42,337 bases of DNA, taken from positions 1 through 42,337 of the forward strand of contig JACNJN010000187.1 of NCBI GenBank assembly GCA_014382535.1. Reading direction: 5' to 3'. This stretch comes from Candidatus Desulfolinea nitratireducens (GTDB taxonomy: Bacteria > Chloroflexota > Anaerolineae > Anaerolineales > Villigracilaceae). How positions within the stretch are numbered: position 1 is the first letter of the stretch; each line of letters starts with the position of its first letter. This document shows positions 1 to 42,337 of the stretch, in pieces. The translations under genes and the position numbers were made by a program. The notes beneath the pieces were generated by a model. The model worked only from the letters and a program-made list of their open reading frames with translations. It was not told where the DNA came from and ran no database searches.

Positions 1-79
1 AAGCCACGCATTTGGCGGAGGCGTTGCAGTACAGGCCAAAGGGGATGATGGTGTAGGTCTTTGGTAACAATTGTTTTAG

Positions 80-628
80 CTATCTTTGCATTATTTGTTT
101 CACACACCATATTGCCTTATCCCTCTCCCCTTGATCTGTGCATTTGTTCGAGGAAAGATAATTTTGAATATGAGACAGTGCAGGTTTCATTGCTTCTCTT
201 TCTACCTGCGCTACCCGGCCAATAGCCCATAGTGTTCCAGCCCGGAAACGCGGAGCATCCTCTTCTTCTAAATCTAACAGAGAGATTAGCATTGGGAAAA
301 ACTGGCTGAATTGTGGGCAGTGATAAAGGATTTCTCCAATGAGCTCTGGTGCTCGCCAACATATCCCTCCTGACTCGTCGTTGACCAGCCAGAACAGGCG
401 TAGTAAGTAGTTGCGGACATAATCAGGTTTGTGGCTGGCAATGACTTTGGCTGCGAGACCGGATGCTTCGATTGCACGATCACTGATTGTCGCATCTTCA
501 TCATATGAGAGTGCCGTCAACTGACTTAGGATTCCTTTCTTCTTTTCAGCGATTTCAAGAATATCTGTATAATTAACATCCGAAAGCCACTGGTGAATAT
601 CGGATAGGCTGGGTGAAGATGTGTTCAT
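80..628 (-). CDS. DVU0298-family HEAT-like repeat protein
   Basis: A soluble, all-helical protein of about 182 aa. The central block, with the motifs NDESGGICWRAPELIGEIL and RAGTLWAIGRVAQ, is the hallmark of the DVU0298 family, HEAT-like proteins recurrent in sulfate-reducing and other anaerobes; their function is unknown. The family usually starts shortly before the first helical repeat, so I chose the ATG at 628, which gives MNTSSPSLSDIHQW. The frame stays open upstream to a TTG at 700, but those residues (basic, serine-rich) look like read-through toward the neighbouring transposase remnant. No Shine-Dalgarno sequence is visible before 628, so the transposase remnant may have replaced the native upstream region. 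Family assignment is from remembered consensus; the start is uncertain. Confidence 0.7.
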   Translation of the reverse strand: MNTSSPSLSDIHQWLSDVNYTDILEIAEKKKGILSQLTALSYDEDATISDRAIEASGLAAKVIASHKPDYVRNYLLRLFWLVNDESGGICWRAPELIGEILYHCPQFSQFFPMLISLLDLEEEDAPRFRAGTLWAIGRVAQVEREAMKPALSHIQNYLSSNKCTDQGERDKAIWCVKQIMQR

Positions 629-707
629 AGGAGGGGAGTGGCTAAATAGATGAGTAAAGGAACGAGACTTTCTTGCTAAGCGAGCGAGATAATGGCGCAA
701 CTCAGCA

Positions 708-1277
708 TTATCTCTTCAACTGAATAGGTTTCGCTTTTGTTCGGCATCGGATAATGGATCGTAGGCCAATAAAGCACCGTTTGGTACCCAGAGTGGAGAT
801 CGCTATAGTAAGAACTCCCTTGTTTTGAATGATGGAGAACATCTTGGAAGATCCTTTCGCTGTAATAGCGTTTTTGCTTTTTTTCGGGCGTTCAATCGCT
901 TGTTCGCTAACATCCACAAGAACAATTTCTGTGAGTGTATTGCTTGGCTGGATCACTTTCTTGCCTGGCAAACGAAACTCTCCTGAACATATCAGTGCAT
1001 CTTTGACCTTGTTAATCGTGCGGCATACAGTTGCTTCACTGATGCCACAGGAATCAGCAATGTGAAATTGGGTCCGATATTCTCGCCAGTACATCAAGGT
1101 CATTAGCAGTTGATCCGCCCGGCTCAACTTTGGTGGACGACCGAAGTTTGGGCGTTCTTTTTCAAGAACAGCTAGCATCTTTGCAAAAGTTTTTGGCAGA
1201 ACACCTGTCAGCCGTTTAAAGTCTGTATCTTTCCATGTTATTATATCTTCATATCTCATATGCCTATTATGGCACAC
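708..1277 (-). pseudogene. IS5-family-like transposase remnant, frameshifted and 3'-truncated
   Basis: The first ~125 residues read as the N-terminal helix-turn-helix half of an IS5-group transposase with a DDE-4-like catalytic domain: RPPKLSRADQLLMTLMYWR, then FHIADSCGISEATVCRTINK, then the start of the catalytic domain at EIVLVDVSEQAIERPKK. After that the expected RYYSGKK-type continuation lies in another frame (RYYSER), which indicates a frameshift near 880. The rest of the catalytic DDE domain is missing, and the reading frame ends about 80 nt before the start of the HEAT gene. It is therefore a dead insertion sequence. I could not identify its terminal inverted repeats or target duplication. 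Confidence 0.7.
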
Positions 1278-1350
1278 TTATGCAAGAGGTCTATTATACG
1301 GAATCTGAAAAAAAGTATATAAATCTTTAAGTGATTTGAATTCTCATGAT

Positions 1351-1376
1351 TTGCGATCCCCTTTTTATCGTATAAT
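1351..1376 (+). promoter_or_regulatory. possible promoter of the leader/SUMF1 transcript
   Basis: A perfect TATAAT at 1371-1376 lies 38 nt before the leader ORF. The best -35-like hexamer is TTGCGA at 1351, only 14 bp away, which is short for a sigma-70 type promoter. The -10 is credible and the -35 weak, so the promoter may need an activator or may be fortuitous in this AT-rich stretch. Confidence 0.35.
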
Positions 1377-1413
1377 TTATTCAGTCTACATTAGCAACCT
1401 TTCCGGGAGGGAA

Positions 1414-1458
1414 ATGGTCAATGTTATTATTTCACTCATTAAAAACACATCCCAATGA
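1414..1458 (+). CDS. 14-codon leader ORF translationally coupled to the SUMF1 gene
   Basis: A short reading frame encoding MVNVIISLIKNTSQ. It is preceded by a strong GGGAGG at 1405-1410, while the downstream SUMF1 start at 1455 has no ribosome binding site of its own. The leader stop TGA overlaps the SUMF1 ATG as ATGA. This is the classic arrangement for termination-reinitiation coupling. The peptide itself has no recognisable function. Existence of translation is inferred from the Shine-Dalgarno sequence and the overlap only. Confidence 0.4.
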   Translation: MVNVIISLIKNTSQ

Positions 1459-2450
1459 TAGATAAAGAAAAACCCAAACTCCTGCCCCTTGGCATTGGCG
1501 GAATCATCCTATTGATATTGGTCTTTGGTGAGAATAGCCTGCCCCAATTTTGGTCTACTTCAAAATATTCTACTCCTGCCCCTGTGCATATGCCCACGAA
1601 TATTCCCCCAACTAACCCAATAATTGGGAGCAGATGGAATCAATCTATTGATGACATGACAATGATATATGTGCCAGCGGGAGAATTCGAGATGGGCACC
1701 CAGGCTGACGAAGCTATGGAAGAATGCCAAAATTCATACCAGGATTGCGAACGAGACTGGTTTACACGTGAAGATCCGCCACATCATGTCTATGTCGATG
1801 CCTTCTGGATCGACGAAACCGAGGTGAACAACGCCATGTATGCCCAATGCGTAGCTTTGGGTGATTGCGGTTCGCCCTATAAAACAAATTCATATACACG
1901 TGACAGTTATTTTGGAAATAAAGAATTTGACGACTATCCCGTAATTTATATTTCCTGGGTAGACGCAAGCGCCTATTGCAAATGGGGAGGACGCCGCTTG
2001 CCAACTGAGGCCGAATGGGAGAAAGCTGCTGGTTGGGATGGGAATAAGCAAATGAAAAATATCTATCCCTGGGGCGATTCCTTTGATGGCACAAATGTTA
2101 ATTTCTGTGACGAAACTTGTACCAATAGTTGGAAAAACGGGAATTATTACGATGGATTTCAGGATACTGCTCCAGTAGGTAGTTATCCAGCTGGGGTAAG
2201 CTTTTACGGTGCGCTGGATATGGCTGGGAATGCTTGGGAATGGGTGGCAGATTGGTATGCCGGCGACTACTATTCCAATTCACCATCTTCAAATCCTGTA
2301 GGACCAAAAAAAGCGTTCTCTCGGGTACTGCGCGGTGGCTCGTGGAACGATAATGCTACCTTTGTCCGAACGGCCAATCGTATGTGGTTTGATCCAGAGA
2401 GCGCCAACTTCAGCATTGGTTTTCGTTGTGCCCGTGATGCATCCCCATAA
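1455..2450 (+). CDS. membrane-anchored SUMF1 (FGE-sulfatase) domain protein
   Basis: 331 aa. Residues ~11-25 form one hydrophobic segment (signal anchor), followed by a Pro/Thr-rich linker to about residue 60 and then a complete SUMF1/FGE-type C-type-lectin-like domain. Diagnostic blocks are MIYVPAGEFEMGT near the domain start, RRLPTEAEWEKAA in the middle, GALDMAGNAWEWVADWY, RVLRGGSWND and the final GFRCARDASP. The cysteine pair needed for formylglycine generation is not present in the FVRTANRMWF region, so oxidation of sulfatases is unlikely; such domains often serve as extracytoplasmic binding modules. The protein is probably exported and tethered with the domain outside. It is a paralogue of the SUMF1 gene at 28444-29244 and of the pseudogene at 35230. 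Its start is set by the ATGA overlap with the upstream leader ORF. Confidence 0.75.
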   Translation: MIDKEKPKLLPLGIGGIILLILVFGENSLPQFWSTSKYSTPAPVHMPTNIPPTNPIIGSRWNQSIDDMTMIYVPAGEFEMGTQADEAMEECQNSYQDCERDWFTREDPPHHVYVDAFWIDETEVNNAMYAQCVALGDCGSPYKTNSYTRDSYFGNKEFDDYPVIYISWVDASAYCKWGGRRLPTEAEWEKAAGWDGNKQMKNIYPWGDSFDGTNVNFCDETCTNSWKNGNYYDGFQDTAPVGSYPAGVSFYGALDMAGNAWEWVADWYAGDYYSNSPSSNPVGPKKAFSRVLRGGSWNDNATFVRTANRMWFDPESANFSIGFRCARDASP

Positions 2451-2556
2451 TGAGACGAGAGAGTTGGATGATAATATTTTGATTATCAGTATTTCTGAAT
2501 AGACTTGTTGCACCAAATGAAAAACCAAGCTTCCTGAACTCGCCTAATTACTATAT

Positions 2557-2712
2557 TTATTCAAGGCCAGTGACAGGCATTTGTGGAGCTGGGCGCCTTT
2601 GATACTCTTTATAAGCCTTAGTCAATTCTTGTGTCTCAAGTTGCTGAATTAATTTCTGAACTTGTTTTGTGTTTTCAGAATTATTATTTTCTATTATCTG
2701 CAGCTCAATCAA
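2557..2712 (-). pseudogene. unidentified short ORF or gene remnant in the 2451-2802 gap
   Basis: The 350 nt between the SUMF1 gene and the next membrane gene contain no intact gene that I recognise. On the minus strand a 51-codon frame ends at 2557 and reads like real protein, with a polar helical stretch (TKQVQKLIQQLETQELTKAY) and the tail PAPQMPVTGLE. It has no clear start (TTG possible) or ribosome binding site. It may be the 3' end of a decayed gene or chance. A weak AT hairpin with 7-bp arms lies at 2469-2488, just after the SUMF1 stop, and lacks a T tract. Confidence 0.3.
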
Positions 2713-2802
2713 ACTTGTTTAGTGCGTATTTTCACTTAATTCGATTATACTTGGACAACAATGCTTCACTGTGGAGGCATGCATAATTAGTCGGAGACAA
2801 TC

Positions 2803-3204
2803 ATGGGAAAGAAATCATCAAAACTGAACAAAAGGAAAACGTCAGCATTCCGGTCTTTACCGTGGAAGAGTATTTTCCTCACTCTCACACTCGTGCCAAT
2901 AATCATCGGGCTTCTTTTAATCCTTGCATGGGCATTGGATATGGAAATACTTGAGAGCCAATCTGAAGTGCAGGTTGGTCTCTTTTTTATCCTACTTGGT
3001 TTTGCTCTGTCCAACGCTCTTCAAAAACGATCCAGCCTTGCTATAGGATGGGGCGTATTAGCCATTGCGGACCTGGTTGTCCTGACCTGGCGAAGTGTTT
3101 GGGCCCAAGGAGTTGCTTTAGCGATTGGTTTGATTGGGATCATTTTTCTTGGAATTCAATTTTATAAGCAGTATCAACAAGATAAGATGGAAATTAAGAA
3201 GTAA
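2803..3204 (+). CDS. small integral membrane protein of unknown function
   Basis: 133 aa, with a Lys/Arg-rich N-terminus of about 20 residues followed by about four hydrophobic segments: near residues 25-47, 56-71, 77-92 and 99-118. It ends in a charged tail rich in Lys and Gln. The positive N-terminus suggests it stays in the cytoplasm. A GGAG ribosome binding site lies just upstream of the ATG. I do not recognise a family. It ends only 11 nt before the palindromic control region of the sulfur operon, so it is probably transcribed separately from that operon. Confidence 0.6.
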   Translation: MGKKSSKLNKRKTSAFRSLPWKSIFLTLTLVPIIIGLLLILAWALDMEILESQSEVQVGLFFILLGFALSNALQKRSSLAIGWGVLAIADLVVLTWRSVWAQGVALAIGLIGIIFLGIQFYKQYQQDKMEIKK

Positions 3205-3215
3205 AACCTAATATC

Positions 3216-3258
3216 TCATCTAAGACTTGTCTTAGATGATTTAAGACTTGTCTTAGAT
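3216..3258. promoter_or_regulatory. tandem palindromic operator candidate upstream of the dsr locus
   Basis: Two related palindromes share the core TAAGAC-TT-GTCTTA. The first (3216-3239) has perfect 11-bp arms around a TT spacer. The second (3239-3258) has 9-bp arms with one G:T pair. Their centres are 21 bp apart, two helical turns, so two dimers would sit on the same face of the DNA. The second palindrome overlaps the position expected for the -35 element of the TATAAT at 3279. This is the geometry of a cooperative repressor or class II activator site. The motif does not match an FNR/CRP, Fur or Rrf2 consensus that I know. Confidence 0.6.
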
Positions 3259-3278
3259 AAATAGCACAAAAAAATCTC

Positions 3279-3284
3279 TATAAT
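3279..3284 (+). promoter_or_regulatory. -10 element of the probable yeiH-dsr operon promoter
   Basis: A perfect TATAAT with no good TTGACA at 16-18 bp upstream (the hexamer at that distance is GATAAA, inside or next to the second palindrome). A start of transcription near 3291 would leave a ~220-nt leader before the first small ORF at 3511. A strong -10 with a poor -35 overlapped by an operator suggests regulated transcription. Confidence 0.5.
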
Positions 3285-3344
3285 GAAGCCAGGTTGCTTG
3301 TCCATTCGTGGACAACTGATCTGGTTTCTTTTGTATTTTAAAAA

Positions 3345-3365
3345 TAATACACAAAAAGTGTATTA
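3345..3365 (+). other. hairpin in the 5' leader of the yeiH-dsr transcript
   Basis: TAATACAC and GTGTATTA form a perfect 8-bp inverted repeat around an AAAAA loop, followed by an A-rich rather than T-rich stretch, so it is not a standard terminator on this strand. It could be an RNA leader structure or a further protein-binding site. The remaining leader (3366-3510) contains a purine-rich GGAAGGAGG and no recognised gene; a 41-codon frame at 3375 has no protein-like features. Confidence 0.35.
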
Positions 3366-3510
3366 AAAACTAAAATGGAAGGAGGCACAGTTTGCGCAAG
3401 GCCTGATCGGGAAAACTTGTACGAAGAGTTTTTCTGTAGACCATATCAGTTACACCTTGTGGAAGTTCACATACGTTGTATTTTGTCAAATGTAATCTAA
3501 GGAGATAAAG

Positions 3511-3609
3511 ATGAAAATTAACGAAGATTGGCTTTCGGTAAGCATCGGCTTTGCGATAATACTCATAGCCGCACTCAGTATCATTAATCCCGCGATATTC
3601 AAATTCTAG
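3511..3609 (+). CDS. 32-aa membrane peptide, probable detached N-terminal helix of the YeiH-type transporter
   Basis: The peptide MKINEDWLSVSIGFAIILIA, followed by a short hydrophobic tail ending NPAIFKF, forms a single transmembrane helix. It has a strong AAGGAG Shine-Dalgarno sequence at 3499-3504, eight nt or so from the ATG, and lies 30 nt before the transporter gene. The signature EDWL(A/S)V..G is, as I recall, how many full-length UPF0324/YeiH transporters begin. Here the downstream transporter lacks that segment, so the first helix seems to be made as a separate polypeptide. Translation is well supported by the ribosome binding site; the split-gene reading is inference. Confidence 0.6.
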   Translation: MKINEDWLSVSIGFAIILIAALSIINPAIFKF

Positions 3610-3639
3610 GACAAGGTTTCCAGAATAGGAGATAATATA

Positions 3640-4728
3640 ATGACAACAACAACTGCTCAGCCCGTTGCTGTAAAGAAAAACACTACAGGCTTTATCCTTG
3701 GCCTGGCTGTTGTAATCATACTGTGCTTTGTCACACGCTATTTTTACAATATTGTAAAACCGATGACCTTGCCTGGTGGCATTCCTGGGAAAGTGCTGGA
3801 ATATCCGATTTGGGCGGCGGTCGTAGGTCTGATTTTTAACTGGTTTTTCAAGGCAACCAAAGTACATGAGCGCCTGCTGCCAGGGTTCAAAACTGAACTC
3901 TTCCTGAAAGTTGGTTTGATCCTCTTAGGTGGTAAGGTCAGCTTCAAAGTCTTGGCTACTGCAGCCGGTGGCGCGGTTATCCAGGGTCTCATCATGGTCA
4001 CCTGTGTGTATTTCTTCTCCTGGTGGTTGGCCGGTAAATTTGGTCTCCCCGACACCTTGAGAGCTGTGATGTCTACAGCGGTGTCTATATGTGGTGTCTC
4101 TGCAGCTATCGCCAGTGCCGGTGCTGTTTTGGCAAAGAAGGAAGAGATTACCTATGTAACAGCATTAGTAATCGTGACTGCCTTGCCGTTGATGGTGATC
4201 GCGCCGATGCTTGCTAAGGCCATGAATTTGCCAGATGCGGTTGCGGGCGCCTGGTTTGGTGGCAATGTTGATACGACTGCTGCTGTCGTAGGCGCGGGTA
4301 CGATTTATGGTGAAACAGCCGAGCAAATTGCCAGTATCGTTAAACAAACCCAGAACGCTTTGATCGGTGTTGTGGCATTCTTCCTTGCGTATTACTTCGT
4401 GAAAAAAGAAGGTGGGGAGAAACCCAGCTTTGCGATCATTTGGCAGCGCTTCCCCAAGTTCGTTTTGGGCTTTATGATCGCCTCCCTGCTCTTCACCTTT
4501 GGCTTCATCACTAAAGATAACGATTCGTATGCGCTCGTCCAGAATTTAAAGGCTTGGTTCTTCTGCGCGGCCTTTGTCTGCATGGGTCTCGAGCTCTCTG
4601 TTGCAGAGTTCAAGAAAATGGGTTGGGCTCCGGTGACCGTATATTTGATCGTAACGGTCTTCAATACTATCCTGGCTTTGGGTGTTTCCTGGCTGATCTT
4701 CGGCTGGCTATTCCCAGCAAGCTTCTAA
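3640..4728 (+). CDS. yeiH: YeiH/UPF0324-family putative sulfate (anion) exporter
   Basis: 362 aa, about ten hydrophobic helices spanning the whole chain. Family hallmarks are the glycine-rich KVGLILLGGKVSF, VSICGVSAAIASAG and WFGGNVDTTAAVVGAG segments and the C-terminal FVCMGLELSV. The family is annotated as putative sulfate exporters and is common beside sulfur and sulfonate genes; actual substrates are mostly unproven. An AGGAGA ribosome binding site supports the ATG chosen. Position at the head of the dsr gene run suggests transport of sulfite, sulfate or a sulfonate across the inner membrane. The usual N-terminal EDWLAV-type helix is encoded separately just upstream. Family is secure, substrate is not. 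Confidence 0.8.
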   Translation: MTTTTAQPVAVKKNTTGFILGLAVVIILCFVTRYFYNIVKPMTLPGGIPGKVLEYPIWAAVVGLIFNWFFKATKVHERLLPGFKTELFLKVGLILLGGKVSFKVLATAAGGAVIQGLIMVTCVYFFSWWLAGKFGLPDTLRAVMSTAVSICGVSAAIASAGAVLAKKEEITYVTALVIVTALPLMVIAPMLAKAMNLPDAVAGAWFGGNVDTTAAVVGAGTIYGETAEQIASIVKQTQNALIGVVAFFLAYYFVKKEGGEKPSFAIIWQRFPKFVLGFMIASLLFTFGFITKDNDSYALVQNLKAWFFCAAFVCMGLELSVAEFKKMGWAPVTVYLIVTVFNTILALGVSWLIFGWLFPASF

Positions 4729-4768
4729 ACAAAGCCTATTACATTATTTGAGCGTTTGAAATGTTGTG

Positions 4769-4802
4769 GAGGAGAAAGTGATACTTAAACCACTTTCTCC
4801 TC
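4769..4802 (+). other. strong hairpin between the transporter gene and dsrA
   Basis: GAGGAGAAAGTG and CACTTTCTCCTC pair perfectly over 12 bp around a 10-nt loop. The 3' side is TATATTCTAG, not a U-run, so it is not a textbook intrinsic terminator. Its 5' arm repeats the GGAGAAAG of the dsrA ribosome binding site at 4831-4838, so the 3' arm (CTTTCTCC) could alternatively pair with and mask that site. Possible RNA-stability, processing or translation-control element. Confidence 0.55.
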
Positions 4803-4843
4803 TATATTCTAGAATTACAAGCGCTCACAAGGAGAAAGATAAT

Positions 4844-6031
4844 ATGACAGAGGACTCAAAAACTCCTTTGCTAGATCAACTTGAAGAAGGGCCCTGGCCG
4901 AGCTTTGTAACGGAGATGAAACGGGCCGGCGAAAAGAATGAAATGGCCAAAGACTTGTTGCATCAGCTTGAAAAGTCCTATAAAAATAAAATTGGTTACT
5001 GGAAACATGGTGGTATCGTCGGCGTGAGAGGCTATGGCGGTGGCGTGATCGGTAGATACACTGAATTGCCCGAAGAATTCCCTGCTATCGCAGAATTCCA
5101 CACTTTCCGAGTCAATCATCCTTCCGGGTGGTTCTATACAACAGACAAATTGCGGCAGCTTTGCGATGTGTGGGATAAACATGGCAGCGGGCTGACCAAT
5201 ATGCACGGTGCCACTGGAGATATCATCTTGCTTGGCGCCCCTACAGATGCCTTGCAACCCTGCTTTGATGATTTGGCGGAAATTGATTTTGACTTGGGTG
5301 GCTCCGGCAGTGATATGCGAACGCCATCGTGCTGTGTCGGCCCAGGTCGTTGCGAATTTGCCTGCGTTGATACTCTGGACTTGCTCCACGATATAACCAA
5401 TGAGTTCCAGGATGAACTGCATCGGCCGATGTTCCCTTATAAATCAAAGATCAAGATTTCCGGTTGTGCGAACGATTGCGTAGCTTCTGTTGCCCGGTCA
5501 GATTTTTCGGTTATTGGCACCTGGCGTGATGAGATTCGCATGGATCCTGATGAAGTTGCCAACTATGCTGATGGAAACATGGATATCCAGGCTGAAGTTG
5601 TGGATTTATGCCCGACAGGTTGTATAAAATGGGAAGCTGAAACCAAGACTCTGACCATCGATAATGGCGAATGCAACCGCTGCATGCACTGTATCAATCT
5701 GATGCCCAAGGCGCTTCGACCTGGTAAAGATCAAGGTGCGACGATCCTCGTCGGAGGGAAAGCTCCCATTGTTCATGGGGCATTGATGGCTTGGGTGATC
5801 GTTCCCTTTATGAAGATGGAACCCCCATATGATGATTTCAAGGATTTCATCCGCACAGCTTGGGAATGGTGGGATGAGAACGGCAAGATGCGTGAACGGA
5901 TTGGCGAATTAATCAACCGCCTGGGAATGCGTGCATTCCTGAAGGCAATGGATTTGCCTCCTGTGCCTCAAATGATCAGTGCACCGCGTGCGAATCCCTA
6001 TTACTTCTGGGATCCTGAGGAGGTGAAATAA
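4844..6031 (+). CDS. dsrA: dissimilatory sulfite reductase alpha subunit
   Basis: Catalytic alpha subunit of the cytoplasmic DsrAB siroheme enzyme, which reduces sulfite and hands the sulfur to DsrC. 395 aa. The siroheme-[4Fe-4S] cysteines are C164, C170, C208 and C212 ([18 protein letters not shown] and [16 protein letters not shown]), with the same 6-38-4 spacing as in Desulfovibrio DsrA. A ferredoxin insertion follows ([29 protein letters not shown]), and the C-terminus ends [11 protein letters not shown] as usual. An upstream in-frame ATG at 4766 lies inside the hairpin; the AAGGAG at 4829-4834 and the family N-terminus ([16 protein letters not shown]) point to the ATG at 4844. The stop overlaps the dsrB start by one base, indicating coupled expression of the two subunits. 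Confidence 0.97.
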
Positions 6032-7089
6032 TGACCAGAACTGACTTCGGACCTCCAAATTATAAAGAAATGCTTCCACCCGTTATCAAAGAAAACTACG
6101 GGAAGTGGAAGTATCATGAAAGAGTCAAACCAGGCGTGCTATTGCATGTCGGAGAATCTGGTGATGAGCTATATACCGTTCGCGTTGGTTCGGGACGATT
6201 GGTGAGCACGGACTGGATCCGTGATATTTGCGGGATTGCCGAGAAATTTTGTGGTGGGCATCTTCGCTTTACCAGCCGACATAACCTGGAATTCCTAGTG
6301 TCTGAAAAAGAAAAGCTTGAGCCTCTGATTGCACATCTGAAAGAAGAAGGCTATGCAGTTGGAGGAACCGGCCACTCAATTAGCAATCCAGTTCACACGC
6401 AGGGCTGGATCCACTGCCACACGCCCGCAACTGATGCTTCGGGTATTGTCAAAGCAGTCATGGATGATCTCTTCGAGTATTTCACAGATTGGAAAATGCC
6501 GGCTCATTGCCGAGTTTCACTGGCCTGCTGCCTCAATATGTGCGGTGCCGTGCATTGCTCAGATATCGCGATTTTGGGCATCCACCGCAAACCTCCTACG
6601 ATTGACCATGATATCGTGCGATCAAAATGTGAAATCCCCAATGTGATCGCAGCTTGCCCGACAGGTGCTATTCGCCCTGACCCCAAGGCAAAGTCGCTTA
6701 CAGTGACTGACGAGAAATGTATGTACTGTGGCAATTGCTATACCATGTGCCCGGGTATGCCAGTCGCTGATCCGGTTGGAGACGGAATATCCATTTGGGT
6801 GGGGGGCAAAATCTCAAGTGCACGTACGCCACCGAAATTCTCCCGTCTGGCGATCCCATTCTTGCCCAATAATCCACCTCGCTGGCCTGAAGTGACCGAT
6901 GCGGTGCGCAATATTCTCGAAACCTGGGCATCCCACGCTAACAAGCATGAGCGCATGGGTGAATGGATTGAACGTGTTGGTTGGGAGCGTTTCTTCAGCC
7001 TAACGGGCATCCCCTTCTCTGTCCAACTCATTGATGATTTCACTCTGGCTTCAGATACCTATCGATCAACACCCGCCTTCAAGTGGTAA
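6031..7089 (+). CDS. dsrB: dissimilatory sulfite reductase beta subunit
   Basis: Beta subunit of DsrAB, carrying the catalytically active siroheme. 352 aa. Cysteines C129 ([13 protein letters not shown]), C166, C167 and C171 ([13 protein letters not shown]) reproduce the 37-1-4 spacing of the Desulfovibrio siroheme site. A ferredoxin domain follows around residues 210-250 ([27 protein letters not shown]). The start overlaps the dsrA stop (TAATG) and is preceded by GAGGAGGTGA inside dsrA. With dsrD next door and no dsrL or dsrEFH set in view, the enzyme most likely works in the reductive direction; a phylogenetic tree would settle that. Confidence 0.97.
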
Positions 7090-7100
7090 AGAGGTGATTT

Positions 7101-7310
7101 ATGAGTGACGAAGTGACTGCGGAACTGAAAGACCAGATTTTTGAGTTTTTCAAGAAAAAAGGGAAGATGATGACCTATCGTGACATAGCCAAAGGTCTTG
7201 GTATTGATAAGAAAATAGCCAAGAAAGCCCTCATTGAATTGGTCAACGCTGAAATATTGGAGTTCACATCTTTTGGTGGAGCTACTTTTATCAAAATCCC
7301 TGACGCATAA
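7101..7310 (+). CDS. dsrD: DsrD, winged-helix activator of DsrAB
   Basis: 69 aa, a little shorter than typical DsrD. The sequence IFEFFKKKGKMMTYRDIAKG, then KIAKKALIELVNAEILEF and a short beta wing (GGATFIKI) give a winged-helix fold. DsrD has been reported to bind and allosterically stimulate DsrAB rather than act as a transcription factor, and it is used as a marker of reductive sulfur metabolism. It lies 11 nt after dsrB with an AGAGGTGA ribosome binding site. Assignment rests on motif, size and position. Confidence 0.9.
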   Translation: MSDEVTAELKDQIFEFFKKKGKMMTYRDIAKGLGIDKKIAKKALIELVNAEILEFTSFGGATFIKIPDA

Positions 7311-7377
7311 ACGTACCAAAGCATTTAAACACACATTACAGGAAAGCTAAAAGCTATTAGGTTTAGGAGGTAGCATT

Positions 7378-7695
7378 ATGCCCATGATTGATTTGGATGG
7401 TGTCCAATTAGAAGTTGACGAAGACGGCTTCATCGAAAATCCTGATGAATGGAGCGAAAAGTTGGCAGCCGCAATTGCCAAGACTGAGGAAGTTGAAGAA
7501 CTTTCTGAAGATCACTGGAAAATTGTCAACTATTTGCGAGATTACTATAAGAAATTTGGTATCGCTCCAATGATTCGTAAGCTTTGCAAGGAGACCGGGT
7601 ACGATCTCAAAACGATCTATGAGATGTTCCCAAGCGGTCCGGCAAAAGGTGCCTGCAAGATCGCAGGTTTGCCCAAACCAACTGGATGTGTCTAG
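7378..7695 (+). CDS. dsrC: DsrC sulfur-carrier protein
   Basis: 105 aa substrate partner of DsrAB. The C-terminal arm GACKIAGLPKPTGCV carries Cys93 and Cys104 at exactly the positions described in Desulfovibrio DsrC, so it should form the trisulfide product that DsrK reduces. The body has the family motifs EDHWKIVNYLRDYY, KKFGIAPMIRKLCKETG and the AGLPKP tail. TAGGAGGTAG lies upstream of the ATG; a second in-frame ATG two codons later is possible. DsrC is normally produced in large excess over DsrAB, which fits the stable hairpin that follows its stop codon. Confidence 0.97.
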   Translation: MPMIDLDGVQLEVDEDGFIENPDEWSEKLAAAIAKTEEVEELSEDHWKIVNYLRDYYKKFGIAPMIRKLCKETGYDLKTIYEMFPSGPAKGACKIAGLPKPTGCV

Positions 7696-7736
7696 TTACT
7701 CTCTGCACAAAACTGTAATATCAAAGTCAAAGTCCA

Positions 7737-7796
7737 GGGATAGGGGGGGAGTAGATGTGCATCAAAAGCCATCTTCTCTATTCTCCACCCCTATCC
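7737..7796 (+). terminator. attenuator or processing hairpin between dsrC and dsrM
   Basis: GGGATAGGGG and CCCCTATCCC pair perfectly over 10 bp, and the adjoining GGAGTAGA and TCTATTCTCC extend the stem imperfectly. The following bases are TTGTCGTTT, a poor but U-leaning tail. Lying in the only longer gap inside the dsr run, it could cause partial termination or protect the dsrC 3' end, raising dsrABDC transcript over dsrMKJ. Confidence 0.55.
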
Positions 7797-7819
7797 CTTG
7801 TCGTTTACGTTGAGGATCT

Positions 7820-8566
7820 ATGAGTACAAGCGATATTTTGTGGACACTGCTTTCGTTATTCTTCATTGGATTGGCATACTTTGCAACATTCGCTTTCGTT
7901 GCAGGTTTGCTATGGAGGCTGTACGGCTACTTGCGTACACCTATGCCATTGCCACATTCGTTGACACCAGCGCCAAAAACAGAAGGGGGCGCCGTTCTGA
8001 GGGTTCTTGGCGATGTAACTCTTTTTCCAAATTTATTCAAAGCTGATAAATGGCTGTGGGCTGGTGCCTGGATTTTTCACGCCGCCTTGGTTTCAGTCCT
8101 GTTTCGTCACCTGCGTTATTTTACCTACCCTGTGCCGGGCATCGTTCTGTATATGGAACCTGTAGCGCTGTTTTTCGGCATCTTGTTTGGGGTTGCGGCC
8201 TTGTTCCTGTTCTGGAGACGATTGGGCTTGCCGCGTACTCTCTATATCTCCAACATTCCCGATTATTTCATCTTGGTGTTGCTTGGACTGGTTGCTGCTA
8301 CAGGACTGATGGTGAGCTACTGGATGCACGTCAATATCGTCGATGTGAAGAGCTTCATTCTGGGATTGATGACATTCCGTCTGGTCGAAGTGCCTCGCCA
8401 TCCCTTATTCCTTTTGCATTTATTCTTTATTCTGGTCCTAATGATTTACTTCCCCTTCAGCAAATTAATGCACGCTGGCGGGATTATCTTCAGCCCGTCA
8501 CGGCATCAACCATTCCAGGTACAGGTACGTGGCAAAAGATACAAGAATCCTGTTGAACGCTACTAA
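7820..8566 (+). CDS. dsrM: DsrM, heme b membrane subunit of the Dsr membrane complex
   Basis: 248 aa, about five to six transmembrane helices, NarI-like. It oxidises menaquinol and passes electrons through two b hemes to DsrK. Probable heme ligands are the histidines in WIFHAALVSVLFRHLRYF and in the C-terminal LLHLFFILVLMIYFPFSKLM followed by HAGG, a segment typical of DsrM. It is shorter than many DsrM proteins (about 330 aa in Desulfovibrio). GAGGATCT precedes the ATG. It forms a unit with dsrK and dsrJ, and a second, more divergent M/K pair lies 10 kb downstream. Confidence 0.92.
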   Translation: MSTSDILWTLLSLFFIGLAYFATFAFVAGLLWRLYGYLRTPMPLPHSLTPAPKTEGGAVLRVLGDVTLFPNLFKADKWLWAGAWIFHAALVSVLFRHLRYFTYPVPGIVLYMEPVALFFGILFGVAALFLFWRRLGLPRTLYISNIPDYFILVLLGLVAATGLMVSYWMHVNIVDVKSFILGLMTFRLVEVPRHPLFLLHLFFILVLMIYFPFSKLMHAGGIIFSPSRHQPFQVQVRGKRYKNPVERY

Positions 8567-8588
8567 GCTACTGGTCTAGAGAAAACCC

Positions 8589-10037
8589 ATGGCAAAATTT
8601 GACGAGACCCCCATCATCAAGGATCCCGCGGTAAAAGGTGAACTTCGTCCGCCCAAGATCCGCGAACACGCTTCTGCGGAAGTGAAATGTCATCCCAGTA
8701 AGCCAAAGGATACAGCAGCGATAAACTTGCCCTCGGAACTTGTACCGGATTGGCAGGAGCGGGCAATTGCCAGATTTGGTGAATTGCTGGATAAAAACCA
8801 GGCTTTGCGTGTGTATATGGATGCCTGCGTGCGTTGTGGGGCCTGCACCGATAAATGCCAATTCTTCCTGGGGACGGGCGACCCTCAGAATTTCCCGGTC
8901 GCCCGTGCAGAACTGATGCGCAAAGTCTATAGACGCTATTTCACACCTGCGGGTCTCGTTCCAGGTCTGGGAGATGCTGCTGATTTCGATGAGGAAATGC
9001 TCCAGAAGTGGTACACCTACTTCTATCAGTGTTCGGAATGCCGGCGTTGCTCGGTCTTCTGCCCTTACGGGATCGATACAGCCGAGATAACGGCAGCAGC
9101 CCGCGAGATCATGGCTTCGATCGGTATCTCCACGAAATATGTCACAGAGGTTGTTGCCAAGGTTTATGAAACGGGTAACAACCTGGGCATCCCTCCCTTA
9201 GCCTGGATCGATAACAGCGAATTTCTCGCAGAAGATATGGAGGAGATAACAGGTTTACCGATCCAGTTCCCGGTGGATGAGGAGGGGGCAGATATTTTAC
9301 TTATTCCCCCTTCCGCAGATAATTTTGCCAATACAGATACGATGATCGGCTATGGCAAATTATTTCACTTTCTCGGAGTCAGTTGGACGACAAGTACATA
9401 CTGCAATGAGGCGGGTAATTTTGGCCTTTTCCTGAATTTTGAAAATCTTCAGAAGGTTAATCAGCGAATGCTTGAAGCTGGTCGACAATTAGGTGCCAAG
9501 ACAATTATCTGGGGGGAATGCGGACATGCCTGGCGAGCTGGAATCCTAACTCCTACTTTAAGTGGGTCAATGGATGACTTTGATCCCCCATATCCTTATC
9601 ATATTAGCCAATATATCGTCGATATGTTTCGCAAGGGAGCCTTTGAAGGGCATATTGATAAATCAGCCAATGATGAATTCCTGGTGACCTACCATGACCC
9701 CTGTAACTCAGCCCGTGCCGGAAATTTGCTCGACGAGCCCCGCGAGATCATTCGCAATACATGTAATCGCTTTGTAGAAATGCCGAGAAATACGATTCGA
9801 GAAAATACATTTTGTTGTGGCGCTGGTGGGGGGTTGTTAACCGACGAGTTGATGCCAATACGAATGGCGGGCGGAAAGCCGCGTGCAGAGGCAGTCAAAT
9901 ATACACAAGCTAACTACCTTGCCACAGTTTGCGCAATTTGCAAAGCACAATTGCCTGAGCTAATGAAGTATTGGGAAGTTCCCGTTCAGGTAGGTGGCGT
10001 AATCGATTTATTAGCAAATTCTCTGAAGCTGAAGTAG
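8589..10037 (+). CDS. dsrK: DsrK, HdrD-like iron-sulfur subunit that reduces the DsrC trisulfide
   Basis: 482 aa cytoplasmic catalytic subunit. An N-terminal extension of ~75 residues is followed by two [4Fe-4S] sites (CVRCGACTDKCQFFLG and CSECRRCSVFCPYGIDT) and two CCG domains binding the non-cubane cluster: WGECGHAWRA, TYHDPCNSARAG, NTFCCGAGGGLLTDE and TVCAICKAQLPELM. This is the standard DsrK layout. The gene lies 22 nt after dsrM. The protein docks on DsrM at the inner membrane and receives its electrons for the DsrC disulfide or trisulfide. Assignment over generic HdrD is supported by the neighbouring dsrC, dsrM and dsrJ. Confidence 0.93.
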   Translation: MAKFDETPIIKDPAVKGELRPPKIREHASAEVKCHPSKPKDTAAINLPSELVPDWQERAIARFGELLDKNQALRVYMDACVRCGACTDKCQFFLGTGDPQNFPVARAELMRKVYRRYFTPAGLVPGLGDAADFDEEMLQKWYTYFYQCSECRRCSVFCPYGIDTAEITAAAREIMASIGISTKYVTEVVAKVYETGNNLGIPPLAWIDNSEFLAEDMEEITGLPIQFPVDEEGADILLIPPSADNFANTDTMIGYGKLFHFLGVSWTTSTYCNEAGNFGLFLNFENLQKVNQRMLEAGRQLGAKTIIWGECGHAWRAGILTPTLSGSMDDFDPPYPYHISQYIVDMFRKGAFEGHIDKSANDEFLVTYHDPCNSARAGNLLDEPREIIRNTCNRFVEMPRNTIRENTFCCGAGGGLLTDELMPIRMAGGKPRAEAVKYTQANYLATVCAICKAQLPELMKYWEVPVQVGGVIDLLANSLKLK

Positions 10038-10046
10038 GAGACACTT

Positions 10047-10349
10047 ATGCGTAAAGTAGCTTTGTCTCTTGTCACACTTGGAATTCTCATCCTCAGCATT
10101 GCCTTTTACCCACAATATGTGGAAAAGCCGGTCAAGGATGGGGAAGGGCCGCTGGCGGTTTATCTTGACCCGAGCCTGCCAGCCCCCGAGTACCATAGCC
10201 CCTTGGACTGGTGGCAAGCCAATCACAAGGATATTGTCAATCGCGGCGATCTGGTTAAGGCCGATTGCCTGCAATGTCATGATCCTGTCACTTCCTGCAA
10301 TAATTGCCATGCCTACGTTGGCGTGGACGCAATCCTCCTGGCACCTTAA
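10047..10349 (+). CDS. dsrJ: DsrJ-like diheme cytochrome c, lacking the third heme
   Basis: 100 aa. An uncleaved N-terminal membrane helix (residues ~5-22) anchors a periplasmic domain with two heme c sites, C74-LQ-C-H78 and C84-NN-C-H88, the second followed by AYVGV as in DsrJ. Canonical DsrJ continues with a third site of the PYCWDCH type at this point; here the chain ends DAILLAP. So this is a shortened DsrJ with two hemes instead of three. It starts 10 nt after dsrK with a TAGGAGA ribosome binding site. The periplasmic electron partner may differ from the canonical one, given the Rieske protein that follows. Confidence 0.8.
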   Translation: MRKVALSLVTLGILILSIAFYPQYVEKPVKDGEGPLAVYLDPSLPAPEYHSPLDWWQANHKDIVNRGDLVKADCLQCHDPVTSCNNCHAYVGVDAILLAP

Positions 10350-10364
10350 CAGGTGAGCGACACT

Positions 10365-10814
10365 ATGAAAACCATACCTGATCCAACGCCTAAACCATCT
10401 GTCTTTACCAGCCGCCGCCAGTTCATTCAGCTTGGACTGGCTACTGTAAGTGCGGCCTGGCTGGGAACCTGGTTGCAGGTGCGCCTGTTTCCTCAGACAA
10501 ATACAATCCAGGAAGCCAAACCAGTCTCGTTCCCGCTGTCCGAACTGCCCGTAGGCGGGACGAAAACCATCACCTATGGTGGTGTGTCAGTTGTGGTCTT
10601 ACGAACAAGGGAAAGCCTGCGGGCGTTTTCGCTGGTTTGTACACACTTGGGATGTCTCGTAGCGTGGGAGAAAGATAAAAAAGAATTCTATTGTCCCTGT
10701 CATGATGGTCGTTTCGATGAATTTGGTGATGTGCTTGCCGGCCCCCCACCCATCCCGTTGGAACAGTTCCCCATAAGCGTCGAAGGCGAGATGGTTACTG
10801 TAGGTGAGATTTGA
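10365..10814 (+). CDS. Tat-exported Rieske [2Fe-2S] protein
   Basis: 149 aa. The N-terminus carries a twin-arginine motif with hydrophobic stretch (TSRRQFIQLGLATVSAAWLG), so the folded cluster protein is exported and stays membrane-anchored. The Rieske ligands are CTHLGC and CPCHDGRFDEFG in the C-terminal beta domain, followed by the GPPPIPL proline loop. I place the start at the ATG preceded by AGGTGA at 8 nt spacing; a GTG 12 nt upstream is the alternative. In bc complexes this protein passes quinol electrons to cytochrome c, but no cytochrome b of a bc1/b6f type is nearby. It lies between dsrJ and a monoheme gene, an unusual context for a Dsr locus. Confidence 0.93.
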   Translation: MKTIPDPTPKPSVFTSRRQFIQLGLATVSAAWLGTWLQVRLFPQTNTIQEAKPVSFPLSELPVGGTKTITYGGVSVVVLRTRESLRAFSLVCTHLGCLVAWEKDKKEFYCPCHDGRFDEFGDVLAGPPPIPLEQFPISVEGEMVTVGEI

Positions 10815-10828
10815 GACCGGAGACTGAA

Positions 10829-11203
10829 ATGAAACGAATCTTGATTCTTCTTGGCTCATTGCTTCTTGTCATAGAGTTGTTTATGGTGTTGTTCCTTGTC
10901 TCAACGGTGCAGGCTTTGCCAGAATACTCTGCACAAACAGGTGAACCGTGTTTCAGTTGTCACGTCAGCCCTTCAGGTGGTGGCCCGCGCGGGCCGCGTG
11001 GACAGGCTTGGGTGGCCTCCGAAAAACCTGGCTACGTACCGGATACGCTGCAGGCACTGGAGTTGCTGGGCGTCGAATTGACGGTAGATCCGGCCTATTT
11101 CACGGTAACAGACCTCGAGGTCCAAAAAGCCGAAGCGCTCAAGACTATTTCCGAGCATGGACAGCCTCTATACCGTTGGTTAAGTGGATACGATGGAAAT
11201 TAG
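10829..11203 (+). CDS. exported monoheme c-type cytochrome-like protein
   Basis: 124 aa. Signal peptide of ~29 residues, with probable cleavage after STVQA. A single heme site C41-FS-C-H45 is followed by VSPSGGGPRGPRG, a glycine-rich loop resembling the CxxCHxxPxGGG motif of some respiratory cytochromes. The rest (to residue 124) has no second heme and no obvious domain. The ATG at 10829 has GGAG just upstream; a TTG further up is less likely. It lies directly after the Rieske gene and before the MopB subunit, so it may carry electrons between them in the periplasm. Confidence 0.7.
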   Translation: MKRILILLGSLLLVIELFMVLFLVSTVQALPEYSAQTGEPCFSCHVSPSGGGPRGPRGQAWVASEKPGYVPDTLQALELLGVELTVDPAYFTVTDLEVQKAEALKTISEHGQPLYRWLSGYDGN

Positions 11204-11236
11204 TCTACATCCGTTGATTGGTAAAGGATAGCCTGC

Positions 11237-13606
11237 ATGGAAAATTCCCAATCCCAGACCCAGAAATCAAAATTATCCCGCCGAGATTTCCTTAAGATCG
11301 GGGCCGCAACTGTAGTCGCTGGTGCGGGTGTTAGTGTCGTGCAATCTGCTAAAAAGCCAGTTGTTACTCAGAGTGGTTCTTTGGAAGAAGCCATTATCAA
11401 AACGACCTGTGCGCTATGCCCCTCAGGCTGCGGATTGGACGTACGTGTAGTGAATGGTAAAGCCGTGAAAGTTGAAGGCAACCCGCTACATCCGCTCAAT
11501 CAGGGTGTCTGTTGTCTAAAAGGGCAAACTGCCTTGGAAGTGCTCTATAGCCCGGAACGAATCAAACATCCGCGCATCCAGACCGGTGCGCGTGGCTCAG
11601 GTGATTGGAAAGAAATCTCCTGGGATGAGGCGCTTGACTTGGTAGTGGATAAGCTTGCGGAATTACGCGAGGACGGGAAATCGCACAGTGTGGCACTTAT
11701 GCACGGAGAACTACGCGGACAGATGCGTCAGGTGGTCAACCGTTTCATGCGTGCTTATGGCTCACCAAATGTGATCTCGCGCGAAAGCCTGGGGGAGGGC
11801 ACTGCCCGCCTGGCAATGTGGCTTTCGCAGGGTGTGAACACGATCCCGGTTTATGACATCAATAATGCCAATTATGTACTCACCTTTGGTGGAAACCTGC
11901 TCGAATCCAGTCGTAACCTGATCGGCTATTTGAGCGCTACAGCCTTTATGCGCCGCGGACGCCCACAGCGCGGCAAGTTGGTGGCAGTTCACCCGCGCCT
12001 TTCGTTGACTGGTATCAAGGCCGACGAATGGGTGCCGATCCGGCCCGGCACATATGGCGCTCTGGCCTTGGGCATGGCGAGTGTCATCATCAACAGCAAG
12101 TTGTACGATGAAGATTTTGTGCGCGATTTTACCTATGGCTTCGAAGACTTCGAAGATGCAGAAAGTAATTCGCATCAAGGCTTCAAGTCTCTGGTGCTCG
12201 AATCCTACACGCTTGACAGAGTTTCAGCCATCACGGGGGTGCCAACAGATGTCATCGCCCGCGTGGCAGGCGAGTTTGCAACCAACCGGCCTGCTGTGGC
12301 TGTATTGCCCACCGAACCGGGCGAGCTCTCGAGCGGCAATGCACTCCATACTGCGCTGGCGGTACATGCGCTGAATGCGCTGGTTGGTTCGATTGATGCG
12401 CAGGGTGGCGTCATCCTTCAGCGCTTCCCGGAATTGACTGAGTGGCCTGCCTACGCCCTCGACAGCGATGCCAGAAAGGGTGAAAAGCAGGAACGCCTTG
12501 ACGGGGCTGGTACACAATTCCCTTTGGCGATTTCAGCTTACCAGAACGTACCGGAAAGAATCCTAAAGGGAAAGCCTTATCCAATTGAAGCGCTTTTCCT
12601 GCTGAACGACAACCCGGTTTACGATGTGCCCAACGGCGGGCAGAGTGTGGAAGCGCTGATGAAGGTACCCTTCGTGGTTAGTTTTGCTTCCACCTTGGAT
12701 GAAAGCGCCGCGCACGCTGATTTAATCCTGCCTGCCAGCACTTTTATGGAAGTTTGGGGTGATGATTATCTGGAAGGCACGGGTTACCCCGGTATTTCCC
12801 TGCGCCGTCCAGTGGTTGAGCCTGTTCACGACACGCGTGCTCCCGGGGATGTGCTGCTTGATTTGGCACAACGTTTGGGGGGATCTGTAGGAAAGGCCTT
12901 CCCTTGGAACTCCTATAAGGAACTGATCGAAGACCGTCTCTCCACGCTGGATTGGGAGAAGCTGGAGGCCAATGGAAATTGGTCTGAATTGGTGTACTTC
13001 AACGCGGAACCTGGCAGCCCAGCCTGGAATGATGTGGTCGGACGTGACCGCCTGAACGCGCCCAAAGATGGACGCTTCGACTTCTTCTCCCGTGAACTCT
13101 TTGCCACGCTCGCCCCGGACTCCGATTTATCTTGCTTGCCACACTTCGAGATTCCCACCACCCTGACAGACAGTACCGCAGATTCCATCGAATACCCATT
13201 CCTGCTAGTCACGCAGCCGCTGATCACGCAATCCCAGCAGTGGCAGGGCATTGTCCCAACTTTGCAGGAGAGTTACGGCCTGCAAGGAAACGTCAAATGG
13301 GATAGCTGGGTGGAGGTTAGTCAGAAAGCTGCCGAAGCCTTGCATTTAGAAGACGGGGAACGCGTCTGGGTGGAATCGCCGATTAATCGGGTGCAAGCCA
13401 CGGTCCGCGTATATGCGGGCATTTGGCCGAACGCGGTCTACCTGCCGCCCGGGCAGGGACATCATACCTTTGTACGTTGGGGTCGCAAATCCAAAGAAAA
13501 TTCTATTGTTGGGGCTAACCCCAATATGCTAACTAAGTTTGATAGCGAACCGCTGACGGGTCTGGCTGTTGCCGGCCCTGCCCGCGTCCGAATTTATCCG
13601 GTTTGA
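11237..13606 (+). CDS. Tat-exported molybdopterin-oxidoreductase-fold (MopB) subunit
   Basis: 789 aa. Twin-arginine signal (SRRDFLKIGAATVVAGAG, residues 14-31), then a CxxCxxxC...C cluster site formed by C58, C61, C65 and C92 or C93, the molybdopterin-binding domain, and the C-terminal MopB dinucleotide domain (WVEVSQKAAEALHLEDGERVW region). It resembles PsrA/PhsA/TtrA and also ActB or QrcB. The region where Psr/Phs/Ttr enzymes have the Mo-ligating Cys reads VISRESLGEG (179-188), with no cysteine. It may bind Mo by another ligand, or be a redox-inactive scaffold as in alternative complex III and Qrc. Next genes encode matching FeS and NrfD subunits, so it is the periplasmic part of a three-subunit quinone-linked complex. 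Confidence 0.85.
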   Translation: MENSQSQTQKSKLSRRDFLKIGAATVVAGAGVSVVQSAKKPVVTQSGSLEEAIIKTTCALCPSGCGLDVRVVNGKAVKVEGNPLHPLNQGVCCLKGQTALEVLYSPERIKHPRIQTGARGSGDWKEISWDEALDLVVDKLAELREDGKSHSVALMHGELRGQMRQVVNRFMRAYGSPNVISRESLGEGTARLAMWLSQGVNTIPVYDINNANYVLTFGGNLLESSRNLIGYLSATAFMRRGRPQRGKLVAVHPRLSLTGIKADEWVPIRPGTYGALALGMASVIINSKLYDEDFVRDFTYGFEDFEDAESNSHQGFKSLVLESYTLDRVSAITGVPTDVIARVAGEFATNRPAVAVLPTEPGELSSGNALHTALAVHALNALVGSIDAQGGVILQRFPELTEWPAYALDSDARKGEKQERLDGAGTQFPLAISAYQNVPERILKGKPYPIEALFLLNDNPVYDVPNGGQSVEALMKVPFVVSFASTLDESAAHADLILPASTFMEVWGDDYLEGTGYPGISLRRPVVEPVHDTRAPGDVLLDLAQRLGGSVGKAFPWNSYKELIEDRLSTLDWEKLEANGNWSELVYFNAEPGSPAWNDVVGRDRLNAPKDGRFDFFSRELFATLAPDSDLSCLPHFEIPTTLTDSTADSIEYPFLLVTQPLITQSQQWQGIVPTLQESYGLQGNVKWDSWVEVSQKAAEALHLEDGERVWVESPINRVQATVRVYAGIWPNAVYLPPGQGHHTFVRWGRKSKENSIVGANPNMLTKFDSEPLTGLAVAGPARVRIYPV

Positions 13607-13632
13607 GTGGAACTTTATTCTGGAGGTAGCAC

Positions 13633-14319
13633 ATGCTCCGTTGGGGAATGGTAATTGATCTCGATAAATGCTTTGCCTGCCAGAGCTGCACCGCAGCCTG
13701 TCGCATGGAAAACAATACGCCTGTCGCCGGTAAAGATCAGGCCGATATGGGACGCGCTATCCTGTGGAACGAGGTATTACCTTTTGTGGAAGGTGAGTAT
13801 CCGAACGTGCATACTACGATCTTGCCGCGTCCCTGTATGCACTGTGATGAGCCAAGCTGTGTGAAAGTCTGTCCGGTGCAGGCGACCTTTATGAACGAAG
13901 AGGGCACTGTGCTGGTGAATTATGACCGCTGTATCGGCTGTCGTATGTGCACGGTGGCCTGCCCATATGCTGTGCGTTATTTTAACTGGTATGCCCCAGA
14001 ATGGCCGGATGCACTAAAGGAACATTTGAATCCTGATCCTGAAGTGGCGCCGCGTCCCAAAGGTGTGGTCGAAAAATGTACATTCTGTGTACAGCGCCTG
14101 CGTAAGGCGCGCGAAGAAGCCGAGGCTGAAGGCCGTACCTTCAACGCAACGGACTACACTCCGGCCTGCGTGGAAACCTGTACAGGACGAGCCCGCTACT
14201 TTGGCGACCTGAATGACCCCAACAGCCTGGTGTCCAAGCTGTCGCACAGCCCGCGTGCCTTCCGGATGTTCGAAGAATTGGGGACTCATCCGAAGGTCTA
14301 TTACTTAAAACAAGGGTGA
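13633..14319 (+). CDS. four-[4Fe-4S] ferredoxin subunit (PsrB/NrfC/DsrO type)
   Basis: 228 aa electron-transfer subunit. Four cysteine groups are visible: C13/16/19/23 (CFACQSCTAAC), CMHCDEPSCVKVC, CIGCRMCTVAC and the later CTFC with ACVETC, the arrangement of PsrB, NrfC and DsrO. It has no signal peptide of its own, so it is presumably exported together with the Tat-tagged MopB subunit, unlike DsrO which carries its own Tat signal. TGGAGG precedes the ATG, and the stop overlaps the NrfD start. It wires the MopB subunit to the membrane quinone site. Confidence 0.93.
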   Translation: MLRWGMVIDLDKCFACQSCTAACRMENNTPVAGKDQADMGRAILWNEVLPFVEGEYPNVHTTILPRPCMHCDEPSCVKVCPVQATFMNEEGTVLVNYDRCIGCRMCTVACPYAVRYFNWYAPEWPDALKEHLNPDPEVAPRPKGVVEKCTFCVQRLRKAREEAEAEGRTFNATDYTPACVETCTGRARYFGDLNDPNSLVSKLSHSPRAFRMFEELGTHPKVYYLKQG

Positions 14320-15662
14320 TGGCAATGGAACCAAAGAATCAACACACACAAACGATCCTTGCTCCCATACGAAAAGTTTCCAAAGGAGACTACCTTCTAT
14401 GGGGCGCGTTAACTGCGTTGCTGCTATCTGGTCTGGTTGCATGGATCTGGCAATATATTGAAGGTCTTGGCATTACAGGGATGAATCGTCCGGTTTACTG
14501 GGGCGTGTACATCACCAATTTTGTTTTCTTCATTGGCCTGGCACACTCAGGCACTTTTATCTCGGCCATCCTGCGCATAGCTGGTCAGAGTTGGCGTGCC
14601 CCGCTGACCCGCGCTGCTGAAGCGATCACGCTTTTCAGCCTGCCTTTCGGCGCCGGCTCAATCATCATCGATATGGGCCGCCCAGAACGATTACTCAATC
14701 TTGTGTTTTACGGCCGTTATCAATCACCGATCTTGTGGGATGTCACTGCTGTCAGTCTTTACTTGCTTTCCAGCGTTGTCTTTTTCTATCTTTCGCTACT
14801 TCCGGACATTGCCATGTGCCGCGACCGCTTGACGAATGTCCCGCATTGGCAGCACCGTATGTACGAGATCCTTGCCTTGGGATGGAACCATGATTCTGAA
14901 CAGTACCACCGACTTGAGAAGGTGCTGGATGGTATGGCTGTTTTCATGACCATGCTAGTTGTCACAGTACACACTGTCGTTTCTTGGCTCTTTGGCATGA
15001 CGGTACAACCTGGCTGGCATACGGCTTTAATCGGGCCGTTCTTCCTTCTCGGCGCAATCCTTTCTGGAACGGCAGCAGTTGTCATTGTTCTGGCGCTGTT
15101 GCGTAAAGCCTATCGCTTGGAAAAAGTTTTGCATAATGGGCTCTTCAATTCACTGCGCAAACTTTTGATCACCTTTGTCCTCGGATGGCTGTATATGATG
15201 ATTGCTGAATACCTGACCATTGGCTACAGCAATATGACCGAGGAGATGGTCGTCCTGACCGATAAATTCAGCGGTACTTATGCGACGATGTTTTGGAGCA
15301 TGACCGTTTTCGTGTTTGTTATTCCCTTGCTAATCTTTATCTTCAAAGGCAAGAACAGTGTCGGCTGGATGGTGTTTGCATCCGTACTGATCAATATCGG
15401 TATGTGGATGGAACGCTATATCGTCATCATCCCGACCGAGATTAGCCCGCGTATGTTGCACGTAATGGGGCAGGGAAGTTACCTGCCTGCCTTGCCCGAG
15501 ATACTGATCACGATAGCCTGTTTTGCTGGATTGATTCTGCTGTATGCGGTTTTCACTCGTTTCTTTCCGATTATCCCTATTTGGGAAACAGCAGAGGAAC
15601 TCCCCGGTCACGCCCATTCCACGAAAACGTCGCCAGCGCCCAGCTCGGCATCTAGCGATTAA
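14319..15662 (+). CDS. NrfD/PsrC-type quinone-interacting membrane subunit
   Basis: 447 aa, about ten transmembrane helices. Segments such as MNRPVYWGVYITNFVFFIGL with AHSGTFISAILR and IDMGRPERLLNLVFYGRYQSPI are typical of long NrfD proteins, and the first resembles ActC of alternative complex III and QrcD. It exchanges electrons between the (mena)quinone pool and the ferredoxin subunit and may take part in proton movement. It starts at the ATG of the TGATG overlap with the FeS gene. The Ala/Ser/Thr-rich C-terminal tail is cytoplasmic. It may take the place of DsrP, which belongs to the same family. Confidence 0.92.
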   Translation: MAMEPKNQHTQTILAPIRKVSKGDYLLWGALTALLLSGLVAWIWQYIEGLGITGMNRPVYWGVYITNFVFFIGLAHSGTFISAILRIAGQSWRAPLTRAAEAITLFSLPFGAGSIIIDMGRPERLLNLVFYGRYQSPILWDVTAVSLYLLSSVVFFYLSLLPDIAMCRDRLTNVPHWQHRMYEILALGWNHDSEQYHRLEKVLDGMAVFMTMLVVTVHTVVSWLFGMTVQPGWHTALIGPFFLLGAILSGTAAVVIVLALLRKAYRLEKVLHNGLFNSLRKLLITFVLGWLYMMIAEYLTIGYSNMTEEMVVLTDKFSGTYATMFWSMTVFVFVIPLLIFIFKGKNSVGWMVFASVLINIGMWMERYIVIIPTEISPRMLHVMGQGSYLPALPEILITIACFAGLILLYAVFTRFFPIIPIWETAEELPGHAHSTKTSPAPSSASSD

Positions 15663-15680
15663 CGCACTCAGGAGCTTTAC

Positions 15681-15863
15681 ATGGATATTGGCGCTTTAGT
15701 TCACGCATTTTTCGATAACGCTGGTCCTGGTAGCGTTCTTTTCATCTTGATAGTTGGTGGTGCCTGCATTTTTTATTATTTTCTAACTCGCTGGATCGTA
15801 GCGACTGAAAAACGGGATGAACCGACTACTCCAGAAGAACAACCGGAGAGCATGGACGCATGA
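15681..15863 (+). CDS. 60-aa single-helix membrane protein
   Basis: One transmembrane helix (residues ~18-36, SVLFILIVGGACIFYYFLT) with a charged, Glu/Pro-rich cytoplasmic tail (EKRDEPTTPEEQPE). AGGAGC precedes the ATG, and the stop overlaps the next gene by 4 bp (ATGA). Size and form resemble small accessory subunits of respiratory complexes such as CcoQ, but no family is recognised. Its position suggests a structural role in the MopB/NrfD complex. Confidence 0.7.
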   Translation: MDIGALVHAFFDNAGPGSVLFILIVGGACIFYYFLTRWIVATEKRDEPTTPEEQPESMDA

Positions 15864-17956
15864 AACGACGAATCTTGATTCCCACTCTGATCTTTCTCGC
15901 AGTATTGACGCTGGCTGCCTCTTCAGCTTCCTCCTCTTCCCGCACCCATGGCTTGCCAGCCGGAACCGAAGGACAAACCCTTGTCTCCGGCAATTACTGT
16001 ATTTCTTGTCACCTGGCGGATGACCAGCGTCTCACCACCGTCACCGAATGGAAAGGTGGTATTGGCCGCGAAGTCAACAGCCCTTGCCCGGCAGCAACAG
16101 TCATCCATGAAGAGTTGTACTACACCGAACGATTGCTGCTCATGATCGACCGTGCTCAGGAGGCAGTCGGTACTCTGCCTAAAAAAACGCAATCCCGTTT
16201 GGATAACTATACTCAGCGCTACAGCCGTATGCTGGATACCCCTGTCACCAGCCTAGATGCCTTTGTCAGCGAGGCACAGACCACACGTTATCAGATGAAC
16301 AAAGCTTATGCCGTCTTGAACCAGATGGCGGAAGCTGCAAAACAACGCACGGTGCTTCTCTATGCTGCTATTGTCACGTTGATTCTGCTCGGCTCACTAG
16401 CCTGGGGCCTCTACAACACACATGCTGTTCGTGCGGGGACAGTTAGTAAATCTTGGGCCACATTTTGGCGAGTTGTGCTTGTATTGGCTGTGCTAATCTT
16501 CTTTGCCCTGCCTATTTTCCGCATACCAGAGGTTGAGGTGATGGAAACCACAGAAGAGCAGCAGGACGCGCAAGCCACGCTTGACGTTGCCCAGCGAGCG
16601 GCCAATGCCGCTGACCGTGCTCAAGCACGCGCTTGGATGCTGGCTCGTGTGGGAACGGCTTGGAGTCAATTGGATACCGCAGAGGCAGAGACTCTGCTGG
16701 AAGAATCCCTTCTAGCTCTGGAAATAGCCCGAAAAAATGGAACAGCACTTTGGGGACAGAGTTTGATGGTGCAAGAGGCCACGGCTGGGCAAAAAGTAGA
16801 GATGGAAGCAGCTGATCTGATTGCCGCTGATTTGAATGCCGCTCGTGGTCGAACCTGGGCTTTGCCGCTTATTGCCCTAGAATGGAATGAAATTGATTTA
16901 GGGCGTGCAGTTTCGATTTTGAATGCGGAGCAGGAAAATCTTGAAAGTCAGCAAGGTCTCTATCGCGATTTGCAATTACGCGGACTGGCTTTGGCCTGGG
17001 CAAAAGTAGATTCGGCTAGGGCTGCTCCAACCGCCGCACAAATTGACGATCCAGCACTACGCACTTGGACCTACCGCGAACTGGCAGCTCTTACTAACAA
17101 TCAAACCCTCTTTGGCCATGCCGCTGAAGCAGCCCGTGAAATCGAAGACCCCGTTCAACGTGCGTATTCTCTGCGTGAAATTGGCCTGGCTTCTGGTCAG
17201 AACGCTCTATTCGACGAAGCCCTTGCTGCACTTAATTCTGTAAAAGGTGCGGCGCTTGCCTATGCTTTGAGCGATCTTGCTGTCTCTTCTGGCGATACAA
17301 CGCTGATTGAGAAGATTGATCTTGCGTATCCCGATGCGCGTGTCAGCGCACTACTTCGTCTGGGAGAATACAGTTCTGCCTTGGAGACCGCCGCAGATAT
17401 TGCTGATCCCTATGAGCAAGCTCGTGCCCAGGCTACCATCGCTGTAGCTTGGAAAAATGCAGACGTCGCTGTCCGGGCGGCGAAGTCGCTATATCGCGAC
17501 CTGGCCTTGCGTGATGTTATCCGAAAAACGGGAGATGCAGCATTGGTCGACTCCATTTCATCCACTTACTATAAAGTTCAGGCACTGACCGCGCTCGATG
17601 AATACGAAGCCGCAAGCCAGATGGCTGGCAATCTGGGCGATTCCTATCCGCTGGTTGAATTGGCTCTAGCTATGGCGGATCAAGACCCGCAGGCTGCATT
17701 AGCCTTGATCGATGAAATGAGCCGTGAAGCGGACAAGGCCATCGTCTTACGTGCTGTAACTGCGGCCTCGCACGATAAGGAACTGATTGAACGAGCGCAA
17801 GGCATGGCACTGGCCGCACGTGTACGCGGTGACTCACTTGCTCCAATCCAGGCCTTGCTTGATTTGGCAGATGCGCTTTGGGCGTTGGACACAACCAGTG
17901 CAGAAGCCGTTCTTGTCCAGGCTTGCGAAGCAACGCAACTGATTTCTACAAAATAA
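15860..17956 (+). CDS. monoheme membrane protein with a long alpha-helical repeat domain, novel
   Basis: 698 aa. Signal peptide to about residue 25; one heme c site C47-IS-C-H51; a helical region to ~160 with a conserved-looking CPAATVIHEELYYTE stretch; two transmembrane helices at ~164-186 and ~202-221; and a C-terminal ~470-residue Ala-rich domain of about a dozen TPR-like helical repeats, each with an A-x-A-R-(A/S)-x-x-L consensus. With the signal and two helices, the heme domain and the repeat domain should both face the periplasm. I know no characterised protein with this layout. Coupling to the small membrane protein and NrfD gene suggests that it is a subunit or assembly scaffold of that complex. 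The function is open. Confidence 0.7.
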   Translation: MKRRILIPTLIFLAVLTLAASSASSSSRTHGLPAGTEGQTLVSGNYCISCHLADDQRLTTVTEWKGGIGREVNSPCPAATVIHEELYYTERLLLMIDRAQEAVGTLPKKTQSRLDNYTQRYSRMLDTPVTSLDAFVSEAQTTRYQMNKAYAVLNQMAEAAKQRTVLLYAAIVTLILLGSLAWGLYNTHAVRAGTVSKSWATFWRVVLVLAVLIFFALPIFRIPEVEVMETTEEQQDAQATLDVAQRAANAADRAQARAWMLARVGTAWSQLDTAEAETLLEESLLALEIARKNGTALWGQSLMVQEATAGQKVEMEAADLIAADLNAARGRTWALPLIALEWNEIDLGRAVSILNAEQENLESQQGLYRDLQLRGLALAWAKVDSARAAPTAAQIDDPALRTWTYRELAALTNNQTLFGHAAEAAREIEDPVQRAYSLREIGLASGQNALFDEALAALNSVKGAALAYALSDLAVSSGDTTLIEKIDLAYPDARVSALLRLGEYSSALETAADIADPYEQARAQATIAVAWKNADVAVRAAKSLYRDLALRDVIRKTGDAALVDSISSTYYKVQALTALDEYEAASQMAGNLGDSYPLVELALAMADQDPQAALALIDEMSREADKAIVLRAVTAASHDKELIERAQGMALAARVRGDSLAPIQALLDLADALWALDTTSAEAVLVQACEATQLISTK

Positions 17957-17987
17957 ACGAACAACTCCAATAAGGAACCTGAACACA

Positions 17988-18629
17988 ATGGACAGTATCG
18001 CAATCACTCGCATTATTGCAATCGTCGGTTTGGCACTTTGTTTGCTGGGGATACTCCTGCGACTCAAAACCATTATGAACCGGCCCTTCAAAAAGGACTT
18101 GTCACGTGAGCGTGGCTTGACGGGGCGAGGCCTTTTGTTTGCCTTCACACTGGGGATGGCCCCTTGGGAGAAGGAATCCACGCGTATCCACTGGATATCC
18201 TATATGCGCGGCATCTTCTTCCATGTCGGGATATTCACAGCATTCGGAGTGCTGTTGGTTAGCCCCTGGCTGGAAATCTTACCGAATTGGCTCATCTGGT
18301 TGGGGGTAGTAATTACAGGGTTTGGCGCACTCTTCGGGTTTGCTGGCATTTTCATGCGCCTTTCGGGACCTAACGAGCGCGTCTTAAGTGTCCCGGATGA
18401 TTATGTCTCGGTCTTTCTCTCATCGTTTTTTATTGCATTGGGGTTTGCGACCCTGCTTTGGCCCTCGGCTCTACCCGTTTTCTATGTAGTGACGGGGATT
18501 GTGGGCGTCTACATCCCACTCGGTAAAATCCGCCACTGCGTTTACTTCTTCTTCTCAAAATTCTTTTTCGGAAAGGGTTTTGGACACCGGGGTGTGATTG
18601 GACAATCAAAAGGAAAATACGCGGAATAG
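17988..18629 (+). CDS. second DsrM/NarI-like heme b membrane subunit
   Basis: 213 aa, about five helices. Probable heme-ligating histidines are in RIHWISYMRGIFFHVGIF and GKIRHCVYFFFSKF. It is smaller than and clearly divergent from the DsrM at 7820 and, like TmcC or HdrE, pairs with the HdrD/DsrK-type protein that follows 9 nt later. It should carry electrons between menaquinone and that cytoplasmic Fe-S protein. AAGGAACC precedes the ATG. The natural partner and substrate of this second module are unknown; the DsrE-like protein and the ferredoxin next door are candidates. Confidence 0.8.
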   Translation: MDSIAITRIIAIVGLALCLLGILLRLKTIMNRPFKKDLSRERGLTGRGLLFAFTLGMAPWEKESTRIHWISYMRGIFFHVGIFTAFGVLLVSPWLEILPNWLIWLGVVITGFGALFGFAGIFMRLSGPNERVLSVPDDYVSVFLSSFFIALGFATLLWPSALPVFYVVTGIVGVYIPLGKIRHCVYFFFSKFFFGKGFGHRGVIGQSKGKYAE

Positions 18630-18638
18630 AGGTATAGC

Positions 18639-20003
18639 ATGACCAACGAAAAATTCACTGACAAACGCTTCAATCTTACGGACGAAAAAAAATCTCTCGC
18701 TATAGACGTTTTGCGTCAGCGCCTAAACCGCCAACTGGAAGCCTCGTTGGAAGTGTGTGTGCGCTGCGGCGTCTGTGCCGATTCTTGCCATTATTATGTT
18801 TCGAATCCCAAACCGGAGCATGTTCCAGCGTATCGCGCCGAACAGCTGAGAAAAGTTTATCGCAAGCTCTTTGATCCAGTAGGCAAAGCAGCTCCCGGCT
18901 GGGTAGGCGCCGCAGAACTTGATCAGGAAATGGTCGACGAGTTGATTATGACAGCTTTTGGTTCCTGCACCATGTGCGGACGTTGCGTCATCAACTGCCC
19001 GATGGGTGTGGACACGCGTCACATTGTTCGCACCGCCCGCGCCATGCTGACGGCCATTGATATGACGCCCGGGGGACTCAAAGCTACGGTTAACGTCCAC
19101 CTCGAAAAAGGCAACAACATGGGCGTCAACGAAGAAGACTATGTTGAAACCGTTGAGTGGATGTTAGAGGAACTCCAGGCTGAACTGGGTGATCCTAGTA
19201 TAACCATCCCATTTAACAAAAAAAATGCGCGTGTGGTTTATACCTTCAATCCGCGCGAGATTAAGTATTTCCCCTATCTCATCCAGGCCGCGGCCAAGAT
19301 TTTTAACGCCGCAGGTGAAGATTGGACTCTTAGCACTGAAAGCTGGGATGCCACCAACTATGGCCTATTCTCAGGTGATGATGCTGCCGCTGCCCAGATG
19401 GCTAGCAACCTGGAGGGGGCAGTCAATCATCTGGGTGCTGAAACGCTGGTTATGGCTGAATGCGGACATGGTTACCGTTCTCAACGTTGGGAGGCCGAAA
19501 ACTGGATTGGACATAGCTACCCCTTTGAAGTTATCAGTTTTGTTGAACTCCAGGCGCAGTATATTAAAGAAGGTCGCTTGAAGCTTGATCCAACGCGCAA
19601 CCAGAAGCGGGTTACCTTTCACGATCCCTGTAACCAGGCGCGCAATGGCGGCATTGTGGATGAGCCGCGTTATATCCTGCGTAATGTGGTCACAGACTTT
19701 GTCGAGATGACGCCGCATGGTGTAGAAAACTACTGTTGCGGCGGCGGTGGCGGGATGCTCTCCATGACCGAATTTTCCAATGCTCGTAAAGAGGCTGGGA
19801 AAGCCAAAGCCGACCAGATTTCAGCGACAGGTGCGGAGATCGTTGCCACCTCCTGCCATAACTGTCTCGACCAATTGGATGAGATCAAGCGCCATTACAA
19901 GCTCAAGGTCAAGATCCAAAACTTGAGCGAATTGGTTGCCAACGCAATTGTATGGCCGACCCCTCCGGAAGCCGAAGAAGAAAAAACTGAAGAAAAAGAA
20001 TAA
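18639..20003 (+). CDS. second DsrK/HdrD-like iron-sulfur protein
   Basis: 454 aa. Two [4Fe-4S] sites (CVRCGVCADSCHYYV and CTMCGRCVINCPMGVDT) precede two CCG domains (AECGHGYRSQRW, FHDPCNQARNGG, YCCGGGGGMLS, TSCHNCLDQLDEI), so the non-cubane disulfide-reducing site looks intact. The C-terminus is a run of Glu and Lys. It lacks the ~60-residue N-terminal extension of the DsrK at 8589. As a DsrK paralogue it may reduce the DsrC trisulfide, another thiol carrier, or the partner proteins encoded immediately downstream (DsrE-like, ferredoxin). TmcB-like is another possible label. Confidence 0.85.
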   Translation: MTNEKFTDKRFNLTDEKKSLAIDVLRQRLNRQLEASLEVCVRCGVCADSCHYYVSNPKPEHVPAYRAEQLRKVYRKLFDPVGKAAPGWVGAAELDQEMVDELIMTAFGSCTMCGRCVINCPMGVDTRHIVRTARAMLTAIDMTPGGLKATVNVHLEKGNNMGVNEEDYVETVEWMLEELQAELGDPSITIPFNKKNARVVYTFNPREIKYFPYLIQAAAKIFNAAGEDWTLSTESWDATNYGLFSGDDAAAAQMASNLEGAVNHLGAETLVMAECGHGYRSQRWEAENWIGHSYPFEVISFVELQAQYIKEGRLKLDPTRNQKRVTFHDPCNQARNGGIVDEPRYILRNVVTDFVEMTPHGVENYCCGGGGGMLSMTEFSNARKEAGKAKADQISATGAEIVATSCHNCLDQLDEIKRHYKLKVKIQNLSELVANAIVWPTPPEAEEEKTEEKE

Positions 20004-20026
20004 AGAAGAAAATCAGGAGATAATTA

Positions 20027-20410
20027 ATGTCAGCAGAATATGCAGGCAAAAAAGTTTTGATTGTCGCAACATTTGGTTCTGATAACCCCGAGCGCTGTCC
20101 GGGCCCGTTCGTATTTGCTGGGGAAGCGGTGAAAGCTGGTGCAGAAGCTGAGATACACTTTGTGTTGCAAGCGCCGAAGATTTTGAAAGAGGGCGTTGCG
20201 GAAGCTTTGCATTCCAAGGAAGGCGGACGGACAATCCGTGAATTCATCGATGATGCGTTGGCTCTGGGTGTCAAGTTCTTTGTCTGTGACACAGCCCTCG
20301 CGCTCTGTGATATGACCTCGGAGGATCTCATTGAAGAGATCGAGACTTTGGTGGGACCCAGTTTTTTGATTAAACGAGGATTCGAGTCTGATCTGTCATT
20401 TACATTCTAA
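20027..20410 (+). CDS. DsrE-family sulfur-relay-like protein
   Basis: 127 aa with the DsrE/DsrF-like alpha/beta fold: KKVLIVATFGSDNPERC at the first strand, then the typical FFVCDTALALCDM with cysteines in the position of the DsrE active-site Cys. DsrE-like proteins bind persulfide sulfur and relay it to DsrC or TusE-type carriers. This one is a lone homologue rather than the DsrEFH heterohexamer of sulfur oxidisers, so it is not evidence for oxidative metabolism. CAGGAGA precedes the ATG. Adjacent to a DsrK paralogue, it may be that protein's sulfur-carrying substrate. Confidence 0.75.
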   Translation: MSAEYAGKKVLIVATFGSDNPERCPGPFVFAGEAVKAGAEAEIHFVLQAPKILKEGVAEALHSKEGGRTIREFIDDALALGVKFFVCDTALALCDMTSEDLIEEIETLVGPSFLIKRGFESDLSFTF

Positions 20411-20435
20411 AAATATTGTTTTATCTGGAGGCACC

Positions 20436-20636
20436 ATGTTCATTGTAGAAATCGATATTGAGAAATGCGAAGCTTGCGGCGACTGCGTTGAGAACTGCCC
20501 TGAGCAGATGATCGCAATGGTTGAAGAAGACGGTAAAAAATACGCCATGTTTACAGGTGACCCTGATGTTTGCAGTGGGTGCTTATCCTGTGAGGCCTCC
20601 TGCGAGAAAGATGCAGTAACGGTTACAGAATACTAA
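20436..20636 (+). CDS. 2[4Fe-4S] ferredoxin
   Basis: 66 aa. Two complete cluster motifs, CEACGDCVENCPEQM and CSGCLSCEASCEKDAV, with acidic surface residues. A small cytoplasmic electron carrier that could feed DsrAB or the DsrK paralogue upstream. CTGGAGG precedes the ATG. It lies 25 nt after the DsrE-like gene. Confidence 0.92.
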   Translation: MFIVEIDIEKCEACGDCVENCPEQMIAMVEEDGKKYAMFTGDPDVCSGCLSCEASCEKDAVTVTEY

Positions 20637-20687
20637 ATTCATTCAGTATTCCACCTGTAGAGGGTGGTAGCCTGATATAGATATTTG

Positions 20688-22118
20688 ATGTCTAACCAAG
20701 AATGCCTTGCGCCTCGCTTAGTTATTGCGGCCCCTCAGGGGCAAAGCGGGAAAACTACAGTAACACTGGGGCTGTGTGCGGCATTTAAGGCACGTAATCT
20801 TATTGTACAACCTTACAAAAAGGGGCCTGATTATATTGATCCATCCTGGTTGAGTGAGGCAGCCGGAAACCCCTGCCGTACTCTGGATCCGTTTTTCTAT
20901 GAGCAGCCCGAAGCACTTCTTCGGGCCTTTGTGTACTCTGTAGGCGGGGCGGATATCAGCCTGATTGAAGGCAATCACGGTCTATTTGATTCTTTCGATG
21001 AAATGGGAGAGTTCAGCACGGCCGCAGTTGCTCGTACATTGGATGCGCCCATCCTGCTAGTGGTTAGCGCAACACGGATTGGGCGCAGTGTGGCCGCAAT
21101 CGTACATGGTTGCCAGACCTTCGAGCCGGGCACAAATATTGCGGGTGTTGTACTCAACAATGTTGCCCGCAGCCGCCATGAAGCACGCTTACGTCAGGCG
21201 ATTGAAAATCATTGTGACATCCCAGTAGTTGGCGCGATACCTAGAAATAAAAGTTTAACCATTCCGGATCGTCATCTAGGATTAATCCCACGTGCGGAGG
21301 AAGATGCGAATCTCTCCGCCATCATGGCTTGCCAGCAGACCATTGAACATTACCTTGACTTAGACACAGTTCTGGATATTGCCCGTACCGCTCCTGCCAT
21401 TTCCGTGCCAGACCAGAATCAAGCTGCAGATCAGGTTACCCAATCCCCGCACGTCAAGATTGGGGTTTTGCGAGACAGAGCTTTTACTTTCTATTATCCT
21501 GCCAGTCTAGAAGCGTTGGAAGACGCAGACGCTGACCTAGTCTTCATCAATGCCTTGCATGACACAGACATGCCCTTGATAGATGCTCTCTACATTGGCG
21601 GTGGTTTCCCTGAGATATTCATGGATGAATTATCTGCAAATGTTCATCTTCGTACGGCAATCCGCCAGGCAATTGAAGACGACCTGCCTGTCTACGCGGA
21701 ATGTGGCGGATTGATGTACCTCTCTCAGCGTATCATTTGGGGTGAAAAATCTGCTGAGATGGTCGGTGCGTTGCCTTGCGAGATCGAGATGACTGACAAA
21801 CCCCAGGGGCATGGCTACGTAATTGCACAAGTTGAAAACGAGAACCCCTTCTTCCCCTCTGGTACGAGCCTGCGTGGACATGAGTTCCATAATTCGCGCT
21901 TGGTTTCGATGTCTGTCAACGGTAGCAAAAGCTCTCTTTCTACTGTATATGGCTTATCACGGGGGAATGGTCTCGGGAATGGCCGAGATGGAATCACTTA
22001 TCGAAATGTGCTGGCGGCTTACACTCACTTGCACAGTGGTGGAGCACCAAACTGGGCAAAGGGCTTGGTAGATAGAGCCCGAACTTATCGTGAGTCTCGT
22101 CAGGGGCGGGTAACTTAA
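20688..22118 (+). CDS. dsrN: DsrN/CbiA-type siroheme (cobyrinate-like) amidase
   Basis: 476 aa glutamine-dependent amidotransferase. The N-terminal P-loop is APQGQSGKTTVTLGLC, then PYKKGPDYIDPSWL, both typical of CbiA/CobB, and the C-terminal class I glutaminase has catalytic Cys339 in YAECGGLMYL. In dsr operons this homologue is DsrN, which amidates siroheme to the siroamide form used by DsrAB; cobyrinate a,c-diamide synthase is the alternative. No other cobalamin gene is close, and dsrAB lies in the same run, so DsrN is favoured. The ribosome binding site is weak. The stop overlaps the hemA start by one base. Confidence 0.85.
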   Translation: MSNQECLAPRLVIAAPQGQSGKTTVTLGLCAAFKARNLIVQPYKKGPDYIDPSWLSEAAGNPCRTLDPFFYEQPEALLRAFVYSVGGADISLIEGNHGLFDSFDEMGEFSTAAVARTLDAPILLVVSATRIGRSVAAIVHGCQTFEPGTNIAGVVLNNVARSRHEARLRQAIENHCDIPVVGAIPRNKSLTIPDRHLGLIPRAEEDANLSAIMACQQTIEHYLDLDTVLDIARTAPAISVPDQNQAADQVTQSPHVKIGVLRDRAFTFYYPASLEALEDADADLVFINALHDTDMPLIDALYIGGGFPEIFMDELSANVHLRTAIRQAIEDDLPVYAECGGLMYLSQRIIWGEKSAEMVGALPCEIEMTDKPQGHGYVIAQVENENPFFPSGTSLRGHEFHNSRLVSMSVNGSKSSLSTVYGLSRGNGLGNGRDGITYRNVLAAYTHLHSGGAPNWAKGLVDRARTYRESRQGRVT

Positions 22119-23407
22119 TGGATACGCCAATGACTTCCATGCCAATTTTGATGATCGGGCTCAATCATAAGGTCGCGCCAGTGGAAGTGCGCGAACGTTT
22201 GGCATTCGGAGCTGAGCGTATCCCCTTTGTCTTGAAAGAGTTGCTGAGCGACGAAACTATCGAGATAAACGAAGTTGTCTTGCTATCAACCTGTAATCGA
22301 ACCGAAATTTATCTTTGTACATGCAATTCGCCCGTTAGTGAAAAAAAAATTCAAGAGTTTTTCGCATCTCATGCCAAATTGCCTGTAGAGAACTTGCAGC
22401 ATTTGGTGTACGTCCTGCGAGGTGAGGATGCGGTCGAACATCTGATGCAGGTTTCGGCTGGGTTGGATTCGTTGGTCTTAGGGGAGAATGAGATTCTGGG
22501 ACAGGTGAGGTCTGCAGCAGAGACGGCTCAAGTGGCAGGAGCGACTGGCCCGATCCTTTCAGCGTTATTTCGCTATGCTATCCAGGCTGGAAAGCGCGCC
22601 CGCGCCGAGACAGAGATCGGACGGGGAGATATTTCTGTAGCAAGCGTGGTCGTCGAATTGGCACAGCAGGCTTTGGGTCCATTGGAAAACCGCACAGTCT
22701 TATTGATTGGCGCAGGAAAGATCAGCTCGATCACTGCGCGGGCTTTAATCAAGGCTGGGCTACGCTGCATCATGATTGCCAATCGTACTTATGAACGGGC
22801 GGAGAAACTGGCTCAAAATCTGCATGGAACTGCTGTCCATTTTGATGCCTTGAATGAAACCTTGAAACAGGCCGATATCGTGATTTGCTCAACAGGTGCG
22901 CCACATATTGTTTTGCACGCCGATGCTGTGGAGAAAGCACAGAAGGCTCGTGATGGCCGCCCGCTTCTGGTGGCAGACTTGGCTGTACCGCGGGATGCTG
23001 ACCCGGAGATCACCTCTATTCCTGGTGTGCAGCTAGCGAATATTGATGATCTGGGGATCGTTGTGAAAACCAGCCATCCAGTAACAAGATCGATTTATCA
23101 GAAAGTTGAAGTAATCATTCAGCAGGAGTTCGACAGCTTTCATCAGTGGTACGGTGCTCGTGGTTGCGTACCGATTATCCAAGCACTCCACAGCAAAGCC
23201 GAAATCATCTACCAGGCAGAGGTTGAGAAAACCCTGCGTCGTTTAGGCTCTCTGACACCGCATCAGGAGCAGCTGGTACAGGCTATGGGAAAAGCGATTG
23301 TGGGAAAACTATTACATGAGCCGACGGTTCATCTCCGCGAATTATCGGCAGATGAAGACCCTTCTACTTACCTTAAATTAGTTCAGGACCTATACGGTAT
23401 TCAATGA
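22118..23407 (+). CDS. hemA: glutamyl-tRNA reductase, first copy
   Basis: 429 aa. Reduces glutamyl-tRNA to glutamate-1-semialdehyde, the first committed step of C5 tetrapyrrole synthesis. The catalytic cysteine is C59 in LLSTCNRTEIY. The NADPH domain has VLLIGAGKISSITARALI, then the C-terminal dimerisation helix. The start overlaps the dsrN stop, and its own stop overlaps the radical SAM start (ATGA). An internal ATG (MPILMIGLNH) would align better with other HemA starts. A second complete hemA lies at 36424 in the main hem operon, so this one may be dedicated to siroheme demand during sulfite respiration. Confidence 0.95.
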   Translation: MDTPMTSMPILMIGLNHKVAPVEVRERLAFGAERIPFVLKELLSDETIEINEVVLLSTCNRTEIYLCTCNSPVSEKKIQEFFASHAKLPVENLQHLVYVLRGEDAVEHLMQVSAGLDSLVLGENEILGQVRSAAETAQVAGATGPILSALFRYAIQAGKRARAETEIGRGDISVASVVVELAQQALGPLENRTVLLIGAGKISSITARALIKAGLRCIMIANRTYERAEKLAQNLHGTAVHFDALNETLKQADIVICSTGAPHIVLHADAVEKAQKARDGRPLLVADLAVPRDADPEITSIPGVQLANIDDLGIVVKTSHPVTRSIYQKVEVIIQQEFDSFHQWYGARGCVPIIQALHSKAEIIYQAEVEKTLRRLGSLTPHQEQLVQAMGKAIVGKLLHEPTVHLRELSADEDPSTYLKLVQDLYGIQ

Positions 23408-24537
23408 AACTTCCATCTTTTTCAAATCTCGGAAATTTCTTTCCAAAACTGCGTTCGCAATCAAAGAAGGTGCCCATAAAGAAGCGTCCCTTTGGCGTTG
23501 TTCAAATTGAAGTCACCAGCCGATGTGGTACGGGATGTGTTTTTTGCCCGCACGATGCCTTGTCTGACCGCTGGGTGGAGGGGGATTTGCCGCTTGGCCT
23601 GTATAGCGAGAGTATCGCCCCTCATCTGAATTTATTTGAATTGGTGTATTTGCAAGGCTGGGGGGAGCCAATGCTGCATCCACATCTCTGGGAAATGCTT
23701 GAGATGGCCCAGCAACAGGGCTGCCAGACCGGATTCACCACTAATGGCACTTATCTGCAGGATGACCAGAATCGTCGCTTGCTGGACATGGGCGTGAATC
23801 TGATCTCCGTTTCATTCGCGGGGACGGTTGCTTCCGTTCATGAATCATTGCGCACCAAATCTGAATTTACCAAGCTATGCAGGAACTTTGAGAATCTGGC
23901 CAACCTGAAGCGTAAAAATGGGGTCACAAATCCCTGGCTGGAACTACACTTCTTGATGACGCGTACTAACCTGACCGAATTCCCCTCGCTGGTAGAACTG
24001 GCAGCTTCACTGGGTGCGGATGAGGTTGTAGCAACAAATCTCACCTATTCCCCCAGCATCACTTTAGACCACCAGCACGTGTTTGGGGAAGAGCCACTTC
24101 TCGAAGATATGGAGATCGTCAATCAGGCAAAAATGAATGCCGAACGACTGAACATCCCCTTGAGAATCTACCCGCTAAAAGAGGAACCGAACACAGCAGT
24201 TTGTGATTCGGATCCGGTCAATACTGTGTATGTTAATCATCGTGGTGAAGTGACACCCTGTGTCTATCTGGGCTTGACCCTCGACGGACAGATCCCGCGT
24301 TTTTATCAAGGAGAATCCCATCCCTTTGATACGGTTTCTTTTGGGAATGTCTGTGATGGTTTTACGGTGGCACTTGACGGTGTTGAACGAGAGAAATTCG
24401 TTTCAGCTTTCAAACGCCGCAATGTGGGCAAAAGCCCATTAGCTATGTTTTCCTATCTGGCAGGCGATTCTGGTGACAATGAATTATCACCTCCGCCTAT
24501 TGCTTGTCAGCACTGTTACAAAATGTTGGGAATTTAA
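23404..24537 (+). CDS. radical SAM/SPASM-type protein at the end of the dsrN-hemA unit
   Basis: 377 aa. The radical SAM cluster motif is C-x3-C-x2-C in SRCGTGCVFCPHDAL, followed by YLQGWGEPMLHPHLWEM (the GGEP-equivalent loop) and a TIM-barrel core. The C-terminal part has a cysteine set (EVTPCVYLG and ACQHCYKM) consistent with an auxiliary SPASM or twitch-like cluster. Translationally coupled to hemA by a 4-bp overlap. Known relatives mature peptides or modify tetrapyrroles; no precursor peptide is visible. Its place after dsrN and hemA suggests a role in siroheme, heme or DsrAB cofactor maturation, but this is guesswork. Confidence 0.8.
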   Translation: MKLPSFSNLGNFFPKLRSQSKKVPIKKRPFGVVQIEVTSRCGTGCVFCPHDALSDRWVEGDLPLGLYSESIAPHLNLFELVYLQGWGEPMLHPHLWEMLEMAQQQGCQTGFTTNGTYLQDDQNRRLLDMGVNLISVSFAGTVASVHESLRTKSEFTKLCRNFENLANLKRKNGVTNPWLELHFLMTRTNLTEFPSLVELAASLGADEVVATNLTYSPSITLDHQHVFGEEPLLEDMEIVNQAKMNAERLNIPLRIYPLKEEPNTAVCDSDPVNTVYVNHRGEVTPCVYLGLTLDGQIPRFYQGESHPFDTVSFGNVCDGFTVALDGVEREKFVSAFKRRNVGKSPLAMFSYLAGDSGDNELSPPPIACQHCYKMLGI

Positions 24538-24588
24538 AGCACCTTTGCGTGCAGAGCTAAACTAATTTTAAATCGAAGAGGAGCGCAG

Positions 24589-27522
24589 ATGCAGAACAAC
24601 AAACTAAATGACACCGTCAAAACCGAGCAGAACGAAGAGCAAGCCTGGCATGCACTAACGGCTGAAGATGTACTCAGGCATCTTGAAGTTCAGGATGCTG
24701 GCCTGGGTGATGAGCAGGTTGCCCGGCGCATTGCTCAATATGGTCAAAATGAATTGCAGGAAGCACCGCGTCCTACATTCTGGCATATGTTGTGGGACCA
24801 ATTTAACAACTTTGTTGTGATCCTACTAATAGTTGCATCCATTGTTTCAGCCTTATTGGGCGAATATATAGAAGCGGGCGCCATCATGGCGATTGTGGTT
24901 CTCAATGCGGTGCTCGGCATTGTCCAGGAGCAGCGTGCCGAAGAAGCGCTAGCAGCTCTGAAAAAACTTGCTGCTCCAGATGCGCAAGTCCTGCGTAATG
25001 GTAGCCGACAGGTTGTCCCTGCGCGCGAACTGGTACCTGGTGATATTGTCTTTCTTGAGGCGGGGAATTACGTTCCAGCGGACGTACGCTTATTGGAAGC
25101 CATCAATCTGCGGGTTGAAGAAGCATCCCTGACTGGAGAATCTTTGCCCGTGCAAAAGAGTGCTGCCAGCATCATGGATAAAGATGTTCCCATAGGTGAC
25201 CGTAAGAACACTGCTTTCATGGGCACGTTGGTCTCATACGGACGTGGACGTGGAGTTGTGGTTGGTACAGGTATGCGCACACAATTGGGCCTGATCGCAA
25301 CCATGTTGCAGACAGTAGAATCGGAAGAAACACCACTTCAACGCCGATTGGATGAATTGGGAAAAACGTTGAGTATCGCATCGTTGATTCTGGTGGCAAT
25401 CGTCTTTATCGTTGCCTTGATCAACTATACAAATATAAACGAGTTGTTCAGTGGCCCAGTGCAATACTTTACGGACTATGCTGAGGTGATAACAGAAGCG
25501 TTCATTATTGCCATCAGTTTGGCTATCGCGGCTGTTCCGGAAGGATTGCCCGCAGTGGTGACCATCAGTCTGGCGCTTGGGATGCGCGAGATGATCAGAC
25601 GCCACGCACTCATCCGCAAGCTGTCATCCGTTGAAACGCTTGGTTCAGCTACTGTGATTTGTTCCGATAAAACCGGTACTCTGACCCAGAATGAAATGAC
25701 GGTTACACGTCTTTGGGTGGACGGGCAGTATTTCGGAGTGACGGGTTCAGGTTATGTTCCTGAAGGTGATTTCACTGTAGATGATAAACCAGTGGATGTG
25801 ACCAAATACCCGGCTGCATTGACTACTCTTTGGCTAGGTGTGCTCAATAATGATGCCGAGCTTGAGATCACGGGGGAAACTGACAGCGAAGAAACCTATC
25901 GTATCGTTGGTGATCCGACTGAAGGGGCGTTGTTGGTAGCGGCAGCCAAAGCTGGGGCACTGCCCATTGATGTGAAGCAGGCTTACCCACGTGAGAACGA
26001 GGTACCTTTTGACTCTGAGCGTAAGCGCATGATCACAGTCCATGAGGTCAGTGAGCCGAGTCCTGAAGATATATCCCCATTTTATGACGATAAAAAGCGC
26101 GATTGGTCTGTTATTGCGATCAAAGGCGCTCCAGATATGGTGCTTGATCTGTGTACGCATTACCAAACTATGGATGACCAGTCCAAACCAATGACAGATG
26201 AGAAACGCCAACGTGTCCTTGAAGCAAATGACTTAATGACAAAAGATGCCTTGCGCGTGCTGGGTATGGCTTACCGCATTGAAAAAGAAGCTCCTGGAGA
26301 AAACGGCAAACTCAAAGCAGAAGAAGTCGAACAGGATCTTGTTTTCGTCGGGTTGCAGGGAATGATCGATCCGGCTCGCCCTGAGGTCAAATCTGCGCTG
26401 GTAGAGGGGGGCAATGCAGGTATCCGCACGGTGATGATCACAGGCGATTACCCCAACACGGCGCGCGCCATTGCCGAGGCGATTGGTCTGCTGAAGCCCG
26501 GACACAAAGTAGCCACCGGTGCAGACATAGACAAAATGGATGTTGATACGCTCAGAGCCGAGATCAAAGAAACGGATGTGTTCGCCCGAGTATCACCGGA
26601 ACATAAGATGAAGATCGTGGATGCACTGCAGGCCAACGATGAAGTCGTTGCCATGACCGGTGACGGTGTCAACGATGCTCCGGCGATCAAGCGTGCCGAC
26701 ATCGGTGTGGCGATGGGCATTACCGGCACAGATGTGGCCAAGGAAACCGCAGATATGGTGTTGACCGATGACAACTATGCCAGCATCGTTTCAGCGGTTG
26801 AGCAGGGCAGGATCATTTACAGCAATATCCGTAAATTTGTCTTCTTCCTACTTTCCTCCAATGTGGCCGAGATCATGATCATCTTCCTGGCGACGCTAGC
26901 GGGGCTCCCCGCGCCGCTCACGGCGATCCAGTTGTTGTGGCTGAACCTAGTTACTGATGGGGCGCCTGCCCTGGCGCTGGCGATGGAAAAAGGCGATCCG
27001 GGCATTATGATGGAAAAGCCGCACGCCAAAAACGAGCCGATCATCAATCGGACGATGGGAATGGGAATCATCATCCAGACTATCACACAGACTACAGCGG
27101 TGTTGACCGCTTTCGGTCTGGGCTTGTATTGGCATATTGACCAGGCACTCCCAGTAGGTGTCAACCCCATCGTTGGCCTGATCCAGCACGACTGGTTCGG
27201 TGTGGATGTGCAAACTGCCGAAACAATGGCCTTCCTGACCCTCTCGCTGTGTGAGTTGTTCCGTTCTTACACCGTTCGCTCGGAGCGTGCTTCACTATTC
27301 TCAATTGGTGTTTTTTCCAATAAATATATGCAATACGCAGTGGGGCTTTCAGTATTCTTGTTGATATTGGTTGCTGCTGTCCCCTTCCTGCAACCGATAT
27401 TCAATACTCACTGGCTGAACTTGAACGAATGGCTCGTCGTAATCGGGCTGGCGCTCCTGCCAGCGATCTCTGAAGAGATCACGAAATTCTTCCTGCGCAG
27501 GAAGGAGTGGCAAGTGAAATAA
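24589..27522 (+). CDS. P-type Ca2+-transporting ATPase (type IIA)
   Basis: 977 aa. All catalytic blocks are present: LTGES actuator loop, phosphorylated Asp360 in [14 protein letters not shown], the nucleotide-domain [11 protein letters not shown], and [20 protein letters not shown]. Ca2+ ligands appear conserved in TM4 ([12 protein letters not shown]) and TM6 ([14 protein letters not shown]), as in SERCA/PMR1-type pumps. Ten helices in total, with the usual cation-ATPase N-terminal domain ([15 protein letters not shown]). AAGAGGAGCG precedes the ATG. Exports Ca2+ (or possibly Mn2+) from the cytoplasm. It follows the radical SAM gene by 51 nt and ends at a strong terminator; the link to sulfur metabolism may be only positional. 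Confidence 0.93.
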
Positions 27523-27542
27523 TAGAAATTGCCTAAGGTCAT

Positions 27543-27582
27543 AGGCTCATGGAAGCAATCTAACTTCCATGAGCCTTTTTTG
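27543..27582 (+). terminator. intrinsic terminator after the P-type ATPase
   Basis: AGGCTCATGGAAG pairs perfectly over 13 bp with CTTCCATGAGCCT, with an 8-nt loop, followed at once by a run of six T. A textbook Rho-independent terminator; it probably ends the long plus-strand transcript. Confidence 0.95.
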
Positions 27583-27675
27583 TTCCCGGGTTTTTATAGT
27601 AACTGGTTAGTGTCAGTGAATTAGACTTTCCTTAGAAAGTGAGCAAGTGAATTCCAAAGGGGGTAAAATGGACTC

Positions 27676-28440
27676 ATGCAAAAAATAACGAAGCTGATCG
27701 ATATTGAAGCACCGTGTCAGGATGTCTTTGATACGGTTGTTGATATTGATCGGCGTATGCAACTTAGTCCGTTGTGGGGGCTAAGTCAACTGTTGGATGT
27801 ATCTCCAAATTATCCACAAACCGGGAGCAGTTACCGGGTCCGGGTATTGACTGATATGCCCTTTGGTCTCTCCTATGGAACATTGAATGCTACCCAAGGC
27901 GCAATATCCGGACTGATTCAAATGCTGTCCCTGAAATCGACCCAGGCTGATACAAGTCATTCGAAAGAGTTAATATCTGATGACGCTAAAGAAATAATTG
28001 CGACCAGCGACCAGGAACCGGAGTTTGAGATGCCTGCCCGACAAGAGTATTTTGTTACAGAACACGAGCTATTGCATAAATTCAGCTATTATCTCGACGA
28101 AGATTGTAAAACGATCATTACCTGGCGATTTCAAAGCATCCCCCTTGGTACACGTATTAACTATGAAGAGGTTTTTTGCGACGAAAATATAGGAGGGGAG
28201 AATTTCATCCCCACAGTTCGTGGTGTTATTAGTGAATGGCTGTTCAATATTAAACGCTACAGTGAATTAAACAATGGTCGGGGACGCCAGATTATCAAGT
28301 GGTTTTTGGATCGATATTACTTGAAATTGCGCCCCGACCAACGTCGTGTTGTACTGATGACTTTGTATATGCAGGCAATTGGACTGGCAACGTTTATGAT
28401 TGCGCTAATTGGATGGGGAATTGCCAGCTTGTTCTTTTAA
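27676..28440 (+). CDS. SRPBCC (START/Bet v1-like) protein with a C-terminal membrane helix
   Basis: 254 aa. The N-terminus KITKLIDIEAPCQDVFDTVVDIDR is the characteristic first strand and helix of the SRPBCC ligand-binding fold, continuing to about residue 200. An inserted polar segment (~95-120) probably forms a loop. The last 25 residues form a single membrane anchor ending SLFF. Likely binds a hydrophobic ligand at the cytoplasmic face of the membrane. No clear Shine-Dalgarno sequence: the GGGGG at 27659-27663 is 12 nt from the ATG. Its end faces the minus-strand SUMF1 gene with three bases between the stops. Confidence 0.65.
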   Translation: MQKITKLIDIEAPCQDVFDTVVDIDRRMQLSPLWGLSQLLDVSPNYPQTGSSYRVRVLTDMPFGLSYGTLNATQGAISGLIQMLSLKSTQADTSHSKELISDDAKEIIATSDQEPEFEMPARQEYFVTEHELLHKFSYYLDEDCKTIITWRFQSIPLGTRINYEEVFCDENIGGENFIPTVRGVISEWLFNIKRYSELNNGRGRQIIKWFLDRYYLKLRPDQRRVVLMTLYMQAIGLATFMIALIGWGIASLFF

Positions 28441-28443
28441 GTC

Positions 28444-29244
28444 CTACTCTTTTGGCTCGTGACAACAACGGAAACCTGTATCATCACTGCGGTGCATAGG
28501 GGCTGCCCAGCTTCTATAAGCACAACGTGCGCGGAACTTTGTCTCGCGCCATGAACCTCCGCGAATGACGGATTTCCCGATAGAGGCTTCTACAGAATTG
28601 GGCACAGATGTGCAACCCGTCTCAAGCCATTTTGGCAAAATATCTTCTTTGTGCAGATCATAGACATGTTCTTCCCGCCCGTCTGTTGGGTTATAAGGGT
28701 AAGATCCATATAAGGAAGAACTCCATTCCTGTACGTTGCCACCCATATCAGCAATCCCATAAGGACTATCTCCTTGAGGGGAGAATTGGCCTACCTTGGA
28801 TGTTCCATTATTTTTTTCTTCGCTGGTATTGCAAATTCCTTTATCCCAATCGTCTCCCCAGGAAAACACCCTTATTTCAGGGCCACGTGCAGCTTTTTCC
28901 CATTCTGGCTCTGTGGGCAAACGGACTGGAAGACCGGTCATCTCAGAAGCCCAGGCGCAGAAAGCCATCGCATCGAAATAAGAAACGCCTACGACTGGAT
29001 GATCGGCTAGTTCAGCAGGATACTCCCCATCTGGCCAAAATAGGGGAGGACGGCAGCCAATTGCCTGGACGAACTGATTGTATTGTACATTTGTAACCGG
29101 GAATTTCATAATGTAATAATCACTAACGTGCAACACTTGGGCAGGCATTTCAGTGTTGTCTGCATCACGATCATGTGGCCGTTTGCTACCCATTGTAAAC
29201 TCAGATGCAGGGATCTTGACAAAATTTAATTTCAAGTCGTTCAT
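28444..29244 (-). CDS. cytoplasmic SUMF1-domain protein, last gene of the siroheme/two-component operon
   Basis: 266 aa, a single SUMF1/FGE-type domain without signal peptide: FVKIPASEFTMGS at the start, PVRLPTEPEWEKAA, YGIADMGGNVQEWSSS, KSVIRGGSWRE and TGFRCCHEP at the end. Of the FGE cysteine pair, only one equivalent (FRARCAYRSW) is present, with lysine five residues before it, so formylglycine generation is unlikely. The ATG at 29244 has AAGGAG at ideal spacing; an upstream in-frame ATG at 29295 lacks this. It lies downstream of the response regulator and may be an output or partner of that system. Confidence 0.78.
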   Translation of the reverse strand: MNDLKLNFVKIPASEFTMGSKRPHDRDADNTEMPAQVLHVSDYYIMKFPVTNVQYNQFVQAIGCRPPLFWPDGEYPAELADHPVVGVSYFDAMAFCAWASEMTGLPVRLPTEPEWEKAARGPEIRVFSWGDDWDKGICNTSEEKNNGTSKVGQFSPQGDSPYGIADMGGNVQEWSSSLYGSYPYNPTDGREEHVYDLHKEDILPKWLETGCTSVPNSVEASIGKSVIRGGSWRETKFRARCAYRSWAAPMHRSDDTGFRCCHEPKE

Positions 29245-29295
29245 GACGTTCTCCTTTTTGTATGATATTGATTGACTTTTTTGCTCCCCAGTCAT

Positions 29296-29949
29296 CTAGT
29301 TGGTGGCCGGGAATTTGCGTAAAGGGTGGGAGGAAGCTGCACGGATCAATTCGACCGTGTTCTGAACGTCTAGCTTGGACATGATATTGGTCCGATGCAC
29401 AGAAACCGTTTTGTGGCTGATGTTGAGAACTAAAGCTACCTCCTTATTGCTTTTGCCCTCTACGATCAACTCGAGAACCTGACATTCCCGATCTGTCAGA
29501 TTCTGTTTGATATCACTATTGCTATGACCTGGTTGGGTATACTCCTGCAATATTTTTTGTGTGATCTTGTTAGTCAGGTAGGCTCCCTGTTCATGAACCT
29601 GCCTGATCGCATTCAGCATTTCACTCCTGCCGGAACGTTTCAGGACATAGCCTGAAGCACCCGCTCCCAATGCTGGAGCAATATATTCACGATTATCGTG
29701 TTGTGTCAGGATCAATACTTTGACATGGGGAAAGCGTTCTTTTACCAAGCGTGTGGCTTCTAGGCCGTTCGTTTTGGGCATGGATATGTCCATAAGCACA
29801 ATATTCGGTAACAAGGTACTGATGTATTCAAGCGCGTCTGACCCATTGCTTGCTTCTCCTACGACAACAATGTCATCCTGACTTTCCAGAATCGAACGAA
29901 TCCCATCACGTAAAATAGCATGGTCGTCAACGATCAGAACCCTAATCAT
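29296..29949 (-). CDS. NarL/FixJ-type response regulator
   Basis: 217 aa from MIRVLIVDDHAILRDG. Receiver domain with acidic pair D8/D9, phospho-acceptor D54 (NIVLMDISMP) and the conserved Lys in YVLKRSG; C-terminal LuxR-type helix-turn-helix (LTDRECQVLELIVEGKSNKE, then VSVHRTNIMSKL). I prefer the internal ATG at 29949 since it gives the canonical N-terminus; the frame extends ten codons upstream. It overlaps the kinase 3' end by 8 nt, so the two are a cognate pair. Possible target: the tandem palindromes before the dsr locus, but nothing in the sequence proves it. Confidence 0.93.
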   Translation of the reverse strand: MIRVLIVDDHAILRDGIRSILESQDDIVVVGEASNGSDALEYISTLLPNIVLMDISMPKTNGLEATRLVKERFPHVKVLILTQHDNREYIAPALGAGASGYVLKRSGRSEMLNAIRQVHEQGAYLTNKITQKILQEYTQPGHSNSDIKQNLTDRECQVLELIVEGKSNKEVALVLNISHKTVSVHRTNIMSKLDVQNTVELIRAASSHPLRKFPATN

Positions 29950-32401
29950 AGATAGGGCTCCTTTCGGCAATCGGAACATGGATATGGATTTTGGTTCCGT
30001 TGCTAAGGGTTGAATCGATATCCAATTCTCCTCCTAATAATTCAATGCGCTCTTGCATCCCAAGCAACCCCAGTCCGCGGGTATTTTCGGGCAAGAGAAA
30101 ATCCTTGTTGTCAATTTCTTCCAGAGTTTCAATCCTTAATTCTGTTAGATCAAAACCAATCCCGTCATCAGTGATGCTGATATTCGTTACGTCGTTGTTT
30201 ACGGTCAGGAAAATTTCCACATTTCGTGCAGCCGAGTGACGAGCAATGTTGTTGATAGCTTCCTGTACGACACGATAGAGGGCCGTTTCAATTTCAGGTG
30301 ATAGGCGCTGGGTGTTTATTTCACTATCCGCCAGGTTGGAATTCACTTTGACCCGTATCCCTTTAGGCTCCAGTCTTGTTTCGGACAGCCAGCGTAAGGC
30401 TGGGATCAGGCCCAGTTGGTCAAGCATTGATGGACGCAGATCGAACATGAGTTTATGGATATTCTCCAATGTGTGTTGGGTTAGATCGCAAATACTTTGC
30501 AACCGCCCTCGAATTGCAGGGAGATCATCCAGTTCCAATCCGTTTTCGGCGTCGTAAAGTAAAGCTGTCAGGGATTGGCTAACTTCATCATGTAATTCGC
30601 GTGCGATGCGTTTACGTTCATCTTCCTGGGCAGCTAGTGTTTTCTTAAATAATTCGCCCCGTACGCGTTCCTTGCGTTGCACATCAGCATATAAACGCGC
30701 GTTTTCAACTGCGATGGCGATTTGATTTCCAATAGCACTGAGTAGGCTTTGTTCAGATTCACCAAATTGAGTTGTATCATGGGTGCCGACACACATACTT
30801 CCCAGAGCCCAGCCTTTGGTCATCAGGGGGACGTGTACGAGGGATTTAACTTTCTCCCGTTGCAATGATCTTGCGCCTCTTCCACGGTATGAAGAAATAT
30901 CTGGCACAACGATTATTCGACCAAGTTCCAAAACCCCGCCACAATCTCCATCAAGCATGCCGACCTTATAAGCTGTGCGGGCAGCTTTCTCGGAAAGTCC
31001 ACGATGAGCTTTTAGTGCCAATTGGCCACTAACGGAATCATGGAGATAGATGGCGATTACATCGATCCCTTTGAGTTTCAATACGTCGTCTAAAGCTCGA
31101 TCCAGGATATCGTCAAGGTTAAGGGATTGATTAACGGTCAATGCAACTGTGTTCAGGATGGATAATTGTTGGGTGCGAGCCTGTACGCGGGCATCCAACT
31201 CACGATTCCATGATTGGATTTCTTCCATGGATTGCTGCAAGCGTGTACACATGGTAATGAAACTATTTGCAAGAACACCAATCTCATCCCGACGTCGAAT
31301 GGTTTTATTTGCCAGTGTCGTGGCAAGAGAGTACTCAATAGACTTTAGCGTCGTTGTATCGAATTGAACCTCGCCGATCTTTTCTGTAGCATCTGTAAGC
31401 ATTTGAATCGGAGCGATTACGCTGCGTGTGGTCATCATGACAAGGCCTAGGGCCCCTAATATGGCAACCAGGCCAAGAACTATGGTTTGAAATCCCATCA
31501 TTCTTACAGGGGCAAACAACTCTTGAGAGTCGTGCCAAATCACTACCATCCAGGGGGCTTGCGAAAGTGAAGCAAAGGCTATTACAGTCCCTGTATTTAG
31601 TTCATTTGTTGTGCAACCCAGACAGGCTTCGAATCTTGGTTTGTCTTCTGTAAATAGTTGATTAGTAATTTTTTCTATTGTGTTTTCTGTAAGTGTTCGA
31701 TCCGGATGGGTGCTAACTAATACCTGCCCTTGAGAATCCAATATTTGCAACGTCCCATCTAGCTCCGTATCTAACGAGCTACTTGAAATGAAAATATCCG
31801 GATTAGAGAGATCTATTATGGCAGCCAGGGTTCCTTCAGGATGGGTGCTATTTGGATGAGTAACTGGCACAGCAACAACTGCGTAAGGGCGTGGTATCCC
31901 ATCAATTATTATATTTCGCGTTAGATTGCTATCCATAGTTTGAGCCAGTGACATATCTTCCCATTTGATGTTTGGCGCTGTCGCCGTAGCAGCAAGCAAA
32001 TGATTGTTTGAGTCAAATAGGTAGACTCCTTGAACTGGACGGAAATCCCGTTCAAAAACAACTTCCCACTCTTCAAGGTTTGTCTGAGAGCTGTCCATAT
32101 TGATTTGTGATGATAGGATGGTGAGCATACCTGCGACGTGGCTAAGACTTGAGTCCAAGCTTTCTGCAAGTATGCGTGCTCGTAATACATGCTCGGAGAG
32201 TTGCTGTTGCGTTGCCTGGCGAAAAGTAGAAATGGCAATGAAAGCAAAAATGGAAATCAACCCTATTAGGCCAACTGTGACCAAGAGCGACATCTTGCTG
32301 CGCAAGCCAACATCAAACCACTTTCTTGTCAGAACGTACTCTAACCACTTTTGGTAGAAACGTTTCCAACTAGTACGGAAAAGATCTAGGAGCTTTGCCA
32401 T
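29942..32401 (-). CDS. NarX-like sensor histidine kinase with periplasmic sensor, HAMP and GAF domains
   Basis: 819 aa. A transmembrane helix at ~35-57, a large extracytoplasmic sensor (~60-290, dCache-like), a second helix at ~297-320, HAMP (~320-395), GAF domain (~425-575), then HisKA_3 with phospho-acceptor His604 in KRIARELHDEVSQSL and an HATPase domain (VVQEAINNIARHSAA, ITDDGIGFD, GLGLLGMQERIELLGGEL). The GAF domain has cysteines near CGGVLELG but no clear heme or Fe-S motif. Signal unknown. It forms a cognate pair with the overlapping regulator gene and is co-transcribed with siroheme genes, so a signal related to sulfur oxyanions or redox state is plausible. Confidence 0.92.
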   Translation of the reverse strand: MAKLLDLFRTSWKRFYQKWLEYVLTRKWFDVGLRSKMSLLVTVGLIGLISIFAFIAISTFRQATQQQLSEHVLRARILAESLDSSLSHVAGMLTILSSQINMDSSQTNLEEWEVVFERDFRPVQGVYLFDSNNHLLAATATAPNIKWEDMSLAQTMDSNLTRNIIIDGIPRPYAVVAVPVTHPNSTHPEGTLAAIIDLSNPDIFISSSSLDTELDGTLQILDSQGQVLVSTHPDRTLTENTIEKITNQLFTEDKPRFEACLGCTTNELNTGTVIAFASLSQAPWMVVIWHDSQELFAPVRMMGFQTIVLGLVAILGALGLVMMTTRSVIAPIQMLTDATEKIGEVQFDTTTLKSIEYSLATTLANKTIRRRDEIGVLANSFITMCTRLQQSMEEIQSWNRELDARVQARTQQLSILNTVALTVNQSLNLDDILDRALDDVLKLKGIDVIAIYLHDSVSGQLALKAHRGLSEKAARTAYKVGMLDGDCGGVLELGRIIVVPDISSYRGRGARSLQREKVKSLVHVPLMTKGWALGSMCVGTHDTTQFGESEQSLLSAIGNQIAIAVENARLYADVQRKERVRGELFKKTLAAQEDERKRIARELHDEVSQSLTALLYDAENGLELDDLPAIRGRLQSICDLTQHTLENIHKLMFDLRPSMLDQLGLIPALRWLSETRLEPKGIRVKVNSNLADSEINTQRLSPEIETALYRVVQEAINNIARHSAARNVEIFLTVNNDVTNISITDDGIGFDLTELRIETLEEIDNKDFLLPENTRGLGLLGMQERIELLGGELDIDSTLSNGTKIHIHVPIAERSPIYD

Positions 32402-32404
32402 AAC

Positions 32405-33493
32405 TTACCCCTGCCCCTTGAGTTTTTCGGGTTGAGGCGGCCATTCGCAGTAACGAGAGCGTTTGCAATACTTGCAGGTGCCATTCTCCTCCAAGCTCTC
32501 ATAAGTTCCTTCAAATTCGCCCATTAGGTCATACCACTCATAAGTTCTCCCGATGGTAATGCGCAAAGGTGTTTGGGGCATATCAAAAGCTGTACGAGCT
32601 TTGGTCGTTTCATAAAAGAAGAACTGCGCTTCAAGGCGTAATCGATCACCTGTTAGTGGAACCGGGCCGCTGGTCTGGGGTTGTAGCATGTCTGTCAAGC
32701 TGGCGATAATGGATACCTGCCAGCGTGGCATGGCTTTGAGCTTCATGCCGCATCCAACCACATTCGTTATCGTCTTATATAGTTGTAAATGTGAAATATT
32801 CTCGCCGCCCAGAATATAACGCTCCCCTACATGTCCTTTTTCAACTGCCTCAATAGCTCCCTGTGCTGCGTCGCAAATGGGAATGATGTTGATCCCGCCA
32901 GGAGGAATGAATGGCGGTACGTGGTGATTCCCAACCTCTACAACCATCCCGCTTGATACCTTGCGTACATCACGTGGTCCTATTACGGTCGTTGGATTGA
33001 CGAGAACAACGGGCAATCCTTTTTCTATATATTCAAAAGCGATCTCTTCTGCGAGGTACTTGCTATGTCCATAAATAAAACGTTCGGGTTCGACATTGAA
33101 CGTGTAACTTTCGTCAACGATTTCATTGGGATGAATTCCCATGGCTGCGGTCGAACTGATGTGTACCACCCGATCAATACCGGACTTTAGGGCTGCTTCC
33201 ATTACATTGCGTGTACCGTCTACGTTGACTTTGTACATGTGCTCTTCACCCTGATTCCAATAATCGACTACTCCTGCTGCATGGAAAACTACATCAATAC
33301 CTTCCATTGCCGGGAGCAAGCTGTCAGGCTCCAGCACATTACCGATGACAAATTCAAATGGACCACCTTCCAAAAGTTCTCGAGATGATTCCGAACGCTC
33401 CAGAATGCGCACATCCCAGTGGCGTTCAATTAAACGCAGGGCGATATTTGATCCAATAAACCCCGTTCCGCCGGTAACCAGCGCGCGTGTCAT
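32405..33493 (-). CDS. extended-SDR NAD(P)-dependent epimerase/dehydratase with a C-terminal cysteine motif
   Basis: 362 aa. The N-terminal TGGTGFIGSNIALRL Rossmann loop and the YGHSK active-site motif, with SSTAAMG upstream as the catalytic Ser/Thr region, make it an extended short-chain dehydrogenase like dihydroflavonol reductase or HpnA-type epimerases. The last ~30 residues, unusual for the family, contain CKYCKRSRYC (three cysteines), which could bind a metal. It is three nt upstream of the kinase gene in the same direction and follows cobA by 18 nt. Substrate unknown. Confidence 0.8.
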   Translation of the reverse strand: MTRALVTGGTGFIGSNIALRLIERHWDVRILERSESSRELLEGGPFEFVIGNVLEPDSLLPAMEGIDVVFHAAGVVDYWNQGEEHMYKVNVDGTRNVMEAALKSGIDRVVHISSTAAMGIHPNEIVDESYTFNVEPERFIYGHSKYLAEEIAFEYIEKGLPVVLVNPTTVIGPRDVRKVSSGMVVEVGNHHVPPFIPPGGINIIPICDAAQGAIEAVEKGHVGERYILGGENISHLQLYKTITNVVGCGMKLKAMPRWQVSIIASLTDMLQPQTSGPVPLTGDRLRLEAQFFFYETTKARTAFDMPQTPLRITIGRTYEWYDLMGEFEGTYESLEENGTCKYCKRSRYCEWPPQPEKLKGQG

Positions 33494-33511
33494 CTTTGAA
33501 TTACCTTGCCC

Positions 33512-34309
33512 TTATCCCATTAAGGAAATTTCTAAAGTCGACTTGAACCATTCCAAAGTTGGATGCAGGCTGACCACTTTGCCGATGATGATGATTGCAG
33601 GCGGTTCGATATCAGCAGCTTCTTCGAGAATGTTATCTAGCGTTCCCGTGACCACCTTTTGTTCCGGTAGAGTTCCCCGTTCGATCAGAGCAATGGGGGT
33701 TTCTGGTGAACGACCCACTTTCAGCAGCGAGGTAACGATCAGCTTTAGGCTGTGCACGCCCATTAGAAATACAAGCGTGTCAACCCCCTGAGAAAGTGCT
33801 TGCCAATCTACGTCCAAGGGTTTTGAGCCTGCACAATGCCCGGTGATGAATGCCACACTACAGGCCACGCCTCGTTGCGTGACCGGAATGCCAGCATAAG
33901 CCGGAACTGATATCGCGCTCGTCACTCCGGGAATAATTTCAAATGGAATACCCGCCTTGGCCAGAGATAGCGCTTCCTCTCCACCGCGCCCAAAGACAAA
34001 CGGATCGCCGCCTTTGAGTCTTACGATAACTTTTCCCTTTTGCGCCTCTTCTACAAGAATGGCGTTTATTCGTTCCTGAGGAGTTGGATGATGATCGGGC
34101 TTTTTACCGACATCGATGATCTCTGCTTGGGGTGCATGTGCCAGTAGTTGTTGGTTTGCAAGCCGGTCGTGCACGACCAAATCTGCTTTTTGCAAACACT
34201 CTAGCCCACGCAAGGTCAAAAGCCCGGGATCGCCGGGGCCTGCTCCGACAAGATAAACGATTCCACTGGAAGAGTTGTCAGTATTGTTGGTGTAGTTGTT
34301 CTCTAGCAT
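33512..34309 (-). CDS. cobA: uroporphyrinogen-III C-methyltransferase (SUMT)
   Basis: 265 aa. Methylates uroporphyrinogen III at C2 and C7 to give precorrin-2, the entry to siroheme. Typical SUMT motifs: [18 protein letters not shown], the DLVVHDRL loop, [31 protein letters not shown] and [17 protein letters not shown], then VFLMGVHSL. Standalone, not fused to a uroporphyrinogen synthase. It overlaps the upstream dehydrogenase gene by 32 nt, and together they replace the two halves of CysG. Needed here for DsrAB siroheme. Confidence 0.95.
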
Positions 34310-34916
34310 AGATTAGTGCCGCGTCTTTCCCTTGAATTTGGATAATGTGCAGAATTTCTGAATCTATGATACGTAAAGCTGCTTGCAGACGAGCCCTGCC
34401 AGGGGAGTGCTTGGTAAGGAGCTCTGGGCGCAGTTCAGCTAACACCTCGACCAGAGTGCCATATTCGGGTCCAATAATTCCTTCCAGGCGCTCGCGCATC
34501 CGTCGCGCTAATGCCGGGCTGCCTCCTCCCGTCGAAATCGCAATGCTCATCTCGCCTCGTTGGACGATTGCCGGTAGGATGAAATTGCTATGTTCAGGAT
34601 CATCCACCACATTGATCAGGCAGCCGCGCTGTTTCGCCTCAGCCCATATGGCTTGATTTACAGTTAAATCGTCGGTTGCTGCAACAGCCAGGTAAGCCCC
34701 TTCCAAGTCGCTGTTTTGATACGAACGTTGGATAAAAGTGATCGTGTTCATATCAACCATCGATTGTAGTTCTGGCACTAGCACTGGGCTAATCACCTTT
34801 ACCTGAGCATCAGCGACTAATAGACCCTCCACTTTTCGAGCTGCGACGTGCCCTCCTCCGATAACTACAGTTTGCTGTGAATCTAAACCGATCAAGCATA
34901 TTGTGTAAGTTTTCAC
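34278..34916 (-). CDS. cysG: precorrin-2 dehydrogenase / sirohydrochlorin ferrochelatase (Met8/CysG-N type)
   Basis: 212 aa. N-terminal NAD-binding fold TVVIGGGHVAARKVEGLL, then AYLAVAATDDLTVNQ and INVVDDPEHSNFILPAIVQR, and ISTGGGSPALARRMRERLE in the dimerisation part, all typical of Met8p and the CysG N-terminal module. It oxidises precorrin-2 to sirohydrochlorin and inserts Fe2+ for siroheme. The start is GTG, the only reasonable choice by family alignment, and lies about 7 nt after a promoter -10 element. First gene of a minus-strand operon with cobA, the SDR, the two-component system and a SUMF1 protein. Confidence 0.92.
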   Translation of the reverse strand: MKTYTICLIGLDSQQTVVIGGGHVAARKVEGLLVADAQVKVISPVLVPELQSMVDMNTITFIQRSYQNSDLEGAYLAVAATDDLTVNQAIWAEAKQRGCLINVVDDPEHSNFILPAIVQRGEMSIAISTGGGSPALARRMRERLEGIIGPEYGTLVEVLAELRPELLTKHSPGRARLQAALRIIDSEILHIIQIQGKDAALIYAREQLHQQY

Positions 34917-34923
34917 TAGTTTT

Positions 34924-34953
34924 ATTTTAGTACTAACTATATAGATAAGTCAA
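34924..34953 (-). promoter_or_regulatory. sigma-70-type promoter of the siroheme/two-component operon, possibly leaderless
   Basis: On the minus strand TTGACT (34953-34948) is followed after 18 bp by TAAAAT (34929-34924), each 5/6 to consensus. The GTG start of the dehydrogenase begins only 7 nt after the -10. Transcription would start at or next to the initiation codon, giving a leaderless mRNA. No ribosome binding site is visible before the GTG. Confidence 0.5.
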
Positions 34954-35229
34954 ATGATGGAAGTCACTAACTTGAGTTACAGATTGCTCAGAAGAGAAAA
35001 ATGTAATTAGATGCCTTTTGGATGTCGGATTTTTAACAGCTGTTATGCGGCCAATATTAATTACCTTTCAGCCGCGTATCGTTTCTTGCGAGATGAACTG
35101 AAAACACAAATCATACAATTTATTGCACCGGTGAGAAGAAATGAGAGTGGAGTTCAAGAAGGATATCAAGTTTTGTAGGGCGCATAACAGTCGGCGATCC
35201 ACTTCCAGTGTATAGATGGAATCACGTGG
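34954..35229. other. intergenic stretch without an identified gene
   Basis: I see no intact gene. On the plus strand a frame around 35031-35178 reads protein-like (NINYLSAAYRFLRDELKTQ) and ends in TAG, without a start or ribosome binding site. It could be the tail of another decayed gene, in line with the pseudogenes that follow, or chance. Confidence 0.3.
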
Positions 35230-35569
35230 TTGGATGCTGAAGATAGTGACGTGTTGATCCTCCAGAGCGGCGAGAAATGGCAGTCGCAGAACGATTATCG
35301 GAATCACCCGGTTGTGGAAGTAAGTTGGCACGGTACACAAGCGTATTGTTCTTGGGTAAATATGAGAATGCCAACTGAAGCGCAATGGGAGAAGGCAGCT
35401 CGCAGTGGATTTGAAGGTAAAAAATATCCTTGAGGGGATCAGAATCCAAGTTGCCAGATTGGAGCGGAAAATAGCACTCAGGTCCATGAGTGTAGTGGTC
35501 GTACGGTTGCGGTAAGTAGCTTGGCTATGGATTGTATGATATGGTAGGAAATGTCCTTGAATGGGTGGG
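35230..35569 (+). pseudogene. degenerate SUMF1-domain gene interrupted by an IS3-type element
   Basis: SUMF1 blocks in order: YRNHPVVEVSWHGTQAYCSW, then RMPTEAQWEKAARSGFEG, KKYP followed by a TGA where the family has Trp of YPWGD, GDQNPSCQIGAEN, HECSGRTVAV, and after a frameshift GYGLYDMVGNVLEWVGD. The gene then stops at the left end of an IS3-type sequence at 35570. It lacks the N-terminal part and the final RGGSW/GFRC blocks. So there are three defects: a nonsense codon, a frameshift and an insertion. It is a relative of the two intact SUMF1 genes in the window. Confidence 0.85.
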
Positions 35570-35730
35570 TGACCTGCCCCCCGAAACCTGATCCAAGTAG
35601 AATGTTACAGATCAGGAAAAAGGAGACAGACAATGCCAAGAAAACGATGCTATTCAATTGAACAGATAATTAAAAACTGCGAGAAGCGGATGTGCTGCTG
35701 AGTCAGGGCAAATTACCAGCCTGCGTGGCA
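35570..35730 (+). mobile_element. IS3-family remnant (left end plus start of orfA)
   Basis: The sequence beginning TGACCTGCCCCCCGAAACC looks like an IS3-family terminal repeat. A GGAGACAGACA ribosome binding site and an orfA start follow at 35634 (MPRKRCYSIEQIIKN), which shifts frame to READVLLSQGKLPACVAK, the usual helix-turn-helix region of IS3 orfA. The element then breaks off into an mntP fragment. orfB and the right end are missing, so it is immobile. Boundaries, especially the right one, are approximate. Confidence 0.75.
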
Positions 35731-36185
35731 AAATCAGATTAGCTGCTCACTTCGGCATTTTTCAGGCAGGCATGACAGCTTTAGGTTGGTTGGCCGGAGA
35801 AACAATCGTTCATTATGTTAAAGAATTTGATTATTGGATCGCCCTTGTATTGCTTTGGTATGTTGGGATTAATTTTATCCTTTCTGGGCTGAATGGAAAT
35901 GGCAAAGCTTTTGAGCAGGATCCTTCTACGGGGTATGTTCTAGTAGTCCTCTCTTTTGTTACAAGTATTGATGCATTTGCTGTTGGATTGAGTATTGCTC
36001 TTCTCAATGTTCCAATATTATTATCTGTAGTTATGATCGGTTTGGTTGCTTTGCTCTTATCTGCAGTAGGCTTATTTGCCGGGCTATATCTTGGAAAATA
36101 ATTTGGAAAGAAAAGAGAAGTTCTAGGTGGCCTGATTTTGTTAGGCATTGGTATCAGAGTGGTCATTACCCATACACTTCTTTAG
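35731..36185 (+). pseudogene. mntP: truncated mntP-like manganese efflux pump, with internal stop
   Basis: The frame from 35731 reads KIRLAAHFGIFQAGMTALGW, then LVVLSFVTSIDAFAVGLSIA, a hallmark of the second repeat of MntP/DUF204. An in-frame TAA at 36099 interrupts it before FGKKREVLGGLILLGIGIRV, the normal C-terminal part. The first ~35 residues with the opening helix are missing and replaced by the IS3 remnant. An intact MntP exports Mn2+; this copy should be dead unless the two parts are made separately. Confidence 0.8.
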
Positions 36186-36423
36186 CAATATAAAGATAGA
36201 GTCCGAAATACGAAAATAGTAAAAAACAGGCTTCTATAAATGGTTGGGAGAGGTGGTGAAATCTGTTGATTTCTTGAACTATCTTAGAATTTCTATTTCA
36301 AAGCCACCTTAGGCTGCTTTATTCTCATAAGACTCTTAAGCAAATTCTCTACAAATCTACACCGTAATTGTGCATTTTGGCGCTATAGTATCTAGAATTA
36401 TCCTGAAAGGTATTGAGAGGCGT

Positions 36424-37707
36424 ATGCACATTCATTGTTTAGGTATTAATCACCACACAGCAAGCGTTAGCCTTCGAGAAAAACTAGCGTTCAACGATGA
36501 CCAAATTCAATCAGCCCTCGCCCGCCAAGGATGTGGCATTGGAATGTCCATAAGCACTGAAATGATCATTCTCTCCACTTGTAATAGGGTAGAGATTTAT
36601 GTAATTTCCAGTTCAACATCTTCAGTTGAGCTGGAAATTTTTCTTTCAGATATCCACGACATTCCCAGAGAAGAATTAGCCCCTCATCTTTATCATCATC
36701 TCGATCAGGATGCAATTGAACATCTCTTGCGCGTTGCAGCCGGATTAAATTCACTGGTTCTTGGGGAGCCCCAAATTCTCGGACAGGTGACGCACGCGCT
36801 TCAACTTGCTCGCGGACAAAACACGGTTGGCCCTATCCTTTCTCGTTTATTCCAAACCGCTATCCACGCAGGGAAGAGAGCCCGCACAGAAACTCTGATC
36901 GGACGTAACCCCTCATCTGTTTCATCGCTGGCAGCCTCTGTTGCTGAGAAAACCGTTATTGCGATAGAGAAAGCACAAATCGTTGTTCTTGGTGCTGGAG
37001 AAATGGCAGAGCTTGCTGTCGAAGCATTGCGTAAACGCGGAGCGATGAAAATTCTTGTCGTCAATCGCACACTAGATCGCGCATTGGCTTTGGCTGAACG
37101 TTGGGGGGCAGAGACCTCTACCTTTGAGCAGCTTGCTACAGCCCTCACACGTGCTGATATTTTGATAGCATCCACTGGTGCGCCTCATACAATTATCCAT
37201 GTTCCCCAAGTTGAGAAAACGCTAAAAGATCGTGCAGAGCGTCCACTCGTGATGATAGATATTGCTGTTCCACGAGATATTGACGCTGATGTAGGAGACC
37301 TCCCTGGCGTCAACCTCTTTAATATGGATGGGCTAAATACACAGCTCGAAGATTCTCTTGCAAAACGCAGCGCAGAAGTGCCGCATGTAGAAAGCATCCT
37401 CTTTGAAGAAAAAGCACATTATAATGATTATCTCGCATCACTCGATATGCTGCCCCTAATCGCAAATCTGCGTGAACAGGCTGAAAGCATTCGGCAGCTT
37501 GAGCTCTCCAAAACCCTGCGCCGTCTACCCGATCTGGAAGACAGAGATCGCAAGCGGATTGAAGCGCTCACACAGGCACTGGTCAAAAAACTGGTTGATG
37601 CCCCTATTCGACGATTACGCTCTGAAGCAAGCAACGAGCAAGCCCCACAATATGCGACAGTAGCCCGAGCCCTTTTTGATATTCCGGAAACCCCAAGATC
37701 ATCATGA
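36424..37707 (+). CDS. hemA: glutamyl-tRNA reductase, second copy
   Basis: 427 aa, MHIHCLGINHHTASVSLREK at the start, catalytic C53 in ILSTCNRVEIY, NADPH-binding VVLGAGEMAELAVEAL and the C-terminal dimerisation domain. GAGAGG lies just upstream of the ATG; the frame stays open 54 nt further up but lacks a site there. It leads the main hem operon and overlaps hemC by 4 bp (ATGA). It is clearly diverged from the copy at 22118, so not a recent duplicate. The ~240 nt before it hold no gene; a TATAGT at 36384 could be a -10 but I see no matching -35. Confidence 0.95.
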   Translation: MHIHCLGINHHTASVSLREKLAFNDDQIQSALARQGCGIGMSISTEMIILSTCNRVEIYVISSSTSSVELEIFLSDIHDIPREELAPHLYHHLDQDAIEHLLRVAAGLNSLVLGEPQILGQVTHALQLARGQNTVGPILSRLFQTAIHAGKRARTETLIGRNPSSVSSLAASVAEKTVIAIEKAQIVVLGAGEMAELAVEALRKRGAMKILVVNRTLDRALALAERWGAETSTFEQLATALTRADILIASTGAPHTIIHVPQVEKTLKDRAERPLVMIDIAVPRDIDADVGDLPGVNLFNMDGLNTQLEDSLAKRSAEVPHVESILFEEKAHYNDYLASLDMLPLIANLREQAESIRQLELSKTLRRLPDLEDRDRKRIEALTQALVKKLVDAPIRRLRSEASNEQAPQYATVARALFDIPETPRSS

Positions 37708-38621
37708 ATTTAATTTTTGCAACCCGCCCCTCCAAACTTGCTCGCTGGCAAACCACCTGGGTCATAACCGCCTTGCATGCTGCTCATTCAAACCTTAGCT
37801 GCACAGAAGAAGTTTTCGTCACCCAAGGCGACAAAGTTCTTGATAAGCCTCTTCCCATGATCGGCGGTAAAGGTCTCTTCACCCAGGAACTCGAAGCTGC
37901 GCTCCTCGATGGACGCGTAGATGCTGCCGTTCACTCCTTAAAAGATTTGCCCACAGAAAACCCAACGGGGCTCATGCTGGGCGCAATCCCATCGCGAGCT
38001 GATGTTCGTGACGCCCTTGTTTCCGAAGCAGGCTACACCCTCGAAACGCTCCCTGAGAATGCAAAAGTTGGAACATCCAGCCCGAGGCGAGCGGCGCAAC
38101 TTCTTGCTCTTCGCCCCGATCTTAAAATCGCTGATATTCGCGGCAATATAGATACTCGTCTTCGTAAACTGCTCGAAGGACAATACGATGCCGTCGTCTT
38201 CGCCGCTGCTGGATTAATTCGCCTTGGCTTGGATGCAGAACTTGGCGAGAAAATGCAGATACTTTCCTTCGATGAGATGCTCCCAGCACCCGGACAAGGA
38301 GCGATGTCCGTTCAATGTCGAACCGACGCAAACGCGACCCTGGACTTGCTGGCTGCGGTTGATCATCTGCCTACTCGTTTGGCCGTTACCGCCGAACGCG
38401 TCTTTTTGGCAGGTCTCGGCGGCGGATGCGCTGTTCCTGTTGCCGCGTACGCAAAAGTTAATCATCAGACATCGACTGTTAGCTTAACGGGCTTGGTTTC
38501 TTCGCTGGACGGTAAAAAAGTGATCAAAGTCTCTGGCGAAGGAAACGATGCTATAGAACTCGGCAAAAAACTTGCCGAAGAAGCTCTCGCACAAGGTGCA
38601 GCAGAAATCCTGCAAGGCTAA
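37704..38621 (+). CDS. hemC: hydroxymethylbilane synthase (porphobilinogen deaminase)
   Basis: 305 aa. Joins four porphobilinogen units into hydroxymethylbilane. Motifs: IFATRPSKLARWQTTWV at the N-terminus, GGKGLFTQELEAALLDG, AVHSLKDLPTE, GTSSPRRAAQLL, DIRGNIDTRLRKL, and the dipyrromethane-attachment Cys in LGGGCAVPVAAYAK. Length is normal. The start overlaps the hemA stop, so translation is probably coupled. Confidence 0.97.
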   Translation: MNLIFATRPSKLARWQTTWVITALHAAHSNLSCTEEVFVTQGDKVLDKPLPMIGGKGLFTQELEAALLDGRVDAAVHSLKDLPTENPTGLMLGAIPSRADVRDALVSEAGYTLETLPENAKVGTSSPRRAAQLLALRPDLKIADIRGNIDTRLRKLLEGQYDAVVFAAAGLIRLGLDAELGEKMQILSFDEMLPAPGQGAMSVQCRTDANATLDLLAAVDHLPTRLAVTAERVFLAGLGGGCAVPVAAYAKVNHQTSTVSLTGLVSSLDGKKVIKVSGEGNDAIELGKKLAEEALAQGAAEILQG

Positions 38622-38630
38622 AGCTAGAAT

Positions 38631-39374
38631 ATGCCTAAAGTTCTGATCACTCGTCCTCGTAAACAGGCAGAAGCTTTTGCCGATGCGCTAGAAGCAGCAG
38701 GATTCGAGCCAATCTTCTTCCCTGTTATTCAGATTCGCCCAATGGATGATCTTTCTCCCTTGGAAGATGCGGTGAAAGATATAGAGAAATATGCGTGGGT
38801 GATTTTCTCGTCATCCAATGCTGTGGATGTGTTTTTCGATGCTGTGGGGGAGACGCTACAACTGCCTAAGGTAGCCGCCGTCGGCTCAAAAACGGAAGCA
38901 AGCCTCAGGTCACGTGGCGTGGCGGTGGATTTCGTCCCGGAAGAATATGTGAGTAAAGCCATCCTGCCCGGCTTAGGCGATCTAAACGACAAATGGATTT
39001 TGCTTCCACGAGCCGAGATCGCACGAGAAGTTTTGCCACAAGAAATTTTAGCTGCTGGGGGGATTGTCCACGAAATTGCTATTTACCAGACATTGCCAAC
39101 TCAACCTGAAAAAGAAGGAATATCCGTTTTGCGTGAAGGCGTAGATGTGGTCACTTTTACAAGCCCATCTACGGTGCAAAATTTCATTCGCCTGACGAAA
39201 GATGCTGGCCTTGATCCTTTTGATTTGGCAGGCAAGCCTGTTTTTGCTTGTATAGGATCCGTTACAAAAGAAGCTGCTGAAAGAGAGGGATTCTCTGTAG
39301 CGGTGATGCCAAAAAAATATACTGTTGAAGGATTGGTTGAAAGTTTGATAAACCAAAATATTATTTATGAATAA
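38631..39374 (+). CDS. hemD: uroporphyrinogen-III synthase
   Basis: 247 aa. Low-conservation family, but the pattern is clear: [95 protein letters not shown] and [16 protein letters not shown]. Cyclises hydroxymethylbilane with inversion of ring D. Lies between hemC and hemB and overlaps hemB by 8 nt, which supports the call. Confidence 0.93.
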
Positions 39375-40380
39375 AAATGCTCAATTTCCTATAGCTCGCC
39401 CGCGCCGCTTGCGACAGAGCGAAGCCTTGCGTGCGATGGTGCGTGAAACCGAACTGAACGCCAGCGATTTCATTTATCCGCTTTTTGTGCGACATGGTAG
39501 TGGACGAACACCGATCGTTTCCATGCCTGGCGTAGACCAACTCTCTGTTGATGAAGCTGTGCGCGAAGTAGAGACAGCGGCAAAACTGGGTATTCCTGCT
39601 GTAATCTTATTTGGATTACCCGCTGAAAAAGACCCGATTGGGTTGGAAAATTTTGCCGAAAATGGCATTGTTCAGCAGGCAATTCGAGCGATAAAACGTG
39701 AAATCCCAGAGATGGTTGTGGCAACGGATGTTTGCCTTTGCGAGTATACCGATCATGGGCATTGTGGGATTTTGAATACGGGCGAACACTTTCAGGCATC
39801 TTTTCCCGAGAGCTATGTGCTGAACGATCCATCTCTGGATATTCTTGGCAAGGTCGCTATTTCTCACGCCGAATGTGGAGCGGATATTGTTGCTCCATCC
39901 GGGATGATGGACGGGATGGTTTCTGCCATTCGTTCGGCTTTAGACGCTGCGAAATTTGAAAATTTGCCTATTATGTCTTACGCGGTTAAATATGCATCTG
40001 GCTTTTACGGTCCATTCCGTGATGCGGCAGATGGCGCACCTAAATTCGGTGACCGAAAATCTCATCAGATGGACCCTGCAAATGTCAACGAAGCGCTGCG
40101 TGAAGCCGCCCTGGATGTGGGTGAAGGTGCGGATATGCTGATGGTCAAACCCGCGTTAGCTTATCTCGATATTATCCGCACGGTCAAAAACGCGTTTCCT
40201 GAATTCCCCATGGCGGCTTATAACGTCAGTGGCGAGTATGCAATGGTCAAAGCCGCCGCAGCCAATAATTGGATTGATGAAGAGAAGGTCACGCTTGAAA
40301 CATTGCTGTCGATGAAACGTGCAGGCGCAGACCTGATCATCACCTATCATGCTAAAGATGCAGCCAAGTGGCTGAAGTAA
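39367..40380 (+). CDS. hemB: delta-aminolevulinate dehydratase (porphobilinogen synthase)
   Basis: 337 aa. Condenses two aminolevulinate molecules. Schiff-base lysines in [18 protein letters not shown] and [13 protein letters not shown]; the metal site is the zinc type, with three cysteines in [28 protein letters not shown] and the C-terminal [12 protein letters not shown] are typical. It starts inside the hemD 3' end. The unusual gene order A-C-D-B places it fourth. A repeat-like element separates it from the next gene. Confidence 0.97.
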
Positions 40381-40402
40381 TCAATCTTTCCGAAATATTT
40401 CT

Positions 40403-40485
40403 GCGAGGAGCGTGCTTTTGCGACGTGGCGGTTTCCTATACCGTTCGGGAGATTGCGTTGGCGATAAAACTACCTCGCAAAGACA
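40403..40485. repeat. diverged interspersed repeat with imperfect dyad symmetry
   Basis: The gap between hemB and the radical SAM gene contains GCGAGGAGCG, GCGACGTGGCGGTTTCC, GGGAGATTGCGTTGGCGA and CCTCGCAAAGAC in order. This resembles a decayed copy of the widespread GCGAGGAGCG...GGAGATTGCTTC...CCTCGCAATGAC palindromic repeat seen between genes in many bacterial genomes. The outer GCGAGG/CCTCGC and inner segments can pair, so the RNA would fold. Only one copy is in the window. Confidence 0.5.
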
Positions 40486-40525
40486 CGACTGAGTAACAAA
40501 AAAATATAAAGACCAGGAGTAATTT

Positions 40526-41686
40526 ATGACAGAAGCTAGAAATTTGAGTGAACGTGCAGCAGCCGAGCGCGGGCAGCGGGATCAACGGATGGTTATCGCA
40601 GATTTTGATCAATCCCCATTCACGATCGCTTGGGAAGTAAGCCGAGCCTGTGCCTATGCCTGCGTCCATTGTCGTGCGGATGCACAGCATAAACGTGATG
40701 TAAATGAGCTTTCAACAGAAGAAGCTTTTACTCTTATTGATAGACTGGCTGACTTCGGTTCTCCAATATTGATCTTTACTGGTGGTGACCCGATGGTGCG
40801 CCCGGATTTGGCTGAGCTGATCACATACGCGTCCCAAAAAGGCCTCCGTTGTTCATTAACGCCTACAGCCACAGCATTGCCCACTAAAAAACGCCTCGAA
40901 GAAGTACGTGATGCCGGAATCCGACGCATTGCCCTCAGCCTCGACGCTCCTCGCGCCGAAGTCCACGATGATTTTCGCAAAGTGTCAGGCTCCTGGAAAC
41001 GCACAATGGATATTCTCCACCGTGCGCAGGAAGTTGGTATCAGCGTACAGGTCAACACGACCGTTGCCAAGCATAATATTGACATTTTGGAAGAAATGGT
41101 TCCTTTCATCGAAGAAGTCAACGCAGTCCAGTGGTCGGTTTTCTTCCTCGTCCCAACCGGGCGCGCGATGATCAACCAAATGATCTCTGCCGAAGAACAT
41201 GAGCGTACCTTCAATTGGCTCTATGACCTTTCAAAAGTCGCTCCTTTTGACATCAAAGCCACAGCCGCACAGATGTACAGGCGCGTAGCAATTGAACGCA
41301 AACGTGCCGAGCAGAGCGATGGCAAACCTGTCGCTTTTCAGGGAGCAGGTTTCCAATATGAAGACGGATTGCATCGCCCCAAAAAGGGTGTTAACGATGG
41401 GAATGGATTCCTCTTCATCTCACATATCGGCGAAATCCAACCTTCGGGCTTCCTCCCTCTAACAGCAGGAATGGTACGTGAAGACGATGTGGTCGACGTT
41501 TATAGAAACCATGAGATCTTCAAGAATTTGCGTGATTATTCCAAACTGAAAGGCGTTTGCCGAGATTGTGAATATCGTGAAGTCTGTGGTGGACAACGTG
41601 GACGCGCTTACGGCGTAACTGGCGATTATATGGAAAGCGACCCAGGTTGTATTCTGGTCGCAAATGCAGCTGAAAACGGAAAATAA
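40526..41686 (+). CDS. radical SAM/SPASM protein of the heme-biosynthesis (AhbC/AhbD/NirJ-like, TIGR04053-type) group
   Basis: 386 aa. The SAM cluster motif is C-x3-C-x2-C in VSRACAYACVHCRADA; FTGGDPMVRPDLAEL follows; the C-terminal SPASM region has cysteines in GVCRDCEYREVCGGQRGRAY and DPGCILV. It resembles proteins annotated as heme-biosynthesis radical SAM (TIGR04053) and, more distantly, AhbC/AhbD and NirJ, which remove acetate or propionate groups in siroheme-dependent heme and heme d1 routes. CAGGAG precedes the ATG. Position between hemB and hemE supports a tetrapyrrole role. Exact reaction not determinable from sequence. Confidence 0.8.
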   Translation: MTEARNLSERAAAERGQRDQRMVIADFDQSPFTIAWEVSRACAYACVHCRADAQHKRDVNELSTEEAFTLIDRLADFGSPILIFTGGDPMVRPDLAELITYASQKGLRCSLTPTATALPTKKRLEEVRDAGIRRIALSLDAPRAEVHDDFRKVSGSWKRTMDILHRAQEVGISVQVNTTVAKHNIDILEEMVPFIEEVNAVQWSVFFLVPTGRAMINQMISAEEHERTFNWLYDLSKVAPFDIKATAAQMYRRVAIERKRAEQSDGKPVAFQGAGFQYEDGLHRPKKGVNDGNGFLFISHIGEIQPSGFLPLTAGMVREDDVVDVYRNHEIFKNLRDYSKLKGVCRDCEYREVCGGQRGRAYGVTGDYMESDPGCILVANAAENGK

Positions 41687-41690
41687 AGAA

Positions 41691-42337
41691 ATGACAAATA
41701 CATCTGATAACTCCAATTTCATGAAGGCTTGCCGTCTTGAGCCTGTAGACCAAACCCCTGTCTGGTTTATGCGTCAGGCGGGGCGTTATATGCCCGAATA
41801 TCGCAAAATTCGCGAGAAATATAGTCTGCTGGAGATGGTTGCACAACCGGAGATCGCTGCCGAAGTAACCCTTCAACCGATCAAAGCTTTTGGCATGGAT
41901 GCAGCAATTCTCTTCGCTGATATTCTCCTGCCCCTCCAGCCAATGGGTGTGAACTTCGAGTTTGTGCCTGGCAAGGGTCCTATTATTGAAAACCCTGTTC
42001 GCACAGCAGCGGATGTTGCCGCACTGAAGCCCGTCGAAGTGGAAGCAAGTTTGGGTCACGTTTTGGAAGCGATTCGCATTTTGCGTGGCGAACTGACAGA
42101 TGTCCCTCTAATCGGCTTTTGCGGTGCACCCTTCACTGTCGCATCCTATATGATAGAAGGCGGTCCTTCGAAAGATTATAAAATGGCAAAATCCATGATG
42201 TATAACACGCCTGAAGTTTGGCACGCATTTATGGAGAAGTTGACTGCTGTTTTGATTGACTATCTAACAGCGCAAATCAGTGCGGGGGCGCAAGTCGTGC
42301 AACTCTTTGATTCATGGGTGGGTGCGCTCAATCCACA
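41691..42337 (+). CDS. hemE: uroporphyrinogen decarboxylase, 5' part (runs off the window)
   Basis: The first ~215 residues are present and the frame is open at the window edge. Diagnostic N-terminal motif PVWFMRQAGRYMPEYRK, then ILFADILLPLQPMGV, FCGAPFTVASYMIEGG and QLFDSWVGAL. Decarboxylates uroporphyrinogen III to coproporphyrinogen III, so the organism also has a coproporphyrin branch besides siroheme. It starts 4 nt after the radical SAM stop; the ribosome binding site is weak (AATAAAGAA), suggesting coupling. Confidence 0.96.
   Translation, partial: MTNTSDNSNFMKACRLEPVDQTPVWFMRQAGRYMPEYRKIREKYSLLEMVAQPEIAAEVTLQPIKAFGMDAAILFADILLPLQPMGVNFEFVPGKGPIIENPVRTAADVAALKPVEVEASLGHVLEAIRILRGELTDVPLIGFCGAPFTVASYMIEGGPSKDYKMAKSMMYNTPEVWHAFMEKLTAVLIDYLTAQISAGAQVVQLFDSWVGALNP

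Follow-up and report, generated by a model that had tools for sequence, protein, structure and literature searches.

In dsr-bearing Anaerolineae, the half of the DsrMKJ system that faces the quinone and the periplasm, usually DsrOP, is probably supplied by a MopB/FeS/NrfD set of the alternative complex III (ACIII)/Qrc type, accompanied by a Rieske and two single-heme proteins; we assign this reading from sequence comparison a probability of about 0.6. In the window (the whole stretch of 42,337 nt that was analyzed) and its relatives, we found the corresponding gene identities, a recurrent gene order, absence of DsrP from those genomes of the class sample that have DsrB, loss of the Mo ligand and an ActC-type NrfD, and in one relative the same operon slot holds a Rieske/cytochrome b6-type set. 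Counted against a replacement of DsrOP were the MopB subunit lying nearest to PhsA, ArrA and PsrA, a DsrO-like gene elsewhere in the genome, and other Rieske genes. Which route electrons take among quinone pool, periplasm and DsrC is one of the main unsettled questions in the respiration of sulfite and sulfate; the role of DsrJOP is debated, and this clade offers natural replacements of DsrOP for comparison.

The dsr operon spans positions 3640-22118 of the window, lies on the + strand throughout and is tightly packed. Its first gene encodes a putative exporter of the YeiH/PF03601 type (3640..4728; PF03601, 145.1 bits), which is commonly found directly ahead of dsrA in relatives (many genomes), and is followed by DsrA (4766..6031; TIGR02064, 566.9 bits, cut-off 392.85), DsrB (6031..7089; TIGR02066, 510.4 bits, cut-off 341.5), a DsrD of 69 aa (7101..7310; PF08679, 25.0 bits, cut-off 24.2), which is a marker of reductive Dsr, and DsrC with both C-terminal cysteines (7378..7695; TIGR03342, 125.1 bits, cut-off 53.5). 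DsrM (7820..8566; PF02665) is shorter than its family model NF038037, matching positions 110-291 of 320 with 139.6 bits, below the cut-off of 300, while DsrK (8589..10037) passes its curated cut-off (NF045796, 514.8 vs 400 bits). After a DsrJ-like protein (10047..10349) come the Rieske protein, with a twin-arginine N-terminus by reading (10353..10814; PF00355, 53.9 bits; CTHLGC...CPCH), a monoheme protein, mH, with one CxxCH motif (10811..11203), a Tat-exported MopB subunit (11237..13606; PF00384, PF04879, TAT_signal), a four-cluster FeS subunit with 16 cysteines (13633..14319) and NrfD (14316..15662). Further downstream are a small membrane protein with a single hydrophobic stretch, occurring mostly beside this NrfD type (15681..15863), HemeRep, with one CxxCH, hydrophobic helices and a helical solenoid (15860..17956), the M2 membrane protein (17988..18629), the K2 FeS protein (18639..20003), a DsrE-like protein (20027..20410; PF13686, 29.3 bits, cut-off 25), a two-cluster ferredoxin (20436..20636; PF12838, 37.4 bits) and a CbiA/CobB-type amidase that is DsrN-like by place (20685..22118; TIGR00379, 458.6 bits). 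The genes listed in the initial annotation with gaps below 40 nt were confirmed, all on the + strand: in the run 7820-20003 the maximal gap is 33 nt, between the monoheme protein and MopB, and three junctions overlap. Promoter and terminator scans gave 17 vs 20.6 and 15 vs 19.7 sites in shuffles, without excess, and are therefore uninformative on internal stops.

Two of the annotated identities held only in part. The protein called DsrJ shows distant kinship to DsrJ in profile comparison (46 columns, probability 96.8), but has no NCBIfam match at E 0.01, although the DsrJ model NF038038 exists and does match L205; it carries two CxxCH and lacks the third motif of canonical DsrJ, while L185, L186 and L205 have three. 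The two genes taken for a second DsrMK pair are present but not Dsr-specific, as K2 scores 330.8, 306.3 and 298.3 bits with HmcF, DsrK and TmcB, each under its cut-off, and the sole model matched by M2 is TmcC, weakly (NF045723, 23.7 bits, cut-off 240), leaving the pair Hmc/Tmc/Dsr-like without clear assignment.

When sought in other genomes, the ordered gene set recurred in many, indicating that the arrangement is not due to chance. Among 396 genomes sampled from the class, DsrB was present in 16, and 15 of these also have the MopB subgroup, defined in this sample by at least 55% identity; DsrB alone was found in one (G150), MopB alone in two, and 378 genomes have neither protein (Fisher p 4e-24, without correction for relatedness). 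In one of the MopB-alone genomes (G177), dsrK-J-Rieske adjoins MopB on the contig, and in the other (G149) the contig ends inside MopB. DsrP was detected at E 1e-40 in none of the 16 DsrB genomes, so that the two proteins never co-occur in the sample of 396. Among 56 loci of named genomes, which partly are the same organisms as in the class sample, 23 contain this MopB (52-81% identity): in 17 the stretch also carries dsr genes, 2 start at a dsr-type Rieske, 3 are cut by the contig end and 1 is split. By BLAST, dsrA, B, C, M or J was found in 0 of the 33 other named loci.

The FeS/NrfD pair occupies the place of DsrOP but, as had been proposed initially, belongs to the MopB set. The reading frame of the FeS subunit begins without its own Tat signal, and its highest score is with QrcC (264.7 bits, cut-off 400), compared with 185.5 bits for DsrO (cut-off 200), both sub-threshold. 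The nearest relative of the NrfD is ActC of ACIII (about 220 bits; 6lod_C, E 8.2e-64), whereas DsrP and QrcD reach 108.9 (cut-off 350) and 32.6 bits (cut-off 570); assignment as DsrP was rejected by this score and by the tree, which separates the two. The NrfD tree used 84 of 88 sequences, two short and two over-extended ones being dropped, with its ACIII rows labelled from gene content. The sequence sets A1, A2 and A3 comprised 12 of 15, 16 of 17 and 34 of 56 available sequences, respectively. As to whether dsrO and dsrP lie elsewhere, a question raised by the initial annotation, DsrP is absent from the window's genome (G000) at E 1e-40, while one protein on contig C219 exceeds the DsrO cut-off (210.6 bits) and adjoins the genome's one other NrfD. 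The latter scores 222.6 bits with QrcD, 174.2 with HmcC and 59.8 with DsrP (cut-off 350), and it is surrounded by genes for multiheme cytochromes and for regulators rather than by dsr genes; the C219 pair was thus rejected as a displaced DsrOP.

MopB retains the [4Fe-4S] cysteines and has lost the Mo-ligand cysteine. At what we take to be the Mo-ligand position in the ArrA/PsrA alignment, this cysteine is missing in 19 of 19 subgroup sequences and also in 10 of 15 aligned non-dsr relatives, and the loss is therefore not special to dsr operons. Among the models, PhsA scores highest (324.6 bits), with QrcB at 293.7 bits (cut-off 440); the best alignments are to ArrA and PsrA, not ActB, and the predicted structure (pLDDT 88.9) has the ArrA/PsrA fold, ActB chains standing fifth and lower in a second structural comparison. 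A MopB/NrfD-type tree comprised the window, 8 outsiders and all named subgroup loci except L095, L104 and L122 (20 of 23), the NrfD type being assigned by 65% identity to the window's NrfD. The PhsA and ArrA-like top scores and the ArrA/PsrA fold would suit an independent polysulfide/thiosulfate-type reductase that is merely co-transcribed, which we consider very improbable, given the missing ligand in all 19 sequences and the presence of DsrB in 15 of the 17 genomes having the MopB subgroup; a polysulfide, thiosulfate or arsenate reductase was rejected on account of the absent Mo ligand. The initial label of a Qrc/ACIII hybrid fits, with the FeS subunit nearest QrcC, the NrfD nearest ActC and MopB without the Mo ligand.

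Among the remaining proteins, mH, the DsrJ-like protein and HemeRep had no match in Pfam, and the fold search with HemeRep returned helical repeats only, at low TM-scores. The cell has further Rieske genes, one of which adjoins a cytochrome b gene. The Rieske tree, which carries a warning of long branches that meet, was built from 22 rows trimmed around the motif; L102, L173, L209 and L210 have no row by pattern, the Rieske of L209, beside the cell's own cytochrome b, therefore being absent from it, and L055 has no match to the Rieske pattern.

Variant arrangements bear on how tightly these parts belong together. In G251 (one contig, 85% complete), dsrABC-MKJ and mH-MopB-FeS-NrfD-HemeRep are separated by 1.9 Mb, with a Rieske match near neither, which argues that a fixed complex, such as the supercomplex initially proposed, is not required. 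In G150, DsrMKJ is adjoined by neither OP nor this MopB, so that DsrMKJ may work alone. In G426, a relative outside the class, the dsrJ-like gene is followed by a Rieske gene, PF00033 (180.5 bits) and PF00032 (78.4 bits), and then by HemeRep-like parts, M2 and K2; PetB-/PetD-like (cytochrome b6-/subunit-IV-like) proteins and the Rieske thus fill the slot held by the MopB set in the window, and this Rieske groups among the dsr Rieskes (98/97, on a long branch). Such a bc-type substitute was seen in this one genome only, with no second case among 29 genomes of its class, and two other relatives outside the class carry DsrOP. Cytochrome bc-type complexes are quinol oxidisers, and the lack of DsrP in all 16 sampled DsrB genomes, with an ACIII/Qrc-like or bc-type set in the slot, suggests that the slot serves quinol-periplasm electron transfer. 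From these three kinds of occupant, it seems that DsrMKJ can be combined with exchangeable quinone modules, namely DsrOP, bc-type and ACIII/Qrc-like. More tentatively, and with odds below even, DsrMKJ may be a socket for a DsrOP, Rieske/cytochrome b or ACIII/Qrc-like half, in which the window's Rieske would have outlived its cytochrome b and now serve MopB/NrfD; if so, a complex-III-like machine would drive DsrC-trisulfide reduction and might also translocate protons.

For the replacement of DsrOP, we infer a quinol-to-DsrC direction. Menaquinol would be oxidized on the periplasmic side by NrfD/FeS, and electrons would pass through the FeS clusters to the [4Fe-4S] of MopB, a presumed non-catalytic scaffold or relay like QrcB and ActB, and on to the Rieske, the heme proteins and the two-heme DsrJ-like protein. 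The transmembrane step would proceed via the DsrM b hemes to DsrK, where the DsrC trisulfide, itself made by DsrAB from sulfite, would be reduced; with protons released outside and electrons ending inside, sulfite respiration would conserve energy. Electrons could instead run in the Qrc direction, from periplasmic donors through the heme/Rieske proteins and MopB/FeS/NrfD to menaquinone, with DsrMK using menaquinol in a redox loop without contact. This appears unlikely: no QrcA-type multiheme cytochrome occurs among the operon proteins, the NrfD is ActC-like with just 32.6 bits for QrcD, and the G426 substitute belongs to the quinol oxidisers, even though the FeS subunit is closest to QrcC, the split in G251 is in keeping with a loop closed by the quinone pool, and the missing Mo ligand recalls QrcB, reported as cofactor-free in PMC6303296. 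A still less probable course is oxidative, with sulfide or sulfane sulfur oxidized via DsrC/DsrK and nitrate or oxygen receiving the outward-flowing electrons by way of DsrM/J and the complex-III-like module; the DsrE-like gene, nitrate-reductase-like genes with MFS transporters on contig C94, and the "chimeric" Chloroflexi Dsr sets with some DsrMK and DsrN near oxidative types (described in PMC10504309) would agree with it, whereas the operon has dsrD, and PMC10591310 gives DsrD without DsrL for Chloroflexota and infers a reductive pathway.

These arrangements suggest that the sulfite-respiration pathway can be wired to the membrane in several ways, which may account for Chloroflexota DsrMKJOP looking incomplete. 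A bc-type swap is already published: PMC10439189 describes petBCD in place of dsrOP in the Electryoneota dsr operon of Tariuqbacter and two more Electryoneota MAGs. We found no report of a MopB-type replacement in dsr operons in the openly accessible literature.

Compared with known systems, the operon shares with DsrMKJOP a DsrK above cut-off, DsrM, a DsrJ-like protein, dsrABDC and a DsrN-like gene, but lacks DsrO and DsrP, has an FeS subunit without Tat signal and two heme motifs where canonical DsrJ is triheme, and adds MopB, a Rieske and two monoheme proteins. Like ACIII (ActABCDEF), it has an ActC-type NrfD, a MopB without Mo ligand, an FeS subunit and monoheme proteins; however, MopB and FeS, fused in ActB, are separate genes (11237-13606 and 13633-14319), MopB is nearer PhsA/QrcB/ArrA, a Rieske is present, no multiheme ActA occurs among the operon proteins, and ActF is missing, the operon having one NrfD and the genome's only other being QrcD/HmcC-like. 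The MopB-like, QrcC-like FeS and NrfD set recalls QrcABCD, but the hexaheme QrcA is absent from the operon, the NrfD is not QrcD, and QrcB, QrcC and QrcD are all sub-cut-off (293.7/440, 264.7/400 and 32.6/570 bits). Catalytic CISM reductases (Phs/Psr/Arr) differ by the Cys Mo ligand missing here. The non-dsr mH-MopB-FeS-NrfD sets of other Anaerolineae are paralogous (MopB 38-50% identical), yet lack dsr genes, have two CxxCH in mH vs one in the window and, in the three sets looked at, a four-CxxCH protein upstream. The petBCD-type dsr operons of PMC10439189 share the lack of DsrOP, a Rieske and a second dsrK, and G426 looks to be of the same kind, whereas the window's operon has MopB/FeS/NrfD in place of cytochrome b/subunit IV.

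The dsr operon occupies positions 3640-22118 (+) of the window, and all of its genes are co-oriented with short spacers, the longest being the 124 nt between dsrC and dsrM. The window corresponds to contig C208 in the draft genome G000 (3.65 Mb, 97.9% complete), whose closest named relatives are MAGs of Anaerolineales/Chloroflexota; the source is therefore taken as an Anaerolineae bacterium. DsrA, DsrB, DsrC and DsrK passed the curated cut-offs, DsrM is short and scored under its family cut-off, and a short dsrD, absent from the initial annotation, is flanked by dsrB and dsrC. The DsrJ family model gave no match to the window's DsrJ-like protein and matches that of locus L205 at 157.5 bits; profile comparison revealed kinship to DsrJ over 46 columns (probability 96.8), and by operon place and this comparison the protein is assigned as DsrJ. 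Two CxxCH motifs are present in all 18 DsrJ-like relatives listed, and the DsrJ proteins of loci L185, L186 and L205 have three CxxCH motifs plus a more-upstream cysteine that is invariant in these three. The dsr region is bracketed by two FGE-sulfatase (PF03781) proteins (1455-2450 and 28444-29295), and the window holds two genes for glutamyl-tRNA reductase (PF05201, PF00745; 22118-23407 and 36370-37707).

In the place after dsrMKJ, filled by DsrOP in canonical DsrMKJOP operons, the window has a MopB/FeS/NrfD set, which recurs in the class. A MopB search (E 1e-60) found matches in 95 of 396 class genomes, and 17 of these hold the window's MopB subgroup, defined by a match of ≥55% identity. 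In the same sample DsrB was found in 16 genomes and DsrP in 10, and none of the 396 had both. The subgroup was present in 15 of the 16 DsrB genomes, and the lone exception, G150, has divergent DsrAB (DsrB 382.9 bits). At locus L171 of G150, DsrC-M-K-J-like genes accompany the divergent DsrAB, with neither OP nor subgroup MopB adjoining. MopB and dsr genes share a contig in 12 of the 17 subgroup genomes; the subgroup MopB locus ends at a contig boundary in G131, G137, G143 and G149, and only G251 has the dsr genes and MopB set truly apart on one chromosome contig. Among named genomes, which overlap in part with the organisms of the class sample, 17 of 23 subgroup MopB loci were dsr-linked, two were linked by Rieske, three lay at contig ends and one was split, and dsr linkage was seen at 0 of 33 other MopB loci. 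The ordered gene set singled out by the initial annotation does recur: apart from G251, the visible stretches keep the order DsrM-K-J, Rieske, monoheme protein, MopB, FeS, NrfD and heme/repeat protein, and the second DsrM/DsrK-like pair, a DsrE-like gene and the small membrane protein are variable.

The AlphaFold model of MopB (pLDDT 88.9) aligned with ArrA (Z 41.1, rmsd 3.0, 713 aligned), PsrA (Z 37.8, rmsd 2.6, 681 aligned) and ActB (Z 31.5, rmsd 3.1, 586 aligned). At what we take to be the Mo-binding cysteine position in PsrA and ArrA, the alignment lacks this ligand in 19/19 subgroup sequences, the window's included; outside the subgroup it is kept in 5 of 15 relatives (L115, L116, L118, L131, L143) and lost in 10. 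All 12 aligned subgroup sequences keep the N-terminal [4Fe-4S] cysteines. The FeS protein has 16 Cys and scored 264.7 bits for QrcC and 185.5 for DsrO, neither reaching cut-off. The monoheme protein has one CxxCH at subgroup loci versus two in the non-dsr sets listed, the second domain being a CBB3-type cytochrome in the one protein examined. The heme/repeat protein combines hydrophobic stretches and a helical solenoid with a single conserved CxxCH (C47, C50 and H51 invariant in 16 sequences).

The window's NrfD matches ActC of four PDB ACIII (alternative complex III) sequences with E values no higher than 1e-54, and its match to ActF is weak. Among 84 NrfD proteins placed on a tree, dsr-linked members form two clades, A (the window's) and B, each adjoining NrfD of non-dsr MopB sets; both share a large tree region with ACIII, and DsrP groups separately, together with DsrP-like proteins (100/100). 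Type A is dispersed on the MopB tree with at least three changes, a single type A clade being rejected (p-AU 5e-9), and the quinone subunit therefore appears to have been exchanged or differentially kept while MopB was retained. Among dsr-linked loci, the NrfD type (window 14316-15863) changed at least three times, mostly together with the small membrane protein.

Finding dsrO and dsrP elsewhere in the genome had been named in the initial annotation as evidence against a new type of supercomplex. The rest of G000 holds one more NrfD (PF03916) and, adjacent to it on contig C219, one more protein above the DsrO cut-off. We rejected this pair as DsrOP, although its FeS protein reached 212.4 bits, because the NrfD is QrcD/HmcC-like (222.6 and 174.2 bits versus 59.8 for DsrP) and lies amid multiheme cytochromes and regulators. 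The locus (L016, 7661-12674) adjoins genes for a LysR regulator and for a two-component system, and seems to be a module linking quinone to multiheme cytochromes. The DsrP model lacks specificity for Dsr: it passed in ten class genomes without DsrB, and thus a pass alone is no proof of a Dsr complex. In the four of these ten that were examined (L179-L182) the NrfD above the DsrP cut-off sits with a DsrO-like FeS protein and MopB, and the L180 set includes two four-CxxCH proteins.

Across the phylum, DsrB was found in 7 of 400 genomes, five of them outside the window's class. Downstream of DsrMK, G481 (DsrO 285.0, DsrP 478.5 bits) and G488 (302.9 and 395.5 bits) have both proteins above cut-off; G559 has a DsrMK-like pair with OP not found in the visible stretch, and the G516 locus is cut off. 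G426, which shares its class with G481 and G488, fills the DsrOP place with Rieske, PetB-like and PetD-like proteins (L202, 7705-19900), in the order dsrAB-C-M-K, two-CxxCH protein, Rieske, PetB-like, PetD-like, heme protein, repeat protein and second DsrM/DsrK-like pair. Its heme and repeat proteins resemble the window's heme/repeat protein (26 and 30% identity), and its Rieske groups with the dsr Rieskes (98/97), on a long branch in a tree with few other Rieskes. No second such operon was found among 29 genomes of its class. According to the available text of PMC10439189, petBCD replaces dsrOP in Tariuqbacter, with dsrK in two copies, and cytochrome b6f replaces dsrJOP in two other Electryoneota MAGs; that of PMC13047784 places dsrTMKJ of cable bacteria apart from dsrOP homologues. 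On a reading of the DsrOP place as a site of quinol-periplasm electron transfer, the window's Rieske would best be seen as a leftover of, or common to, a bc-type module.

The operon probably functions in sulfite respiration, as suggested by the presence of dsrD and by AprA above cut-off in none of 17 genomes (weaker full-length matches in two). G000 has five Rieske genes, one adjoining a PF00033 cytochrome b, and the operon set is therefore probably not the cell's sole quinol-oxidising system. On contig C94 (L017, 3123-12751), genes resembling those of respiratory nitrate reductase accompany two MFS transporters, the beta-like protein carrying PF14711.

The bc-type complexes pass electrons from quinol to periplasmic cytochrome. 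ACIII does likewise and Qrc runs the opposite way, as stated in the accessible part of PMC13059093, and NrfD subunits are described as quinone binders in that of PMC8076601. No description of a dsr operon with a MopB/FeS/NrfD set was found in the open literature, subscription papers and preprints aside, and the set is not named in the available text of PMC10504309, on dsr neighbourhoods. The MopB-type content of this place appears to be new, and its bc-type counterpart is already in print for Electryoneota (PMC10439189). The best argument that this place serves quinol-periplasm electron transfer is that bc-type and ACIII-like sets both fill it beside DsrMKJ.
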